DNA from: Bernardetiaceae bacterium
Lineage (GTDB): Bacteria; Bacteroidota; Bacteroidia; Cytophagales; Thermoflexibacteraceae
Assembly: GCA_025057115.1 (NCBI GenBank)
Contig: JANWWZ010000005.1
Coordinates: 74,995 to 138,994, forward strand
Direction: 5' to 3'
DNA length: 64,000 nucleotides
A program made the translations under genes and the position numbers. Positions 1 through 64,000 of the stretch are shown one piece after another. Every line of letters begins with the position of its first letter. Position 1 is the stretch's first letter. Below the pieces are notes generated by a model. The model had not been told where the DNA came from and did not search any database. It saw only the letters and a list, made by a program, of their open reading frames with translations.

Positions 1-1
1 A

Positions 2-2755
2 CAGTCCCCTGCAGATGAATGGCTGCAATTTTCTGCCCTTGCCGAGCGACCTTTAAAAGAGTTAGTTACTCCTCAACAAGCAAAATTTTTGGTCAAAGAA
101 GGTCTGTCTTACCTTTGGCATGCATCTTTTTTGCAAGGTTGGTGTTATCAGCCCGCGGCTAGCGCATGGATACAACAACTATTGTTTGCACAATGGGAAA
201 AACTCTATCAACTTCCCGTAAGTGCCTTAGTTACCCAAGCTCAGTTCTATCAACTAGTAGCCCAAGCCGATGCCAAACTACCTCAGTTATTGAAAGGCAT
301 TTTACTCAGTCATCGGCAGGGTATTGTTAACCTTATGAGCCATTTTGCGGCAAGAGCCCTTAATACAGCTCAATGGAGCTTGTTAATTGCCACTTATTTA
401 GCCAGCAGCTTAGAGCAACTCGGAAAGCAACCTTGGAAAACTGTCTGCAGTGCTTTTAAAAAATGGTCGGTAGCCTTGCCAGCCCAACTCCAACAGTTGT
501 TGCTACAAAATTTAGAATTTCTCCTAAAAGGCAAAATTGAAGCAGTAGTGCACAACAGTCTCCAAAAAATGCCTAATGAAAAGTTGTTAGAGTTGGTAGA
601 ACGCTTCATGGGACGGGAGTTAAAGCCCATTACGCTATTAGGTGCCTTGCTAGGTGGGATAGCAGGAGGCATTTTGTCATTTTTGCCCTCTTTTGGTACC
701 GTTTCCCAACTGGCTTGGCAAGATGCCCTTCTAGCAGCCTTTGCTTATGGACTTACTGGATACGGCACTAACTGGCTTGCTCTGCAGATGATTTTTAAAC
801 CTTATCGACCTATCCGATGGGGAGGATACGTGCTCCCCTTCACCCCTGGAGTGGTGGCAAAAAATCAACTGCGCTTTGCTGAAAACATGGGCAAGTTTGT
901 AGCTGGAGGATTGCTCAACGCTCAAAACATTGTTGCTGTTTTAGAAGACAAAAAAGACCAGATTTGCCAGCAAGTAAATGACTATGTCAAAAATACAGCC
1001 CTATCCATCCCTGAAGCATGGATTGCTAAGTATGCCCCTGATTTAGCGACTATTCTGACCGATTGGGCAGGGCAAGCACTGGAACAACATCAAACATCTC
1101 TTGTGCACTTTTTTGCCGAGCAGCTGGGCAATATCTCCTTGCAAGACATGCCTTGGGAGAGGCTTTTCGAGCAGTTAAAAAATCGGTTACAAATTTCTCA
1201 ACATCGGATGGGCTTGGCTAAATGGATTGTTCAACAAACAGGGGAACGCCTTAAGAAAATGAATCTAGCTACCTTGTGGTCCTCTCCTGACTGCGCCGCT
1301 GAAATTGCTTCATGGGCATTGCCCCTTGTAGCCAAAGCAATTGAACAACTCGACCCTAAGTCCTTCTTACTGCTTGCCATCGAACAATTCCAAAAACAAC
1401 TTTGCCACGTACCTCTGAAAAGTTATCTTACCCCACACCAACAAGAAAAATTAACAACGCACCTTTATGCAGCTTTTAAAAAGCAGTTGCAAAATCCTGC
1501 TTTGAGGCAGTCCATTTATCGCCTTATAGAAAGCCGTTTAGCTGCCGAGCTACACCCTGAACGTCCTATTAGCCAACTCTTCGGCGGAAAGCTCCTTGAA
1601 CTGATGAACAACAACTTGGACCACTTGATGGAGGGCATCATTACCACTGGACTGGCCTGGCTAGAAGCCAATAAAGAAATGCTAGCACAAAAAGTGTATG
1701 AAGAAGCCTACGCGCGCAACAAAACAGGTGCCTTTTTTTACAAAAGTACTATTCAGGATACTGTCAAAGAGCTGGCAGAAAGGGGTATCCCAGAGTTCTT
1801 CAAAAAAGAAGCCGAAGGGTTAAAAGCTCTTGTGGCCGCCCAAGTACAGCGTTTAGGAGAAACTCCCTTAGGTGCCTTAGGCATCCAAATCGATGAAAAC
1901 CATCTCAAGCAACTCACTAATAAACTGTTAGAGAGCCAACAACTGCACCAGTCCGTTAAACGCATTTTGAGCCTGCTCATCGATGAAGTAGTGCAAATGC
2001 CAGTAGGTTACTGGATAGGACTACTTCCCTTACAAGAATTAGTCGAAAAATCAATATCGGCTTTGATTTGGAAGCCGCTTCAAAAAGCAATTTTAGAACG
2101 CTTGCCCGAGTTGCTGCCTATTGCAATAGAGGGAATTTTGCAGATAGCTCAGAAAATATACAGCTCGGCTCCTGGCGAAACCTTCGCTACTGGGTCAAAC
2201 TACCAAACTTTTCAAATTCGCTGCCAAGAAGCAATAGCCAATTTTCTGGCTCAACCAGAGTTGAACACATGGATAGAGCATTCCTTGCAACAATGGAAGG
2301 AACATCTATCCCTTTTGCGAGTAAAAGATTTGCTTCCCGTTGAACACATGGCTTTACAGGCAGTTGAGATCTTGAAAAAACTCTACGCACAACAGGCAAG
2401 TCGGGCGGTGCTACGCCACCTTGTCGAACAACTACTTAAAATTACTTTGCCTCAGCTGCCCAAAAGCCTCGCTCCAGAAACTTTACAAGCCCTTGCAGGT
2501 ATACTTGCAGCTGCTTTTGTGGATACAGCTCGGGTACATTTGCCTGCGGTAGTAGAGTCAATTGATATTCGCAAAGTGGTAGTGCGCCAAATTGCGGAAA
2601 TGAATCCTCAAGAAATTGAAGAGTTATTTTACAGTTTTGCTGCCAATTACTTTCGGCAGCTGATCAACTACGGTTTTGGTTTCGGCATTGCCTTTGGGCT
2701 TGTGATAGATGTAGCGCTAAGCATAGGACTGAGTTACTTAGTAAAAAGTGGATAG
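2..2755 (+). CDS. DUF445 family membrane protein, 5' end beyond the window
   Basis: The reading frame is open from base 2, so the true start lies left of the window; the TTG at 89 is only an internal codon. The readable part is 917 residues. A Gly-rich hydrophobic segment (LGALLGGIAGGI) is followed by a block typical of DUF445/YheB-YjiN proteins: a GYGTNWLAL motif, then FKPYRP, then FTPGVVAKNQ. A second hydrophobic segment lies at the extreme C-terminus (GFGFGIAFGLVIDVAL). The long middle is helical, Gln/Leu-rich and without enzyme motifs. DUF445 proteins are poorly characterised membrane proteins and the function is unknown. The protein is much longer than the ~400-residue E. coli YjiN type. 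It converges on the phosphatase gene downstream. Confidence 0.8.
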   Translation, partial: QSPADEWLQFSALAERPLKELVTPQQAKFLVKEGLSYLWHASFLQGWCYQPAASAWIQQLLFAQWEKLYQLPVSALVTQAQFYQLVAQADAKLPQLLKGILLSHRQGIVNLMSHFAARALNTAQWSLLIATYLASSLEQLGKQPWKTVCSAFKKWSVALPAQLQQLLLQNLEFLLKGKIEAVVHNSLQKMPNEKLLELVERFMGRELKPITLLGALLGGIAGGILSFLPSFGTVSQLAWQDALLAAFAYGLTGYGTNWLALQMIFKPYRPIRWGGYVLPFTPGVVAKNQLRFAENMGKFVAGGLLNAQNIVAVLEDKKDQICQQVNDYVKNTALSIPEAWIAKYAPDLATILTDWAGQALEQHQTSLVHFFAEQLGNISLQDMPWERLFEQLKNRLQISQHRMGLAKWIVQQTGERLKKMNLATLWSSPDCAAEIASWALPLVAKAIEQLDPKSFLLLAIEQFQKQLCHVPLKSYLTPHQQEKLTTHLYAAFKKQLQNPALRQSIYRLIESRLAAELHPERPISQLFGGKLLELMNNNLDHLMEGIITTGLAWLEANKEMLAQKVYEEAYARNKTGAFFYKSTIQDTVKELAERGIPEFFKKEAEGLKALVAAQVQRLGETPLGALGIQIDENHLKQLTNKLLESQQLHQSVKRILSLLIDEVVQMPVGYWIGLLPLQELVEKSISALIWKPLQKAILERLPELLPIAIEGILQIAQKIYSSAPGETFATGSNYQTFQIRCQEAIANFLAQPELNTWIEHSLQQWKEHLSLLRVKDLLPVEHMALQAVEILKKLYAQQASRAVLRHLVEQLLKITLPQLPKSLAPETLQALAGILAAAFVDTARVHLPAVVESIDIRKVVVRQIAEMNPQEIEELFYSFAANYFRQLINYGFGFGIAFGLVIDVALSIGLSYLVKSG

Positions 2756-2776
2756 GGGTGAAAGGGGTGTTAGAGG

Positions 2777-4798
2777 CTATAGGCGCACTGCTATCATGGT
2801 CATATCATCGCGAGTAGGGGTGCCGTTGCTATGCCGAGTCAATGCTGTAACCAGTTGGTAACGCTGCTCTGCCATAGGGCTACTTCCGAAGCGCATCACT
2901 ATTTCCTTTAGTTGTTGATAGCCAAATTTATCTAGCTTCGGATTCGGCTGGTCTGTAATTCCATCGGTGAACAAATACAAGGCATCACCTGCACTAACAG
3001 AAAAAATGTGTTCACTGTACCGATGAGTAGGGTCCTTTTTGAAGCCACCTACTGGTTTGCGGTCTCCGCGAATTTCTTCTAAAGTGCCAGTTGCTTTGCG
3101 ATAAATCAATAACGCTCGCTTGGCACCTGCAAAACAGACTTGGTTTCCTTCTATTAAGCAAAGTGCTACATCCATGCTATCGTTATTAACTTTTTGCTCT
3201 TGGCGCAAGGCTATGCGCAAATTTTTATCTAATTCTTCTAAAATATGAGCTGGCTGCCATAAACCTTCGTGTTTAACATGCTCGTTGAGCAAGCTATACC
3301 CTATCATAGACATAAAAGCTCCTGGAACGCCGTGACCTGTGCAATCTACCACAGCCAGTAAAGTTTTGCCATTTTCCGAGTAAAGCCAGTAGAAATCCCC
3401 CGATACGATGTCCTTGGGTTGATAAAATATAAAGTGGTCGCTAAAAACGCTTTGGAAAGCACTTTCAGGGGGCAGAATCGCATTCTGAATAGACTCTGCA
3501 TAGCGAATGCTGGTAGTAATCTGGTGATTTTGGCGCTCAATTTCAGCCTTTTGGTTCTTGATCTCTAAGTAGGCTTTCTCCAGATTTCTGTTTTTCTCCT
3601 CAATGCTATTGCGCTGGGAAATAATTTCCTCTTTTTGCTTTTTAAGCTTCTGAGAAATGCGATAGGAAGCAAAAGCAGCCAGAGCTAAAATGGTAGCTAT
3701 GATGATAAAAATAGTAAGCCTTGCTCGGTAGAGGGCTTCGATAGCCTCTTTTTGCTTAATAGCCGCTTCTTTTTCTGCGGCGATAGTTTCCATTTTTTGG
3801 GCAACGGCAGCCGTTACAGAATCTTTTGCTATAATTTCCTGCCGCATGCGATCAACTACGTTCCGTATTTTTTCTTGGGCACTTTCATAAGCCAGGTCGT
3901 TTTCTATTAACTGTTTTTCCAAACGACTGAGATATTTGCGCAGTTCATTTTTTTCTTGTTCTGAAAGAGTTTCATTGCTTAGCCGCTGAGCGATTTTTTC
4001 TATCTCATTGCGAATGAGCGTGCTTCGCTCCATGAGAAATTGTTTTTCCATTTCCAGCTCATTGAGCACTTTGTTCAAATCTTGCTTAACTACGTCAGTC
4101 AAGGGATTGACGTTTGCCTCAGTTTTTGCTACGGGTTCAACAGTAGGCTTTTGCAACAGGGTCGAAGGCGCTGGGCTAGCAGAGGGTTCCTTTGCTGGCT
4201 TGGCTTGAGCTTTAACGTACACAAAAAAACGTTGCTGATTGGCAGCATAGTAAGTGCTGCTAAGTTCATAGCCTTCTATGTTAATTTGCCCTTCTTCTAA
4301 TTCGACAACTTTTAGGTACTCTTTCTCAGGAAGCAAAATTTGTCCACGTTGATTGGTTTTGTACCTTTTATTTCCAATAGTAACTATTGTTTCTGGAGGT
4401 AAGGGTTGATTATCTTGGTCAAACAGTTCAATGGTGTACACGGCACCAGCAGGAGCTTCCTCTTTAACTTTGATAACTAGCATATTATTTGCTTGATTTA
4501 AAGCATAGCTGTGGCGAGGAATTTTCCGAGCTCCTACGTAAATAGCCGTCTGTTCAGAAATATTAAAAGAAGGCGGCATGCGTAGTTCAAACTGACCGTT
4601 AGCATCTGTTTCTGCTGTAATAGACGGAAAATCCTCGAAAAACACCTTGACACCTTTTATGGGCGAATTTTGTGCATTAACTACTTGGCCAGAAAAAACC
4701 TTACTCTTGTTACTTTGTGCCTGCAATAGCGGTTTTTTGCCGCTAAAAGCAAACAAACAACAAAGAGTAAAGTAGAAAAATCGAAACGTTGGTTTCAT
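2777..4798 (-). CDS. SpoIIE-type PP2C serine phosphatase, membrane-anchored sensor
   Basis: 673 aa. A signal peptide (residues 1-28) leads into a carboxypeptidase-regulatory-like beta domain (about 33-110, motif SGQVVNAQNSPIKGVKV) and a second small beta region. A coiled coil (about 235-355), one membrane helix (about 361-380) and a second coiled coil (385-425) follow. The C-terminal SpoIIE/PP2C domain (about 430-673) keeps the acidic metal sites in SGDFYW (466-471) and DCTGHGVPG (485-493), plus a late RDDMTMI. The layout predicts an envelope sensor signalling to a cytoplasmic phosphatase, a common Bacteroidota design that often acts on anti-sigma-factor antagonists. The substrate cannot be inferred here. 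It is divergent from the TPR gene at 4923. Confidence 0.88.
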   Translation of the reverse strand: MKPTFRFFYFTLCCLFAFSGKKPLLQAQSNKSKVFSGQVVNAQNSPIKGVKVFFEDFPSITAETDANGQFELRMPPSFNISEQTAIYVGARKIPRHSYALNQANNMLVIKVKEEAPAGAVYTIELFDQDNQPLPPETIVTIGNKRYKTNQRGQILLPEKEYLKVVELEEGQINIEGYELSSTYYAANQQRFFVYVKAQAKPAKEPSASPAPSTLLQKPTVEPVAKTEANVNPLTDVVKQDLNKVLNELEMEKQFLMERSTLIRNEIEKIAQRLSNETLSEQEKNELRKYLSRLEKQLIENDLAYESAQEKIRNVVDRMRQEIIAKDSVTAAVAQKMETIAAEKEAAIKQKEAIEALYRARLTIFIIIATILALAAFASYRISQKLKKQKEEIISQRNSIEEKNRNLEKAYLEIKNQKAEIERQNHQITTSIRYAESIQNAILPPESAFQSVFSDHFIFYQPKDIVSGDFYWLYSENGKTLLAVVDCTGHGVPGAFMSMIGYSLLNEHVKHEGLWQPAHILEELDKNLRIALRQEQKVNNDSMDVALCLIEGNQVCFAGAKRALLIYRKATGTLEEIRGDRKPVGGFKKDPTHRYSEHIFSVSAGDALYLFTDGITDQPNPKLDKFGYQQLKEIVMRFGSSPMAEQRYQLVTALTRHSNGTPTRDDMTMIAVRL

Positions 4799-4922
4799 AT
4801 CTTTTGGACTGATGTGCTAAATTAGCGACTAGCCAAATAAAAAGGAAAGGTTTTGCCAACTTCCTACACAGACCCTATGGTAGTACTAATTCTCTATGTT
4901 GCTGTACAAATTCAGACTTGTT

Positions 4923-6278
4923 ATGAGAAAAACGCTTATTTTCTGCGGAATAATAACTGCTTATTGCTCCTTTTACTGCTCCTTTGCCCAACCAGGCAGT
5001 GGACTAGATTTTTATGTAAAAGCCGTACAGGCTAAAAAAGCTGGCCAACTTGAGGCAGCAATCCAAAATTACGACATGGCAATCCAGCGCGAACCTGGCA
5101 ACCATTTTTATTTGTATGAAAAGGCTTTGTGCGAATATATCCTCAGGCGCTACCCACAAGCTAAAAACACGCTCGCTTCAGTAACTAAACTACGAACTGA
5201 TTACGTACCTGCCTATGTACTCTTGGCTAAAATAGGGCTATCTACTAATGAAACCAAGCAAATTGTGGAAGCCTTGGACTTGGCTATTAAATACGAGCAA
5301 GACAAAGCTAAGAAGGTCAATTACAAGCTAATTACCATTCTCCGCTTAATAAAAGAAGGGGAGGTGGACAATGCTTATGAAAGGGTCAAACAGGCTTACC
5401 AGCTTGCCCCAGAAGACACCACAGTGGTTTACCTCTACTCCAGAATTGCTAATACCCTTGGCAAGTATGCTGAAACAGAAGGAGTATTGCAAAAATTTGT
5501 GCCCAAGATAAACAACCAGCCTCTTCCTTTTAAGGCAAGGTATTACTACGAGTTAGGCTTTGCCCAGTTCCAGCAAGAGCAATACGAAAAAGCATTAGCA
5601 AGTTGGAAAAATGCAGACTACGGCGTTTATAAAAATAAAATAGAACGTTTTTCGCCTAAAAATTACGCAGCTGCTGCTCTTACTTACTACAAAATCTATG
5701 AAGATAGTTTAGCGAACTATTACGCACAGAAAGCCTTAGCAATAGAAAAAGGATTCCCCGCCGCTCACGTTATTCTGGTTCAAATTGCTAAGCGAAAAGT
5801 GGATCACAGCGCTGCCCTAGCCCAGCTACAGAGTGCCGTCCAACATGAAACAAATATAGCAAGGAAAAAAGATATGCTAATGAACATTGCCGAACACCAA
5901 CTTCAAATGGGCAAATACGAAGAGGCAATGCAAATGGTTAACCAACTGCTTAGTTTAGATGCAGATAACCAAAAAGCGCAACTTCTTCGCTTGGTAATTC
6001 CTTATCATCAGCAGAAGTACCAAGCAGTAATTACAGCGGCAGAGCCCGTGATAAAAAAAATCCCTGAAGAAAACGCACAGGCGCCTTTTATTTTTTTGCA
6101 GGGAATGGCTTTTAAAAAGAGCGGTCAAAAAGAAGGAGCTATCAAAACTTTTCGTCGGTTGCTTTCTACTTCTTTAGCTCCCGCCGCCTCTATAGAGTTA
6201 GAGCAACTTACTCCCCGCAACGTGCTTGACGAAGAAATTCGCTTGCAGCTTATGGACCCACCAGAAGCAGCAAAGTAA
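4923..6278 (+). CDS. Secreted tetratricopeptide-repeat protein
   Basis: I chose the ATG at 4923 rather than the one 27 bases upstream because it places a clean signal peptide (MRKTLIFCG...CSFAQ) at the start. The 451-aa product consists almost entirely of TPR-like helical hairpins, for example AGQLEAAIQNYDMAIQREPG and GKYEEAMQMVNQLLSLDADN. No catalytic domain is visible. A role as a periplasmic scaffold for protein-protein contacts is typical of the family, but the partner is unknown. It ends 62 bases before tex. Confidence 0.8.
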   Translation: MRKTLIFCGIITAYCSFYCSFAQPGSGLDFYVKAVQAKKAGQLEAAIQNYDMAIQREPGNHFYLYEKALCEYILRRYPQAKNTLASVTKLRTDYVPAYVLLAKIGLSTNETKQIVEALDLAIKYEQDKAKKVNYKLITILRLIKEGEVDNAYERVKQAYQLAPEDTTVVYLYSRIANTLGKYAETEGVLQKFVPKINNQPLPFKARYYYELGFAQFQQEQYEKALASWKNADYGVYKNKIERFSPKNYAAAALTYYKIYEDSLANYYAQKALAIEKGFPAAHVILVQIAKRKVDHSAALAQLQSAVQHETNIARKKDMLMNIAEHQLQMGKYEEAMQMVNQLLSLDADNQKAQLLRLVIPYHQQKYQAVITAAEPVIKKIPEENAQAPFIFLQGMAFKKSGQKEGAIKTFRRLLSTSLAPAASIELEQLTPRNVLDEEIRLQLMDPPEAAK

Positions 6279-6340
6279 TGTTAGGAATTTTGATAACTTT
6301 GTCAGTGCCCAAAGCAGGGTCCGTGAGTGCTTAAATTTTT

Positions 6341-8608
6341 ATGGAGAAATACGTATTGCAAATTGCCAGTGAGCTCAGCATAGCTCCTAAGCGAGTTCAG
6401 GCTACAATAGAACTGCTGGATGGTGGCGCTACAGTGCCTTTTATTGCCCGTTACAGAAAAGAGCTTACTGGTAGCCTTGACGAAGTAGCTATCGCTGCCA
6501 TTCGCGATAGGATAGCCCAACTTCGCGAATTAGACAAGCGCCGCGAGGCAATTTTGGAATCCATGCGCCAGATGGGCAAACTCACCCCTGAACTGCAAGC
6601 AGCTTTTATGGCTGCTGACACTTTAACCCGTTTAGAAGATCTGTATTTGCCTTTTCGCCCCAAGCGGCGCACCAAAGCTACCGAAGCCAAAGAAAAGGGA
6701 CTTGAGCCTCTGGCAGATATCTTAATGGCACAAGATGACCAAATTGACCTATTGCAAGCTGTTTTGAGTTTCATTAACGAAGAAAAAGGCGTCAAGACCA
6801 TAGAGGAAGCCCTGAGCGGTGCGCGTCACATCATTGCGGAGCGCGTTAGCGAGGATCCGCAAGCCCGTGCTAACATGCGGGAGTTATTCCTCAAAAAAGG
6901 AAAGTTTAAAGCCAAAGTCATTCCTGGAAAAGAAAGCCAAGCCCAAAAGTACAAAGACTATTTTGACTGGGAAGAAGACATTGCTAGCGCTCCTTCTCAC
7001 CGCATTCTAGCCATGCGGCGCGCTGAAAAAGAAAATTTTATTACCCTTTCCGCTTTGCCTGAGGAAGAAGAAGCACTTGCTATATTATGTAGCCAGTTTG
7101 TCAAGGGAGAAGGACCAGCTTCAGAACAAGTTAAAATGGCAGTGATAGATTCCTATCACCGACTGTTGGGACCTTCCATAGAAAATGAAGTGCGCGCCAT
7201 CACCAAAAAACGCGCTGATGAAGAAGCCATTAAAGTCTTTGCGGAAAATTTGCGGCAACTCTTGCTTGCTTCTCCCTTAGGAGAAAAGCCAGTCCTGGCC
7301 ATTGATCCTGGTTTTCGCACAGGCTGCAAGGTAGTATGCCTCAACGAGCAAGGAAAATTACTTCACCATGATACTATTTATCCTCACGAGCCTCAAAAAC
7401 AGATTCAAGAAGCAGGAGAGACAATCCGCCAGCTTTGCCAGCAGTACCAAATTCAAGCAATTGCCATAGGCAACGGAACGGCTAGCCGAGAAACGGAGCA
7501 GTTTATTAAAAGCCTGCAGTTGCCAAAGCATATTTTGATAATAACAGTCAACGAAAGCGGGGCTTCAGTGTATTCTGCTTCAGAAGTAGCACGTCGTGAA
7601 TTCCCTAATTATGATATAACAGTGCGCGGAGCTATCTCCATTGGACGCCGCCTCATGGACCCTTTGGCAGAGCTTGTGAAAATAGAACCCCGCTCCATCG
7701 GCGTGGGACAATATCAACACGATGTAGATCAAACCGCTTTGAAAAAGTCCCTTGATGATGTGGTAATTAGCTGCGTTAATGCCGTAGGAGTAGAGGTAAA
7801 CACTGCCAGCCGTGAACTGTTGATGTACGTTTCTGGTTTGGGTCCCACCCTGGCACAAAATATTGTAGATTATCGCAACTTGTACGGTCCTTTTAAAAAT
7901 CGGCAGGAACTTAAAAAAGTGCCGCGTTTTGGCGAAAAGGTCTTCGAGCAAGCAGCAGGTTTTTTGCGCATTCGAAATGGAGAAAATCCCCTTGATGCAA
8001 GTGCTGTTCATCCAGAAAGTTACCACATCGTGGAACAAATGGCTGCTGACTTAAACTGCACCGTGCAAGATTTGATGCAAAGCCAAGAGCTGAGAAACAA
8101 AATCAATCTCAAAAAGTACGTTACTGACAAAGTAGGTCTTCCCACCTTACAGGACATTCTCAACGAATTGGCAAAGCCTGGACGCGACCCACGCCAACAA
8201 TTCGAGCCTTTTTCTTTTGACGAACGCATTAAAACTATCGAAGACCTTCGCGTAGGAATGCGATTGCCTGGCATTGTAGCCAATATTACTGACTTTGGTG
8301 TATTTGTAGACATCGGCATTCACGAATATGGGCTCATTCACCGTAGCCAACTAGCAGACCGTTACGTTGAACATCCCAGCGAAGTAGTAAAAATCTACCA
8401 GCACGTCATGGTTACCGTTACGGAGGTGGATCTCCCTCGCCGTCGCATCAGTTTAAGCATGAAAAGCAGTGCTCATGGACCTGCTACTGCTTCCCCAAAA
8501 ACAAAATCGGATGCTAAACCTTTAGCAAAAGACAAAAAAGGCAAGCAGTCACCACCAGAAGAAGATATGGCTGCTCTGATTGCAAAACTGAAAGCTAAGT
8601 TCCGCTAA
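6341..8608 (+). CDS. tex: Tex family S1 RNA-binding transcription accessory protein
   Basis: 755 aa, the normal Tex length. The N-terminal helical Tex domain carries the family hallmark GGATVPFIARYRKELTG. A YqgF/RuvX-like fold (LAIDPGFRTGCK, about residue 320 on) follows, then helix-hairpin-helix motifs (YVSGLGPTLAQNIVDYR) and a C-terminal S1 RNA-binding domain (MRLPGIVANITDFGVFVDIG). The tail is Lys/Ala-rich and low complexity. Tex is a cytoplasmic nucleic-acid-binding protein linked to transcription in other bacteria. The antiporter gene starts 16 bases downstream and is probably co-transcribed. Confidence 0.96.
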   Translation: MEKYVLQIASELSIAPKRVQATIELLDGGATVPFIARYRKELTGSLDEVAIAAIRDRIAQLRELDKRREAILESMRQMGKLTPELQAAFMAADTLTRLEDLYLPFRPKRRTKATEAKEKGLEPLADILMAQDDQIDLLQAVLSFINEEKGVKTIEEALSGARHIIAERVSEDPQARANMRELFLKKGKFKAKVIPGKESQAQKYKDYFDWEEDIASAPSHRILAMRRAEKENFITLSALPEEEEALAILCSQFVKGEGPASEQVKMAVIDSYHRLLGPSIENEVRAITKKRADEEAIKVFAENLRQLLLASPLGEKPVLAIDPGFRTGCKVVCLNEQGKLLHHDTIYPHEPQKQIQEAGETIRQLCQQYQIQAIAIGNGTASRETEQFIKSLQLPKHILIITVNESGASVYSASEVARREFPNYDITVRGAISIGRRLMDPLAELVKIEPRSIGVGQYQHDVDQTALKKSLDDVVISCVNAVGVEVNTASRELLMYVSGLGPTLAQNIVDYRNLYGPFKNRQELKKVPRFGEKVFEQAAGFLRIRNGENPLDASAVHPESYHIVEQMAADLNCTVQDLMQSQELRNKINLKKYVTDKVGLPTLQDILNELAKPGRDPRQQFEPFSFDERIKTIEDLRVGMRLPGIVANITDFGVFVDIGIHEYGLIHRSQLADRYVEHPSEVVKIYQHVMVTVTEVDLPRRRISLSMKSSAHGPATASPKTKSDAKPLAKDKKGKQSPPEEDMAALIAKLKAKFR

Positions 8609-8623
8609 TTAAATCTTTCAACC

Positions 8624-10795
8624 GTGAACCGGCACATTACGCTTTACGTTTCTGTAGTCATCCTTTTTACGGCAATCCTATGGGTAATATTCCAACAAGG
8701 GAAAGCCCTTGAGCAGTTCAAGAAAGTTTCCTCCTCGGCAGTGGTTAGTTCAACTACGACTGCTGTAGTAGAAAGTCCTTGGCAGCCCTTTGCTGAGAAT
8801 CTCCACCATCCAGTAGCCTTGTTGCTAGTGCAGGTGATTATTATCGTATTTTTTGCCCGAATCATGGGCATTATAGCCACGCGATTTGGACAGCCCTCAG
8901 TAGTAGGAGAAATTATCGCTGGTATTGTGCTAGGTCCCTCTTTAATAAGTGGCATCTTTCCGCAATTTGCAGCAACGATTTTCCCTCCTGAGTCGCTGAA
9001 AAATCTCCAATCGCTGAGTCAATTTGGGCTAGTACTTTTTATGTTTATTATCGGCATGGAGCTAGATATTTCTATTTTAAAGCGCCAAGCCACTTCCGCT
9101 GTTATTGTAAGCCATGCCAGCATTTTATTTCCCTATGTACTAGGAGTAGCCCTTGCATACGGTTTGTATATTGATTTTGCTCCTGCGGGAGTTTCCTTTA
9201 CCTCGTTTGGTTTATTTATGGGCATTGCCATGAGTATTACCGCCTTTCCTGTACTGGCGCGCATCGTCCAAGAAAGAGGGCTAAGCAAAACTCCCGTAGG
9301 AAGCATGGTAATTACCTGTGCAGCAGCGGACGACGTTACTGCATGGTGCATATTGGCTGCTGTCATTGCCATTGTCAAGGCAGGCACAGCCATCAGTACC
9401 CTCACTATTATTGCCGCAGCAGTGGTATATGTACTGTTTATGTTCTTTGTGGTGCGACCTTTTTTGGTGAAGTTTTCTGAAGTTTATGCTTCTAAGGAAA
9501 ATATCAATCGCACTGTCATTGCTTTTATTTTTCTCTTGCTGCTAATTTCTGCCTTTTTAACCGAACTGATTGGCATTCACGCCCTTTTTGGAGCTTTCCT
9601 CGCAGGGGCAATTATTCCGCATAACATCAGATTCAAGGAAATTATTGCCGAGAAAATAGAAGATGTCAGTTTGGTGTTACTGCTGCCTATCTTTTTTGTA
9701 TTTACAGGACTTCGCACTCGCATCGGACTTCTTTCGGATGGGAATTTATGGTTGGTGTGTTTAATCATCATTTTAACAGCAGTAGCGGGCAAGTTTTTAG
9801 GCAGTGCTATTCCAGCGCGGCTTACTGGTCAAACCTGGCGCGACAGTTTCATCATCGGCACTTTGATGAATACGCGTGGATTGATGGAATTAGTGGTGCT
9901 CAACATTGGTTATGAACTAGGGATTCTATCCCCTCCGGTCTTTGCCATGATGGTACTCATGGCGATTGTAACCACGATGATGGCCGGTCCAATGTTGGTG
10001 CTCATAGAAAAACTAACGGCGCGCCCTCAACCTGTTAGCCTTCAAAAAAGAGGCAAAGCAGCTCAATACCAAGTACTTATTTCCTTCGGTGTGCCAGAAA
10101 TGGGGCGAAAACTCCTTCATCTCGTCGCTCAAATGAGTGCACCGCCTTACCATAACCTTTCTGTTACCGCTTTGCATATTACTCCCAATGCCCAAGTGAG
10201 TCCTATTGACGCGGAGATATTTGAACAAGAAGGTTTCGCTCCTGTTAAGGATTTAGCTGAACAACTTCGGCTTCCGCTTCAATGCATTTACCGCACTTCG
10301 GATGACTTGGTTAAAGAGGTAAAAGAAACGGCAGAAGAAGGCAACTTTGACCTGTTGCTAGTGGGAGGAGCTCGCTCCTTGTTCACAGCCGACAAAATAG
10401 GAGGAGTAGTACAGCGATTTTTACAAGAAATTCACACTGAAATTGGCATTTTAATAGACCGAGGCATAGATAAAATTAAAAATCTGTTGGTCATATTAGA
10501 TGCGCCTGGGGATCTGGTCCTGCTTCCCTATGCAGAGCGCTTTGCCAGTGGAGGAATACCACACTTGACCATACTCCAAACTGGCAAATACTTAACCCTT
10601 GAAAAAAAATCTTCGCTGGTGAACTTCCGCGAATCCTTTTTTGTTATCAAGGATGTGGACACGCCAAAAGAGTATCTGTTGGAAGGATATGACTTAACGC
10701 TCGTTACGCGAAGGACTTACGAAAAATTAGTTGAACACTCAGCAAACCAAGTGGCAAAATGCGCCAGCATATTAATTGTCAGAACGATAAACTAA
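8624..10795 (+). CDS. CPA2 family monovalent cation:proton antiporter with C-terminal USP-like domain
   Basis: 723 aa, GTG start. One N-terminal hydrophobic segment precedes about a dozen membrane helices of the Na+/H+ exchanger fold, with family signatures GQPSVVGEIIAGIVLGPSL, GMELDISIL and a CAAADDVTAW segment holding paired aspartates. The last ~250 residues are soluble and look like a universal-stress-protein-type alpha/beta domain (YQVLISFGVPEMGRK; FDLLLVGGARS). This matches bacterial CPA2 (Kef/NapA-like) proteins; ion specificity cannot be told. It sits directly downstream of tex. Confidence 0.92.
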   Translation: MNRHITLYVSVVILFTAILWVIFQQGKALEQFKKVSSSAVVSSTTTAVVESPWQPFAENLHHPVALLLVQVIIIVFFARIMGIIATRFGQPSVVGEIIAGIVLGPSLISGIFPQFAATIFPPESLKNLQSLSQFGLVLFMFIIGMELDISILKRQATSAVIVSHASILFPYVLGVALAYGLYIDFAPAGVSFTSFGLFMGIAMSITAFPVLARIVQERGLSKTPVGSMVITCAAADDVTAWCILAAVIAIVKAGTAISTLTIIAAAVVYVLFMFFVVRPFLVKFSEVYASKENINRTVIAFIFLLLLISAFLTELIGIHALFGAFLAGAIIPHNIRFKEIIAEKIEDVSLVLLLPIFFVFTGLRTRIGLLSDGNLWLVCLIIILTAVAGKFLGSAIPARLTGQTWRDSFIIGTLMNTRGLMELVVLNIGYELGILSPPVFAMMVLMAIVTTMMAGPMLVLIEKLTARPQPVSLQKRGKAAQYQVLISFGVPEMGRKLLHLVAQMSAPPYHNLSVTALHITPNAQVSPIDAEIFEQEGFAPVKDLAEQLRLPLQCIYRTSDDLVKEVKETAEEGNFDLLLVGGARSLFTADKIGGVVQRFLQEIHTEIGILIDRGIDKIKNLLVILDAPGDLVLLPYAERFASGGIPHLTILQTGKYLTLEKKSSLVNFRESFFVIKDVDTPKEYLLEGYDLTLVTRRTYEKLVEHSANQVAKCASILIVRTIN

Positions 10796-10839
10796 ACAGA
10801 TGCCAAGGCGAAGAATGGTGCTTTGTTAGTTGCGTTCCT

Positions 10840-10847
10840 TAACTTTG
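10840..10847 (+). promoter_or_regulatory. Candidate -7 box for rpoD
   Basis: TAACTTTG matches the Bacteroidota -7 consensus TAnnTTTG exactly. The nearest upstream TTTG (10822-10825) is only 14 bases away, shorter than the usual 19-21, so the -33 half is weak. It would give a leader of about 130 bases before the rpoD ATG at 10982. Confidence 0.35.
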
Positions 10848-10981
10848 CGCCTGTTGTTTTATTGTTAACAAACAAACTCCCTTACTGCTTGCAATCGAGG
10901 TTCCCTTAAGATATTAAGGACGAAACTATTGCGTGTGCTACTGATGTTTTAATGTAAATCATATTAAAAATCTGCAAGCCA

Positions 10982-11851
10982 ATGCGTCAGTTAAAAATTA
11001 CCAACACAATCACTGACCGTCGCGAAAGCGCTACGCTGGAAAAGTACTTTACAGAGATTAGCCGCATTGAAATGCTGACGGTAGATGAAGAAGTGGAGTT
11101 AGCACGCCGTATCAAGCAAGGCGACAAAGAAGCCTTAGACAAGCTCACCAAAGCCAATTTGCGTTTTGTGGTTTCGGTGGCTAAGCAGTATCAAAACGGC
11201 CATATGCCGCTTAACGACTTGATTAACGAAGGCAATTTAGGCTTGATTAAAGCTGCGCAGAAGTTCGATGAAACACGCGGCTTTAAGTTCATTTCTTATG
11301 CGGTTTGGTGGATTCGCCAATCTATCATGCAAGCTATTGCCGAAAATGGTCGTATAGTGCGCTTACCTGCTAACAAAACCAATGCCCTCAACAAACTCAA
11401 AACAGTAACAGGTGAATGGGAACAACAATACGAGCGCGAGCCCACTCCGGAAGAACTGGCTGAAATGCTGGAGATGGATTTGAAGGAGATCAAGGGCATC
11501 ATGACCACCTCAGTGCGCCAGGTATCAGTAGATGCACCTTTTGACAATGAAGATGGCGGTACGCTGCTGGATGTAATGGCTGATGAATCTATAGAAAGCA
11601 CTGATAGGCAAGTAGAATACAACGAGTCTTTGCGCATCGAAACAGAGCGCGCCTTGTCCATTCTCAGTGAGCGCGAGCGCAAAATCATCAAGTTATTCTT
11701 TGGCATTGGGGTAGAGTCACCCATGACACTGGACCAAATCGGCGAAATCATGGGTACCACCCGCGAAAGAGTGCGCCAAATTAAAGAAAAGGCGTTGAAA
11801 AAATTGCGTGCCTCTTCCAAAGCCAAGCAACTGGCAGAATACTTAGGCTAA
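10982..11851 (+). CDS. rpoD: RNA polymerase primary sigma factor RpoD/SigA
   Basis: 289 aa, the short Bacteroidota form lacking most of region 1.1. Region 1.2 (ATLEKYFTEISRIEMLT) is followed by region 2 with DLINEGNLGLIKAAQKFD and FISYAVWWIRQSI. Region 3 and the region 4 helix-turn-helix (MTLDQIGEIMGTTRERVRQI) complete it. It is the main promoter-recognition subunit, binding -33/-7 type promoters in this phylum. It stands alone and is followed by a strong terminator. Confidence 0.97.
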   Translation: MRQLKITNTITDRRESATLEKYFTEISRIEMLTVDEEVELARRIKQGDKEALDKLTKANLRFVVSVAKQYQNGHMPLNDLINEGNLGLIKAAQKFDETRGFKFISYAVWWIRQSIMQAIAENGRIVRLPANKTNALNKLKTVTGEWEQQYEREPTPEELAEMLEMDLKEIKGIMTTSVRQVSVDAPFDNEDGGTLLDVMADESIESTDRQVEYNESLRIETERALSILSERERKIIKLFFGIGVESPMTLDQIGEIMGTTRERVRQIKEKALKKLRASSKAKQLAEYLG

Positions 11852-11861
11852 AAACTTATCC

Positions 11862-11895
11862 AAGCCCTGAAGCAATTCCCTTCAGGGCTTTGTAT
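11862..11895 (+). terminator. Rho-independent terminator of rpoD
   Basis: Perfect 11-bp arms AAGCCCTGAAG and CTTCAGGGCTT around a 7-base loop, followed by a T-rich tract. The right half overlaps the last codons of the convergent lipoprotein gene. Confidence 0.85.
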
Positions 11896-12412
11896 TTTGA
11901 GAAGTAGGGCGAAAATCTTGGTTGGGCAGACCAGTATTTTGCGGCACGAGAATGCGGATAAAACTTTTGCCTGCCGACTGATGGCATTGATTGCAAGAAA
12001 GAGTAAGCCGTTCAAAAGCAGTGCTAAATGCTACCACATCTTTCTGACTTATGGCTTCTTCTACTTTTTCTACTGAAGGAAGTGCTATGGCTTCCACTAA
12101 CTGCCCTACTTTAATGCCTTCATGCACTGGATGAAATTTTTGCACTTCCTCTAATGCTTCTTCTAACTCATGGACGTAGTAAGCTGCTAGTTCCCAATTC
12201 TTTGCCGCTCCAGCAAAGTACAACTTGGCATGATAGGTTTGCAACTGTACCATCGACCAACCCAGATGAGGAACGTACTGCTTTTGCTCTAAGGCAACTT
12301 GCTTTCGTTGTAATTCTTCCAGCTGATGATTGAGCCTTGTTTGCTCGGGGGTAGTGGATTGGCAAGAAAATGCCAGCGCTATTGCTAACAGAAAATAGAA
12401 AAATTGTATCAT
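11882..12412 (-). CDS. Small lipoprotein with a single CxxCH haem-type motif
   Basis: 176 aa. The lipoprotein signal peptide has its lipobox at LAFSC (Cys17). A helical, coiled-coil-prone body follows, then CNQCH at 140-144, the motif that covalently binds haem c. The helical arrangement with CxxCH near the C-terminus resembles class II c-type cytochromes, but no clear family signature is seen. I infer an envelope electron-transfer or haem-binding protein; a chance motif is possible. It converges on rpoD. Confidence 0.6.
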   Translation of the reverse strand: MIQFFYFLLAIALAFSCQSTTPEQTRLNHQLEELQRKQVALEQKQYVPHLGWSMVQLQTYHAKLYFAGAAKNWELAAYYVHELEEALEEVQKFHPVHEGIKVGQLVEAIALPSVEKVEEAISQKDVVAFSTAFERLTLSCNQCHQSAGKSFIRILVPQNTGLPNQDFRPTSQNTKP

Positions 12413-12484
12413 GGGAAGGTGAGTTTGATTTGCATAGCAAGCAAAATTATGCTAATGCGATTCAAAATTTACGGCAAGTTCAGA

Positions 12485-12492
12485 TAGTTTTG
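12485..12492 (+). promoter_or_regulatory. Candidate -7 box for the isocitrate dehydrogenase gene
   Basis: TAGTTTTG matches TAnnTTTG and lies 39 bases before the ATG. No good TTTG is found 19-21 bases upstream. Confidence 0.3.
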
Positions 12493-12531
12493 CATTAAGT
12501 TCGCAAGGTAAACCAAAAGCTTGTAGAAAAT

Positions 12532-13983
12532 ATGTCGATGTCCAAAACCCCGATTACAGTAGCCTACGGCGATGGTATCGGACCGGAGATTATGCAAGCC
12601 ACGCTGGACATTATTTTATCAGCGGGCGCCAGAATACAAATTGAGCAAATAGAAATCGGTGAAAAAGTGTATATGCGCGGCATCACCGCTGGCATCGAGG
12701 ATTCAGCCTGGGAATCTCTAAGGCGTACAAAGGTGTTTCTCAAAGCTCCCATTACTACTCCTCAAGGAGGGGGTTTTAAAAGTCTTAACGTAACCACTCG
12801 CAAAACACTTGGTTTGTACGCCAACGTGCGCCCGTGTGTGAGCTATCATCCTTATGTAAAAACTAAGCATCCTACCATGGATGTGGTAATCATTCGGGAA
12901 AATGAAGAAGACCTTTATGCTGGTATCGAACATCGCCAAACTGACCAAGTATATCAATGCCTTAAACTCATTACTCGTCCTGGAACGGAAAAAATCATAC
13001 GCTACGCGTTTGAATATGCCCGCGCCAATAATCGCAAAAAAGTTACTTGCTTTACCAAAGATAACATCATGAAGTTTACTGACGGGATTTTTCACAAAAT
13101 TTTTGACGAAATCGGAGCTGAGTACCCAGAAATAGAAAAAGAACATTGGATTGTAGATATTGGCGCTGCCAAACTTGCCGATACACCGGAAGCCTTTGAC
13201 GTAGTGGTAATGCCTAACCTATACGGAGATATTCTCTCCGATGTAGCGGCGCAAATTGCTGGCTCTGTAGGTTTGGCTGGCTCTGCTAACATTGGCGACC
13301 ATTGTGCTATGTTTGAGGCGATTCACGGTTCAGCGCCGCGCCGTGCAGGTCAAAACCTCGCCAATCCTTCCGGACTTTTGCTAGCAGCAGTGCTAATGCT
13401 CAACCACATCGGGCAAAACGACGTAGCTACTAAAGTGCACAATGCATGGCTAAAAACTATAGAAGATGGCATTCATACTTATGATATCTACAAAGAAGAC
13501 ACCAGCAAACAAAAAGTAGGTACTAAAGAATTTGCGCAAGCGGTAATTGAGCGATTAGGTGAAAAACCCGTTCACTTGAAAGCGGTAGATTATGGAGCCC
13601 CTCGCCCTGTAGAACTCAAGCCATTTGTCTTTCGCCCTCACACGCCTGCTAAAAAGGAAACCATCGGCGTGGATGTTTTTATCAATTTTATTGGCTCCCC
13701 CGATGAACTGGGCAACAAACTAAAAACTTGCAACACAGATCGATTAGAACTAGTAGTAATTAGCAATCGGGGGGTAAAGGTGTATCCCGATGGATTGCCA
13801 GAGACTTTCTGTACAGACCATTGGCGTTGTCGTTTCGAAAGCCCTGACCACACCTCCATTACTCACGACGACATTATCAACCTGCTCATAAAAGTAAAAG
13901 ATGCGGGGTTTGATTTTATTAAAATCGAAAACCTCTGCAACTTCAACGGAGAAAAAGGCTATTCACTGGCACAAGGTCAATAA
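12532..13983 (+). CDS. icd: NADP-dependent isocitrate dehydrogenase, Thermus-like form with C-terminal extension
   Basis: 483 aa. It shows the isopropylmalate/isocitrate dehydrogenase fold: the N-terminal strand TVAYGDGIGPEI, substrate residues in KSLNVTTRKTLGLYANVRP, the loop IIRENEEDLYAGIEHRQT, the metal-binding VVMPNLYGDILSDVAAQIAGS and the cofactor loop IHGSAPRRAGQNLANPSG. About 120 extra residues at the C-terminus form a separate alpha/beta domain, as in the Thermus thermophilus type. It converts isocitrate to 2-oxoglutarate in the TCA cycle. There are two possible ATGs (12532 and 12538). A terminator follows. Confidence 0.93.
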   Translation: MSMSKTPITVAYGDGIGPEIMQATLDIILSAGARIQIEQIEIGEKVYMRGITAGIEDSAWESLRRTKVFLKAPITTPQGGGFKSLNVTTRKTLGLYANVRPCVSYHPYVKTKHPTMDVVIIRENEEDLYAGIEHRQTDQVYQCLKLITRPGTEKIIRYAFEYARANNRKKVTCFTKDNIMKFTDGIFHKIFDEIGAEYPEIEKEHWIVDIGAAKLADTPEAFDVVVMPNLYGDILSDVAAQIAGSVGLAGSANIGDHCAMFEAIHGSAPRRAGQNLANPSGLLLAAVLMLNHIGQNDVATKVHNAWLKTIEDGIHTYDIYKEDTSKQKVGTKEFAQAVIERLGEKPVHLKAVDYGAPRPVELKPFVFRPHTPAKKETIGVDVFINFIGSPDELGNKLKTCNTDRLELVVISNRGVKVYPDGLPETFCTDHWRCRFESPDHTSITHDDIINLLIKVKDAGFDFIKIENLCNFNGEKGYSLAQGQ

Positions 13984-14005
13984 AATCCGATACGCGCCAC
14001 TTAAT

Positions 14006-14043
14006 AAAGCCATTCCAAAGCTGACAGTGGAATGGCTTTTGTT
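14006..14043 (+). terminator. Rho-independent terminator after isocitrate dehydrogenase
   Basis: 11-bp arms AAAGCCATTCC and GGAATGGCTTT with a 12-base loop, followed by TGTTTTG. It stands 22 bases after the stop codon. Confidence 0.8.
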
Positions 14044-14220
14044 TTGCCAAATTTATTCAACACAAATCAACTTTATTGGCGTTTGTAACTTTTTTGTAAT
14101 TTTTTTTGCTGATGTGCAAACAAATGCCGAAAGGCAAGAAAGCCAACGCCATCTTTCCTTGTGAACGATTACAAAGTGATAAAAAAATTGACTCGCCAAA
14201 AAAAGCTGTAAGTTGCGATT

Positions 14221-14940
14221 TTATTTAGCAAACTGCCGCAAATCTTGCCAAGTAATGCGCTCCTCATAGAAGGCTTTGCCAATAATAACTCCGTACAATT
14301 TCAAAGGCTGCAGGGCTTCTATATCGGCAAGGCTACTTACTCCCCCGCTGGCAATGAGTTGTATATGAGGCAAGTGCTGCAAAATATCTTCATAGAGTTG
14401 GCAATTCACTCCTTGCAAAGTACCATCGCGTTCAATGTCAGTGCAGAGCACGTATTGCACGCCGAGTTGGACTTGTTGGCTAATAAAATCTATTACTGCC
14501 AAAGGGGTAGTTTCTTGCCAACCGCTCACGGCTACTTTGCCTTGCCGAACATCCGCAGCCAAAATGATAGACTCACTGCCATGGCGGGCAATCCACTGGC
14601 TAAATAAGTCGGGATTTTTTACCGCTATGCTTCCAATAGTAGCTTGGCTAGCTCCCGCGTCAAACACTCGCCGCAAGTCATCGGTTGTTTGAATGCCACC
14701 GCCAAAATCTATTCGCAAACTAGTGCGTCCAGCAATAGCTTCTAATACCTTTAAATTAACTGGCGTGCGGGCTTTAGCTCCTTCTAGGTCCACCAAATGC
14801 AAATGGGAGATGCCTGCATCTTGAAAACGCTGGGCTAGTTCCAGTGGATGATGGTGGTAAATAGTTACTTTTTGATAATTGCCCTGTAGCAAGCGAACAC
14901 ACTTGCCGCCCATGAGGTCTATTGCTGGAATTAAGTACAT
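14221..14940 (-). CDS. hisA: HisA, ProFAR isomerase (histidine biosynthesis)
   Basis: 239 aa (beta/alpha)8 barrel. Catalytic Asp8 lies in LIPAIDLMGGKCVRL, and the second acid is in ILAADVRQGKVAVSGW (Asp130). Phosphate-binding motifs are GGGIQT and ASGGVSS. It catalyses the Amadori isomerisation of ProFAR to PRFAR. No other his gene is next to it, so the gene is separate from a his operon here. Confidence 0.95.
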   Translation of the reverse strand: MYLIPAIDLMGGKCVRLLQGNYQKVTIYHHHPLELAQRFQDAGISHLHLVDLEGAKARTPVNLKVLEAIAGRTSLRIDFGGGIQTTDDLRRVFDAGASQATIGSIAVKNPDLFSQWIARHGSESIILAADVRQGKVAVSGWQETTPLAVIDFISQQVQLGVQYVLCTDIERDGTLQGVNCQLYEDILQHLPHIQLIASGGVSSLADIEALQPLKLYGVIIGKAFYEERITWQDLRQFAK

Positions 14941-15024
14941 ACCTGCTAATTTTATTGAAAAAGTTACTATCCTTTTTTTAAAATTGTCTAACCGACCTAA
15001 GAACTTTGCTAAGCATTGTCAGCC

Positions 15025-15897
15025 TTACAAATGAGTATCGATCAGCCGTTGGGTAATGGGAGCGTAGCTATCAATTCTTCGGTCGCGCAAAAAAGGCCAA
15101 TGGGTGCGATAGTAGTCGCTCTCTTGCAAGTCAATAGGAACTACTTGCACTTCTTCTTGGTCGTGGCTGGCTTGGTAGAGCAGTTTGCCGTAAGCATTAG
15201 CTACAAAGGATCCTCCCCAAAAAATCATTTCCCCTTCTCTTCCTACGCGATTGACTGCCACTACCGGAATACCATTGGCAATAGCATGGCTGCACTGAAT
15301 CATTTGCCAAGCTTTGTACTGCTGGCAGTTTACCTCTTCGGTTTGAGAAATAGCCCAACCAATGGCTGTAGGATAAAATAAAATTTCCGCCCCCATCAAA
15401 GCAGTGATGCGCGCCGCTTCGGGATACCACTGATCCCAACAAATAAGCACCCCTAATTTGCCAAAGCGCGTGGAAAACACCTTGTAGCCTAAGTCGCCAG
15501 GGGTGAAGTAGAACTTTTCATAATATCCTGGATCATCAGGAATGTGCATTTTTCGATATTTGCCCAAATAGGAGCCATCTGCATCAATGACCGCAGCAGT
15601 GTTGTGATAAACTCCGCGTGCCCGTTTTTCAAACAAAGAAGCAATGATGACAATGCCTAATTGGCTAGCAAGCTGCTGCAACTGCTCTGTGGTCGGTCCG
15701 GGAATAGGTTCGGCAAGTTGAAAATGCTCGTAATTCTCCGTATCGCAAAAGTATAAAGAGGCAAAGAGCTCTTGCAAGCAGACAATTTGCGCTCCTTGCT
15801 CCGCAGCTCGACGAATGTTTGCTATCGCTTTAGCAATGTTTGCAGTTTTATCGGCAGTGCAACTCATTTGCACAAGCCCTACGCGAACTGTATTCAC
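15025..15897 (-). CDS. aguB: Carbon-nitrogen hydrolase, N-carbamoylputrescine amidase-like
   Basis: 290 aa with a GTG start. The nitrilase-superfamily triad is visible: Glu43 in CLQELFASLYFC, Lys116 in KYRKMHIPDDPGY and Cys153 in VLICWDQWYPEAAR. These motifs and the length match AguB, which hydrolyses N-carbamoylputrescine to putrescine. The usual partner, agmatine deiminase, is not adjacent, so the symbol is a family-level call. A -7-like box lies 23 bases upstream. Confidence 0.85.
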   Translation of the reverse strand: MNTVRVGLVQMSCTADKTANIAKAIANIRRAAEQGAQIVCLQELFASLYFCDTENYEHFQLAEPIPGPTTEQLQQLASQLGIVIIASLFEKRARGVYHNTAAVIDADGSYLGKYRKMHIPDDPGYYEKFYFTPGDLGYKVFSTRFGKLGVLICWDQWYPEAARITALMGAEILFYPTAIGWAISQTEEVNCQQYKAWQMIQCSHAIANGIPVVAVNRVGREGEMIFWGGSFVANAYGKLLYQASHDQEEVQVVPIDLQESDYYRTHWPFLRDRRIDSYAPITQRLIDTHL

Positions 15898-15919
15898 AGC
15901 CCAACACTTAGTTTAAGTG

Positions 15920-15927
15920 CAAAGATA
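15920..15927 (-). promoter_or_regulatory. Candidate -7 box for the amidase gene
   Basis: On the minus strand this reads TATCTTTG, an exact TAnnTTTG match, and would give a leader of about 15 bases. No convincing -33 element was found. Confidence 0.35.
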
Positions 15928-16053
15928 ACATGCAACTAGTTCAGAAAGGGAGAGGACAGTTGTTAAACCCGATGCCTTGCTGGCGAAGTTGGAATTTTGA
16001 CAAGTGTAAGTAATTGCAAATCAGTAAGTTGATTGATTAACAAACTGTTAAGG

Positions 16054-16084
16054 TTGTAAAAAATCGCTCAAAATTTCAACTTTG
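16054..16084 (+). promoter_or_regulatory. Candidate recJ promoter, possibly leaderless
   Basis: TTG (16054-16056), a 20-base spacer, then CAACTTTG (16077-16084), one base off TAnnTTTG. The recJ ATG is only 4 bases beyond the box, so transcription from this promoter would start at or very near the start codon. Confidence 0.4.
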
Positions 16085-16088
16085 CATT

Positions 16089-17792
16089 ATGGCAAAACGC
16101 TGGGTGATAAAGCCCATTCCCGCAGAGGAACGCATTTCTTTGCTCTCTTCAGCAATTAATGTAAGCCCGCCACTGGCTATTTTACTGCTTCAGCGCGGCA
16201 TTACCACTTTTGAAGAGGCACGAGCCTTCTTCCGTCCTTCTTTAGAACAACTACACAACCCTTTCTTGATGAAGGACATGGACAAAGCTGTTTGGAGGCT
16301 GGAAGAAGCCATTCGCAACCAAGAACGCATTATGATTTATGGCGATTACGATGTAGATGGCACAACGGCAGTGGCAATGTTTTATACTTTCCTGCGCCGC
16401 TACTATACCAACATTACTTTCTACACCCCTGACCGCTACACAGAAGGATACGGAATCTCCCTCACGGGTATTGATCGGGCTAAAGAACAAGGCGTTTCTC
16501 TGGTCATTAGTTTAGATTGTGGCATTAAGTCCAATCGGGCTATTAGTTATGCTGTAGAGCAAGGCATTGATTTTATCGTATGCGACCATCATTTGCCAGG
16601 AGAAGTGCTTCCCCCCGCCTATGCTGTGCTAGACCCCAAGCGCCGCGACTGTCCGTATCCTTATAAGGAGCTCTCCGGATGCGGAGTAGGCTTTAAGTTG
16701 CTACATGCTTTTTGCATCAATAACAATCTGCCCATAGATTGGCTCTATAGCTTTTTGGATTTGTTAGCCGTCAGTATTGCTGCTGATATTGTCCCCATCA
16801 CTGGTGAAAACCGCGTACTGACTTATTTTGGACTCAAACAGCTCAACAGCAATCCGCGTCCAGGGCTCAAAGCCCTCATTGAAGTTTCTGACCTGCGTGG
16901 TGAAATTGAAGTGGCAAATATTGTTTTTGGCATCGGTCCGCGCATCAACGCCGTGGGGCGCATAGCCCATGCGAGTCACGCCATTAAACTGCTCTGTTGC
17001 GACAATTTGCAAGAAGCCGTTGCTTTAGCTGCCACTGCTAACGCAAACAATGAAGAGCGCCGCGAGTTTGATAGCCACATCACCCGTGAAGCCATCGAAA
17101 TGATTGAGCAGCACTTCCTTCACCGAAAAAGTACAGTTCTTTTCAAAGAAGATTGGCACAAGGGTGTGATCGGCATTGTTGCAGCCCGCTGCATTGAGAA
17201 ATACTACCGTCCTACCATTATTCTCACCAAAAGCGATGAAAAGGCGACGGGGTCGGCGCGCTCCATCGTCGGTTTTGATATTTACGAAGCCATTGCCGAA
17301 TGTGCCGACCTGTTGGAGCAATACGGCGGACATAAATACGCCGCTGGACTGACTTTGCCTCTTTCCAATTTACAAGCCTTTCAAGAGCGCTTCGAGCAAG
17401 TGGTGGCTGCCACCCTTCGCGAAGAAGATATGCAACCTCAAATTGAAATCGACTTGGAAGTATCTCTTTCACAGCTATCTTTTAAATTTTTCAACATTAT
17501 CAAACAAATGGCTCCTTTCGGACCGCAAAACATGCAGCCTGTCCTTGTAGCTCGGCGCACCGAAGTCATTCCTGAGAGCGTACGCGTATTAAAAGAAACC
17601 CACCTCAAATTTGCAGTTCGCCAAGCAGATTCAATCGTCTATGACGTAATTGGCTTTGGAATGGCAGCTGAATACGAAGCACTTGTCCGCAGCGGAAAAC
17701 CTTTAGATATCGTCTTCAGCCTGCAAGAAAATGACTATAAGGGACGCAAATCCTTGCAGTTGCTGCTTCGCGATGCGCACCTATCTGCTTAG
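16089..17792 (+). CDS. recJ: Single-stranded-DNA-specific exonuclease RecJ
   Basis: 567 aa. DHH-family catalytic motifs appear in order: GDYDVDG (85-91), SLDCG (141-145) and CDHH (165-168). A DHHA1-type region follows (GVIGIVAARCIEKYYRPTIIL; GSARSIVGFDIYEA), then the C-terminal OB-like RecJ domain. The enzyme degrades single-stranded DNA 5' to 3' in recombination and mismatch repair. It is a single gene, divergent from the amidase. Confidence 0.96.
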   Translation: MAKRWVIKPIPAEERISLLSSAINVSPPLAILLLQRGITTFEEARAFFRPSLEQLHNPFLMKDMDKAVWRLEEAIRNQERIMIYGDYDVDGTTAVAMFYTFLRRYYTNITFYTPDRYTEGYGISLTGIDRAKEQGVSLVISLDCGIKSNRAISYAVEQGIDFIVCDHHLPGEVLPPAYAVLDPKRRDCPYPYKELSGCGVGFKLLHAFCINNNLPIDWLYSFLDLLAVSIAADIVPITGENRVLTYFGLKQLNSNPRPGLKALIEVSDLRGEIEVANIVFGIGPRINAVGRIAHASHAIKLLCCDNLQEAVALAATANANNEERREFDSHITREAIEMIEQHFLHRKSTVLFKEDWHKGVIGIVAARCIEKYYRPTIILTKSDEKATGSARSIVGFDIYEAIAECADLLEQYGGHKYAAGLTLPLSNLQAFQERFEQVVAATLREEDMQPQIEIDLEVSLSQLSFKFFNIIKQMAPFGPQNMQPVLVARRTEVIPESVRVLKETHLKFAVRQADSIVYDVIGFGMAAEYEALVRSGKPLDIVFSLQENDYKGRKSLQLLLRDAHLSA

Positions 17793-17834
17793 ACTAGACC
17801 AGATCCACTTTTCCTTAGCTCTTCTACAGGTTAC

Positions 17835-18275
17835 TTATTCAGGAGGCAAAGAATATCCTAACCAGCTAAGCGCCTTTTCTACCTTGATGAAAAACTTAAT
17901 GGGAAGGATGCCTTCGGTTTGTTTTTCATCTATCGTTTGTTCTACAGAAAGTTGAGTAACTAAGTCAGGAGAAACCATTACGGCAATTCGCTCCACAGTG
18001 GGTATTTTACTTAATAAGTTTTCATTTGTCCACTGTTGCAAGTCTGGGGTAATGATGAAGAAAAACAAACGCGTATCAGAAAAAAGCCCTTTTACGCCAT
18101 ACTGGTTGATATGTTGTTGCAACATAGTGAGCTCGTGCTTATATTCTTCTTCAGTCATTTGACCGCTGGCTGCTTTGTATTCATGACACATAATCTTACT
18201 GTTGGGATCTAAATAAGTGGTAGCAAAAGGCGTTTCGTACACTTTAGAGAAAGAGGCACTCAGCGAAGACTCCAT
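17835..18275 (-). CDS. Hypothetical SpoIIAA/STAS-like small protein
   Basis: 146 aa, no signal peptide and no membrane segment. The pattern of short strands and helices (IMCHEYKAASGQMTEEEYKH; GVKGLFSDTRLF; RIAVMVSPD) resembles small STAS/SpoIIAA-like proteins common in Bacteroidota. The family assignment is tentative. A role in a phospho-switch would fit that fold but is not shown. About 238 bases of non-coding DNA lie upstream. Confidence 0.6.
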   Translation of the reverse strand: MESSLSASFSKVYETPFATTYLDPNSKIMCHEYKAASGQMTEEEYKHELTMLQQHINQYGVKGLFSDTRLFFFIITPDLQQWTNENLLSKIPTVERIAVMVSPDLVTQLSVEQTIDEKQTEGILPIKFFIKVEKALSWLGYSLPPE

Positions 18276-18513
18276 GATTGGGTATATTTACACATTTTTC
18301 GAAAGCTAATAAAAAAATTGCTTGCTAGCAAAAAAATTCCCATTTTTGATAACAAGAATTTGCCATTTTTTCACCTGATGAAAGCCATCAAGCTTCTGCA
18401 ACCGCTTGGCAAATTTATAAGCCAACTAAAAGGCAGCGTGTCATTTATGACGCAAATAAACGACAGCGCTGCTCAAAATAGTTCATGCTAATGAGCATTA
18501 ATTAGCCTTTAGG

Positions 18514-19197
18514 TTATAGCACAATAGTTTCACCCACTGCAGGAAGAATTAATTCTTTGCCTTGCGCTGCAAAATGGGCTTTGGCTTTTTCTACGTCGAT
18601 GGTAATGGGTGGGAAGGTGTTGTAATGCACTCCTACTACGCGGTTGCACTGCACAAAATCTGAGGCAAGGACTGCATCTTCGTAACCCATTGTGTAATTA
18701 TCCCCGATGGGCAAAATGGCTACGTCTAACTTGGGGCAGGTCAAGGGAATCAGTTTCATGTCCTCAGTCAAAGCGGTATCACCTGCTACGTAGAAGCAGC
18801 CTGCTTGTCCCCAAATGACAAAGCCTCCTGGATTGCCTCCATAACTGCCATCAGGAAGCATGCTGGAGTGAATAGCATTGACGTACTTCACCGTTCCAAA
18901 TTCAAACTTATACTTGCCGCCATGATTCATGGAATGGCTTTTGTGGAGTCCTTTCCCACCAAACCATGTAATAATCTCGTAGTTGGAAATGAGTAGGGCA
19001 TCTGTATTTTTGGCAATAGCTTCTACGTCCAACAAATGGTCTTGATGTCCATGCGTAATAAAAATGTAATCAGCTTTGATTTGCTGCCAATCGATATTTT
19101 TGGCTAGTGGGTTGCCGGTGATGAATGGGTCAAAAAGCAAATTTTTTTCGCCAAACTCAATTAAGAAGCAGGCATGTCCAAAGTAAGTAAGTTTCAT
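18514..19197 (-). CDS. UPF0173 metal-dependent hydrolase (metallo-beta-lactamase fold)
   Basis: 227 aa, the usual UPF0173 length. The metal-binding motif HGHQDH is at 49-54. Further ligands are likely in IHSSM, FYVAGDTAL and GVHYNTFP. The physiological substrate of this family is unknown. It follows the NlpC/P60 gene by 24 bases on the same strand. Confidence 0.9.
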   Translation of the reverse strand: MKLTYFGHACFLIEFGEKNLLFDPFITGNPLAKNIDWQQIKADYIFITHGHQDHLLDVEAIAKNTDALLISNYEIITWFGGKGLHKSHSMNHGGKYKFEFGTVKYVNAIHSSMLPDGSYGGNPGGFVIWGQAGCFYVAGDTALTEDMKLIPLTCPKLDVAILPIGDNYTMGYEDAVLASDFVQCNRVVGVHYNTFPPITIDVEKAKAHFAAQGKELILPAVGETIVL

Positions 19198-19221
19198 AGG
19201 TACAAGCAGTTGTTGAGGGAA

Positions 19222-20439
19222 CTAATTTAATGGATTGCGAAATATTTTTTGCACTGGAACTAAGTGAGGCTCTCCTTTTGAGTGGATAATTCGCTTTGCT
19301 CGCAAATATCGCTTGTATTCGTACTGGTCAAAATGAGGTGCTTGGGGATTCATACTGCTAATGCGTACTTTCCCTGAGGCGTGAATAAATTCGCCGTTGC
19401 CTATCCACATTCCTACGTGGACGACCTTTTCAGCGGTGGTATCTGTGGCAGGTTTTCCGAAAAAGAGCAAGTCTCCTGGGCGAAGGCGAGCGAAATCTCG
19501 CCTGCTATCTACCTCTTCCCCTACTCTTACTTGTTGAGAAGCATCGCGAGGAATTATGAGCCCGTTGAGCCAGTACACAGTTTTAGTAAAGCCACTACAG
19601 TCCATACCTTTGGTTGAAGTGCCACCCCATAAGTAAGGAATGCCTATCATGCGCTGGGCAGTGGCTACCAAAGATTGCTCAGTGGGATAGGTGTTTGCCA
19701 TCCATGCATGAAGCATTTGGCACTGGCTGGCGGGCAAGTAAGCCTCTTTGCCATCTGGTAAGGCTATTTGCCAAAATTGTGATTTATTTTGAATCACTGC
19801 AAAAACATTACCTGCTACAAGGTCGGTAACTGGAATGCTCTCTTTGGCTGCTTTTTGGTATGCCATCCCAAAAAGCGGTAAGAAGATGGCTTTGGGTTTT
19901 TGATGCCATTGCACTAGCTGGCTTTGCGTCATGGGTTGAATACCGCCTCCATCTACCCATCCTAAGTATTGGTCAGGAGTTTGGACTAGGTACCAATTGC
20001 CTTGTTTTTTCCAAATCTTAAGCGGCATGCCCATTAGGGCTTGGGTAACCAGCTCTGCTGCATGGTCGGGATGGCTGCGGATGTTGCAAACGGAAATATT
20101 GACTATAGCAGTATCTTTATCACCTACGGACCGGTCAGGCAGCAAGTGGATATGCCATTGCACAGGTGCATTTTTCAAGGTCAAGGCGAAACTATCTAAA
20201 GCTTCCTTGGCTTGTAGCCTGCCTACCTCAACGCGAATGACAAGCGAATCGTTTTTAGGTTTTATCTCTGTAAGAAATAGTTCTGTACGCTTATCTGGGG
20301 CAAAGCGCTGTTGAATGGTTTGAAGTCCTGCACGTACTTTTGCCTCAAGTGCCTCCTGCGCCTCCCGACAAGCTCCAAGTCCTGCTGCAAGCGCACCCAT
20401 TGCAACAATCCAGCGGCACGCTAATGGCATGTCGTTCAT
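19222..20439 (-). CDS. NlpC/P60 (C40) cell-wall peptidase lipoprotein with SH3 domains
   Basis: 405 aa from the ATG at 20439; an upstream in-frame start would overlap the transporter's coding end. The lipobox is LGAC. Two SH3-like segments follow (NIRSHPDHAAELVTQ; VAGNVFAVIQNKSQFW), then the C40 domain with catalytic Cys in KGMDCSGFTKTVYW and His in KVVHVGMWIGNGEFIHASG. It probably cleaves the peptide stems of peptidoglycan at the outer face of the envelope. It starts 10 bases after the POT transporter and is likely co-transcribed with it; a peptide transporter beside a murein peptidase suggests muropeptide recycling. Confidence 0.9.
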   Translation of the reverse strand: MNDMPLACRWIVAMGALAAGLGACREAQEALEAKVRAGLQTIQQRFAPDKRTELFLTEIKPKNDSLVIRVEVGRLQAKEALDSFALTLKNAPVQWHIHLLPDRSVGDKDTAIVNISVCNIRSHPDHAAELVTQALMGMPLKIWKKQGNWYLVQTPDQYLGWVDGGGIQPMTQSQLVQWHQKPKAIFLPLFGMAYQKAAKESIPVTDLVAGNVFAVIQNKSQFWQIALPDGKEAYLPASQCQMLHAWMANTYPTEQSLVATAQRMIGIPYLWGGTSTKGMDCSGFTKTVYWLNGLIIPRDASQQVRVGEEVDSRRDFARLRPGDLLFFGKPATDTTAEKVVHVGMWIGNGEFIHASGKVRISSMNPQAPHFDQYEYKRYLRAKRIIHSKGEPHLVPVQKIFRNPLN

Positions 20440-20449
20440 AAATTGATCT

Positions 20450-21958
20450 CTATTTTTGTTTTTCAGTAACAAAGGCGATTTTTTGGGCTATCAGTAGCAA
20501 AAGCAAGCCAGCAACGCCTGAGAGGAATACATTAATCAAAAAGAATTCGTACAAGTTGGTGATTGGGAAGCCGAGAAAGAAAGTGCTCTTGCCAGGCTGA
20601 GGATAAAAGGCAGAAATCATTCCTGCTGCTTTGTTGGCAATGGCGGGAGCCAGAAACCAAACAGCCATCATCAAAGAAATAAACTTAGGAGGAGAGAGTT
20701 TATTGACCAGAGAAAGCCCAATGGGGGAAAGGCATAATTCGCCTATGGTGTGGAGAAAGTAAAGCCCCACTAAATAAAACATGCTTACTTTTACATTAGG
20801 TTGCAAATCTTTCACAGCAAATAAAATGACTACATAGCCTAACGCTACCAGGATAAGCCCCCAAGACATTTTGATAGGAGAACTAGGCTCTATCTTGTAG
20901 CGGTTGAGCATGCCCCAAAAAGCAGCCATTGGAAGGGAGAAAATGATAATAAACAGGGCATTGAGGTTTTGAAATAAGCTAGGGGGCACTGTCCAGCCAA
21001 ATAGTTGGCGGTCAGTTTGTTCATCGGCAAAAAAGGTCAGCGAGGCAGGGGCTTGCTCAAAAGTAGCCCAAAAGAAAATTACAAAAAAAGAAATGACAAA
21101 GATAGTCGCTACCTTTTGGCGATCTTCTGGGGTGAGAGATTTATCCATGAAAACAATTACCACTATGACAATTCCTGAAACAACTAAGATGGGGAAAACA
21201 ATGTTGTAAACAAAAGCATCTACGTACATAATGGCTAAACTTATTACCAACAAGATAGGCAACCAGTAGTAAATTTTTTTGACATCGCCCAACGCTAATC
21301 CTGTTGGTGTAATGCCGACGGGCTTGTTTTCCCATGAAACCAACAACTTATTTCTTCCCCAGTAAAAGATTACCGTTCCAAGAGTCATAGCGATTCCTAC
21401 AGCCAGAAAAGCCCATTTAAAGTCATCGGGATTGCCAGTATCGCCGACAAGGCTGGTGACCAAGTTGCCTAAAAAGGCTCCAATGTTGATACCCAAATAA
21501 AAAATGGTGTAGGCGGAGTCTCGGCGAGAGTCGTCAGGAGCATAGAGCGAGCCTACCATAGAGGAGATATTGGGTTTGAAGAAGCCATTTCCTAAAATCA
21601 TTAGTCCGAGCCCTAAAAACAAAAACGGCAAACTTAGATGCTCTACTTGCCTGAATAAAGCAGAGGTAAATAATGAAAACTGTCCTAATGCCATTAAAAT
21701 ACCTCCTACTAAAATAGAACGGCGATTGCCCCAGTAGCGGTCAGCTATGAATCCTCCAATGAGCGGCGTTAGATACACTAACCCTACGTAACCGCCATAA
21801 ATGTGAGAGGCAATCTCCTTGTTAAATGCAAGTGCTTTGGTGAGGTAAAGCACTAGTATAGCGCGCATGCCGTAGTAGCTAAATCGCTCCCACATTTCAC
21901 TGGTGAAGAGCAGGTAAAGAGCGGCTGGGTGAGATTGAGAGGAACTTCGTTTTTCCAT
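20450..21958 (-). CDS. POT family proton-coupled oligopeptide transporter
   Basis: 502 aa, about 14 hydrophobic helices. PTR2/POT signatures include MWERFSYYGMRAILVLYL near the N-terminus and FFKPNISSMVGSLY in the middle. It imports di- and tripeptides with protons. It is the first gene of a short minus-strand unit with the C40 peptidase and the UPF0173 hydrolase. Confidence 0.93.
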   Translation of the reverse strand: MEKRSSSQSHPAALYLLFTSEMWERFSYYGMRAILVLYLTKALAFNKEIASHIYGGYVGLVYLTPLIGGFIADRYWGNRRSILVGGILMALGQFSLFTSALFRQVEHLSLPFLFLGLGLMILGNGFFKPNISSMVGSLYAPDDSRRDSAYTIFYLGINIGAFLGNLVTSLVGDTGNPDDFKWAFLAVGIAMTLGTVIFYWGRNKLLVSWENKPVGITPTGLALGDVKKIYYWLPILLVISLAIMYVDAFVYNIVFPILVVSGIVIVVIVFMDKSLTPEDRQKVATIFVISFFVIFFWATFEQAPASLTFFADEQTDRQLFGWTVPPSLFQNLNALFIIIFSLPMAAFWGMLNRYKIEPSSPIKMSWGLILVALGYVVILFAVKDLQPNVKVSMFYLVGLYFLHTIGELCLSPIGLSLVNKLSPPKFISLMMAVWFLAPAIANKAAGMISAFYPQPGKSTFFLGFPITNLYEFFLINVFLSGVAGLLLLLIAQKIAFVTEKQK

Positions 21959-22344
21959 CTTGCATTAATAGTTTACAAGCATGTTTAGACTTTAGAGGGG
22001 AAAAAATTATGGATAAAAAGGGGAATCGGCTAATGTTAAGCGACCAAACTTATTAGATTGTGCAAAAGTCTCAACAACTTCTTCCCGATTCCCAACAGGA
22101 GTATACTAAAACATGACAAGAGTAGCAAACGCAAAACATGCCTGAGAAAGGCAGTACAGCACAGGGCAAGATTGACAGCCGACATAAGCTATAAAATCAG
22201 GTAGTATCCCGAAACGGGTGTAGGAAATGGGCTGCAAACATAATGCTTTTTTCAATGATGAATAATTGAATGGAACGAAGCAAAGGCGTGACAGCTTAGT
22301 TTACCAAAATACAAAAAAGTTAAAAAATAACAAACATTTACGGC
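21959..22344. other. 386-base gene-free stretch containing a long stem
   Basis: No supported gene. GGGAATCGG (22021-22029) is perfectly complementary to CCGATTCCC (22085-22093). On the minus strand the stem is followed by a T run, like a small RNA or terminator with a 55-base loop. The loop sequence GAGACTTTTGCAC is reminiscent of insertion-sequence ends, which I could not confirm. Confidence 0.35.
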
Positions 22345-23982
22345 TCACCGAAAAACAATAGGCATTGTATAACTCGACTGCTTGCCTATTACTTGCAGCA
22401 AATAAGTTCCAGATAAGGAAAGGTGTGGCAGCAGCAGAGGCTCAGCAGTTACTTTTACAACAGTTTGCAAAACACTTCGCCCAAGTACATCTGTTAAGAT
22501 GAGAGTGGCAGTTTCTCCTTGCCAGCTTGGTGGAAAGACAACTTTGCAATCGCCACTGGCGGGATTGGGATACACTAACAATTCTGTTTTAGAAAGTAGC
22601 TCTTCGGGCAAAGAAGTGAGCAAAAGTTGCATGCGTTCAAAATGCGGTATGCCATAGCCTATAGAGTCATTAGGGTGGCGCCAACGCGTGCCTGAACGCC
22701 GAATGATGTCTATTAACTGCATGTTAGTAAGCCTAGGATGGGCTTGCCAAAAACCCGCTGCTAAGCCTGCTATCAAAGGAGCGGTGAAAGAAGTACCTAC
22801 ATCGCCAGTAATAGTTCCAGAAGGAAGGCTTACGATGGTACCTTCGCCTAAGGCAACTACATCAGGTTTAATTCTGCCGTCAGCAGTAGGACCTCTAGAG
22901 CTAAAAGAAGAGTAAATGCCAAGTCCATTGACTGAACCTACAGTGAGCACTGAGTCCGAATCGCCGGGAAACGTGATGCGTCCCCATGCTCTATTACCTT
23001 GATTGCCAGCACTTTTGACTACTAACATGCCAACTGCTGCCGCTGCATTGGCAGCTTGAGTAATAAGAGCGGTTCTGCCGTTAAGGTCGTTGACAGAGTA
23101 ATTTTGCGCAGGATCGTCAAAATGATAATATCCCAGAGAAGTAGAGATGATATCCACTCCTAAACTATCTGCGCGTTCGGCAGCTACTAACCACCATGCC
23201 TCCTCTGCACGTGTTTCGGTTTGGTTGTCTTCTGTTTGGAAAAGATAATACGAAGCCTTTGGCGCTGAGCCGATAAGCGAACCTTCTTGAAATGCTGCTA
23301 ACACGGAAAGCACTCGCGTGCCATGAGTGCAAGAATTGATCACGTTAGTAGTTCTTTCCACAAAATTAAAAGTACCCAGCAAGTTCATGCTTCGGAAAGG
23401 CAAGGCAGTGTTGAATCCCACAAAACCACAATCTAGCACAGCAATATGAATACCTTCGCCTCTAAAACCAGCACGATGCATGGCATCTATTCCCAGCATG
23501 CTTACTTGCCGCTCAGAAAAACCATAGTTAAAAGACTCAAGATCCTCGGTGCGAGTAAAAGGCAACAGAGGTGATAGTTGGCTAGCAGGTTGGTCTTCTT
23601 CTAAACGGCTAAGGCGCTCTGTGGCATTGCCTCGTACCACACTCAGCCGATTTACTGCAGCTAGCTGGGCATCAGTAGCCCTGATAATGGCTCCATTAAG
23701 CCAACGGGTGGGATAAAGCACGCGCGCCCCTGTTTTCCGAATTGAGTCTAGATAAGCAGGTGTTACAGGCAAGTCTCTAGCTGTAAAGGGAATATTTTGG
23801 CGACGGCGGCGCTCAATAGAGCGTTGAGAGAGAAATTCCTCAGGGCGGCTCAGGCTGAAAGGAGAATTTCGCTTATCGCGGAAAAATACCATATGTATGC
23901 GTTCCTGTGCCCAGATGGGAGCCGCCCAAGCGTAAGCCCATGCAATGACGAGGATAGTAATGCGCAAGATTGGCACCAGCAT
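22345..23982 (-). CDS. Secreted S8 subtilase with T9SS sorting domain
   Basis: 545 aa from the ATG at 23982; the longer frame begins with TTG and spoils the signal peptide. The signal peptide ends at PIWAQ. The catalytic triad is visible: Asp in IHIAVLDCGFVGFN, His in NSCTHGTRVLSVLAA and Ser in GTSFTAPLIAGLAAGF, with the oxyanion Asn in VVKSAGNQGN. The last ~75 residues form a type-A T9SS sorting domain (LLVYPNPASGDCKVVFP ... GTYLLQVIG). It is a secreted or surface protease and marks the host as a T9SS-bearing Bacteroidota. Confidence 0.92.
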   Translation of the reverse strand: MLVPILRITILVIAWAYAWAAPIWAQERIHMVFFRDKRNSPFSLSRPEEFLSQRSIERRRRQNIPFTARDLPVTPAYLDSIRKTGARVLYPTRWLNGAIIRATDAQLAAVNRLSVVRGNATERLSRLEEDQPASQLSPLLPFTRTEDLESFNYGFSERQVSMLGIDAMHRAGFRGEGIHIAVLDCGFVGFNTALPFRSMNLLGTFNFVERTTNVINSCTHGTRVLSVLAAFQEGSLIGSAPKASYYLFQTEDNQTETRAEEAWWLVAAERADSLGVDIISTSLGYYHFDDPAQNYSVNDLNGRTALITQAANAAAAVGMLVVKSAGNQGNRAWGRITFPGDSDSVLTVGSVNGLGIYSSFSSRGPTADGRIKPDVVALGEGTIVSLPSGTITGDVGTSFTAPLIAGLAAGFWQAHPRLTNMQLIDIIRRSGTRWRHPNDSIGYGIPHFERMQLLLTSLPEELLSKTELLVYPNPASGDCKVVFPPSWQGETATLILTDVLGRSVLQTVVKVTAEPLLLPHLSLSGTYLLQVIGKQSSYTMPIVFR

Positions 23983-24076
23983 TTGAGTTTTAAAGGAATA
24001 TTTCAACAAAGGTGCATTTTACCAGCAACAAACTCAAGAAGGCAGCTGCACACTGGTGTATAAGAAAACCAGTATT

Positions 24077-25387
24077 TTAGTTGAATATCAACTTGTAAAT
24101 GTCATTGCCGAAGGCGAATATCATCAACACTAAAAGTAGTATCATGCCCACTTTCTGCGCTCCTTCTAGGAAGGCTTGCGAGGGAGCGCGCCCTGAAATG
24201 ATTTCATAGGTTAAGAATACGGCATGCCCGCCATCCAAGGCTGGAATGGGCAGCAAGTTCATTAGCGCCAGGACCATGGAAAGCAACCCTACCAAAGACC
24301 AAAAGCGCACCCAGTCCCAAGTGCCGCCGAATACCTTGGCAATGCCTATGGGTCCGCTAAGGGACTTGCTCACAGAAATTTCGCCGCGCAGTATTTTGCC
24401 AAACGCCTTTAATTGTACAAACACTACTTCAAAAGCATTAACTGTTCCCCGAACAATGGCTTCTCCTAAGGAGTATTGCCGCACTGCACTTTGCAGCAAA
24501 AATTCAGGACGGAACCCTAGCAGTCCTTCAGGGGTAATTTGTGCAGTTATTTCCAAAAGGTTGCCTTGGCGCTCTATGGCAAGATGTACTTGCTTGCCCT
24601 TGTTTTCCTCTAAAAATTTCTTTAAATGTTGGAAATACTTCACTGGAGTACCGTTGACAGAGAGAATTTTATCTCCTGGTTGCAATCCTGCTTTGGCAGC
24701 GGGCATATCGGGCTGCACTTGGCTGACCACAAAAGGGTATAAAGGCTCAATAAATGACTGTCGGTCAGAGAGTTTGTCCATTAAATCCGCTGGGATAGGT
24801 ATCATCATTTCCTTTCCATCGCGCACAATGGTATAGTAGCTGCCTTGTTCTAAAAAGAAAGACGGATTGCGAACATCTTCAAACCGTTCCAAAGGCTTGC
24901 CATTAATAGCAATAATTTTGTCGCCTTCTTTGAGTCCAATTGCTTCTGCTAGAGGGCTTACGTAAATGCCATGTTTGTTTACTTCTTCAGCTGGCAAATA
25001 GGTCTCTCCTAAAAAGTACGCCAATCCGATAAATACAACAATGCCCGTTAATATGTTAAGCGTAATGCCACCTAACATAACTATAAGGCGTTGATAGGCA
25101 GGTTTGGAACGATATTCCCAAGGCTTAGGGGGAGCACTTAGCTGAGCAGTATCAAGAGATTCATCTACCATGCCAGAGATTTTGACAAACCCTCCCAGCG
25201 GCAAGGCACCTATCATGTACTCAGTTTCTCCTTTCTTGAAGCTAAAAAGTTTAGGAGGAAAGCCGATAGAAAATTTTTCTACTCTCATTCCAAACCATTT
25301 GGCGGGCAACATATGACCCAGCTCGTGCAACCCCACCATAATGGTGATTGCCAAAATTAGCTGGGCGGTCATGATCATTCCTTCCAT
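24077..25387 (-). CDS. rseP: RseP site-2 protease (M50)
   Basis: 436 aa from the first ATG (25387); the frame extends two codons upstream only through a TTG. The active-site HELGH is at 21-25 in the first membrane helix. Two PDZ regions lie in the middle (AEAIGLKEGDKIIAINGKPL; AGLQPGDKILSVNGTPV). The second metal-ligand motif ALDGGHAVFL is in a late helix. It cleaves membrane proteins within the bilayer, classically anti-sigma factors. It sits between the transketolase subunit and the subtilase on the minus strand. Confidence 0.94.
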   Translation of the reverse strand: MEGMIMTAQLILAITIMVGLHELGHMLPAKWFGMRVEKFSIGFPPKLFSFKKGETEYMIGALPLGGFVKISGMVDESLDTAQLSAPPKPWEYRSKPAYQRLIVMLGGITLNILTGIVVFIGLAYFLGETYLPAEEVNKHGIYVSPLAEAIGLKEGDKIIAINGKPLERFEDVRNPSFFLEQGSYYTIVRDGKEMMIPIPADLMDKLSDRQSFIEPLYPFVVSQVQPDMPAAKAGLQPGDKILSVNGTPVKYFQHLKKFLEENKGKQVHLAIERQGNLLEITAQITPEGLLGFRPEFLLQSAVRQYSLGEAIVRGTVNAFEVVFVQLKAFGKILRGEISVSKSLSGPIGIAKVFGGTWDWVRFWSLVGLLSMVLALMNLLPIPALDGGHAVFLTYEIISGRAPSQAFLEGAQKVGMILLLVLMIFAFGNDIYKLIFN

Positions 25388-25458
25388 GTACAACTGGTAA
25401 GCAGATAGATAATGTGTTAAAACTTGATTACTAAACGCATTGCAAAACCATAAAGTTC

Positions 25459-26307
25459 TTAGTAATCGCCGAATTCAGTAGGAGGCAGTTGGGCTAAAGC
25501 TCTAGCTAACTGCTCGTCATTGGGAGCTATGCCATGCCATTTATGGGAGTTCATCATGAAATCTACGCCATAGCCCATTTGAGTGCGCATGAGCATCATA
25601 ACTGGTTTGCCTTTTCCAGTGAGGGTTTGAGCATGTTGCAGGGCAGCGATTACCTCTTCTAAATCATTTCCATTGTGGCAGTGGGTTACTTCCCATCCGA
25701 AAGCAGTGTATTTAGCTCCCAAATCGCCTATATTCATCACTTTGCTTACAGGACCATCTATTTGCTGACCATTCAAATCCACTGTAGCGATTAAGTTATC
25801 CACTTTGTGATGGGCGGCATACATAGCAGCTTCCCAAATTTGTCCTTCTTGCTGTTCACCGTCGCCCATGAGTACGTATACCAAGCATGGGTCACCATTG
25901 AGCTTTTTGGTTTGGGCTGCACCGATAGCCACCGAAAGCCCTTGCCCCAAAGAGCCTGAAGCTACTCGAATGCCTGGCAAGCCTTCCTCTGTAGCTGGAT
26001 GCCCTTGTAAGCGGGAGTTGATCTTGCGGAAGGTAGCTAATTCTTTCACATCGAAGTAACCAAAGCGAGCTAAGGTGCTGTACCACACAGGAGAAATATG
26101 CCCGTTGGAAAGGAAAAATAAATCCTCGCCAATGCCATCAGGGTTAAACTTGGGATCGTGCTTCATGATACATCCATATAGGGCTACGAAATACTCCGTG
26201 CAGCCCAAAGAGCCACCCGGATGGCCTGACTGCGCTCCGTGCACCATGCGTACTATGTCCCGCCGAATTTGGCGAGCAAGTGTTTTAAGAGTTGTTAAGT
26301 CACTCAT
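25459..26307 (-). CDS. Transketolase N-terminal (TPP-binding) subunit
   Basis: 282 aa from the ATG at 26307. It contains only the pyrophosphate-binding half of transketolase: the HSGHPGGSLGCTEYF-like segment and the TPP/Mg motif GDGEQQEGQIWEAAMYAAHH ... DLNGQQIDG. Split transketolases pair this subunit with a C-terminal pyrimidine-domain subunit, but no such gene is adjacent; rseP follows. The pair acts in the pentose phosphate pathway. Confidence 0.9.
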   Translation of the reverse strand: MSDLTTLKTLARQIRRDIVRMVHGAQSGHPGGSLGCTEYFVALYGCIMKHDPKFNPDGIGEDLFFLSNGHISPVWYSTLARFGYFDVKELATFRKINSRLQGHPATEEGLPGIRVASGSLGQGLSVAIGAAQTKKLNGDPCLVYVLMGDGEQQEGQIWEAAMYAAHHKVDNLIATVDLNGQQIDGPVSKVMNIGDLGAKYTAFGWEVTHCHNGNDLEEVIAALQHAQTLTGKGKPVMMLMRTQMGYGVDFMMNSHKWHGIAPNDEQLARALAQLPPTEFGDY

Positions 26308-26350
26308 GTATCTTGTCAAACAAGGCGCAAGTTAACAAAACTTGTAACAT

Positions 26351-27079
26351 TTAAGAGGCTCGCGCTACTTGCCATGCAGCGCCACCAAGGATGAGAAGCC
26401 AATAAAGCACGCTGGCAATAATCATTCCGATGCCATAACTTAACATGGCATAAATCATAGCTCTGCCCCAAGACCATGAGCCGAAATGCCTGTAGACAAT
26501 TAATACATAAATAAAGTTCCCTGCCATAACAAGGATCACTAGAAAGGTGAAAGTTTGCGGATAAAAATAAAGTAGTGGGGAAAACAGCACCGTTACGAGG
26601 TTCCAGCTTGCTGACAAGTAGGAGTGAATAACCACGTGTTCGCCCAAAAAGAGTATTCTCCTTGGAAAAAACAGCCAAGAAAACAGAGCAAGGATGGGAA
26701 TTATCAACATGTAAGAAAAAGCATAAGTATCGTTAATAAGTTGATAAGTGGCATGGACAAACTTTTCATTTAATTCTTTTTGACTGAGGTCCTGTTCAAG
26801 CTTAGCATCTTCTATGATCGCATTTTTAAACAAGTCGGTATTAAATAGCACAATAGCGCTTAGAGTAATGCTGATGGCTAAAAATTTAAATGGGTTAGTC
26901 AAACGCGTGCGGTCTTCAAATAGGTAGGTGCGCACTGTCCAATAAGGACGCACCTTTAACATGAAGAAAGTATATAAAACGCCTCTTTCAATGTCAAATG
27001 CCTGCAGTACATCTTCCCAAAGCCGATTCATAGTAAGGCGTTCAGGAGCATTAGGAGCATTTTCAGGAAGGAATGACAT
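26351..27079 (-). CDS. DUF3667-like membrane protein
   Basis: 242 aa from the ATG at 27079. The N-terminal segment leads into YWTVRTYLFEDRTRLTNPFKFL, the pattern of DUF3667 (Arg/Tyr, then NPF/K-F-L before the first helix). About five membrane helices follow. The function is unknown. It is downstream of the 44-residue membrane protein and PIG-L genes and may share their transcript. Confidence 0.65.
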   Translation of the reverse strand: MSFLPENAPNAPERLTMNRLWEDVLQAFDIERGVLYTFFMLKVRPYWTVRTYLFEDRTRLTNPFKFLAISITLSAIVLFNTDLFKNAIIEDAKLEQDLSQKELNEKFVHATYQLINDTYAFSYMLIIPILALFSWLFFPRRILFLGEHVVIHSYLSASWNLVTVLFSPLLYFYPQTFTFLVILVMAGNFIYVLIVYRHFGSWSWGRAMIYAMLSYGIGMIIASVLYWLLILGGAAWQVARAS

Positions 27080-27118
27080 ATGTAGTAAGCAATTTAGAGG
27101 TACAAAATTAAATAGCAT

Positions 27119-27253
27119 TTAGCGCATCATCGCTGAGAAACAGTACATTAACACAATCAGCAACAACAGGTAAACAATCAAAGCAATATACATTTGCCGC
27201 CATGAACGAAAAAACGGCGGCAAGGAATCTTGTTCCTGCGGTTCTGTAGTCAT
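27119..27253 (-). CDS. Small single-span membrane protein (44 aa)
   Basis: A 44-codon frame, too short for most gene callers. Its ATG overlaps the PIG-L stop as ATGA, a classic sign of translational coupling. The product has an acidic, Pro-containing N-terminus (MTTEPQEQDSLPP), a basic FFRSWRQ and one hydrophobic helix (MYIALIVYLLLLIVLMYCF). It ends 40 bases before the DUF3667 start. I do not recognise a family. It is likely a small inner-membrane partner of a neighbour. Confidence 0.65.
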   Translation of the reverse strand: MTTEPQEQDSLPPFFRSWRQMYIALIVYLLLLIVLMYCFSAMMR

Positions 27254-29754
27254 TTGCCGTAAGAAATCAAGTTAGTGAACAATCTGTAAGCCCCCGAAAC
27301 GCCTGCAGGTAATTGTCTAAAAAATGCGTAACCAGTGTAAATAAAGGCGCCTTTTCCGTAGCGAGCAAAGAGCAATCCTCCGGGCAGGGGAGGGTCGTTG
27401 CCATCGGCGCAAGCAAGAATAGTTTCATAGCGGTTATCCCAGTGGTCGGCAAAATACAAACCGCGTTCTTGCACCCAGTCTCTGAAATCTTCTTGGGTGA
27501 TTTTGTTGGGATAATTCAACAAAGGATGATGAGGCTGAAGAAAAGTAACGGGCGCGTCTTCCAAGGTAACTCTTTGGCGTGAAATGCGAAACGGATAAGG
27601 ACCAATTTGATTGGTAGCCAGCCCAAAACTGATGTTATACTGCACGACCAAGGTGCCGCCTTTTTCTACGTATTCTAACAAACGCGGGCTATGAAACTTA
27701 ATCCGCGAACGCGCATTGTAAGCCCTAACGCCAGTAATAATTGCATCGAACTGAGAAAGATCTGTATTGTCAAAATTTTCGTCAGTCAAGTGCACTACTT
27801 GATAGCCAATTTGTCGCAAACTGGCGGGAATTTCATCGCCAGCTCCATCGTAGTAGCCAATTAACTGCCCGCGTTTTTGAATTTCTAGTTTGACCACCTT
27901 GGCAGAAGCAATAGGAAAAAGCAATTGGATAGGAATATGGGGATAGTTGATTTCTTCTCTTCCGTAAGCGGGCTGACCGTTGATAAGCACGCCTATTTCC
28001 GCCGTAACTGCTTGAGAAGGAGGAAATAGCTGGAAGCTAACGGTTTGTTCTTGCTCTTTGGCTTCCAGCGAAAAGGCAATGCTCTCGGGATGGCTGCCCC
28101 ATCCTTGAGGCAGTTGCAGAGATACCTGACCACTAACTTTAGACCGACCTGCTTTCAGTGTAATGTCAACTTGCTTGGGTTGCTGGTCTGGAAATATATA
28201 CACCTTGTCGGCAATGTTAGCCGTTACAGCAGGTGCAATAGCAAAGGGTCGGTAGCGTTCTCCATCTACGCGGTGGGTCCATTTGTACATGATGGGAATG
28301 CGATACGTGAGCAATACGCCGTTGAGTTCTACTCCAAACAAAGCCGTATGCAGCGGAGGATTTTCAGGAAGCCCTACCAAAGACCAGTCGTTTACTTGGT
28401 ACATGCCCTTGCATAGGGGCTTAACCAGCCAATAAGGTTGCGAAATGGGCAATTTGTCTGACAAACGACGCTTTTCTCTGACAATGATAGGAATGTTATT
28501 AGCCAGTAATTCATTTCGGTTAACTTTTTCTGCATCATTGTAGTTAAAATTTTGTTCAAACTCGGGGTGATACATCCGCCAGCGAAAAGGCAGAGGACTG
28601 CGATTGAGAACCGTGATGGTAGTTTGGATGCTATCCCCTGCTACGGCGGAGTAATCCTCAGCTACAATTTCAAACCATAGCCCAGCGCATTGCCGAATTA
28701 CTTCTTTGAGTTCTTCTTTTTTTACTGCTAGCCAATAGGCTTCCTCATCGCTAAGGGCTTGCCAATTCTGCATCAGGGAATAGGCTTGCAAGAGCAGAGG
28801 TACAATAGCAGCGGGATCTTCTGGCTTAAATTGAGCAACGGCTTTGCCAAGTATATTGCCAATTTTTTCGCCTTTTTTGATGCGTTTCCAAGTAGTGGTA
28901 ATACCTTCAAAAAGGTCGTTTTGGGCTCGGCTGCCCATGAGGTGTTGGAGGTATTCCATGCGCGAGCCGCGTTCTTTAGCAGCGCCAAAACCTTGACTCT
29001 TATGCTGGCTGCGGCTTTCCATAGCAATGTCGTAGTAGCTTTCCCCTAGCAGGGGGCTGTAAGTACCCACGTCCATAGCCAAAAACTCCTTTTCGTCGAT
29101 CTTGGCTGTGTCGCCTACGCCACGCCATTTATTCCACAGCAGGCGCTTGGGTTGCCAAGGTCGAACATAAGTGAGTTGCTCGGGAAAGGCATCTGCTCTG
29201 CCAGCCAGGCGAAAGGCTTCTTCAGCAAGGAGAGCGGAAGCGGTGTGATGTCCATGTCCACCGCTGCCGTCGGTTGGAAAGCGGGTAATCAGTACATCAG
29301 GGCGAAATTTGCGGATAACCCAGACGATATCGGCAAGGACGCGGGTGCTATCCCACAGCAGCATCGTTTCGCGGGCATTGCGCGAATAGCCAAAATCGTT
29401 AGCAGTGGTAAAGAACTGTTCTCCCCCATCGATGCTCCGAGCCGCTAACAGTTCTTGAGTGCGAAGAACACCCAACAAATGCCCTTGTTCACTACCTATG
29501 AGATTTTGTCCTCCATCGCCCCGCGTCAGGGACAGATAAGCGGTCTTGTAGTGCTTGTGTTTAGCAAGATAGGCGATCAAGCGGGTATTTTCATCGTCGG
29601 GGTGAGCGGCAATGTACAACACTGAACCTAAAGTGAGCAGTTTTTTAAGGGCAATTTGCAACTCCCCTGAGTGCATAGGCTTGAGTGCTTGCCCATAAAC
29701 AAGCGCCTGCAGTGCACCTGCTAAAAGAAAGCCAATCCATGAAAGTTTTTTCAT
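27250..29754 (-). CDS. PIG-L family deacetylase, secreted multi-domain form
   Basis: 834 aa. The signal peptide (MKKLSWIGFLLAGALQALVYG) is followed by the PIG-L/LmbE Zn-binding motif AAHPDDENTR and the second His cluster GGHGHHTASALLAEEAF. A long beta-rich middle region and a C-terminal GATase-like domain (FDAIITGVRAYNAR ... GGTLVVQYN) follow. This large form is common in Bacteroidota. It probably N-deacetylates an amino-sugar conjugate in the envelope; the substrate is unknown. It is translationally coupled to the small membrane gene. Confidence 0.9.
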   Translation of the reverse strand: MKKLSWIGFLLAGALQALVYGQALKPMHSGELQIALKKLLTLGSVLYIAAHPDDENTRLIAYLAKHKHYKTAYLSLTRGDGGQNLIGSEQGHLLGVLRTQELLAARSIDGGEQFFTTANDFGYSRNARETMLLWDSTRVLADIVWVIRKFRPDVLITRFPTDGSGGHGHHTASALLAEEAFRLAGRADAFPEQLTYVRPWQPKRLLWNKWRGVGDTAKIDEKEFLAMDVGTYSPLLGESYYDIAMESRSQHKSQGFGAAKERGSRMEYLQHLMGSRAQNDLFEGITTTWKRIKKGEKIGNILGKAVAQFKPEDPAAIVPLLLQAYSLMQNWQALSDEEAYWLAVKKEELKEVIRQCAGLWFEIVAEDYSAVAGDSIQTTITVLNRSPLPFRWRMYHPEFEQNFNYNDAEKVNRNELLANNIPIIVREKRRLSDKLPISQPYWLVKPLCKGMYQVNDWSLVGLPENPPLHTALFGVELNGVLLTYRIPIMYKWTHRVDGERYRPFAIAPAVTANIADKVYIFPDQQPKQVDITLKAGRSKVSGQVSLQLPQGWGSHPESIAFSLEAKEQEQTVSFQLFPPSQAVTAEIGVLINGQPAYGREEINYPHIPIQLLFPIASAKVVKLEIQKRGQLIGYYDGAGDEIPASLRQIGYQVVHLTDENFDNTDLSQFDAIITGVRAYNARSRIKFHSPRLLEYVEKGGTLVVQYNISFGLATNQIGPYPFRISRQRVTLEDAPVTFLQPHHPLLNYPNKITQEDFRDWVQERGLYFADHWDNRYETILACADGNDPPLPGGLLFARYGKGAFIYTGYAFFRQLPAGVSGAYRLFTNLISYGK

Positions 29755-29897
29755 TACTTCTTTCGCTTATAGCAAAGCGAAATTAAACGCTTGCTTGCAA
29801 TCCTGCACGTAGTCCAAGGACGAGTAAGGGTAGTGTTTTTAGATGAAAATTAACCTTTCTTGCCAGCAATAGAACTTTTTGGCGTTGCGTGCAAGTG

Positions 29898-30011
29898 CTA
29901 GGCGTGTGCCACTTGCAGTAGTTTCTTTATCTGCTTGATATGCTCCCCTTTGGTAGCAATTTCACCCGTTTGCGTTTTCCATTTGTGCCCTCTACGATAG
30001 CTTAGTAACAC
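29898..30011 (-). CDS. Possible 37-residue basic peptide downstream of the DUF2911 gene
   Basis: A GTG-initiated frame that begins 12 bases after the DUF2911 stop and is in the same frame as it. The product is basic (LLSYRRGHKWKTQTGEI... KQIKKLLQ). It could be a small gene, a stop-codon read-through extension or chance. The amino-acid pattern looks protein-like, but I recognise no family. Confidence 0.25.
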   Translation of the reverse strand: MLLSYRRGHKWKTQTGEIATKGEHIKQIKKLLQVAHA

Positions 30012-30023
30012 TTCTCTTAAAAT

Positions 30024-30620
30024 TCACTCTGCTTCTTCTATTGGAAAGGCAAGTTGCACGTTTTCCCACATGAAAACCACCTTTGCCATGGATGGCCCTT
30101 GAGGTTTGCACTGAAAAGTAAGGCGCCAGACTGTATCAGAGAGTACCTGCGGCACGAGAGAAAACCTCAGCACTTCTGCAGTTTCATCGTAGAGCTTGTT
30201 AGAGTTTTTCCAATGGTGATTGAGCAAGACCGTCCATTTCTTTGGAGAGGGTATCACAAAAATGCCGTAAGTTCCTGCTGCTATCCATTGTCCGTTGATT
30301 TTCATGGATCTTTCAAAGTTAATAGCTGGTGCGTGAGGCATCTGAGTTCCCCATACTTCTTCGTAGGGAACTACGCCTCCCCATAAAGGCTTGCCTTCTG
30401 GTAGCTTGGGAGAGTAGTATCGAATAGCTACTGTAGTTTGTCCTACCCTAAGCGAAGTTTCGCGCAGCAAACTATCCTTTGCCATGTCTTTTTGATAGGG
30501 GTTATCAATGGGATCTAATGGCTCTACTCGGAAACTAATGACTTTGGGGGATTTGCTCTCTGGTTTAGAAGAACATGCTGCCAGTAAGCACAAGCAACTT
30601 AAAATTAACGTCTTATGCAT
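30024..30620 (-). CDS. DUF2911 lipoprotein
   Basis: 198 aa with a lipobox at LLAAC. DUF2911 signatures are present: VAIRYYSPKLPEGKPLWGG, then VPYEEVWGTQMPHAPAINF, then AAGTYGIFVIPSPKKW. These proteins are periplasmic or outer-membrane lipoproteins of unknown function, common in Bacteroidota. The start overlaps the rdgB end by 16 bases, so the two are probably co-transcribed. Confidence 0.88.
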   Translation of the reverse strand: MHKTLILSCLCLLAACSSKPESKSPKVISFRVEPLDPIDNPYQKDMAKDSLLRETSLRVGQTTVAIRYYSPKLPEGKPLWGGVVPYEEVWGTQMPHAPAINFERSMKINGQWIAAGTYGIFVIPSPKKWTVLLNHHWKNSNKLYDETAEVLRFSLVPQVLSDTVWRLTFQCKPQGPSMAKVVFMWENVQLAFPIEEAE

Positions 30621-31198
30621 GGGTGGTTATGGAGAAAGTTGAGGAAAGCATCCAAAGCGCGGCGGCGATGGCTAACTTGATTTTTTTCTTGAAGAGACAT
30701 TTGTGCAAACGTCAAATGATGTCCTTCGGGTTGGAAAATGGGGTCATAGCCGAATCCTTGTTCTCCGCGAGGGACTGGTGTGATCCAACCTGATACAGTG
30801 CCAGTAAAGGTATGCAACTCTCCATGGGGCAATATGAGAGCTATAACGGTTCGGAATTGGGCTTTCCTGTTGCTGATTCCTTGCAACTCCTTCAAAAGGC
30901 GTTCAATATTAGCTTTGGTATCAGGAGGTATGCCAGCATAGTGAGCCGAGTGCACTCCAGGGGCTCCATTGAGGGCATCCACTTCTAAACCACTATCTTC
31001 GGCAAAGCAAGCCATGCCGTAGCGCTGCCAGACGTAGCGCGCCTTGCAAATAGCATTTCCTGCAATGGTAGAAGCAGTTTCTGGAAGTTCTTCCCTACAG
31101 CCGATCTCATCTAAAGTAAGCAATTGAAAAGCATCGCCCAATATGTGAGCTATTTCCCGATGCTTATGCGGGTTGCGAGAAGCAAAGCAAAGCTTCAT
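30605..31198 (-). CDS. rdgB: XTP/dITP pyrophosphatase (RdgB/HAM1)
   Basis: 197 aa. It begins with the family signature LCFASRNPHKHREI. Next come FAEDSGLEVDALNGAPGVHSA, holding the catalytic Asp, and GEQGFGYDPIF, then SHRRRALDAF near the end. It hydrolyses non-canonical purine nucleoside triphosphates to keep them out of DNA. Its ATG overlaps the FKBP stop (ATGA). Confidence 0.95.
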   Translation of the reverse strand: MKLCFASRNPHKHREIAHILGDAFQLLTLDEIGCREELPETASTIAGNAICKARYVWQRYGMACFAEDSGLEVDALNGAPGVHSAHYAGIPPDTKANIERLLKELQGISNRKAQFRTVIALILPHGELHTFTGTVSGWITPVPRGEQGFGYDPIFQPEGHHLTFAQMSLQEKNQVSHRRRALDAFLNFLHNHPCIRR

Positions 31199-31716
31199 GG
31201 TTGGCGTACGATGGCAACTATTTCTATGTCAAAAATAAGGATGGCATGAGGAGGTACTACTGTTTGACGAGTAGCTTGGTCCATAAATCCATTTACCCCG
31301 TAAGCCAGTCGGGAGGGGATCACCAGCAAGGCGCGTTCTCCTGGGCGCATTAGTTGGAGTCCTTCAGTCCATCCAGCAATGACGGGGGTTCGTCCAAGGC
31401 GCACCCCAAAAGGTTGCCCGCGAAAGCGGCTGCTGTCGAAAACTTTGCCATACAGCACACTGCCTGTGTAGTGCACTGCTACTGAATCATTTAAACGCGG
31501 TGGCTGTCCACTTCCTGCCACTTGCGGAATGTGAACCAACCCAGAAGGAGTGCGCTGGAAATTAGTAATGTTGTTTTCTGCTAACCAGTCGCTAATAATG
31601 CGGTCTTCTCTTTCGCGCTGGTTTTCCGAGCTAATGGTGGACATTTTCTTGCATGCTGGCAAAGCCATCACCAGCCCTATCAGCATTCCCATCCAAGCCA
31701 AGCGCGTCCATTTCAT
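31195..31716 (-). CDS. FKBP-type peptidyl-prolyl isomerase lipoprotein
   Basis: 173 aa from the ATG at 31716; upstream codons of the same frame run into argS coding sequence. The signal peptide ends with a lipobox at ALPAC. The FKBP domain shows VHYTGSVLYGKVFDSSRFRG, VIAGWTEGLQLMRPGERALL and IPSRLAYG. It probably assists folding in the envelope. Its stop overlaps the rdgB start. Confidence 0.9.
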   Translation of the reverse strand: MKWTRLAWMGMLIGLVMALPACKKMSTISSENQREREDRIISDWLAENNITNFQRTPSGLVHIPQVAGSGQPPRLNDSVAVHYTGSVLYGKVFDSSRFRGQPFGVRLGRTPVIAGWTEGLQLMRPGERALLVIPSRLAYGVNGFMDQATRQTVVPPHAILIFDIEIVAIVRQP

Positions 31717-31783
31717 AGGCATATGCCTTGCTACTGGACAAATATACGTTGAATGCCACTGCTGCCAAAGAGATGCTAATAAA

Positions 31784-33604
31784 TTACATTCGCTCAGGAG
31801 CTTGAATGCCCAACAGATGCAACGCTGCGCGAAGCACTCTTGCCGTTTGCGCCGAAAGCTCAATGCGAAAGTGGCGGCGAAGCAAGTCAGGTTCATTGAA
31901 AATAGATAGCTCAGCATAAAAACGACTGTAAGCTTTGGCAAGCTCATAGGCATAACTGGCTATCACGGAAGGAGCATACTCTTGTGCGGCTTCTTTGACC
32001 CGCTGGGGATAAAACTGCAGCAACTCAATAAGCTCAATTTCCTGCTGAGAAAGTTGCTCTAAAGCTCTTAGAGTTTCTAGAGAATAACTAATGCCTTCCA
32101 AGCTAGCTCGGCGAAGAATGGCGGCAATTTTAGCGTGAGTATATTGGAGATAAACACCCGTATCGCCCTGAAAATCAATAGATTCTTCGGGGTTAAAAAG
32201 CATTTTTTTCCTAGGGTCCACTCGCAAGAGATAGTATTTCAAAGCCCCCAGCGCTAGCATTTGATACAAAGCCTCTGCTTGGGCATTGTCGAAGTCATCT
32301 ATTTTGCCGAGCTCTCGGGTGCGCTGGCGAGCAATCTGTACCATTTCTTCTATCAAATCATCGGCATCCACCACAGTTCCTTCTCGGCTTTTCATTTTAC
32401 CTGAAGGCAACTCTACCATCCCATAGGAAAGGTGAAAAATGCCATCAGCGTAGCTTCTGCCCAATTTTTGCAAAATGAGTTTGAGCACTTTAAAATGGTA
32501 ATCTTGTTCATTACCCACTACGTAGATGGATTTTTGCATGGGGAAATCGGCATATTTCATATCAGCCGTTCCGAGGTCTTGGGTAATGTAAACGGAAGTA
32601 CCGTCAGCGCGGAGAAGAAGTTTTTGATCTAACCCTTCTGAAGTCAGGTCTATCCATACTGAGCCATCTTCCTTTTTAAAAAAAATGCCTTTAGCAAGCC
32701 CTTCTTCAACCACTGCTTTGCCTAGCAAATAGGTCTGGCTTTCGTAGTAAGTTTTGTCAAACTCCACACCCATTTTGCGGTAAGTAGCCTCAAATCCTTC
32801 ATAGACCCAGCTGTTCATAGTGCGCCATAGCTGTAGCGTGGAGGGGTCGCCTTCTTCCCACTTGCGCAGCATTTGCTGGGCTTCAAGCAACCAAGGCGAT
32901 TCCTTAGCGGCTTTTTCTGCTAACGTTTCTGGATTTTCATCGGGGAAAATGTTTTTGTATTGCTCAAATAGTTCGGCGGTAGCTTTCTTGTTTTCCTGCT
33001 CAAAGAGAACGTAGTAATTACCTACGAAATGGTCGCCTTTGATGCCTGTGGTGTGTGGAGTTTCACCTTTGCCAAACTTTTGGTAAGCGAGCATGGATTT
33101 GCAAATATGTATCCCGCGGTCGTTGACTAGATTTACTTTCATGACTTGGTAGCCATTGGCTTTGAGAATATTTGCCAGCGAATCGCCCAAAAAAATATTG
33201 CGCATATGCCCCAAATGAAGCGGCTTGTTAGTGTTTGGCGAGGCGTACTCCACCATTACTTTTTCTCCATTAGAGGGAAACACGCCATAGTTTTCTTGCT
33301 GGGCAAGCTGAATCAGGGTTTCAATCCAAAGCCGATGGGAGAAAGAAAGATTCAAAAATCCCTTGATGACATTAAACTTAGCTATTTGAGCGTGATGGCT
33401 ACACAAGTACTCTCCTATAGCTTTTCCCAATGCCTCTGGAGTTTCTTTGACCTTTTTCAAAAAGGGAAAAACAATGAGGGTAAGGTCGCCTTCAAATTCT
33501 TTGCGAGTGGTCTGAAAAGTAATTTCACTTTCACTTATCGAGAGGCTGTATTTGTCTGCAAAAAACTGCACAACCGTAGGCACGAGTACTTGCGCAACGT
33601 TCAT
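31784..33604 (-). CDS. argS: Arginyl-tRNA synthetase
   Basis: 606 aa. An N-terminal additional domain is followed by the class I signature HLGHMRN within ASPNTNKPLHLGHMRN. The KMSK position reads KMKSREGTVV, as in many ArgRS. The C-terminal anticodon-binding DALR domain ends in HLLGIQAPERM, the typical ArgRS terminus. It charges tRNA-Arg. An AGGAG lies 5 bases before the ATG, and a TAACTTTG -7 box is about 23 bases upstream. Confidence 0.96.
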   Translation of the reverse strand: MNVAQVLVPTVVQFFADKYSLSISESEITFQTTRKEFEGDLTLIVFPFLKKVKETPEALGKAIGEYLCSHHAQIAKFNVIKGFLNLSFSHRLWIETLIQLAQQENYGVFPSNGEKVMVEYASPNTNKPLHLGHMRNIFLGDSLANILKANGYQVMKVNLVNDRGIHICKSMLAYQKFGKGETPHTTGIKGDHFVGNYYVLFEQENKKATAELFEQYKNIFPDENPETLAEKAAKESPWLLEAQQMLRKWEEGDPSTLQLWRTMNSWVYEGFEATYRKMGVEFDKTYYESQTYLLGKAVVEEGLAKGIFFKKEDGSVWIDLTSEGLDQKLLLRADGTSVYITQDLGTADMKYADFPMQKSIYVVGNEQDYHFKVLKLILQKLGRSYADGIFHLSYGMVELPSGKMKSREGTVVDADDLIEEMVQIARQRTRELGKIDDFDNAQAEALYQMLALGALKYYLLRVDPRKKMLFNPEESIDFQGDTGVYLQYTHAKIAAILRRASLEGISYSLETLRALEQLSQQEIELIELLQFYPQRVKEAAQEYAPSVIASYAYELAKAYSRFYAELSIFNEPDLLRRHFRIELSAQTARVLRAALHLLGIQAPERM

Positions 33605-33626
33605 AGCTCCTGATGAAATGCGGCTG

Positions 33627-33634
33627 CAAAGTTA
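33627..33634 (-). promoter_or_regulatory. Candidate -7 box for argS
   Basis: The minus strand reads TAACTTTG, an exact TAnnTTTG match, about 23 bases before the argS ATG. A TTG lies 23 bases further up, slightly farther than the usual spacing. Confidence 0.4.
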
Positions 33635-33717
33635 GCAGAAAGCAGCAGAAATGTTTTCAAGGCAGCTTGCAAGAGAAATTTTTGCCATTTAGAAAAAAAA
33701 TATTGCTTCGATTAAAT

Positions 33718-35214
33718 TTATTGGACTATTTTGCTCCAGTTCATCGTTCTTCTTACAGCCTCTTGCCAGCCGTGGTAGCGCTTTTCGGCTTCGTAGCTAT
33801 TCATTTGTGGGCGGAAAGTAGTTTCTACTTTCCAAAGTTGAGCAATTTGGTCTTTGGTCCAAAGCCCGATTCCTGCCCCCGCAAGGAAAGCTGCCCCTCG
33901 GGCAGCGGTTTCAATCACCTCGGGACGTTGCACTTCCACCCCTAAAATATCAGCTTGAAACTGCATGAGCAAATTATTAGCAGCCGCACCTCCATCAACG
34001 CGAAGGGTTTTCAGGGCTAGCCCGTCGTCTTTGGTCATGGCATCGAGCACGTCGCGAGTTTGGAAAGCTAACGATTCTAAAGTAGCTCTAATCAGGTGGG
34101 CTTTAGTAGTGCCGCGAGTCAGCCCAAAGATAGCCCCGCGAGCATACATATCCCAGTAAGGAGTACCCAACCCTGCAAAGGCAGGCACGACATATACTCC
34201 TTCAGAGTGAGGCACTTTAGAAGCAAAATACTCCGAGTCAGCGGCATGGTCGATGAGTTTGAGCCCGTCGCGCAACCATTGGACAGCTGCCCCTGCAATA
34301 AACACACTGCCTTCTAAAGCATATTCTATTTGCTGGTCAATACCCCAAGCAATAGTGGTAATTAACCCGTGTTTAGATCTGACTGGAGTTTTGCCTGTGT
34401 GCTTGAGCAAAAAACAACCTGTTCCGTAGGTATTTTTCGCCATGCCTGCTTGGAAACAAGCATGCCCAAAAAGGGCTGCTTGCTGATCGCCTGCCACACC
34501 TGCAATAGGGATTTCTGCTCCCTCAAACAGGGACTTATCAGCAATCTCTAATATTCCTGCTGAGGAGCACACCTCTGGAAGCATAGCTCTCGGTATATTG
34601 AAATACTCAAGCAAAGTTGCATCCCACTCTAATTTGTGGATGTTATAAAGCATGGTCCGAGAGGCATTGGAATAGTCGGTAACGTGTAGCCAACCTTTGG
34701 TTAAGTTCCAAATTAGCCAGGAATCGATAGTGCCAAATAGCACTTGCCCAGCTTGGGCTTTTTGACGCACATGGGGGAAGTGCTCTAAAATCCAGTGTAG
34801 TTTGGTAGCTGAAAAATAAGCATCTGCTACCAGCCCTGTGTTTTGGCGAATGTAGGACTCCAGTCCTTCGGCTTTGAGCTTATCGCACAGACTGGCAGTT
34901 CGCCTATCCTGCCATACGATAGCATTACATACGGGCTGCCCTGTTTTTTTATCCCACACTACAGTAGTTTCCCGCTGGTTAGTAATACCAATGGCAGCAA
35001 TGTCTGAAAACTTTAAAAAAGCTGCTTGCAAGGCATCTCTGATAGTTTGCAGCTGAGTATTCCAAATTTCTATAGGGTCGTGTTCTACCCAGCCTGGTTG
35101 GGGGTATATCTGTCGGAATTCTTTTTGTCCTATGCTGACTATGCGCCCTTGCTGGTCAAAAATAATACTGCGACAGCTAGTAGTGCCTTGGTCGAGACTT
35201 AAGATGTATTTCAT
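33718..35214 (-). CDS. glpK: Glycerol kinase
   Basis: 498 aa, the standard length. The FGGY-family N-terminus [18 protein letters not shown] is present. The first FGGY-type motif is covered by [11 protein letters not shown] and [12 protein letters not shown], and the second by [17 protein letters not shown] and [20 protein letters not shown]. It phosphorylates glycerol to sn-glycerol-3-phosphate. No glpF or glpD is adjacent. The gene starts 3 bases after the DUF3365-like gene. Confidence 0.96.
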
Positions 35215-35217
35215 AAC

Positions 35218-35718
35218 TCAAAGCCGACGGATTATCTCTTTCTTGCTTAAGATGATGCTCCACATGCCCACAAAATTGCCTTTTTGCACTATTGGAACGG
35301 TGTAGAGCAAATTTCCATCCTCTAACTTTTGGATGTTTTCACTTAGAGCAATATTTTGCTTTAGATTGTATTGGTAGGCTTGCCATACGGCAGCTATTTT
35401 AGGCGGCAAGTCGGTTTCAGAGCGGCATATAAAGCGATAATCAGTTATCACCTCGCTTTTCAAAGCGCCATTAATGCGCACACTATCGCAATTGCCTGAA
35501 GGGGGAATATATAAAATGGAACTCAATTGAGCGGCTGCTTTGCTGCCTTCCTCCATCGCCGCTGCCATGAGTTGAGAGTCTGTGACGCGTTTGAGTTTGC
35601 GGGCGCGCATTTCTCGAGCAAGAGCAGTGCGGTCAGTGCGATCTTCGGCAGGGCTACAGTGTAACAGCCCTACCAAGCTTCCTAATAAGCCCGCCTTAAA
35701 GATCCATTTCATGCTCAT
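35218..35718 (-). CDS. Lipoprotein, possibly DUF3365-related
   Basis: 166 aa. The signal peptide has a lipobox-like LLHC. The body contains RKLKRVTDSQLMAAAMEEGSKA and a C-terminal beta region (LLYTVPIVQKGNFVGMWSI) resembling DUF3365/Tll0287-like sensor domains. The assignment is tentative. Its ATG overlaps the NifU stop (ATGA), so it belongs to the mrp-nifU-glpK transcript. Confidence 0.6.
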   Translation of the reverse strand: MSMKWIFKAGLLGSLVGLLHCSPAEDRTDRTALAREMRARKLKRVTDSQLMAAAMEEGSKAAAQLSSILYIPPSGNCDSVRINGALKSEVITDYRFICRSETDLPPKIAAVWQAYQYNLKQNIALSENIQKLEDGNLLYTVPIVQKGNFVGMWSIILSKKEIIRRL

Positions 35719-35990
35719 GCTGCAGAACCTGCATGAATTGCAATGACGGATTTGATTTCAGGAGCCTCTTTAATAATTGCTTGCTCTATGCCTGCTTTCA
35801 TGGTCATGGCTGACATAGGGCAAGAACTACAAGAGCCCAGTAGTTCAAGGACAACGGTATTTTCTGGCGTAATGTCGCGTATCTTTACATTGCCGCCATC
35901 AGCCTCCAGATAGGGGCGAATGCTATCTAGTGCCTTTTCTACTTTAGTCATTAATTCCTTGCGGACTTCTGTTTCCATATCTACCTTCAT
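35715..35990 (-). CDS. NifU C-terminal-domain iron-sulfur scaffold protein
   Basis: 91 aa, or 78 if the ATG at 35951 is used. It matches the NifU-like scaffold: IRPYLEADGGNVKI, then LGSCSSCPMSAMTMK with the paired CxxC cysteines. I kept the start at 35990 because a GGAAG lies 6 bases before it. It overlaps the end of mrp by 47 bases (8 with the shorter start). Together with Mrp it indicates Fe-S cluster carriage. Confidence 0.9.
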   Translation of the reverse strand: MKVDMETEVRKELMTKVEKALDSIRPYLEADGGNVKIRDITPENTVVLELLGSCSSCPMSAMTMKAGIEQAIIKEAPEIKSVIAIHAGSAA

Positions 35991-37062
35991 CGATTACTTC
36001 CATTTGAGCGTTGCGCAGGGCAATGCGTTGTGCCAATGCTGCTGCTATTTGCTTAAACGCCTTTGCCATCATATCGTTACTCATGGCAATAGGTTTGCCA
36101 CTGTCTCCTGCTTCTCTGATGCTTTGCACCAGTGGAATTTCTCCTAGAAAAGGAACTTCATTCCGCCTGGCAAGCATTTTTCCGCCATCTTTGCCAAATA
36201 AGTAATACTGATGGTCTGGCAATTCAGCAGGGGTAAAATATGACATATTTTCCACTATTCCTAAAATGGGCACATCAATAGGCTTTTGCCGAAACATAGC
36301 TAGTGCTTTTTGAGCATCGGAAAGGGCAACTTTTTGGGGCGTAGTAACAATTACTGCCCCAGTCAAGGGAACAGTTTGCACTAAAGTAAGATGGATATCG
36401 CTTGTACCAGGAGGCAGATCTACTAAGAGGTAGTCTAGCTCTCCCCATTCTGTATCGGTAATAAACTGGCGCAGGGCAGAACTTGCCATGGGTCCGCGCC
36501 ACACCACGGCATTTTCAGCAGGTGCTAGAAAACCAATGGAAAGCAGTTTAATTCCGTATTGTTCTACGGGAAGAAGATAATTGCGGTCGCCTTTGCGCAC
36601 AATGCCTGGATGAGCTGCCTCGCAATTAAACATCGTGGGGATGGAAGGACCAAAAATATCTGCATCAATAATGCCCACTTTCGCCCCTGTTTGTTCTAAT
36701 GCTATGGCAAGATTTGCCGTAACGGTAGATTTGCCTACTCCTCCTTTTCCTGAAGCAATAGCCACTATATTTTTAACTTTGGGCAACAAGGGCTCTCCGT
36801 TGCGAAGCGTGGTCACATCAGCCATAAAATGAATATGTACTTTAATGGAAGGGGAAAGATGTTGGGCAATGGCTTGCTCGCACTCCTGACGAATGACTTC
36901 TTTCAACGGACAAGCAGGAGTAGTAAGTACGATAGCAAAACGAATGGAGTCATCGGCAATTTCAACGTCGCGCACCATGCCTAAAGAGACAATATCGCGC
37001 TTTAAATCGGGCTCTTGTACATGCGAAAGGGCTCGCAAGACTTCTTTGGTAGTATAAGTCAT
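35944..37062 (-). CDS. Mrp/ApbC P-loop ATPase, iron-sulfur carrier
   Basis: 372 aa from the ATG at 37062, which aligns the start with the usual DUF59 N-terminus (EVLRALSHVQEPDLKRDIV). After this MIP18-like domain comes the deviant Walker A IASGKGGVGKSTVTANLA and the MinD/Mrp Asp switch DYLLVDLPPGTSD. The family assembles or carries Fe-S clusters. It is coupled to the NifU-domain gene downstream. Confidence 0.94.
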   Translation of the reverse strand: MTYTTKEVLRALSHVQEPDLKRDIVSLGMVRDVEIADDSIRFAIVLTTPACPLKEVIRQECEQAIAQHLSPSIKVHIHFMADVTTLRNGEPLLPKVKNIVAIASGKGGVGKSTVTANLAIALEQTGAKVGIIDADIFGPSIPTMFNCEAAHPGIVRKGDRNYLLPVEQYGIKLLSIGFLAPAENAVVWRGPMASSALRQFITDTEWGELDYLLVDLPPGTSDIHLTLVQTVPLTGAVIVTTPQKVALSDAQKALAMFRQKPIDVPILGIVENMSYFTPAELPDHQYYLFGKDGGKMLARRNEVPFLGEIPLVQSIREAGDSGKPIAMSNDMMAKAFKQIAAALAQRIALRNAQMEVIDEGRYGNRSPQGIND

Positions 37063-37139
37063 ATGCAGTCTAAAACGCATTGCAAGTTAAGGCATTTGCT
37101 TAACCATTTCTAAGCCAAATTAGTTTTAACAAAATTTGC

Positions 37140-37159
37140 ACTGTCCGATAGCGGACAGT
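37140..37159. promoter_or_regulatory. Perfect 20-base palindrome, candidate operator for the ABC exporter
   Basis: ACTGTCCG-ATAG-CGGACAGT, 8-bp perfect arms, 107 bases before the ABC ATPase start and 78 bases from the divergent mrp start. Its symmetry and position suggest a binding site for a dimeric regulator. A GG-N10-GC pair at 37242-37255 resembles a sigma-54 core but sits so close to the ATG that I do not call it. Confidence 0.45.
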
Positions 37160-37265
37160 TAATTGTTCACCAGAGGGACAAGTGAAGTCCTTGCAGGGGC
37201 ATATCAATTTTAAGTGCCTCAAAACCAGCTTGTTTACAAGTGGTATTAAATTAGCTTTAAACTAG

Positions 37266-37961
37266 ATGATGAACTATTTACTTCGGGCGGTAAACCTTTC
37301 TAAGGTGTATCACAATGGCAATGTGCAAACTATTGCGCTGCGCCAGGTTCATTTTGCCCTTCAAGAAGGAGAGTTTGTAGCCATCACTGGACCTTCAGGA
37401 TGCGGGAAATCGACCTTGTTGCACTTGCTTGCGCTGATGGACAAACCCACTGGCGGGGAGATTTACTTTATGCACCAACCTACCTCTGGGCTAAGCGATA
37501 AACAGCGCGCTCAGATAAGACGCTATCACTTCGGGTTTGTATTTCAGAACTTTAACTTAATAGAAGAGCTCACCGTAGCCGAGAACATTGCCCTGCCTCT
37601 GATATATCAACGCCTTCCAGAACCAGAACGCAAACACAAAGTGTGGCAAGTGATGGAACGGCTAGATGTGCTGCACAAAGCTAATTTCTATCCCATGCAA
37701 CTTTCTGGAGGCTATCAACAGCGCGTGGCTATTGCCCGAGCTATCGTAGCCCGTCCCCAGATTCTCTTTGCTGATGAACCTACAGGCAATTTAGATTCCC
37801 AACGCGGATTAGAGGTAATGGAGCTACTTTCTGAACTCAATCAACAAGGCATGTCAATTGTGATGGTAACTCACTCGCAACAATGTGTTAAGTTTGCTCA
37901 TCGGGCAGTACATTTGTTTGATGGTCAGATAGTGAGCAGCGTTATTAGCCACTTGCGTTAA
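37266..37961 (+). CDS. ABC transporter ATPase, LolD/MacB type
   Basis: 231 aa. Walker A GPSGCGKST, Q-loop VFQNFNLIEELTVAENIALP, signature LSGGYQQRVAIARA and Walker B ILFADEPTGNLDS are all present. The family drives MacB/FtsX-type permeases that move lipoproteins, peptides or drugs across the envelope rather than classic importers. One base separates it from the permease gene. Confidence 0.93.
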   Translation: MMNYLLRAVNLSKVYHNGNVQTIALRQVHFALQEGEFVAITGPSGCGKSTLLHLLALMDKPTGGEIYFMHQPTSGLSDKQRAQIRRYHFGFVFQNFNLIEELTVAENIALPLIYQRLPEPERKHKVWQVMERLDVLHKANFYPMQLSGGYQQRVAIARAIVARPQILFADEPTGNLDSQRGLEVMELLSELNQQGMSIVMVTHSQQCVKFAHRAVHLFDGQIVSSVISHLR

Positions 37962-37962
37962 A

Positions 37963-40431
37963 ATGCAAACCCTCCAAGAATGGTTCAAGTTCGCCTTAGG
38001 TAGTTTGCTGAGAAATCGACTTTATGCCTTGCTCAACATTGTAGGGCTTTCGGTAGGTATTGCTGCTTTTACTGTGTTGTTTTTGCTTTTCATTCACGAA
38101 ACCCAGTACGACAATTTTCATCCTCACCTTCGCTACTTATACCGCATTACAGAAGAGATCAAACAAAGTGGCATAGGAGAACACGCTGCTAGTGTTCCTT
38201 TTCCGTTGGGTCCTACCTTGGCAGCAGAATATCCGCATTTGATAAAAAGGGTTACAAGGCTGTTTAATTTTCAGTCGCCCTCTCTTGCAGTCAGCTACGG
38301 TCAAAAGAAGTTTAATGAACAACGCTTTTTCTTTGCCGATAGTAGCTTTTTGCAACTTTTTGGCTTCCAGCTCATAGAAGGGGAGGCATCCAAAGCCCTT
38401 TCACGTCCAGGAAGTGTTATCATTACCCCCTCTACTGCAAAGAGATATTTTGGCAACTCAAAAGCAATGGGCAAGCGGCTCATTTTTAGAGACAAGTTCA
38501 CGTTAGAAGTAACTGGCATAGTAGCAGAACCTCCTCGCCGCTCTCACATCGATTTCGATTTTATCGCTTCTTTTTCCACTTTAGAGCAAATGCCAGTGAA
38601 AGCAGCTTTCGAAAATTGGATATGGAATCCGTGCTGGACTTATGTGCTGCTGGATCCTGAGGCTTCTCCTGAGATGGTGCAAAACTGTTTTCCTGATTTT
38701 GTTCAAAAACATTTTCCTGGCAACCTTGCTCCCCAAGTGAAACTCCATTTGCAGCCAGTGCGCCAAATTCACCTTTACTCCGATTTAGACTATGAAATTA
38801 GTGCCAATGGCGATGTGCGCTATGTTTACATTTTCGGCGGCATGGCGGTGTTTATCCTGCTGATTTCAGTTATCAATTTTACCAATCTTAGTACAGCCAT
38901 GGCCTCGGCGCGGGTTCGTTCTGTGGTAATTATCAAAGCAATGGGAATCTCCCGCGGCGAGTTGTTTTATTTCCATTTGCTAGAAGCTGCCCTTATGAGC
39001 AGTTTTGCCATCTTGGTCGGTTTTGTGATGGTGGAAATAGTATCTCCCTTCCTCACTGACCTTTCGGGTAATCCACTGCAAGGTTCCGTATTAAGTGAAA
39101 AAAACATGCTTGCTGGAATTTTGCTAGCGGGCATCTGTGCAGGAATTATATCGGGTATTTATCCAGCCTATTACCTTGCCTCCTTTGAAATTGGCAATTT
39201 TTACCAAGGACACTTGCAACAACTTCATCTAGGCAAGCGATTCAGAAATCTGCTTTTGATAGTTCAATTTAGCATCTCAATGTTGTTTTTCATTGCCATG
39301 CTAGTCAGTGGCAAACAACTGGACTTTCTACAAAACGCAAAACTGGGCTTTGACAAGGAACAGGTAGTAGTAGTGCCTGTAGCAGGTAGCCGCATCGTGC
39401 AAGTATATCCAGAGTTTAAAGAGAAATTGCAGCGCCATGAAGCTATTGCCTCCGTAACGGCAATGGAAGAAGTACTGGGCAAAAGCTATCAAACCCATGA
39501 GTTTTACAGTCAAGAGAAAGGTAATCAGTTTTACCCTTCCATTGTAGTAGGGCACGATTTCATACGCACTTTTAACATAGAAATTCTGGTGGGAAGAGAT
39601 TTTATTTCCCGCAGTGGTAAACCCTCAAGTAGTGAAAATGACTTCGGCGTAGTAGAAGATATGTTTAACTACTTTGACGAAGATGAACACAATGCAGTCA
39701 TTATTAACCAAGCAATGGTAGAGTACATGGGCTGGGGCAATCCGCTCAACGCTATTGGAAAAACACTTAGCCGCAAAACGGGCAATGAAAAAGTAGTAGG
39801 AGTGGTAAAAAATTTCCATTTTTCCTCTCTTCACAAGCAAGTAGCTCCTTTCGTAATTGACCTGGCGGGGGATAATATCCACCGCACTTACATCAAATAC
39901 GTAGCCGTAAAAATTAAACCCGATCAAATCGCTGCAGGATTGAAAGCAATTCACCAAGTATGGAACGCGCTTAATCCCTCCCAACCGCCTGATATATTTT
40001 TCCTTAAGGAAAAGTTAGACAAACTCTATATCAAAGAAGAGCGCTTTAAACAGCTAAGCACTTGGCTTACCGCCATTGCGGTTTTGCTTGCTTGCATTGG
40101 ACTTTTTGGCATTTCTTCATTTGTAATCCAACAACGGCGGCGCGAAATTGGCATCCGAAAGGCAATTGGGGCTTACGACTACCAACTGGTAGGGCAAATC
40201 GTATTCGAATTCCTTGCCACCATTGCCATTAGCATTTTTATTACCGCCCCAATAGGCTACTTGCTCATGAGCAATTGGCTTAATATGTTTCCCTACCGAA
40301 TTAGCCTAACGGCAGATATTTTTTTGATTGCAGGAGGAATCATTATCTTAGTTAGTGCGCTGGCGGTAGTGCACAACGCCTTTCAAGTTACGCGGTTCAC
40401 TCCTATGGAAACCCTTGCGCAGGGGTGGTGA
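37963..40431 (+). CDS. ABC transporter permease, MacB/FtsX type with duplicated domains
   Basis: 822 aa. One helix near the N-terminus (LYALLNIVGLSVGIAAFTVLF) precedes a large periplasmic MacB_PCD domain and three helices. A second periplasmic region and a final FtsX block (RRREIGIRKAIGAY) follow. This fused two-half layout is the standard Bacteroidota form. It is encoded with its ATPase. The substrate is unknown. Confidence 0.92.
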   Translation: MQTLQEWFKFALGSLLRNRLYALLNIVGLSVGIAAFTVLFLLFIHETQYDNFHPHLRYLYRITEEIKQSGIGEHAASVPFPLGPTLAAEYPHLIKRVTRLFNFQSPSLAVSYGQKKFNEQRFFFADSSFLQLFGFQLIEGEASKALSRPGSVIITPSTAKRYFGNSKAMGKRLIFRDKFTLEVTGIVAEPPRRSHIDFDFIASFSTLEQMPVKAAFENWIWNPCWTYVLLDPEASPEMVQNCFPDFVQKHFPGNLAPQVKLHLQPVRQIHLYSDLDYEISANGDVRYVYIFGGMAVFILLISVINFTNLSTAMASARVRSVVIIKAMGISRGELFYFHLLEAALMSSFAILVGFVMVEIVSPFLTDLSGNPLQGSVLSEKNMLAGILLAGICAGIISGIYPAYYLASFEIGNFYQGHLQQLHLGKRFRNLLLIVQFSISMLFFIAMLVSGKQLDFLQNAKLGFDKEQVVVVPVAGSRIVQVYPEFKEKLQRHEAIASVTAMEEVLGKSYQTHEFYSQEKGNQFYPSIVVGHDFIRTFNIEILVGRDFISRSGKPSSSENDFGVVEDMFNYFDEDEHNAVIINQAMVEYMGWGNPLNAIGKTLSRKTGNEKVVGVVKNFHFSSLHKQVAPFVIDLAGDNIHRTYIKYVAVKIKPDQIAAGLKAIHQVWNALNPSQPPDIFFLKEKLDKLYIKEERFKQLSTWLTAIAVLLACIGLFGISSFVIQQRRREIGIRKAIGAYDYQLVGQIVFEFLATIAISIFITAPIGYLLMSNWLNMFPYRISLTADIFLIAGGIIILVSALAVVHNAFQVTRFTPMETLAQGW

Positions 40432-40436
40432 GTTGC

Positions 40437-41147
40437 TTAGATGTCCCCCAGTGGAGGGCGTAGAAGCAATTCTTCTACTACTGTGTAGCGAGAAAGTTGC
40501 CAAGCACCCACTACTGCTTTCCCGATATCCTCTGCAGGCATAAAACGCGATGGAGGGAGATTAGTTCCCGCCCAGCTATCAGTAAGAGTAGCCCCTGGAA
40601 GCACTGCTGTTACGCGTATGTTGTAGGGCTTCATTTCTTGGCGCAACACGCGAGTCATGCCAAGAAGGGCATACTTAGAAATGCAGTAACTCCCTCCATT
40701 GGTGTAAGCCATGATACTTGCGGTAGAGCATATGTTGAAAATATGTCCTTCTTGCTTTTCCATCATCATGGGCAAAAGCGCGCGCGTTAGGTGGTAGGCA
40801 CTATACACGTTAGTAGCCATGAGCGTTTCTAGCACCCCTTCTGCTTCATTGTGAATTTGTCCTGGGAGAAAAATGCCTGCGTTGTTTACTAGAACATCTA
40901 TTTTATCAGTGGTTTTTTTGACAAATTGCGATAATTGCTCAATCTGCTGCCGCTGAGAAAGGTCTGATGCAAAGGAATAGACCTGCACTCCATACTGCTG
41001 ACTGATTTGCTGAGCAGTGTGATGTAGAGGTTCTTGATGCCGAGCACTTAAAATTAAGTCAAAACCAATGCGGGCAAATTGTTCTGCAATCGCTCTCCCA
41101 ATGCCGCGACTTCCTCCAGTAATTACCGCAACGCAACGAGAAGCCAT
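40437..41147 (-). CDS. Short-chain dehydrogenase/reductase
   Basis: 236 aa from the ATG at 41147; the frame extends upstream only through a TTG. The NADP-binding motif is VITGGSRGIGRAIAEQ, NNAG lies in DVLVNNAGIF, and the catalytic residues are Ser in CSTAS and Tyr-x3-Lys in YCISKYAL. It resembles 3-oxoacyl-ACP-reductase-like SDRs; the substrate is not determined. It converges on the ABC permease. Confidence 0.88.
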   Translation of the reverse strand: MASRCVAVITGGSRGIGRAIAEQFARIGFDLILSARHQEPLHHTAQQISQQYGVQVYSFASDLSQRQQIEQLSQFVKKTTDKIDVLVNNAGIFLPGQIHNEAEGVLETLMATNVYSAYHLTRALLPMMMEKQEGHIFNICSTASIMAYTNGGSYCISKYALLGMTRVLRQEMKPYNIRVTAVLPGATLTDSWAGTNLPPSRFMPAEDIGKAVVGAWQLSRYTVVEELLLRPPLGDI

Positions 41148-41159
41148 TTGAGGAATCAA

Positions 41160-41826
41160 TTTGCCACTAATTTACGCCAAATGCATTGAGTTGTACCTCC
41201 ACTAACTTACAAACTGGCAAGAGGTACAGGATGAGCTTTGAGGCTAGGTAACTAAGCTACACTTTGCAAGAAACGGCAACCACCTACTGAGCAGTTGTTT
41301 AGGTTTCCACAAGGTCATTTTTTGCCCTTGTTCGCGTCTTTGCGAACAATTTTTTTCATGTCTTGCAAACCATCCAACAGCATAGCAGCGAGTATTTTCT
41401 TTAGAAATTCTGCCAGGAAACAAATAACAGTAGGAGAGGACCTCTGCTGCTAAATAACACGGCAAATGCCTAAGTTTTTGCTTTTTCTTATGGGTTTCTC
41501 AGTTAGCTGGTTGCTTCTCTTTTTCCCTCTACCCTATGGCTAGGCAATTTATGCATCTTTTGCCTTCTTGGTGTCTTGCAAATAAAGCTAGCCAAATGAT
41601 AAAAAAACAGCACAAAAGCTATCTTTTTTACATATGTAAACAAAACACGAATATGGCGCTATTTTTTTCAATTTTCTAACAAAAATTTTAATCGCGCTTA
41701 ATGAAATGCCGTCTCCATTCAAGTTGCTACCGGGTGCAGCTCTACGCCTGCCCTCCCAACCTACATGCTGTAAAGGACAAATTCTGAAAAAATAGTTAGC
41801 ATTGTGCGCATCAACATTTAACTACC
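41160..41826. other. 667-base gene-free stretch
   Basis: No supported gene. It holds a hairpin with a T run (41328-41356), a 14-base palindrome TTTACATATGTAAA (41627-41640) and AT-rich sequence leading to the M14 peptidase. A 73-codon minus-strand frame (41244-41465) and a 25-codon hydrophobic frame (41466-41543) occur but lack support. Confidence 0.5.
41328..41356 (+). terminator. Terminator-like hairpin of the TTGTTCG family
   Basis: Arms TTGTTCGC and GCGAACAA around a 6-base loop, followed by seven T. It belongs to the same sequence family as the hairpins at 47840-47900. No obvious upstream gene points into it on the plus strand, so it may instead be a mobile palindromic repeat. Confidence 0.45.
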
Positions 41827-44322
41827 ATGAGACAAGTTTTTCTTTTGTCGTTTGGAGCGGTTTTTAGCCTTACAAGTGCTGCCCAGGTGCAATCTCCTGA
41901 AGGATTTTTGGGCTATCGTCTAGGCAAGCAGTTTACCCCTCATTATCGGGTAGTGGAATATTTTCGCCATGTTGCTATGCAGGCTAGCAATCAAGTCAAG
42001 ATAGTAGAATACGGCACCACTTATGAAGGACGTCCTTTACTAGCTGCTATTGTAACTTCTCCTACTAACATGGTGCAGTTAGAAGAAATTCGCCGCAATA
42101 ATCTGCGCCTTACAGGACTAGAAGAAGGGCAAGGTAATCTCAATGGTCCTGTAATTGTATGGCTCACCTACAATGTGCATGGCAATGAAGCCGTTTCCAC
42201 TGAAGCAGCCATGCTTACCCTTTACGAGCTACTTAGCAAATACACAGCTTGGCTTAAGGAGGCGGTAGTCATCATAGACCCTTGCGCTAACCCCGATGGA
42301 CATTCGCGATATGTGAATTGGTACATGCAAATGGTAGGCGTACAACCAAATATAGATCCCGATGCCCGAGAACATCATGAACCCTGGCCTGGAGGGCGTT
42401 TCAACCACTACCATTTTGACCTCAACCGCGACTGGGCTTGGCAAAGCCAGCGAGAGACTCAACAACGCATCGCCTTCTATCAGCAATGGATGCCACAAGT
42501 ACATGGCGACTTTCATGAAATGGGCGTAGAGCAACCTTATTACTTTGCTCCTGCCGCCGAACCTTATCACAAGGAAATTACTTCTTGGCAACGCGAGTTT
42601 CAAAGCATTTTAGGAAAAAACATCGCACAGTATTTTGACCGCAACCATCGCCTTTATTTCACTCGCGAAACTTTCGACTTGCTCTACCCCAGCTATGGGG
42701 ATACATGGCCTACTTTCAACGGAGCCATTGGCATGACTTACGAGCAAGGAGGCTCTGGACGTGCTGGGCTAAGCATTCTAACGAATAACGGAGATACGCT
42801 CACCCTTAGCAAGCGCATCGAAAACCAACACACGGCGGGAATGGCTACTATAGAAATAGCAGTGCAGCAGAGAAAGCGCTTATTGGAAGAATTTCGAAAC
42901 TACTTTGCCCAAGCACTCACCTATCCTACAGGTGCTTATAAATCTTTTATCATTTCAGCCGGTAACGATCCTCATAAACTCAAAACCCTTACAGAATACT
43001 TAGACCGCAACCAAATCCGCTATGGATTGGCAGCTAATGCCATGACAGTGAAAGCCTTCAACTATCGCAACGGAAAGGAAGAAACTGTTAACGTTACGCG
43101 TAATGATTTGGTCATTACCATAGCACAGCCCAAATCTGTACTAGTGAAAGTGCTTTTCAACCCTCGCACTGTCCTTGCCGATTCGGTTACTTACGATGCC
43201 ACTGCTTGGGCTTTGCCTTATGCGATGGATTTAGAGGCGTATGCTGCCGCTGAACGAATTGCCTCCACCGCCTACAAAGCACCTGAGTTTGTTAAAAACC
43301 AACCTCCTCAAGGGGGAGCATATGCCTATCTAGCGCCGTGGCGCCATTTCAACCATGCTCGTTTGCTGGCTGCATGGCTCAAAAATGGTCTCAACGTTCG
43401 TTTTGCAGAACAGGCTTTTACCCTTAACGGGACTGCTTATCAAGCGGGTACCCTTGTAGTAAGCAAAGCAGATAACACCCATGTTAATAATTTTGACCAG
43501 TTAGTAAATAATATCGCCAACAATTTACAAGTCAACATACAACCTACGCAAACAGGTTTAGTTGCTTCAGGCATTGATCTAGGTTCAACTGCTTTTAGAC
43601 TTGTTCGACCTTTTAAAGTGGCTTTAATTGCAGGGGAGGGAATTTCTCCTACTGCCTTTGGCGAAGCATGGCATTTTTTTGACCATTGGCTGGCATATCC
43701 CGTAACGGTAGTTCATCACTCCATGATAGAGAGGATGGATTGGAACAAATATGACGTAATCATTATGCCTTCGGGAAATTATCGCAACTTAGATATGAAT
43801 ACAGTTAAATCATGGCTGCGCCGCGGCGGCAAGCTCATCGCTATAGAAGATGCTATTAACGCCTTTGCCGATAAGGAAGGATTTTTCATCAAAACCAAAA
43901 AAGAAGAAAAAGAAAAAGACGCCAAACCACCCAAACCTGAAGAGTTGATCAAAAAATACGGCGACCGCCGACGTGATGAACTAACCAATAGCGTAGAAGG
44001 AGCTATTTTTCGCGTTGCGATGGATACTACTCATCCTCTAGCCTTTGGGTATACCCCCACTTATTTCACCCTTAAGCATACTAACAACTTTTACGAGTTT
44101 TTAGAAGAAGGCTGGAACGTAGGCGTGCTTAAACCTAACTCCCACGTAGATGGCTTTGTAGGTAGTAAAGCAAAGGAAAAGCTTAATAATACCCTTGTCT
44201 TTGGCGTAGAAAACTTCGGCAGAGGTACCTTGATCTATCTTGTGGACAGTCCCATTTACAGACATTCTTGGCAAGGTGGGCACTTGCTCATGAGCAATGC
44301 TATTTTCTTAGTAGGCAGATAG
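41827..44322 (+). CDS. M14 family zinc carboxypeptidase-like metallopeptidase, secreted
   Basis: 831 aa. A signal peptide (to SAAQ) precedes the M14 domain: Zn ligands in VHGNEAVSTE, the substrate-binding Arg/Asn region FDLNRDWAW, a further His in QVHGDFHEMG, and the catalytic Glu in TYEQGGSGRAG. The C-terminal half carries a GATase-like domain (KYDVIIMPSGNYRNL ... GGKLIAIEDA). The size and layout match secreted Bacteroidota peptidases of this class. Confidence 0.92.
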   Translation: MRQVFLLSFGAVFSLTSAAQVQSPEGFLGYRLGKQFTPHYRVVEYFRHVAMQASNQVKIVEYGTTYEGRPLLAAIVTSPTNMVQLEEIRRNNLRLTGLEEGQGNLNGPVIVWLTYNVHGNEAVSTEAAMLTLYELLSKYTAWLKEAVVIIDPCANPDGHSRYVNWYMQMVGVQPNIDPDAREHHEPWPGGRFNHYHFDLNRDWAWQSQRETQQRIAFYQQWMPQVHGDFHEMGVEQPYYFAPAAEPYHKEITSWQREFQSILGKNIAQYFDRNHRLYFTRETFDLLYPSYGDTWPTFNGAIGMTYEQGGSGRAGLSILTNNGDTLTLSKRIENQHTAGMATIEIAVQQRKRLLEEFRNYFAQALTYPTGAYKSFIISAGNDPHKLKTLTEYLDRNQIRYGLAANAMTVKAFNYRNGKEETVNVTRNDLVITIAQPKSVLVKVLFNPRTVLADSVTYDATAWALPYAMDLEAYAAAERIASTAYKAPEFVKNQPPQGGAYAYLAPWRHFNHARLLAAWLKNGLNVRFAEQAFTLNGTAYQAGTLVVSKADNTHVNNFDQLVNNIANNLQVNIQPTQTGLVASGIDLGSTAFRLVRPFKVALIAGEGISPTAFGEAWHFFDHWLAYPVTVVHHSMIERMDWNKYDVIIMPSGNYRNLDMNTVKSWLRRGGKLIAIEDAINAFADKEGFFIKTKKEEKEKDAKPPKPEELIKKYGDRRRDELTNSVEGAIFRVAMDTTHPLAFGYTPTYFTLKHTNNFYEFLEEGWNVGVLKPNSHVDGFVGSKAKEKLNNTLVFGVENFGRGTLIYLVDSPIYRHSWQGGHLLMSNAIFLVGR

Positions 44323-44658
44323 TTACGCATTTACATAAAATAGCCTCATAATATCCATAAAGGCAGGGTTCACTTCCTCTCTGCCGAGTAAGTTATTTAA
44401 TCAAAATCAGCCATCAGCAGCCTTTGAACTCACAAGCTCTGGCAGGTTAATAAATTGTTACAGCAGTTTATCAGGGCTATCAATTATTGATAGCTAACTA
44501 TCAATTACTTCAAAATTTGACCGCTTTCAGACCTGCAAAAGCAGGATGGAAAAAATTTTTACCCCTTCATTATCAGGTATTTATACTTTTTATCTCAAAA
44601 TGGGGGGACCTCTGGCACCATTCTGCTATTAATCATTGGCCAGCCAAAGGTCTATGTT
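44323..44658. other. 336-base gene-free stretch upstream of the ECF sigma gene
   Basis: No supported gene. It contains a GGCAG/CTGCC hairpin just after the M14 gene and three alternating copies of a CTATCAAT motif at 44477-44505, described separately. Confidence 0.5.
44477..44505. promoter_or_regulatory. Triple CTATCAAT inverted motif upstream of the ECF sigma gene
   Basis: CTATCAA-TTA-TTGATAG is followed immediately by ATTGATAG-CTAA-CTATCAAT, so three copies alternate in orientation. This layout suits binding of a dimeric regulator or mutually exclusive hairpins. It lies about 150 bases before the ATG. Confidence 0.4.
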
Positions 44659-45162
44659 ATGAACAACTTCAAAATCCTGCGTACAAAATGCCTTTCTTAC
44701 CTAAGAAAAATGGTTTCGGCAAGCAATGGTACTGCAGAAGATGCAGAGGAACTTTTCTCTGAAGCTGTGTTTATTTACCTTTCTAAAAAACCTGCTTACT
44801 TAACAGCTTCACTGCATACTTACATTTGTTCAGTTGCTAGAAGGCTATGGCTCAAGGAGTTGCGCCGCCGCAAAATCGCCGCCCAAAATGCTGATTCATT
44901 CTTAAAAGAACAACAAGATTTCAACCTGCGCACTGCTGAAGAAGAAGAAATCGTATTGCGTGCTTTTGAAAATCTGCCAGAAAGCTTTCGCGGAAAGCAA
45001 ATTTTAAATGCATTTTATTTTCAACAACTAAGCATGAAAGAAATCGCCCACCGCTTTGGGCTCCCTTCAGAAAATGCAGCTAAAAAACAAAAGTTCCATG
45101 CTATTCACCAACTGCGTTCTTTACTGCGCCAACAATTACCTGAAGTATTCGACGCTGCATAA
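44659..45162 (+). CDS. ECF-type RNA polymerase sigma factor
   Basis: 167 aa. Sigma region 2 (TAEDAEELFSEAVFIYLSKK; YICSVARRLWLKELRRRK) and region 4 (FENLPESFRGKQILNAFYFQQLSMKEIAHRFGLPSENAAKKQ) are recognisable. No anti-sigma factor is adjacent. The gene starts the accessory region that continues with the DUF3761-like protein and cas1-cas2, so it may direct their expression. Confidence 0.85.
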   Translation: MNNFKILRTKCLSYLRKMVSASNGTAEDAEELFSEAVFIYLSKKPAYLTASLHTYICSVARRLWLKELRRRKIAAQNADSFLKEQQDFNLRTAEEEEIVLRAFENLPESFRGKQILNAFYFQQLSMKEIAHRFGLPSENAAKKQKFHAIHQLRSLLRQQLPEVFDAA

Positions 45163-45211
45163 TGCTTTTTGTTTTAATTGCTTGCATCAAAGCTAAACTT
45201 CAAGATAAATC

Positions 45212-45373
45212 ATGAAAACTGTTTCCGTTCTCATTACCGCCTTGCTCTTTGGGTGCAGGTACAAAGTCATAAACCTAGTAATGCCGCGCCACGCAGTCAG
45301 TTGCAAACTGATACCTTATCTATGGGTGAAAGACCTGAACAGTCTTATAACAATACAAAATTTAAAGTTATGA
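45212..45373 (+). CDS. Possible small lipoprotein or frameshifted remnant
   Basis: A 53-codon frame starting with a good signal sequence (MKTVSVLITALLFGC) that could be a lipobox. After the Cys the translation loses protein character, whereas another frame (VQSHKPSNAAPRSQLQTD) looks more natural, suggesting a frameshift. Its TGA overlaps the next ATG (ATGA). It may be a real leader-type gene or a decayed one. Confidence 0.3.
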   Translation: MKTVSVLITALLFGCRYKVINLVMPRHAVSCKLIPYLWVKDLNSLITIQNLKL

Positions 45374-45975
45374 AATCTTACTTGTTAGTGTGGGCTATGG
45401 GCATATCGTTCATCGCCTTTGCCCAAAATGACAGCGATACTCCTCCAGGCTTTTTTAGCGACGAAGAAAATGAAAATTTGCCCGTTAGGATTCAGCCTAC
45501 TCCTAATGATCAACGGTCAAGTCAGGAACAGGATGGGCAACACGCACCGCCTCCCCCACCTGACCCAGAAACATTGCGGACATATATTCGCGTAGGGGCT
45601 ATTTGCAAAGACGGCACGCGAAGCTATTCCGTCAGCAGCGGTACTTGCTCTGGTCATGGCGGTGTTGCTTTCTGGCTGTATGGACCTCCTGGCACGCCGC
45701 CTGATACGCCATTAGAACAACTCGTACAAATTGCGCCAGGGCAACGCCGCCGCACTAATCATCGCGTTATTCCTCTAGAGCCTTCTCACTACTATCAACA
45801 AGCAGTGGTAGAAAGCGACCCAATGTACGGATGGATTTACCGCAGCCGACATCCGGCTGCCATCTTTGTAGATATTCTTATCATCGTTCTTGCCTTTTTG
45901 CAAGTGGGGTGGTTTATCCGAAAAGCTATTGAACGTTATCGCTCTGGTAACCAACAACAAAATTCACCAACATGA
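45370..45975 (+). CDS. Exported DUF3761-like protein with C-terminal membrane anchor
   Basis: 201 aa from the ATG at 45370, which gives a clean signal peptide (to FIAFAQ). An acidic, Pro/Gln-rich linker with a run of prolines follows. The core then shows GAICKDGTRSYSVSSGTCSGHGGVAFW in two adjoining parts (CKDGTRSYS and GTCSGHGGV), as in DUF3761 proteins. A final membrane helix (FVDILIIVLAFLQVGWFI) and a basic tail end it. The function is unknown. Its stop overlaps the cas1 start, so the two are translationally coupled. Confidence 0.65.
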   Translation: MKSYLLVWAMGISFIAFAQNDSDTPPGFFSDEENENLPVRIQPTPNDQRSSQEQDGQHAPPPPPDPETLRTYIRVGAICKDGTRSYSVSSGTCSGHGGVAFWLYGPPGTPPDTPLEQLVQIAPGQRRRTNHRVIPLEPSHYYQQAVVESDPMYGWIYRSRHPAAIFVDILIIVLAFLQVGWFIRKAIERYRSGNQQQNSPT

Positions 45976-46970
45976 CACAGATTCACATCAATACTTTTGG
46001 TGCTTCTGTTCATAGAGTGCAAGGTAGTTTTGAAATTATTACCCAAGAAGGCAAAACGCGCATTTCACCAGAGAAAATACGCAGTTTAGTAATTAGTTCA
46101 GCAGCGCACATTAGTTCTGATGCTATTCTGCTTGCCATTGAACACGAAATTGAGATCCTCTTCACTGACCGACGTGGACAGCCCATTGGACGCGTATGGA
46201 GTTACAAATATGGCAGCATTAGCACTATCCGAAAGCAACAAGTTTTATTTTCCAAAAATGCTGCTGGTGGGGAATGGGTGAAAGACAATGGTATTAGGCG
46301 CATTAAAGCCCAGCAAGCTATTTTAAAAGCCATTGGGCGCGATAGACCTGCTCATCAAAACGCTATTCATGAAACCATTGCGCGGATGGAGGAATTTGCC
46401 AATGCCATCGCTCAACTTCCTCAAGCCCCTGCCTACGAATGGGCTGCTACCCTGCGCGGTTATGAAGGCAATGCTTCTAAGCTCTACTTTGAAATGCTTT
46501 CTGATCTACTTCCAGAGCAGTACCAATTTAAGGTTCGCACGCGCCGACCCGCTCAGGATATCTTTAACGCTGCATTGAATTACCTCTATGGTATCCTTTA
46601 TGGCAATGTGGAAGGAGCGCTTATTAAAGCAGGTATCGACCCTTACTTAGGAGTGTTGCACGCCGATGAATATAACAGACCCGTGCTAGCATTTGATATG
46701 ATTGAGCGCTATCGACATTGGGCAGAGGCTGTTCTGATGCAAATCTGCTTCCGAAGGCTTTTGCTTCCTTCTATGGCAATTTATCAGCAGGGAGGATGGT
46801 GGATGGAAAACGAAGGCAAGCGTTTACTTGCTACTTCTTTCAATGACTATCTCAACGAAGTCATCACTCATAACAACAAACGACGCACTCGCCTTACTCA
46901 TATTCAAGAAGATGCCAACCAACTCGCTCAGCAATTGCTTAAAATGGATATGGAGCATGAAACTCAATAG
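45972..46970 (+). CDS. cas1: CRISPR-associated integrase Cas1
   Basis: 332 aa. The N-terminal beta domain has the Cas1 pattern LVISSAAHISSDAILLAIEHEIEI in two adjoining parts. The helical catalytic domain shows LRGYEGNASKLYFEML with Glu165, GVLHADEYNRPVLAFDMIE with His230, and the acidic residues Asp242/Glu245 that complete the metal site. It integrates spacers into CRISPR arrays. It is followed 3 bases later by cas2. No other cas gene and no repeat-spacer array is in the window. Confidence 0.93.
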   Translation: MTQIHINTFGASVHRVQGSFEIITQEGKTRISPEKIRSLVISSAAHISSDAILLAIEHEIEILFTDRRGQPIGRVWSYKYGSISTIRKQQVLFSKNAAGGEWVKDNGIRRIKAQQAILKAIGRDRPAHQNAIHETIARMEEFANAIAQLPQAPAYEWAATLRGYEGNASKLYFEMLSDLLPEQYQFKVRTRRPAQDIFNAALNYLYGILYGNVEGALIKAGIDPYLGVLHADEYNRPVLAFDMIERYRHWAEAVLMQICFRRLLLPSMAIYQQGGWWMENEGKRLLATSFNDYLNEVITHNNKRRTRLTHIQEDANQLAQQLLKMDMEHETQ

Positions 46971-46973
46971 CCC

Positions 46974-47660
46974 ATGAAAGACCCCGTTGAGATCATGCGG
47001 CGGCTTAACAAAAGTCTCCAACTGCGCAATCAAATGATTCATAACCGTTTGTTGGGATTGGACTCCTCTTCACCGCAAACCCGCTCAGAAGAGGAAAAGC
47101 CGCCTTCTGGTGATCAAGACGCCACTCCGGTGGATGATTTCAGTTTGCCATTTTTCTTGATAGATGAAGAAGCCCCACCTGAGATTGAGCAAGCATGCGT
47201 GAATCAGACAATTGATCTTGGTGGTGAAGCATCGCAACCTGCTGCTAAGGTTAGAAAGCGCGGCATGCCCAAACCCAATGAAGAACAGATAGCCGCGGCT
47301 ACCGAAAGAATTGAAGCCCTGAAAAGTTATTTTGCTCAACTCAAACCAAAACCTGCTGGATATATGCTTTGCTTTGTCATGTATGATGTCGAAGATGATC
47401 GAATTCGCAAAAAAATTGCCGATTATCTCATCGAAAAAGGACTGCAGCGCGTGCAAAAGTCTGTTTTTCTAGGTCAGCTCAGTCAGAAAACCTATGATGA
47501 GATTTATCGCACTATGCATGCGCTGCAGGCAACGTATGAAAACCAAGATTCCATTATGATAGTACCCATAGCTGAACAAGAGTTGCGCTCTATGCGACTC
47601 ATCGGGCGCGACATTGATGTGGAAATTACTCTAGGAAGAGCTCACACTTTGTTCTTTTGA
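46974..47660 (+). CDS. cas2: Cas2 with a 129-residue N-terminal extension
   Basis: 228 aa, against about 90-100 for a usual Cas2. The C-terminal ~100 residues are a Cas2 ferredoxin-like domain: CFVMYDVEDDRIRKKIADYL with Asp138, then QRVQKSVFLGQL. Residues 1-129 are a helical, then acidic/Pro-rich low-complexity segment, then a Lys-rich helix (PNEEQIAAATERIEALKSYF). I see no known nuclease or polymerase motif in the extension. It forms an adaptation complex with Cas1. Confidence 0.88.
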   Translation: MKDPVEIMRRLNKSLQLRNQMIHNRLLGLDSSSPQTRSEEEKPPSGDQDATPVDDFSLPFFLIDEEAPPEIEQACVNQTIDLGGEASQPAAKVRKRGMPKPNEEQIAAATERIEALKSYFAQLKPKPAGYMLCFVMYDVEDDRIRKKIADYLIEKGLQRVQKSVFLGQLSQKTYDEIYRTMHALQATYENQDSIMIVPIAEQELRSMRLIGRDIDVEITLGRAHTLFF

Positions 47661-47839
47661 AACGGGTTCATCCATGTAAAACTTGCCGCTAATGCACGAA
47701 ATGCAAGTTTCATCTGCGCGTTCGTGGGTAAATTAAACTTTTTATGCAACCCCTACCGTTGTTCGCCTGCCCACGAACAACCTTATTGTGATTAAAAGCG
47801 CAAAAAGTGCGGCTGGGCTGTTTTTCACAAATAAAGAGC

Positions 47840-47863
47840 ATTGTTCGTGAAGACACGAATAAT
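47840..47863. repeat. TTGTTCG-family hairpin, copy 1
   Basis: ATTGTTCGTG, 4-base loop, CACGAATAAT: 10-bp arms with one mismatch. It sits 7 bases before the perfect copy. Confidence 0.65.
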
Positions 47864-47870
47864 ACTCTTT

Positions 47871-47900
47871 GCCATTGTTCGTGTCTTCACGAACAATGGC
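47871..47900. repeat. TTGTTCG-family hairpin, copy 2 (perfect 13-bp arms)
   Basis: GCCATTGTTCGTG, loop TCTT, CACGAACAATGGC: perfect 13-bp arms. A lone right arm, CGAACAATGGC, recurs at 47916-47926. No T run follows, so it is not a typical terminator. Confidence 0.75.
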
Positions 47901-47929
47901 GAAAAATTAAACAAACGAACAATGGCAAA

Positions 47930-48783
47930 GGTTTCATCTGTGCATTCGCGGCTAATTTTCATGTATTTGTAGTTGAATTAAAAATTTCATTTTACCCAAA
48001 CTGCATTACAATGCATGCAACTTTTTCTAGCAGCTAATACTTGAAATGGAGAATAACCTAAAAAAGTTTTGCATTTGGGACAAACGTAACTAGCTCTAAA
48101 CTCGACATCTAAAGCTTTTAGTTTTTCTTCTTCGCTTATGCTTTCGCAAACTATGATAGCAATAGCACTCCCTACGAATGGAATAAGCGATAAACCTGCG
48201 CGCAAAATGGTTTTTTTCCATTTCCCCCTTCTACTAATGGCTCTTTTCATTTTTTCGTAATGAAGATATACTTCCTCCAACTGGGCAAAGGCTTTTGTAT
48301 AATCATTAGGATTAGAGGCATCGGGCTGCTCGCTGGCAGGTAGGCGAAAGTAGGGAGATAAATCTAACCTAATGTTAGCGATTTTGACTTCATCTCCTGG
48401 TTTTAATACACACCGCTTCACCTGCAACTGATTAACAAACGTCCCATTGGCTGAGCCTAAATCTTCTATCAGCAGAGAAAAGTTGCCCAACACCGTTAGC
48501 TCAGCATGAGTGCCACTCACCTGCGGAAAATCCAAGACAATATCGTTATCAGGATGCCGACCTATTCGATACTTTTTCATAAATATTTAAATTAAAACTT
48601 TTAGCCGCGTATGATTTCCGTACAAATTATAGTTTTTTTCTTTATATTCATGCCGTTAAAATAATTCGACTATGACACCCAAAGACCAAGAAAAAACTTC
48701 GGCGATTCACAACAAAAGTCAAAGTGCAGAAGGAAATGCTTCGCAAAGCAGCAATCAAGTTAGCAACGTAACTGGTGGCACAG
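47930..48783. repeat. Left copy of ~0.85-kb direct repeat flanking the WD40 cassette
   Basis: Matches 58991-59861 in the same orientation: a palindromic element, the whole FHA/zinc-ribbon gene, the divergent promoter and about 110 bases of the plus-strand small gene. By eye the copies are highly similar with scattered differences, then diverge abruptly. Confidence 0.8.
47987..48580 (-). CDS. FHA-domain protein with C-terminal zinc ribbon
   Basis: 197 aa. The N-terminal FHA phosphothreonine-binding domain shows YRIGRHPDNDIVLDFP, then VSGTHAEL, then LGSANGTFVN. A charged helical linker and a weakly hydrophobic segment (SLIPFVGSAIAIIV) follow. The C-terminal zinc ribbon has CPKC and CMHC pairs. 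It would read phosphorylated partners of the neighbouring kinases. A frameshifted paralogue lies at 59056-59662. It is divergent from the gene at 48672. Confidence 0.85.
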   Translation of the reverse strand: MKKYRIGRHPDNDIVLDFPQVSGTHAELTVLGNFSLLIEDLGSANGTFVNQLQVKRCVLKPGDEVKIANIRLDLSPYFRLPASEQPDASNPNDYTKAFAQLEEVYLHYEKMKRAISRRGKWKKTILRAGLSLIPFVGSAIAIIVCESISEEEKLKALDVEFRASYVCPKCKTFLGYSPFQVLAARKSCMHCNAVWVK

Positions 48784-49628
48784 TAGGAGGCGTAATTGCT
48801 ACCTCAGGTGTTTTGGCTGTTGCATGGGGAATGAGCCAGCAAGGAGAAATAAACCCCCAAATAGCAAAAGCTGCTCAAGATGAAAGTTCTCCAAAGCAGT
48901 CTCCCGAAGCAGAGCAAGTAAACCAAAGCCAATGCAGTGAAAGCGACCCCGTATTTGAAAGCACTCAAAAAACTACTAACCACTACAGCAATGACGCACC
49001 AATTTCCGCAGCCACTTCTGTGCGCGATGATATGAGTTTCTCGGAAGCATTTGCTGCTGCTCGGCAGGAAGTAGGTTCAGGAGGAGTATTTATTTGGCGA
49101 GGAAACCTATATGGCACTTACTACAAAGAAGAATGGGAAAACATGACCTCCGAACAAAAAGCGGAATACAATCAAGCCATCAGCCAATATGCTGCCCAGC
49201 ATTTGCCCAACACCTCAGAACCTTCCACACCAGAAGAGGAACCCCTTGAAAATCGAACGCAAGAGGAAGTATATGCTGCCCTGCATCAAGCAAATTATGC
49301 CTCTGCGAAAGAGGAAAGAATAGTCCTTGCAAGAGCCGATTTCAACGAAGACGGTGTAATCGATGCCGTGTTGATAGACACTAATAATGATGGAGAGCCT
49401 GATAGAATAGCAATAGATAGCAACTACGATGGAATAGTAGATGCCGTAGCCGTTGATCACGACTATGATAATATAGCAGATGCCATCTACCTGGACTTCA
49501 ACCAAGACGGTACTCCTGATTTAGTTACTGATACAAATAACATCATAGACCCTGAAATGAACATTACTCAAACGATGGACAACAGCGATGACTTTGACAA
49601 CGATGCAGATGTATCGGAGTGGATGTAA
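48672..49628 (+). CDS. Hypothetical protein with membrane-like segment and Ca2+-loop repeats
   Basis: 318 aa. The N-terminal ~36 residues (HNKSQSAEGNASQSSNQVS) are shared with the gene at 59754. A Gly-rich hydrophobic stretch (GGVIATSGVLAVAWGM) may be a membrane helix. A polar linker follows, then five 13-residue units of DxNxDGxxDxxxx type near the C-terminus, typical of calcium-binding loops. No enzyme motif is seen. It overlaps the caspase gene start by 26 bases. I do not recognise a family for the whole protein. Confidence 0.75.
   Translation: MTPKDQEKTSAIHNKSQSAEGNASQSSNQVSNVTGGTVGGVIATSGVLAVAWGMSQQGEINPQIAKAAQDESSPKQSPEAEQVNQSQCSESDPVFESTQKTTNHYSNDAPISAATSVRDDMSFSEAFAAARQEVGSGGVFIWRGNLYGTYYKEEWENMTSEQKAEYNQAISQYAAQHLPNTSEPSTPEEEPLENRTQEEVYAALHQANYASAKEERIVLARADFNEDGVIDAVLIDTNNDGEPDRIAIDSNYDGIVDAVAVDHDYDNIADAIYLDFNQDGTPDLVTDTNNIIDPEMNITQTMDNSDDFDNDADVSEWM
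49338..49532 (+). repeat. Five 39-base units encoding Asp-rich calcium loops
   Basis: Units read DFNEDGVIDAVLI, DTNNDGEPDRIAI, DSNYDGIVDAVAV, DHDYDNIADAIYL and DFNQDGTPDLVTD. The DxNxDGxxD pattern is the EF-hand/dockerin-like loop. Confidence 0.8.
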
Positions 49629-50385
49629 GCTATGGCTTTTACTGTGTTTTTGCCAAATAGGAGCAAGAACGTATGCGCAAGACTCCCGAATATATGCAGT
49701 AGTAGTAGGCATAGCTGACTATTTGCACAATAATCCTGTGTCGGGATTAAAAGATTTAAACTTTTGCGATGACGATGCAAGAGCGATGCATCAATTTTTA
49801 AGTCGTACTAATGCACACGTAGTCTTGCTTACGGATGCCCAAGCTACCAAACGCAACATTTTGCAAGCCATGACCCGCGTGTTTGGAATGGCTTCCGAAA
49901 AAGATAAACTATTGTTCTTCTTTTCAGGACATGGGTCCCCGCAAGGGTTTATTCCTCATGACTTCAATAGCAATAACTTCCTATTTCACAGTGAGATTAA
50001 AGCTCTCTTTAAACAGTCAAAGGCTCGGCTGCGCGTATGCATTGCCGACGCTTGCCACGCTGGAAGCATCAAGCAGAGAACAACCCATTCCCGCGCTCCT
50101 GGTGACAATCAAAAAACACTAAAAAGTAGCCCCGAAGTAGTGGTGATCATGTCATCCAGAAGTGAAGAAGTGTCGCAAGAAGATCCTCAATTACAAAGAG
50201 GCGTATTCACTTATTTTTTGCTGAAAGCACTTAGCGGAAGGGCGGATGCCAACAACGACCGAAAAATCAGCATTACAGAACTGTTTAACTACCTAAGCAA
50301 TCAAGTTGCTATCTATACAAACCAAGAACAGCATCCAATCATTTTTGGTCGATTTGATAAAAATATGATCATCGTAAACTACTAG
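49603..50385 (+). CDS. Exported caspase-like protease (peptidase C14 family)
   Basis: 260 aa from the ATG at 49603 (an ATG two codons on is equally possible). A signal peptide appears to end at ARTYAQ. The caspase fold follows: YAVVVGIADY, then LKDLNFCDDDARAMHQFL, catalytic His110 in FFFSGHGS and Cys151 in IADACHAGS, and late VVVIMSSRSEEVSQED and GVFTYFLLKAL. Such caspase-like proteases cleave after specific residues and often act as executioners in signalling or death systems. It sits in the FHA/kinase/phosphatase cassette. Export would place it away from the cytoplasmic kinases. Confidence 0.88.
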   Translation: MQMYRSGCKLWLLLCFCQIGARTYAQDSRIYAVVVGIADYLHNNPVSGLKDLNFCDDDARAMHQFLSRTNAHVVLLTDAQATKRNILQAMTRVFGMASEKDKLLFFFSGHGSPQGFIPHDFNSNNFLFHSEIKALFKQSKARLRVCIADACHAGSIKQRTTHSRAPGDNQKTLKSSPEVVVIMSSRSEEVSQEDPQLQRGVFTYFLLKALSGRADANNDRKISITELFNYLSNQVAIYTNQEQHPIIFGRFDKNMIIVNY

Positions 50386-50393
50386 CTAAAAAA

Positions 50394-51002
50394 ATGAACA
50401 TCATCGTTACTGAATGCACCAATTGCAAGTTGAAGATTAAGTTCGATGAAGACAAGGTAAATCCTACAACGCCACTGGTGCGCTGTCCTGCATGCCGCGC
50501 TATTAACAACATAGCTGCTCAACTGAAACAAAAAGAGGACTGGCAGCAATCTTTACAAGAACAAACCCTTGTAGAACAACCTCCTACAGAAGAGGTAGGG
50601 TGGATAGTAGTACACGATGAAAACACACCCGTACAAACCCTCCCTTTAAAAATGGGAAAGAACGTCATCGGCAGAGCAGCTCGAAGCAAGCTCGCAGATG
50701 TGCCAATAGTAACCGAAGACCGATACATGAGCCGTAATCATTGCACAATAGAGGTAATTAGACGAGCCAATGGGCAGCTTCAATACGTCATTTATGACAA
50801 CGGCAGTACCAACGGCACTTACATCAATGCTGTAAAAAGCTCGCGCTTGAAACCTAACATGCAGGTGATCCTACACGATGGCGATACCATTCAAATAGGA
50901 AGAACAAAAGTGGTGCTGAAAACCAAAGAATGCGCCGCTAACGCTGCACAAGCCACAAGTACGGTTGTCATGTCTAGTTACATGCCCACTATTATCATGT
51001 AA
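50394..51002 (+). CDS. FHA-domain protein with N-terminal zinc finger
   Basis: 202 aa. The N-terminal zinc-ribbon-like motif has CTNC and CPAC pairs (as in MJ0042-type fingers). The FHA domain spans about residues 60-170: VIGRAARSKLADVPI, then MSRNHCTIEV, then DNGSTNGTYIN. The C-terminal tail is Ser/Thr-rich. It is tightly spaced with the caspase (8 bases) and the phosphatase (3 bases), supporting one operon. It is likely to read Thr-phosphorylated partners. Confidence 0.88.
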   Translation: MNIIVTECTNCKLKIKFDEDKVNPTTPLVRCPACRAINNIAAQLKQKEDWQQSLQEQTLVEQPPTEEVGWIVVHDENTPVQTLPLKMGKNVIGRAARSKLADVPIVTEDRYMSRNHCTIEVIRRANGQLQYVIYDNGSTNGTYINAVKSSRLKPNMQVILHDGDTIQIGRTKVVLKTKECAANAAQATSTVVMSSYMPTIIM

Positions 51003-51005
51003 AAC

Positions 51006-52916
51006 ATGAAAACGTTAAAAATAACCATAGCTCCCCCGCTTGCTTTTAATGAACAGGGCAAGCGGGCTAACAACGAAGACAGCATTTTTCCTCCTCTTGA
51101 CCAAGCTGATATCCATAGCCGCTTATTTATGGTATGCGATGGAGTAGGCGGTGCTGAAAAAGGAGAAATTGCAAGCCAGATCGCCTGCCAAACCATTAGC
51201 CAGTTTTTTGCCAAATACTGCCCTGACTTCTCCAATGAAGAACACGTGCAAAAAGCTGTGCAAATCGCACAACAAGAAATAGAAATGTACATCAAAAGGC
51301 ATCCCGAAGCGCAAGGTATGGCAACTACCCTTGCATTGTTACACCTACACACACAAGGCGCTACCGTAGCCCACATAGGGGATAGTCGCGTCTATCACAT
51401 CCGCAATGGAAAAATTCTCTACAAAACACGCGACCATACCCTGGTTAATGAATGGCTCGCCAATGAAATCATTACCCCCGAAGAGGCTAAAAACCATCCT
51501 AAAAAAAACGTGTTAGTCAGAGCCCTGCAAGGAACCAATCAGCAAAAAGCAAAAGCAGAAGTAAAACTCATTACTGACCTGCAACCTAATGACTATTTTT
51601 TACTATGCTCTGACGGGGTGCTTGAACACTTAGAAGACGATACCTTATGCCAAATCCTCCAAAGTAACAACAGTCTCGAGCAGAAAATAGAGGTCATCAA
51701 AGAGTATGGAAGAGACATCAACCGAGACAATTACTCAGCATACCTAATAGCGCTCGAAAGTGTAACAGACCAACCACCCCTCTCTACCAGCATAAAAGCC
51801 CCCGCCAGTAAACCCCGCACGGCAAACTACAACCAAGCAGATAAAAGCTCTCCAACTAAAGCAAAAAAATTCCAACTGCTCAACCTACCTAAAATTAAAA
51901 AAGCCGAAGCAACACCGCAGCAGGACTTGAACCAAATCCAACCTACTAACAAGAGTAAAAAATACGTAACTCTTTCCGTTCTTGCAGCCATCTTACTTCT
52001 AGCAGGCGGACTGTACGCCTTTTTTGGTAGCAAAGAACATGTGCGCACATTTAAAGGACACACCGCTTATGTTTGTTCCGTAGTCTTTTTCCCTGATGGA
52101 CGCTATGCTTTGTCAGGAAGTGGGGATAGTACCTTGAAGTTATGGGATATTCCTACAGGGGAGTGTTTGCAAACACTGAAAGAGCATGGCGGTGTAGTTT
52201 ATTCCGTAGCTTTTTCTCCTAATGGACGCTATGCCCTCTCGGCAAGTGAGGACAACACTTTAAAGCTCTGGGACCCCCCTACAGGGCGATGCCTCAAAAC
52301 AATGAAAGGACATGATAATATAGTTCGTTCCATAGCTTTTTCTCCTGATGGACGCTATGCCCTCTCGGGAAGCGATGATTTCACTTTAAAGCTCTGGGAC
52401 ATACAAACAGGTCAATATCTCAAAACACTGGAAGGACATAAAAACATAGTTCGTTCTGTAGCTTTTTCTCCTGATGGGTGTTATGCCCTCTCGGGAAGCG
52501 ATGATAAAACGTTGAAGTTATGGGACCTGACTACAGGTCAATGCCTAAAAACCATGCAAGGGCACAGAGATGTAGTTCGTTCTGTAGCCTTTTCCCCCAA
52601 TGGGCGGTATGCCCTCTCAGGAAGCGACGATATAACGTTGAAGTTATGGGACTTGACTACAGGTCAGTGCCTCAAAACGATGGAAGGGCATGAAGGTTGG
52701 ATTAATTCCGTAGCCATTTCTCCTGATGGACAGTATGCCCTCTCGGGAAGTGTTGATAAGGCTTTGAAGCTATGGAATATACAAACGGGTCAATGCTTAA
52801 AAACAATAGAAGAGCATGGCGGTACGGTTTACTCCGTAGCCTTTTCCCCCGATGGCCGCTATGCCCTCTCAGGAAGTTTAGACAAAACGTTGAAGTTATG
52901 GGATATAACCAAGTAA
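51006..52916 (+). CDS. PP2C phosphatase-transmembrane-WD40 propeller fusion
   Basis: 636 aa. The PP2C domain (about 1-255) keeps its metal motifs: RANNEDSIFPP, VCDGVGGAEKGE, AHIGDSRVY, CSDGVLEHLED and RDNYSAYLI. After a basic linker comes one membrane helix (about 320-340) and then seven WD40 units to the C-terminus. Lysines before the helix favour an N-in/C-out topology, putting the propeller in the periplasm. It would dephosphorylate targets of the neighbouring kinases under control of the propeller. Confidence 0.9.
   Translation: MKTLKITIAPPLAFNEQGKRANNEDSIFPPLDQADIHSRLFMVCDGVGGAEKGEIASQIACQTISQFFAKYCPDFSNEEHVQKAVQIAQQEIEMYIKRHPEAQGMATTLALLHLHTQGATVAHIGDSRVYHIRNGKILYKTRDHTLVNEWLANEIITPEEAKNHPKKNVLVRALQGTNQQKAKAEVKLITDLQPNDYFLLCSDGVLEHLEDDTLCQILQSNNSLEQKIEVIKEYGRDINRDNYSAYLIALESVTDQPPLSTSIKAPASKPRTANYNQADKSSPTKAKKFQLLNLPKIKKAEATPQQDLNQIQPTNKSKKYVTLSVLAAILLLAGGLYAFFGSKEHVRTFKGHTAYVCSVVFFPDGRYALSGSGDSTLKLWDIPTGECLQTLKEHGGVVYSVAFSPNGRYALSASEDNTLKLWDPPTGRCLKTMKGHDNIVRSIAFSPDGRYALSGSDDFTLKLWDIQTGQYLKTLEGHKNIVRSVAFSPDGCYALSGSDDKTLKLWDLTTGQCLKTMQGHRDVVRSVAFSPNGRYALSGSDDITLKLWDLTTGQCLKTMEGHEGWINSVAISPDGQYALSGSVDKALKLWNIQTGQCLKTIEEHGGTVYSVAFSPDGRYALSGSLDKTLKLWDITK
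52041..52913 (+). repeat. WD40 array, 7 units (phosphatase fusion)
   Basis: Seven 126-base units encoding 42 residues each (…GHxxxVxSVAFSPDG…LSGSxDxTLKLWD…). Units are nearly identical to each other and to those in the three kinase-related genes. Confidence 0.9.
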
Positions 52917-53022
52917 AAAGATAAGCAAAATCTCGACACACCTTTTGCGCAATTTGCAAAAAGTCAACTTTTTGCCTTACATAACTGCCTCAAACATTTC
53001 AAACCTTTCCAAACTCACTGAT

Positions 53023-54966
53023 ATGACCCAAGAACTCCAAAAAGGCACTACGCTCAAAAATGGTAAATACGTCATAGACCAAGTTCTCGGAAGAGGAGGT
53101 TTCGGAATCACTTATAAAGCGCTCATGCACACTACCATCACAGGACCGCTGGGAAAAATAAATACCGTTGCTACAGTGGCTATCAAGGAATTTTACTTTG
53201 CCGATGCCTGCCAAAGACACACCGACGGAAAAAACGTCCTCATCACCTCCTCCTCTAAAAAACTTCTCACTCAACGTCTCAAAGAAAAATTCCTTAGAGA
53301 AGCTTACATCCTTGCCCGACTCCAACATCCTCACATCGTCCAGGTACTGGAAATCTTTCAAGAAAACAACACCGCTTACATGGTTATGCAGTACATCGAT
53401 GGTCCTTCCTTAGCCACTCGCGTCCAACAAAGTTTGAGCGTCAAAGACAGCGTGTGTCTAATCAAACAAGTCCTGCGAGCCCTTGACTTCGTACATCAAA
53501 ACAAGACCCTCCACCTGGATGTAAAACCGCAAAACATTCTTTGCACCAAAGAAGACCAAGCCATTTTGATTGACTTCGGCATTGCCAAGCACTACGACGA
53601 AGAAGGACAAGCCACCAGCACGGTGTTAGCTGCCAAAAGTGCGGGGTTCTCGCCTCTTGAGCAGTACGGGGCGGTGAACTTGCAGACGTTTTCTCCCGCT
53701 ATTGACATTTACGCCGTTGGAGCGACACTGTACTTTTGTTTGACGGGCAGGGTGCCAGTGGAAGCGCATTTGCGAGCTATTGGTGAAACGATGCTCGAGC
53801 CGATGGAGCTCAATGCCGCTGTTCCGCGACAGCTCAACGCAATTGTCATGAAGGCGATGGAGCTAAACAGAAGCAAGCGTTTTTCTTCTTGTCAGGACAT
53901 GCTGCATGCCCTTGAACAAGTAAGTTTTGAGCAGGAGGAAGCAAAAGAAGAAAAAACGCTTATTTCTCCCACTGTCCCTACCCAAGTATCAGAGAAGGCG
54001 TACCAGAGCGAAAAGCACGAGCAGCAGGAGGTAGGTTCCATTTTCGCTTCCGATGCAAAAACAAACGGAGAAAGATGCCTATGCACTTTAGAAGGTCACA
54101 CCGATGTAGTCCGTTCTGTAGCCTTCTCTCCTAATGGGCGGTATGCCTTATCGGGAAGCGATGATAATACTTTAAAGTTATGGGATACCACTACAGGGGA
54201 GTGTTTCAAAACAATAGAAGGGCATATGTGGGAAGTTTATTCCGTAGCCTTCTCTCCTGATGGGCGTCGGGTTTTGTCAGGAAGTAAGAATGGTGATTTA
54301 AAGTTATGGGACCCTATTGCGGGAAAGTGCCTAAATACAATGAAAGAACACCAAGGGGCGATTTACTCCGTAGCCTTCTCTCCTGATGGACAGTATGCCT
54401 TGTCAGGAGGCACTGATGAAACTTTAAAATTATGGGACCTGACTACGGAAAAGTGCATCAAGACAATCGAAAGCCACGGCGGTGTGGTTTATTCTGCAGC
54501 TTTCTCCCCTGATGGACGGTATGCCTTGTCAGGAAGTTTGGATAACACGTTAAGATTGTGGGAAATCGCCACAGGTCAGTGTATAAAAATATTGGAAGGA
54601 CATAGGTGGTGGGTTTATTCTGTAGCCTTTTCTCCCGATGGACGGTATGCCCTTTCGGGCAGTTATGATAACACTTTAAAACTATGGGACCTAATTATAG
54701 GAAAGTGTTTGACAACGATGGAAGACCATGGCGGTGTAGTTTATTCCGTAGCTTTTTCTCCTAATGGACGCTATGCTTTATCGGGAAGTGCTGATACAAC
54801 TTTGAAACTATGGGACCTACAAACAGGTCAGTGCCTCAAAACGATGGAAGGGCATGGTGGTACAGTTTATGCTGTAGCCTTCTCTTTTGATGGATGTTAT
54901 GCTCTTTCAGGAAGTGGGGATAACACTTTAAAGCTATGGGATATGCGAGAGTGGGCAGAAAAGTAA
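53023..54966 (+). CDS. Ser/Thr protein kinase-WD40 propeller fusion, intact kinase
   Basis: 647 aa from the ATG at 53023; its paralogues begin with the same MTQELQKGT/MTRELQKGT. All kinase motifs are present: GRGGFGITY loop (23-31), VAIK Lys55, catalytic loop HLDVKPQN with Asp166 and Asn171, DFG Asp184, GFSPLEQYG activation segment and DIYAVGATLYFCLTG. An acidic linker without a membrane helix precedes seven WD40 units and the tail REWAEK. It is a predicted soluble, cytoplasmic kinase regulated or targeted by its propeller. Confidence 0.92.
   Translation: MTQELQKGTTLKNGKYVIDQVLGRGGFGITYKALMHTTITGPLGKINTVATVAIKEFYFADACQRHTDGKNVLITSSSKKLLTQRLKEKFLREAYILARLQHPHIVQVLEIFQENNTAYMVMQYIDGPSLATRVQQSLSVKDSVCLIKQVLRALDFVHQNKTLHLDVKPQNILCTKEDQAILIDFGIAKHYDEEGQATSTVLAAKSAGFSPLEQYGAVNLQTFSPAIDIYAVGATLYFCLTGRVPVEAHLRAIGETMLEPMELNAAVPRQLNAIVMKAMELNRSKRFSSCQDMLHALEQVSFEQEEAKEEKTLISPTVPTQVSEKAYQSEKHEQQEVGSIFASDAKTNGERCLCTLEGHTDVVRSVAFSPNGRYALSGSDDNTLKLWDTTTGECFKTIEGHMWEVYSVAFSPDGRRVLSGSKNGDLKLWDPIAGKCLNTMKEHQGAIYSVAFSPDGQYALSGGTDETLKLWDLTTEKCIKTIESHGGVVYSAAFSPDGRYALSGSLDNTLRLWEIATGQCIKILEGHRWWVYSVAFSPDGRYALSGSYDNTLKLWDLIIGKCLTTMEDHGGVVYSVAFSPNGRYALSGSADTTLKLWDLQTGQCLKTMEGHGGTVYAVAFSFDGCYALSGSGDNTLKLWDMREWAEK
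54076..54963 (+). repeat. WD40 array, 7 units (intact kinase)
   Basis: Seven 42-residue units following the kinase linker, ending in the WAEK tail common to the three kinase-series genes. Confidence 0.9.
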
Positions 54967-55040
54967 GCAAATCCATACGGCAAAACGCATCTTTTTCTCA
55001 CTTGACAAACCCTCTTTTTCACCGCATACTACTCTAACTT

Positions 55041-56105
55041 ATGACTCAAGAACTCCAAAAAGGCACTACGCTCAAAAATGGCAAATACGCCATAGAGCAA
55101 ATTCTCGGAAGAGACCTCCCAAGAAAAATGTGCACAATGGCTTTTATTACCGCTTCAATCTCATTTTTAACAGAAGGAGTGTACCCCATGTTTAAACCAG
55201 AAAATGCAGGAAAGTGCCTACGAACCTTAAAAGGACACTTTGATATAGTTCGTTCTGTAGCTTTTTCGCCTGATGGGCGCTATTCCCTCTCAGGAAGCGA
55301 CGATAAAACGTTGAAGTTATGGGACCTAGCTACAGGTCAGTACGTCAAAACAATCCACGCCCATAAAGACTGGGTTGCTTCTGTAGCCTTCTCTCCCGAT
55401 GGGCGTTACGTTCTCTCGGCAAGCTGGGATAAAACATTCAAGTTATGGGACCTGACTACGGACCAATGCGTCAAAACAATAAATGGGCATCACGATAGGA
55501 TTCATTCGATAGCTTTTTCTCCTGATGGGTGCTATGGCTTGTCGGGAAGTCAGGATAAAACTTTGAAACTATGGGACATTGCCTCTGGAGAGTGCATTAA
55601 AACGATGGAAGGGCATAGCGGTTCAGTGTATGCTGTTGCCTTTGCTCCCAACGGACCTTATGCCCTCTCTGGAAGTGAGGACAATACCTTAAAACTATGG
55701 GACATCAGTACAGGCAATTGTTTAAAAACACTGGAAGGGCATACAAACTTGGTCAATTCGGTAGCGTTTTCTCCCGATGGACGCTATGGCTTGTCAGGAA
55801 GTTTTGACAATACCTTGAAGCTGTGGGACCTGACTACAGGTCAGTGCATCAAGACAATGGAAGGGCATAGCGGTGAAATTTATTCTGTAGTTTTCTCCCC
55901 CGATGGGCGTTATGCCCTCTCGGGAAGTTGGGATGCTACATTGAAATTATGGGAAGTGAGCACGGGAAATTGTTTAGAAACCATGGAAGGGCATAGCAGC
56001 GGGGTTTACTCCGTAGCCTTTTCTCCCGATGGGCGCTATGTTCTCTCGGGAAGTAGTGACCTAACTTTAAAGTTGTGGGATGTGCAAAAATGGGCAGAAA
56101 AGTAA
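55041..56105 (+). CDS. WD40 protein with vestigial kinase N-terminus
   Basis: 354 aa. The first 24 residues match the start of the neighbouring kinases up to the middle of the glycine loop (LGR). About 270 residues of kinase domain are then missing, replaced by a short segment (DLPRKMCTMAFITASISF) before seven WD40 units and the WAEK tail. There is no stop codon and the frame is clean, so it may be a free propeller, for example a decoy or regulator, or a paralogue in decay. Confidence 0.85.
   Translation: MTQELQKGTTLKNGKYAIEQILGRDLPRKMCTMAFITASISFLTEGVYPMFKPENAGKCLRTLKGHFDIVRSVAFSPDGRYSLSGSDDKTLKLWDLATGQYVKTIHAHKDWVASVAFSPDGRYVLSASWDKTFKLWDLTTDQCVKTINGHHDRIHSIAFSPDGCYGLSGSQDKTLKLWDIASGECIKTMEGHSGSVYAVAFAPNGPYALSGSEDNTLKLWDISTGNCLKTLEGHTNLVNSVAFSPDGRYGLSGSFDNTLKLWDLTTGQCIKTMEGHSGEIYSVVFSPDGRYALSGSWDATLKLWEVSTGNCLETMEGHSSGVYSVAFSPDGRYVLSGSSDLTLKLWDVQKWAEK
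55214..56102 (+). repeat. WD40 array, 7 units (kinase-less paralogue)
   Basis: Seven 42-residue units. The last two closely match the last two units of the gene at 56197 (SGNCLETMEGHS-type), pointing to exchange between arrays. Confidence 0.9.
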
Positions 56106-56196
56106 GCAAATACCTACTGCAAAAATGCATCCTTCTCAAATTTGGTAAACATCTCCCCGGTGGCTGGTACAAAACCTTTCCACATTCACTTGCTAC

Positions 56197-58887
56197 ATGA
56201 CCCGAGAACTTCAAAAAGGTACCAAACTCAAAAATGGTAAATACACCATAGAGCGCCTCATCCACAAAGGATTTTTTGGCATCCTCTACAAAGGAACCCT
56301 ACATGTCCTTGCCAGAGGGACTCAAGGAGAAATAGAGACAACCCAAGCAGTTGCTATTAAAGAATTTTACTTTGCCAACATCTGCAAAAGGCACAGCGAT
56401 GGAAAAACCCTGCTAATTATTTCTCCGAGCAAAAGACAACTAACTCAAACAGCCAAGGAAAAATTCCTCAAACAAGCCCATACCCTTGCCCGCTTGAAAC
56501 ATCCCCACATTGTAAAGGTGTTGGAAATTTTTGAGGAAAACAATACCGCCTACATGGTCATGCAGTACATCGAAGGTCACCCATTGGCAGTCTGTGTAAA
56601 GCGTGGTTTAAGTGTTAAGGACAGTGTAAGTATCATTAGCCAAGTCCTGCGAGCCCTTGATTTTGTACACCAACACCACATACTCCATCTCGACGTAAAA
56701 CCGCAAAACATTCTTTGCACCCAAGAAGGCAAAGCAATTTTGATGGGTTTTGGCATTGCCAAGCAATACAGTAAAGAAGGCAAACTAGCAGGCACAGTGA
56801 TTACTGCCCAAAGTGCAGGATTTTCACCCCTTGAACAATACGGAATAGTGGGTTTGAGAAAGTTCTCCCCTGCTACTGATATTTATGCCGTCGGGGCAAC
56901 ATTGTATTTTTGCTTGACGGGTAAAAGACCGATGGAAGCTACCTTGCGCCTCCACGAAAAAATGCCCGAACCAATAGCACTTAATGCCGCCATTCCAAAG
57001 CCCCTTAGCCAGATTGTCATGCGCGCTATGGAACTAAACAAAGCCAAGCGTTTTCAATCTTGTCGAGAAATGCTTCTTGCTCTTGAAAAAATGGGGCATC
57101 AGGGAAAAGGGTTTAATGGAGTACCCACCAATGGGGTGCCTACAAAAAAGAAACAAAAAAAAGAAACAGAAGGAAGACCATTTGAGCCCAACTACGCAGC
57201 TCAAGTCATTGCCGATGATATAGAAGCAAACGCAGGAAAATGCTTACGTACTTTAGAAGGACATAGCGATATAGTTCGCTCCGTGGCTTTTTCTCACAGC
57301 GGTCTTTACATCTTGTCAGGAAGCGATGACAACACTTTAAAGGTATGGGATCCTCTCACAAGCAAGTGTTTAAAAATACTGAAAGGACATAGCGACGTAG
57401 TTCGTTCTGTAGCTTTTTCCCCTGATGAGCGCTATGCCCTCTCAGGAAGCGATGATAAAACGTTGAAGGTATGGGACACTGCTACAGGCCAGTGTTTAAA
57501 AACGCTGGAAGGACATGGCGGTAGGGTTGCTTCCGTAACCTTTTCCCCTGATGGGCGACATGCTCTTTCAGGAAGTAATGACCAAACTGTCAAGTTGTGG
57601 GACCTGATTACGGGCAGATGCGTAAAAACCCTGACAAAACATCGCGGTCCAGTTTATTCCGTAGCTTTTTCTCCCAATGGACGATATGCCCTTTCAGGAA
57701 GTGGCGACCAAACTGTGAAGTTGTGGGACCTGCCTACAGGTCAGTGCCTAAAAACATTAGAAGGGCATAGGAATTTGGTTCACTCAGTAGCTTTCTCGCC
57801 TAATGGATGCTATGCCTTGTCGGGAAGCGGAGATAATACATTGAAGCTGTGGGATGTAACTACAGGTCAGTGCCTAAAAACACTGGAGGGACACACTTCT
57901 GAGGTAACTTCTGTAGCTTTTTCTTTCAATGGTGGCTATATCTTGTCAGGAAGCTGGGATAAAACTTTGAAGTTATGGGAAGTAAATACGGGCAAGTGCT
58001 TAAAAACAATACAAGGGCATAGCAGAGAGGTGTATTCCATCGCTTTTTCTCCTGATGGTTACTACGCCTTATCGGGAAGTGGAGACAGAACTTTAAAGTT
58101 ATGGGATACAACTACAGGCCAGTGCCTAAAAACACTGGAAGGGCATAATGACTGGGTTAATTCTGTAGCTTTCTCTCCCGATGGTTGCCATGCCTTGTCG
58201 GGAAGTGATGATAACACTGCAAGGTTATGGGAAATAAGCACGGGCAATTGCTTGAAAATACTGGAAGGGCATAACGACTGGGTTACTTCTGTGGCTTTCT
58301 CTCCTGAGAAGCCTTATGCTTTGTCAGGAAGTTTGGACAGCACTTTGAGACTATGGGATGCAAGTACAGGTGAGTGTCTAAAAATATTGAAAGGACATCG
58401 CAGAGGAATTACTTCTGTAGTTTTTTCTCCTGATGGGCGGTATGCCTTATCGGGAAGCGCTGATACAACTTTGAAACTATGGGACCTACAAACAGGTCAG
58501 TGCTTAAAAACAATGAAAGGGCATAAGGATGAGGTTAGTTCTGTAGCTTTTTCTCCTGATGGGGGCTATATCTTGTCAGGAAGCAAGGATAACACATTAA
58601 AGTTATGGGATCTTTCCACAGGGCAGTGTGTCAGAACAATGGCAGGGCATGTTAGTGGAATTCGTTCCGTAGCTTTCTCTCCTAATGGGTGTTACGCCTT
58701 GTCAGGAAGTGAGGATGAAACTTTGAAATTGTGGGAAGTGAGCACGGGAAATTGTTTAGAAACCATGGAAGGGCATAGCGGCGGGGTTTGCTCTGTAGCT
58801 TTTTCCCCCGAGGGGCGCTATGTTCTCTCAGGAAGTTTGGATAATACGTTAAAGTTATGGGATGTGCGAAAGTGGGCAGAAAAGTAA
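56197..58887 (+). CDS. Predicted pseudokinase-WD40 propeller fusion
   Basis: 896 aa. The kinase fold is complete in length and keeps Lys55 (VAIK) and HLDVKPQN (Asp166, Asn171). However, the DFG Asp184 is Gly (LMGFGIAK, codon 56746-56748), and the glycine loop has lost its first Gly (IHKGFFGILY). Loss of the Mg-binding Asp predicts little or no phosphotransfer. Thirteen WD40 units follow, nearly twice the number in the paralogues, enough for two propellers. It starts 91 bases after the kinase-less paralogue and ends in WAEK. It may be a regulator or scaffold of the intact kinase. Confidence 0.9.
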   Translation: MTRELQKGTKLKNGKYTIERLIHKGFFGILYKGTLHVLARGTQGEIETTQAVAIKEFYFANICKRHSDGKTLLIISPSKRQLTQTAKEKFLKQAHTLARLKHPHIVKVLEIFEENNTAYMVMQYIEGHPLAVCVKRGLSVKDSVSIISQVLRALDFVHQHHILHLDVKPQNILCTQEGKAILMGFGIAKQYSKEGKLAGTVITAQSAGFSPLEQYGIVGLRKFSPATDIYAVGATLYFCLTGKRPMEATLRLHEKMPEPIALNAAIPKPLSQIVMRAMELNKAKRFQSCREMLLALEKMGHQGKGFNGVPTNGVPTKKKQKKETEGRPFEPNYAAQVIADDIEANAGKCLRTLEGHSDIVRSVAFSHSGLYILSGSDDNTLKVWDPLTSKCLKILKGHSDVVRSVAFSPDERYALSGSDDKTLKVWDTATGQCLKTLEGHGGRVASVTFSPDGRHALSGSNDQTVKLWDLITGRCVKTLTKHRGPVYSVAFSPNGRYALSGSGDQTVKLWDLPTGQCLKTLEGHRNLVHSVAFSPNGCYALSGSGDNTLKLWDVTTGQCLKTLEGHTSEVTSVAFSFNGGYILSGSWDKTLKLWEVNTGKCLKTIQGHSREVYSIAFSPDGYYALSGSGDRTLKLWDTTTGQCLKTLEGHNDWVNSVAFSPDGCHALSGSDDNTARLWEISTGNCLKILEGHNDWVTSVAFSPEKPYALSGSLDSTLRLWDASTGECLKILKGHRRGITSVVFSPDGRYALSGSADTTLKLWDLQTGQCLKTMKGHKDEVSSVAFSPDGGYILSGSKDNTLKLWDLSTGQCVRTMAGHVSGIRSVAFSPNGCYALSGSEDETLKLWEVSTGNCLETMEGHSGGVCSVAFSPEGRYVLSGSLDNTLKLWDVRKWAEK
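57241..58884 (+). repeat. WD40 array, 13 units (pseudokinase)
   Basis: Thirteen 126-base units, the longest array in the window. Unit number differs from the paralogues (7), consistent with expansion by recombination or slippage. Confidence 0.9.
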
Positions 58888-58990
58888 GCACAGAGCACAC
58901 CGTTTCACCAATAATTTAATTCCTTCACTGCTCTTGCCAGTATTTATTCATGCATTTCTGGCTAAAACTTGCCACAAATTTGAAAATTCA

Positions 58991-59861
58991 AGTTTCATCC
59001 GTGCATTCACAGCTGAATTAAACTTTTCATGCATTTGTAGTTGAATTAAAAAATTTCATTTTACCCAAACTGCATTACAATGCATGCAATTTTTTCTAGC
59101 GGCTAGTACTTGAAATGGAAAATAACCTAAAAAAATTTTGCATTTGGGACAAACGTAATTAGTTTTAAACTCGGCATCTAGCGCTTGCAGTTTTTCTTCT
59201 CTGCTTATGCTTTCGCAAATTAGAATGCCAATACCATTCCGTACAAACGGAATGAGTGAGAAATATACCCTCACGGTGTTTTTTTTTCCATATCTCCCAT
59301 ATCCACTTTCTTCTAATGATTCTTTTTATTTCTTCGTAGTAGTAATATATTTTTTCTAGCTTGGCAAAGGCTTTTGTATAATCATTAGGACTAGAGACAT
59401 CATCGGGTTCCTCGCTATCAGGTAGGCGAAAGTAGGGAGATAAGTCTAACGTAATGTTAGCGATTTTGACTTCATCTCCTGGTTTTAATACACAACGCTT
59501 CACCCGCAACTGATTAATAAAGGTCCCATGGGCTGAACCTAGATCTTTTATCAGCAGAGAAGAGCTGCTCAACACTGTTAGCTCAGCATGGGTGCCACTC
59601 ACCTGCGGAAAATCCAAGACAATGTCATTGCCAGGATGCCGACCTATTCGATATTTTTCCACAGATTTTCAAATTAAAACTCTAACTACGTTATAATTCT
59701 GGCGTAAGTTACAAATTTTTTCTTTATATTTATATCGTTAAAATAATTCAAATATGACATCCAAAGACCAAGAAAAAATTGGGATTCACAACGAAAGTCA
59801 AAGTGCGGAAGGAAATGCTTTGCAAAGCAGCAATCAAGTTAGCAAGGTAACTGGTGCCACA
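58991..59861. repeat. Right copy of ~0.85-kb direct repeat flanking the WD40 cassette
   Basis: Direct copy of 47930-48783, about 11.06 kb away. It contains the frameshifted FHA gene, the divergent promoter region and the 5' end of the 59754 gene. Confidence 0.8.
59056..59662 (-). pseudogene. Frameshifted FHA/zinc-ribbon paralogue
   Basis: The 5' part encodes the FHA domain (YRIGRHPGNDIVLDFP ... LGSAHGTFINQ). The 3' part encodes the zinc ribbon (CPKC, CMHC) in another frame. The shift occurs at a run of nine A on the coding strand (59279-59287); the intact paralogue has seven. Eight A would restore the frame. The upstream frame then runs about 36 codons past the shift and stops near 59165. 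It is a pseudogene, a phase-variable gene or a sequencing error. Confidence 0.8.
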
Positions 59862-60089
59862 GGCAACGCAGTTGTCTCTGCCGTTGTTGGCGTGCTCACA
59901 AACAACCCACTTGTGATTAAAAACGCAACAGGAGCTCAACAACGCAATTTTATTTTACACTTTCCAAAGAAAATACTCGCTGCCACGTTGCTGGGTTGTT
60001 TTTCAAGACACGAACAAGGCAGATTATTCACCAAGATACGAACAACAGCAAAAGTGGCTAAATCAAACCCCTGGTGCATTCGTGGCTAA
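59754..60089 (+). CDS. Short paralogue of the 48672 protein (111 aa)
   Basis: The N-terminal ~36 residues match the 48672 product (SQSAEGNALQSSNQVSKVTG). After that the sequence is unrelated, with a short hydrophobic stretch (AVVSAVVGVL), and the Ca2+-loop repeats are absent. The 3' half overlaps degenerate intergenic repeats (AAGACACGAACAA; GTGCATTCGTGGCTAA), so the frame probably ran into non-coding DNA after a rearrangement. It is likely non-functional or a truncated membrane peptide. Confidence 0.5.
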   Translation: MTSKDQEKIGIHNESQSAEGNALQSSNQVSKVTGATGNAVVSAVVGVLTNNPLVIKNATGAQQRNFILHFPKKILAATLLGCFSRHEQGRLFTKIRTTAKVAKSNPWCIRG

Positions 60090-60108
60090 CTTTGAATAGC
60101 TTTGCAAT

Positions 60109-61902
60109 GTGAAAGAACTATCTTACCTTAATCGCTACCTATACAAGTACCGCTCTTATCTGCTATGGGGAGCTACTTTCGTTGCTATTTCTAACCTTTT
60201 TGCCATTATTCCAGCCCAAGTGGTGCGCTATGCTTTCGACTTGGTAAGTGACAATATCCATATCTACCTCCTAATGAAATATTCACCCACTGCAAGGCAG
60301 TATTTTTATCACTCCTTTGCCACTGCAGTGCTGCTATATGGAATCATAATTGTTAGCATGGCTTTAATGCGAGGGGTGTTTCTCTATCTGACTCGGCAGA
60401 CTATTATCGTCATGTCGCGCTTGATAGAATACGACTTAAAAAACGACATTTATCAACACTATCAAACTTTGCCCTTGAGCTTTTATCGCCGCAACAACAC
60501 AGGAGATTTAATGGCGCGCATCTCCGAAGATGTAGGGCATGTGCGAATGTATCTAGGACCAGCTATTATGTACGGGCTGAATACGTTTATTACTTTTTTG
60601 CTCATTATCAGCTACATGCTCACTGTAAATGTAAAACTTACCTTCTGGTCGCTGCTGCCGCTGCCACTGCTTTCCCTTAGCATATACTACGTAAACACCT
60701 TAATAAACCGCCATTCAGAAGCCATTCAACAATCCCTTTCCTCTATGAGCACTTTTGTGCAAGAGGCTTTCTCTGGCATTCGCGTCATTAAATCTTTTGT
60801 GCGGGAAAATGACACGGCAGCGCAGTTTCTGGACCAAAGCAACCAATATCGCAAAAAGTCCCTGCGCCTGGCTATGGTGAATGCCTTGTTTTATCCCCTT
60901 ATCATGACTTTAGTAGGACTAAGCACTATTTTTACTATCTACATAGGAGGTACGGAAGTAATCAGGGGCAGCATTACTACAGGCAATATTGCGGAATTTG
61001 TCATTTATATCAACCTGCTTACTTGGCCCGTTACTTCTTTAGGATGGGTAACTAGCATCGTACAGCGCGCTGCCGCTTCTCAAAAGCGCATTAATGAGCT
61101 GTTGCAAATTCAAACTGATATTACCTCTACAGAAAATTTACAACACCCTATCGAAGGTCATATTGCATTTTGCAAAGTAAGTTTGCGCTATCCTGACTCA
61201 GGTATAGAAGCCCTCAAGCAAGTCAGTTTTGAGGTAAAAGCGGGAGAATCGCTGGCAATTCTCGGAGCAACAGGATCGGGAAAAAGTACCATCGCTAACC
61301 TTCTTTGCCGACTTTACAACCCTACTGAAGGCGAAATTTTAATCGATAATCGACCTATTCAAGCCTATGATATTGCGCACTACCGACGCCAAATCGGATA
61401 CGTGCCGCAAGATGTGTTTTTATTCTCCGATACTATTGCCAATAATATTTGCTTCGGCTTAGAGCAGCCCGACGAAACAGCTATGATACAGGCAGCCAAA
61501 GATGCCCACCTGTACGACAACATTATGAATTTTCCCAAAGGCTTCCAAACAGAAATAGGCGAGCGCGGCATTACTCTTTCTGGAGGTCAAAAACAACGCG
61601 TTTCTATTGCGCGTGCCATTGTGCGCAATCCCAGAATTTTAATTTTAGACGATGCCCTTTCCGCTGTAGATACAAAAACCGAAAGCATCATCCTTAGCAA
61701 TCTACAGCGCATCATGCAGGGACGTACTACTATTATTATTTCTCACCGAGTTTCTTCTGCCAAACTAGCTGACCGCATTATTATACTAGACAATGGTCAG
61801 ATAATAGAGCAAGGAACGCATGAAAGCTTATTATTGCAAGGAGGTATTTACAAAGAGATGTACGAAAAACAAATGAAAGCCGAAGCGGAAGTAACAGAGT
61901 AA
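60109..61902 (+). CDS. ABC exporter, MsbA-like ATPase-permease fusion
   Basis: 597 aa, GTG start. An N-terminal six-helix exporter domain precedes an ATPase domain with Walker A LGATGSGKST, Q-loop GYVPQDVFLFSDT, signature LSGGQKQRVSIARA, Walker B ILILDDALSAVD and the H-switch ISHR. Such half-transporters dimerise to export lipids, peptides or drugs. The substrate is unknown. It lies 19 bases after the decayed gene that ends the accessory region. Confidence 0.93.
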   Translation: MKELSYLNRYLYKYRSYLLWGATFVAISNLFAIIPAQVVRYAFDLVSDNIHIYLLMKYSPTARQYFYHSFATAVLLYGIIIVSMALMRGVFLYLTRQTIIVMSRLIEYDLKNDIYQHYQTLPLSFYRRNNTGDLMARISEDVGHVRMYLGPAIMYGLNTFITFLLIISYMLTVNVKLTFWSLLPLPLLSLSIYYVNTLINRHSEAIQQSLSSMSTFVQEAFSGIRVIKSFVRENDTAAQFLDQSNQYRKKSLRLAMVNALFYPLIMTLVGLSTIFTIYIGGTEVIRGSITTGNIAEFVIYINLLTWPVTSLGWVTSIVQRAAASQKRINELLQIQTDITSTENLQHPIEGHIAFCKVSLRYPDSGIEALKQVSFEVKAGESLAILGATGSGKSTIANLLCRLYNPTEGEILIDNRPIQAYDIAHYRRQIGYVPQDVFLFSDTIANNICFGLEQPDETAMIQAAKDAHLYDNIMNFPKGFQTEIGERGITLSGGQKQRVSIARAIVRNPRILILDDALSAVDTKTESIILSNLQRIMQGRTTIIISHRVSSAKLADRIIILDNGQIIEQGTHESLLLQGGIYKEMYEKQMKAEAEVTE

Positions 61903-61937
61903 TTTTTTGGGTATTTTGCAGGCATTCAATTAAATGA

Positions 61938-62486
61938 ATGAAAACCGTTGAGCAACTCATACGATTGTTAGAAGAGAATCGCGAAGTAGCAGTGCTTTTT
62001 ACTCTTGCGGTCCTGGTAGCGCTGCTGGTGATTTATTTAATCGTAAGAGCTATTTTCCCCCAGCGAAAGCAGGTGCTCTCTGGGCCTCAAAAGTCATCGG
62101 CTTATGTACCTGTAGCGGAGGTAGCGTCTCATCTACAAACCCTTTCCCAGCAAATTCCACTTTTGTTGCAACAACTGCAAGAGTCCCTAGCGGAAAAAGA
62201 CCGCCTTGTGAACGAAAAACGGCAGTACATAGAGTTGCTACAAGGGCAAATTGCACAACTGCAAGGACAAATCCGAAACAGTGGTGCCGAGCCGGTACTG
62301 ACTGCAAGCGAAAAACAACACTATGAACAGCAAATTCAACTGCTGCAGCAAGAGCTTCGCAAAAAAGCCAAGGGTAATTGGCGAAGTGGCTTTTTCTGGG
62401 GCGCGATAGTAACCCTGCTCATAGTAGGAGCTGCATACGTTTATTTGACTAATCCAGATTGGCTAAGGGGAGTCCTAAATAGGTAA
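61938..62486 (+). CDS. Hypothetical coiled-coil membrane protein
   Basis: 182 aa. It has an N-terminal membrane helix (VAVLFTLAVLVALLVIYLIV), a Gln/Leu-rich coiled coil (about 65-135, LLQQLQESLAEKDRLV) and a second helix near the C-terminus (FFWGAIVTLLIVGAAYVYL). I recognise no family. It is 35 bases after the ABC exporter, so it may share its transcript. Confidence 0.7.
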   Translation: MKTVEQLIRLLEENREVAVLFTLAVLVALLVIYLIVRAIFPQRKQVLSGPQKSSAYVPVAEVASHLQTLSQQIPLLLQQLQESLAEKDRLVNEKRQYIELLQGQIAQLQGQIRNSGAEPVLTASEKQHYEQQIQLLQQELRKKAKGNWRSGFFWGAIVTLLIVGAAYVYLTNPDWLRGVLNR

Positions 62487-62503
62487 TTTTTTGCAGCCAA
62501 TTA

Positions 62504-62534
62504 TTTGTATATCACAACAAAGCTATTACCTTTG
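62504..62534 (+). promoter_or_regulatory. Promoter of the tRNA-Trp-secE-nusG-rplK operon
   Basis: TTTG (62504-62507), a 19-base spacer and TACCTTTG (62527-62534) match the Bacteroidota -33/-7 consensus (TTTG / TAnnTTTG) perfectly. The tRNA begins 18 bases after the -7 box. Confidence 0.8.
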
Positions 62535-62551
62535 CAGTCCCAAAATTACAA

Positions 62552-62624
62552 ACGGGTGTAGCTCAATAGGTAGAGTGGCGGTCTCCAAAACCGTAGGCTA
62601 CAGGTTCGAGTCCTGTCACCCGTG
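62552..62624 (+). tRNA. tRNA-Trp (anticodon CCA)
   Basis: 73 bases. The acceptor stem ACGGGTG pairs with CACCCGT and the discriminator is G. The D-arm is GCTC/GAGT. The anticodon stem GCGGT/ACCGT encloses loop CTCCAAA with anticodon CCA (62585-62587). The T-arm is ACAGG-TTCGAGT-CCTGT. The 3' CCA is not encoded. Its place just before secE is typical for Bacteroidota. Confidence 0.97.
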
Positions 62625-62630
62625 CAATAG

Positions 62631-62834
62631 ATGACTCAAATGATAAAGAAGCTAATTGACTTCCTGCGGGAGTCAAAAACTGAAATGACCGAGCATGTAA
62701 CATGGACTAAGTACAGCGACCTTCAAAATCATTCGGTGCTTGTACTGATTGCCTCCTTGATATTTGCTCTGGTGATAGGATTGATAGACTTTGTCTTTGA
62801 CAAAGGCCTGGACGTGTTTTACAAGTCTTTTTAA
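62631..62834 (+). CDS. secE: Preprotein translocase subunit SecE
   Basis: 67 aa, the single-span bacterial form. The amphipathic KLIDFLRESKTEMTEHVTW segment leads into one membrane helix (SVLVLIASLIFALVIGLI). It stabilises SecY in the translocon. It begins 6 bases after the tRNA, so processing of the tRNA 3' end would release the mRNA. nusG follows. Confidence 0.95.
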   Translation: MTQMIKKLIDFLRESKTEMTEHVTWTKYSDLQNHSVLVLIASLIFALVIGLIDFVFDKGLDVFYKSF

Positions 62835-62931
62835 AAGCAAACAGCTTGGTCCTGCCTATTAGTTGTCTGAAGAGATGCTTCCTCAAAATAAGGCAGCAGA
62901 CAAGTAACTAACCAAAAATGAGGCAGTTTGT

Positions 62932-63540
62932 ATGAGCGAGAGTAAATTAGAATGGTATATACTGCGGGTAGCAAGTGGTCAGGAAAAGAAAGTAAAATCC
63001 TATCTAGAAAAAGAAATCGCCATTCACGGGTTGGAACAGTGCATTACCCGCGTACTGGTACCTTCTGAAAAGGTGTACCAAATACGCAAAACTAAAGACG
63101 GCAAGAGCAAAAAGGTCGCCGTTGAAAAAAACTTCTTTCCAGGGTATGTATTCATTCAGGCAGACTTGAGCTACAAAGAGGAAAGCCAAGATAAAAAAGT
63201 CAATCACAAAGTTATCCACATTATCAAAAGCACGCCAGGGGTAATTAATTTTCTCGATGTAGAAGGTTCAGGTCCCAATGCAAAACCTCTCCCTGTTCGA
63301 GAGTCCGATATTGCTCGCATTTTGGGCAAAATGGATGAAGTCGATAGTGGCGAAATCAGGCATGATATTACTTTCCGCGTAGGAGAAACAGTTAAAGTCA
63401 TGGACGGACCTTTCAACGGTTTTACAGGAACGGTAGAAGAAGTGTTTGAAGATAAGAAAAAACTCAACGTAATGGTTAAAATTTTTGGTCGTAATGCGCC
63501 TGTTGAGTTAAACTACATGCAAGTTTCAAAAGAACTCTAA
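62932..63540 (+). CDS. nusG: Transcription termination/antitermination factor NusG
   Basis: 202 aa. The NGN domain has [19 protein letters not shown] and [12 protein letters not shown]. The C-terminal KOW domain shows [20 protein letters not shown]. It binds RNA polymerase and links it to Rho or ribosomes. It lies between secE and rplK in the conserved order. Confidence 0.97.
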
Positions 63541-63543
63541 CAT

Positions 63544-63990
63544 ATGGCAAAAGAAATTGTAGGATATGTTAAGTTACAGGTGAAGGGCGGTCAGGCAAAC
63601 CCAGCTCCTCCCATTGGTCCTGCCCTAGGTAGCAAAGGGGTTAATATCATGCAGTTTTGCAAAGAGTTTAATGCGCGTACGCAGGACAAAATGGGCATGG
63701 TGCTGCCTGTGATTGTTACAGTGTATTCCGACAAAAGTTTTGATTTTGTCATTAAAACTCCGCCTGCTGCTGTTCTCCTCAAAGAAGCAGCTAAAATCCA
63801 AACTGGCTCTTCAGAGCCTAACCGCAAAAAGGTAGGCTCTGTCACGTGGGAGCAAATCAAATCGATTGCTGAACTCAAAATGCCTGACCTGAACTGCTTT
63901 ACTTTGGAAGCAGCCATGAAAATGATTGCAGGTACAGCGCGCAGCATGGGCATTACTGTTACCGGTAAAGCCCCTTGGGCACAATCATAA
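63544..63990 (+). CDS. rplK: 50S ribosomal protein L11
   Basis: 148 aa. Near the N-terminus is the signature [19 protein letters not shown], then [15 protein letters not shown]. The rRNA-binding C-terminal domain ends in [19 protein letters not shown]. It forms the GTPase-associated stalk base of the large subunit. It starts 3 bases after nusG and is complete 10 bases before the window edge; rplA would be expected next. Confidence 0.98.
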
Positions 63991-64000
63991 ACACAGCCAA

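Follow-up and report, generated by a model that had tools for sequence, protein, structure and literature searches.

A cas1-cas2 operon with an exported DUF3761 membrane protein as the probable spacer-acquisition operon of a scattered type III CRISPR system

It is only partly clear how Cas1-Cas2 come to favour invading DNA over the chromosome of the host, and we know of no CRISPR system in which adaptation is coupled to the envelope through a membrane-anchored memory enzyme. Type III adaptation modules share with the system described here Cas1, Cas2, an array, Cas6, Cas10-Csm or Cas10-Cmr effectors, a CARF nuclease and Csx20. The present system differs from them in three respects: its operon includes an exported membrane protein with a single span, the Cas2 of this genus has a 130-residue N-terminal extension, and the three parts of the system lie apart in the genome. 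Altae-Tran et al. (2023; PMC10910872) linked adaptation modules to proteins with transmembrane domains and named WYL and HTH proteins among the new associations. Because transmembrane proteins have thus already been reported with adaptation modules, the DUF3761 linkage described below is a variant and not categorically new. DUF3761 is not named in the main text of that paper, which calls such modules 'UAS', but its 188 modules may already include the family.

CRISPR-associated ECF sigma factors have been described in type III-E, where CASP-sigma motifs occur at the cas1 promoter and were proposed to permit acquisition during infection (Strecker et al. 2022, PMC10028731). The same paper cites PvdS as raising cas1 in Pseudomonas, and the type III-E case is a precedent for ECF control of cas1. 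The system in question here, however, does not appear to be III-E, and its sigma gene sits in the cas1-cas2 operon itself; no Csx29, Csx30, Csx31 or Cas7-11 was recognised in the annotated stretches flanking that operon or within the Csm operon of the same genome. The Calp system (CalpL-CalpT-CalpS; PMC11229360) likewise links a sigma factor to type III, but no CalpL protease is present beside our operon or in the Csm operon, and our sigma factor belongs to the adaptation operon. CRISPR-associated primase-polymerases (CAPP; PMC8211822) are also encoded by an accessory gene beside cas1/cas2, including in the related loci L071, L075 and L076. In contrast to the DUF3761 protein, CAPP is a cytosolic enzyme, and it fills the cas1-cas2 gap where other loci carry DUF3761. 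In the literature searched, DUF3761 was named only in an unrelated context.

The cas1-cas2 operon lies in a window of 64 kb, by which we mean the whole stretch of DNA that was analysed, and consists of four tightly spaced genes, all on the forward strand. The first encodes an ECF-type sigma-70 factor (44659..45162; 167 aa; TIGR02937, E = 2.1e-14) and is kept in 4 genomes of the genus. It is followed by the DUF3761 gene (45370..45975; 201 aa), whose product matches the Pfam family PF12587 above the gathering score (E = 3.9e-7; 30.9 bits, cut-off 29), by cas1 (45972..46970; 332 aa; PF01867, E = 4.4e-65; PADLOC Cas1b, 9e-99) and by cas2 (46974..47660; 228 aa; PADLOC Cas2b, 3.7e-23). The start of cas1 lies inside the stop of the DUF3761 gene, with a 4-nt overlap, and cas2 starts 3 nt past the end of cas1. 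These family matches confirmed the gene positions and order that an earlier note on this DNA had given. The DUF3761 gene probably starts at ATG 45370 and not at the mechanically listed TTG 45178, because the signal sequence MKSYLLVWAMGISFIAFAQ begins at the ATG and the resulting protein aligns with its relatives. Both catalytic-type motifs of Cas1, LRGYEG and LH...LAFDM (the latter as LHADEYNRPVLAFDM), are present, so that the window holds the two components of an adaptation module, a Cas1 with catalytic-type residues and a Cas2. The match of Cas2 to PF09827 (E = 1.7e-15) covers residues 131-206 only; the roughly 130 residues ahead of it form an N-terminal extension conserved within the genus. 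A structure model of this long Cas2 had a pLDDT of 47.6, with low-confidence helices at residues 4-26, 73-82 and 103-122 of the extension. No Rfam match was found across positions 43500-48700.

We consider the operon to be the spacer-acquisition operon of a type III system that is complete but scattered, with the DUF3761 protein as its dedicated adaptation accessory, and give this reading a probability of roughly 0.7. Cas1-Cas2 made from the operon would insert new spacers into an array located on other contigs, and the transcripts of that array would direct a type III-A Cas10-Csm complex whose genes lie at a third site. In a subset of the type III systems of Bacteroidota, the DUF3761 protein would serve as an accessory dedicated to adaptation. 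The ECF sigma factor would turn the operon on upon a sensed attack or envelope stress. The DUF3761 protein itself would sit in the inner membrane, exposing a core with two cysteines outside the cytoplasm and keeping a short basic tail within it, and could hold or recruit Cas1-Cas2 near the site of foreign-DNA entry so that memory is formed from incoming DNA.

Three genomes of the same genus, with Cas1 proteins 78-79% identical to that of the window, share the gene order sigma factor, small exported protein, DUF3761, cas1, cas2, and then run directly into an array. The small exported protein is absent from the window operon and had no credible match in the window's genome (E 0.39). In L003 and G003, genes for Cmr5, Cmr6, a CARF nuclease and Csx20 lie directly upstream of the operon; the unit from sigma factor to cas2 thus accompanies III-A effectors in the window's genome and III-B effectors in relatives. 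In the L003 assembly, a stop interrupts the DUF3761 gene.

We also searched the reading frames of the 30 loci of the taxonomic order whose Cas1 is most like that of the window, using profiles built from the window genus. A DUF3761 gene adjoins cas1 in 15 of the 30, upstream in 4 (the genus) and directly after cas1 in 11 (L069, L070, L072, L073, L074, L077, L078, L079, L080, L088 and L093). Cas2 comes next in 10 of these 11, and in L070 no cas2 was recognised beyond DUF3761. A sixteenth case, G109, has DUF3761 directly before cas2 and beside a III-B operon; its contig ends just past cas2, and no cas1 was recognised on it. The other half of the 30 loci, including the nearest outside the genus (L067), have no DUF3761 gene, and the protein is therefore not universally needed. 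In a Cas1 tree, the genus with the upstream order and most of the cas1-DUF3761-cas2 loci fall into separate clades, and L093 is on a long branch of unsure place. This pattern may reflect either several gains of the linkage or one gain followed by losses and by a change of gene order in which the link survived. Every locus to which a type could be assigned is type III: III-A for L093 and the window's genome, and III-B for L072, L077, L080, L139 and the relatives within the genus.

The alignment of the family (A1) was built from cas-linked genes, and members were hence also sought elsewhere. When 291 genomes of the order, a sample drawn evenly and not exhaustively, were searched with the profile, 16 had matches at E<1e-20, of which 15 were beside cas1 and 1 beside cas2. 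They were the same 16 genomes as those named above, and no full-length member away from cas1/cas2 was found in the sample. Weaker matches in the order (E>1e-12) were DUF3761 proteins of other kinds, TPR proteins and short secreted ones among them. Among 395 genomes across the phylum, 13 had any match to the DUF3761 profile, compared to 206 with Cas1. When 72,556 plasmids were searched with the L079 protein alone, the single match lay between cas1 and cas2 on a plasmid of Aureispira sp. CCB-E (class Saprospiria), which carries a type III-B system with cas6 and cmr1-cas10-cmr3-6; the protein has the same layout as the rest of the family. This search is the cleanest evidence for the linkage because its query made no use of cas1. 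Phage records contained no match to the family, and IMG/VR contigs encoding DUF3761-like proteins had no window-like cas1/cas2 in the flanks examined and no C-terminal helix. Proteins that have nothing to do with CRISPR carry the DUF3761 domain as well, and the domain itself is therefore not specific to adaptation. These other proteins are encoded away from cas1, and those that we read have the core near the C-terminus and no helix after it. The earlier note had called the coupling of cas1 to a membrane protein unusual, and this view has gained support: synteny is kept in relatives, and the association reappears across several families of the order and in a second class. Since the DUF3761 gene stays with cas1/cas2 and not with cas10, its role is probably in adaptation, and judged from these gene neighbourhoods the protein is very probably linked functionally to that process.

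The window protein has an N-terminal signal sequence, a core at residues 74-104, a C-terminal membrane helix at about residues 165-183 and a basic tail, as judged by hydropathy. The same elements define the cas1/cas2-associated family (15 locus proteins and Aureispira): a signal sequence, a core of the form RxGxxCxDG...GxCxxHxGVxxWLY, and a C-terminal membrane helix with a short basic tail. In A1, the residues R, G, C, D, G, C, G, V, W and Y are invariant within the 31-residue core, and both the core and the C-terminal helix are retained in 16 of the 16 family proteins checked. Each has a hydrophobic N-terminal segment and no comparably hydrophobic stretch before the C-terminal helix. The tail after that helix is 4-18 residues long (18 in the window protein) and carries a net positive charge in the family. 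The topology was predicted from hydropathy and not by a dedicated predictor; the signal sequence and basic tail suggest that the core lies outside the cytoplasm. The gene is under purifying selection, with a pN/pS of 0.21-0.31 that is typical of a constrained protein. An AlphaFold2 model from two-sequence input was uninformative (mean pLDDT 46), and a profile search of the PDB with the family gave no credible match.

Tethering of Cas1-Cas2 at the membrane is the leading candidate for what the DUF3761 protein does, and we put it forward tentatively. With an exported membrane protein that accompanies cas1/cas2 across several families and in two classes, a spatial answer to the question of DNA preference, namely capture at the membrane at the point of DNA entry, becomes directly testable, and adaptation would, if this were true, be spatially coupled to the envelope. 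The proposal that some bacteria anchor Cas1-Cas2 at the inner membrane via a dedicated exported protein and take spacers at the DNA entry point is at present unlikely. Alternatively, the DUF3761 protein could be a receptor at the cell surface or in the periplasm that detects DNA or phage; its part in adaptation would then be regulatory only, and it would not hold Cas1-Cas2. Regulator genes do recur near these operons: the ECF sigma factor in the genus and, at other loci instead, a 275-aa HTH-like protein (seven loci) or a WYL regulator (G109), while in Aureispira a sigma-54 regulator is encoded close to the cmr genes. Another recurrent neighbour is a second small exported protein. However, no signalling domain is recognisable in the DUF3761 protein and hardly any of it is cytosolic, and we regard a purely regulatory receptor as doubtful. 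The protein could also be a type III response effector that disturbs membranes, like Csx23 or Cam1, and is in the adaptation operon by chance. Every typed locus is type III, and the ancillary effectors of type III systems include membrane proteins, but DUF3761 always accompanies cas1/cas2 and not cas10, neither a CARF domain nor any other domain for ligand binding was detected in it, and the bulk of the protein is predicted to be outside the cytoplasm. These observations make a response effector quite unlikely.

The sigma factor may control the operon. A palindrome, TATCAATTATTGATA (44478..44492), lies upstream of the sigma gene in a stretch that is alignable in 4 genomes (the window's, L002, L003 and G003), and it is possibly an operator, a promoter element or another control site. 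ECF sigma genes are often followed by the gene for a membrane anti-sigma factor, and in the window the sigma gene directly precedes DUF3761. The DUF3761 protein might on that account be the anti-sigma factor of the upstream sigma factor, with cas1-cas2 merely in the regulon. In 3 members of the genus, however, another exported gene separates the two, and in the 11 loci with DUF3761 after cas1, as well as in Aureispira, the locus has no related sigma gene. Moreover, in the predicted topology, the 4-18 residues that follow the helix leave no room for a cytosolic sigma-binding domain. The predicted topology and the loci without a sigma gene led us to reject a sigma/anti-sigma pair, which is very improbable.

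The earlier note reported no array and no effector genes within 64 kb, which stands for the window, where we found no CRISPR-type repeats and no effector genes, but does not hold for the genome (2,995,891 bases, 3.0 Mb, in 86 contigs), where both are present. A genome-wide search found 1 Cas1, the window copy. A repeat pattern derived from the array that follows cas2 in a relative matched the genome 88 times: 66 copies on contig C24, 1 at the end of C77 and 21 at the start of C86. The repeat-spacer array comprises 87-88 repeat copies over 3 contigs, and all copies read are identical (GTCGGAGTACTCCCTTCAGCAAGAGATGGATTGCGAC). There are 85 distinct spacers, 65 on C24 and 20 on C86, with none in common. 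C24 overlaps the end of C77 via the leader and C86 via the trailer, and the contigs are therefore pieces of one array or of near-identical arrays. Housekeeping genes flank the array on C77, and no cas genes were recognised in the stretches of C77 and C86 that were examined. The 37-nt repeat of the arrays directly behind cas2 in the three same-genus relatives differs from that of the window's genome at only 2-3 positions. Given this similarity, and by elimination, the array is presumably the one served by the window Cas1-Cas2, as far as an assembly of 86 contigs allows.

The effectors are on contig C3 (91 kb), where a type III-A operon at 55433-64169 encodes Cas6, Cas10, Csm2, Csm3, Csm4, Csm5, a CARF-PD(D/E)XK nuclease and Csx20. 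The Cas10 (885 aa) is of the Csm1 type (Cas10a) and has the HD and GGDD motifs. The operon has no cas1 or cas2, and no array is nearby. The adaptation genes, on contig C55 (175 kb), and the effector genes each lie well inside their own contig, and the missing neighbours are therefore not the result of an assembly break at the window. The type III system of this genome is spread over three loci for adaptation, array and effectors, and the cas1-cas2 operon is almost certainly an adaptation module that serves a remote array. Of the possibilities raised in the earlier note, service to a distant array is thus upheld by the single Cas1, the remote array and the repeats of the relatives, and the label of orphan is overturned by an array and an effector locus without adaptation genes of their own, a finding of the kind that the note itself had named as refuting it. 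A true orphan pair acting as a casposon-like integrase on non-CRISPR DNA, as the bare surroundings in the 64-kb window might suggest, is ruled out for practical purposes by the genome-wide Cas1, repeat and effector searches and by the same-genus copies that run into an array with a near-identical repeat. A CRISPR system can therefore seem orphaned in a 64-kb window yet be complete in the genome. The effector and adaptation genes are on separate contigs (C3 and C55); linkage of the two is common, although not strictly defining.

The Cas2 protein of the window has an N-terminal extension of 130 residues (46974-47366), with a sequence beginning MKDPVELMRRLN, that is kept across the genus and is predicted to be helical. 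Among Cas1 loci beyond the genus, L067 is the closest to that of the window; when judged by eye, the start of its 223-aa Cas2 was similar to this extension. An AAA/PIF1-type helicase with a TBP-TOTE domain was located just upstream of cas1 in L067 (2623-4704).

Related Cas1 loci from the same order carried other accessory genes. In four of these (L071, 9723-12852; L075, 10076-13295; L076, 3970-7102; and L068, 8408-9472), a gene encoding 344-374 aa occupied the gap between cas1 and cas2, and Cas2 was 160 aa. BT4734-like_N was found in this gene of L071, and the gene is probably a CRISPR-associated primase-polymerase. A DUF7017/TOTE-domain protein comes next after the primase-polymerase-like gene and Cas2 in L071 and L075. 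A divergent HTH-like gene (258-288 aa) adjoined cas1 in 7 loci: L069 (6029-6889), L073 (3265-4041), L074 (8333-9112), L077 (6888-7715), L078 (235-1065), L079 (10475-11299), and L080 (6943-7809). Its product had a conserved C-terminal part, 'G.YEMYHL...ILKNI...ISTT', and no credible match in Pfam; the gene could possibly be a regulator.

A second small exported protein of approximately 134 aa, with no Pfam family, recurred near cas1-DUF3761-cas2 operons (L002, 8977-9381; L003, 4189-4599; L065, 10046-10462; L079, 13597-14001; L080, 5159-5560; L069, 3542-3940) and was not present in the window's operon.

Array-bearing stretches of the window's genome were found at the end of contig C77, on C24 (66 repeats), and at the start of C86 (21 repeats). 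C24 and C86 had a trailer sequence in common and no spacers in common, and may represent strain variation or assembly ambiguity within one array.

Directly downstream of cas2 in the window was a signalling island (47987-58887) containing an FHA protein, a caspase-like peptidase C14 and another FHA protein, together with WD40 proteins: one with an N-terminal half that resembled a PP2C phosphatase, one fused to a protein kinase, and two others. The island held approximately 30 WD40 units of 126 nt.
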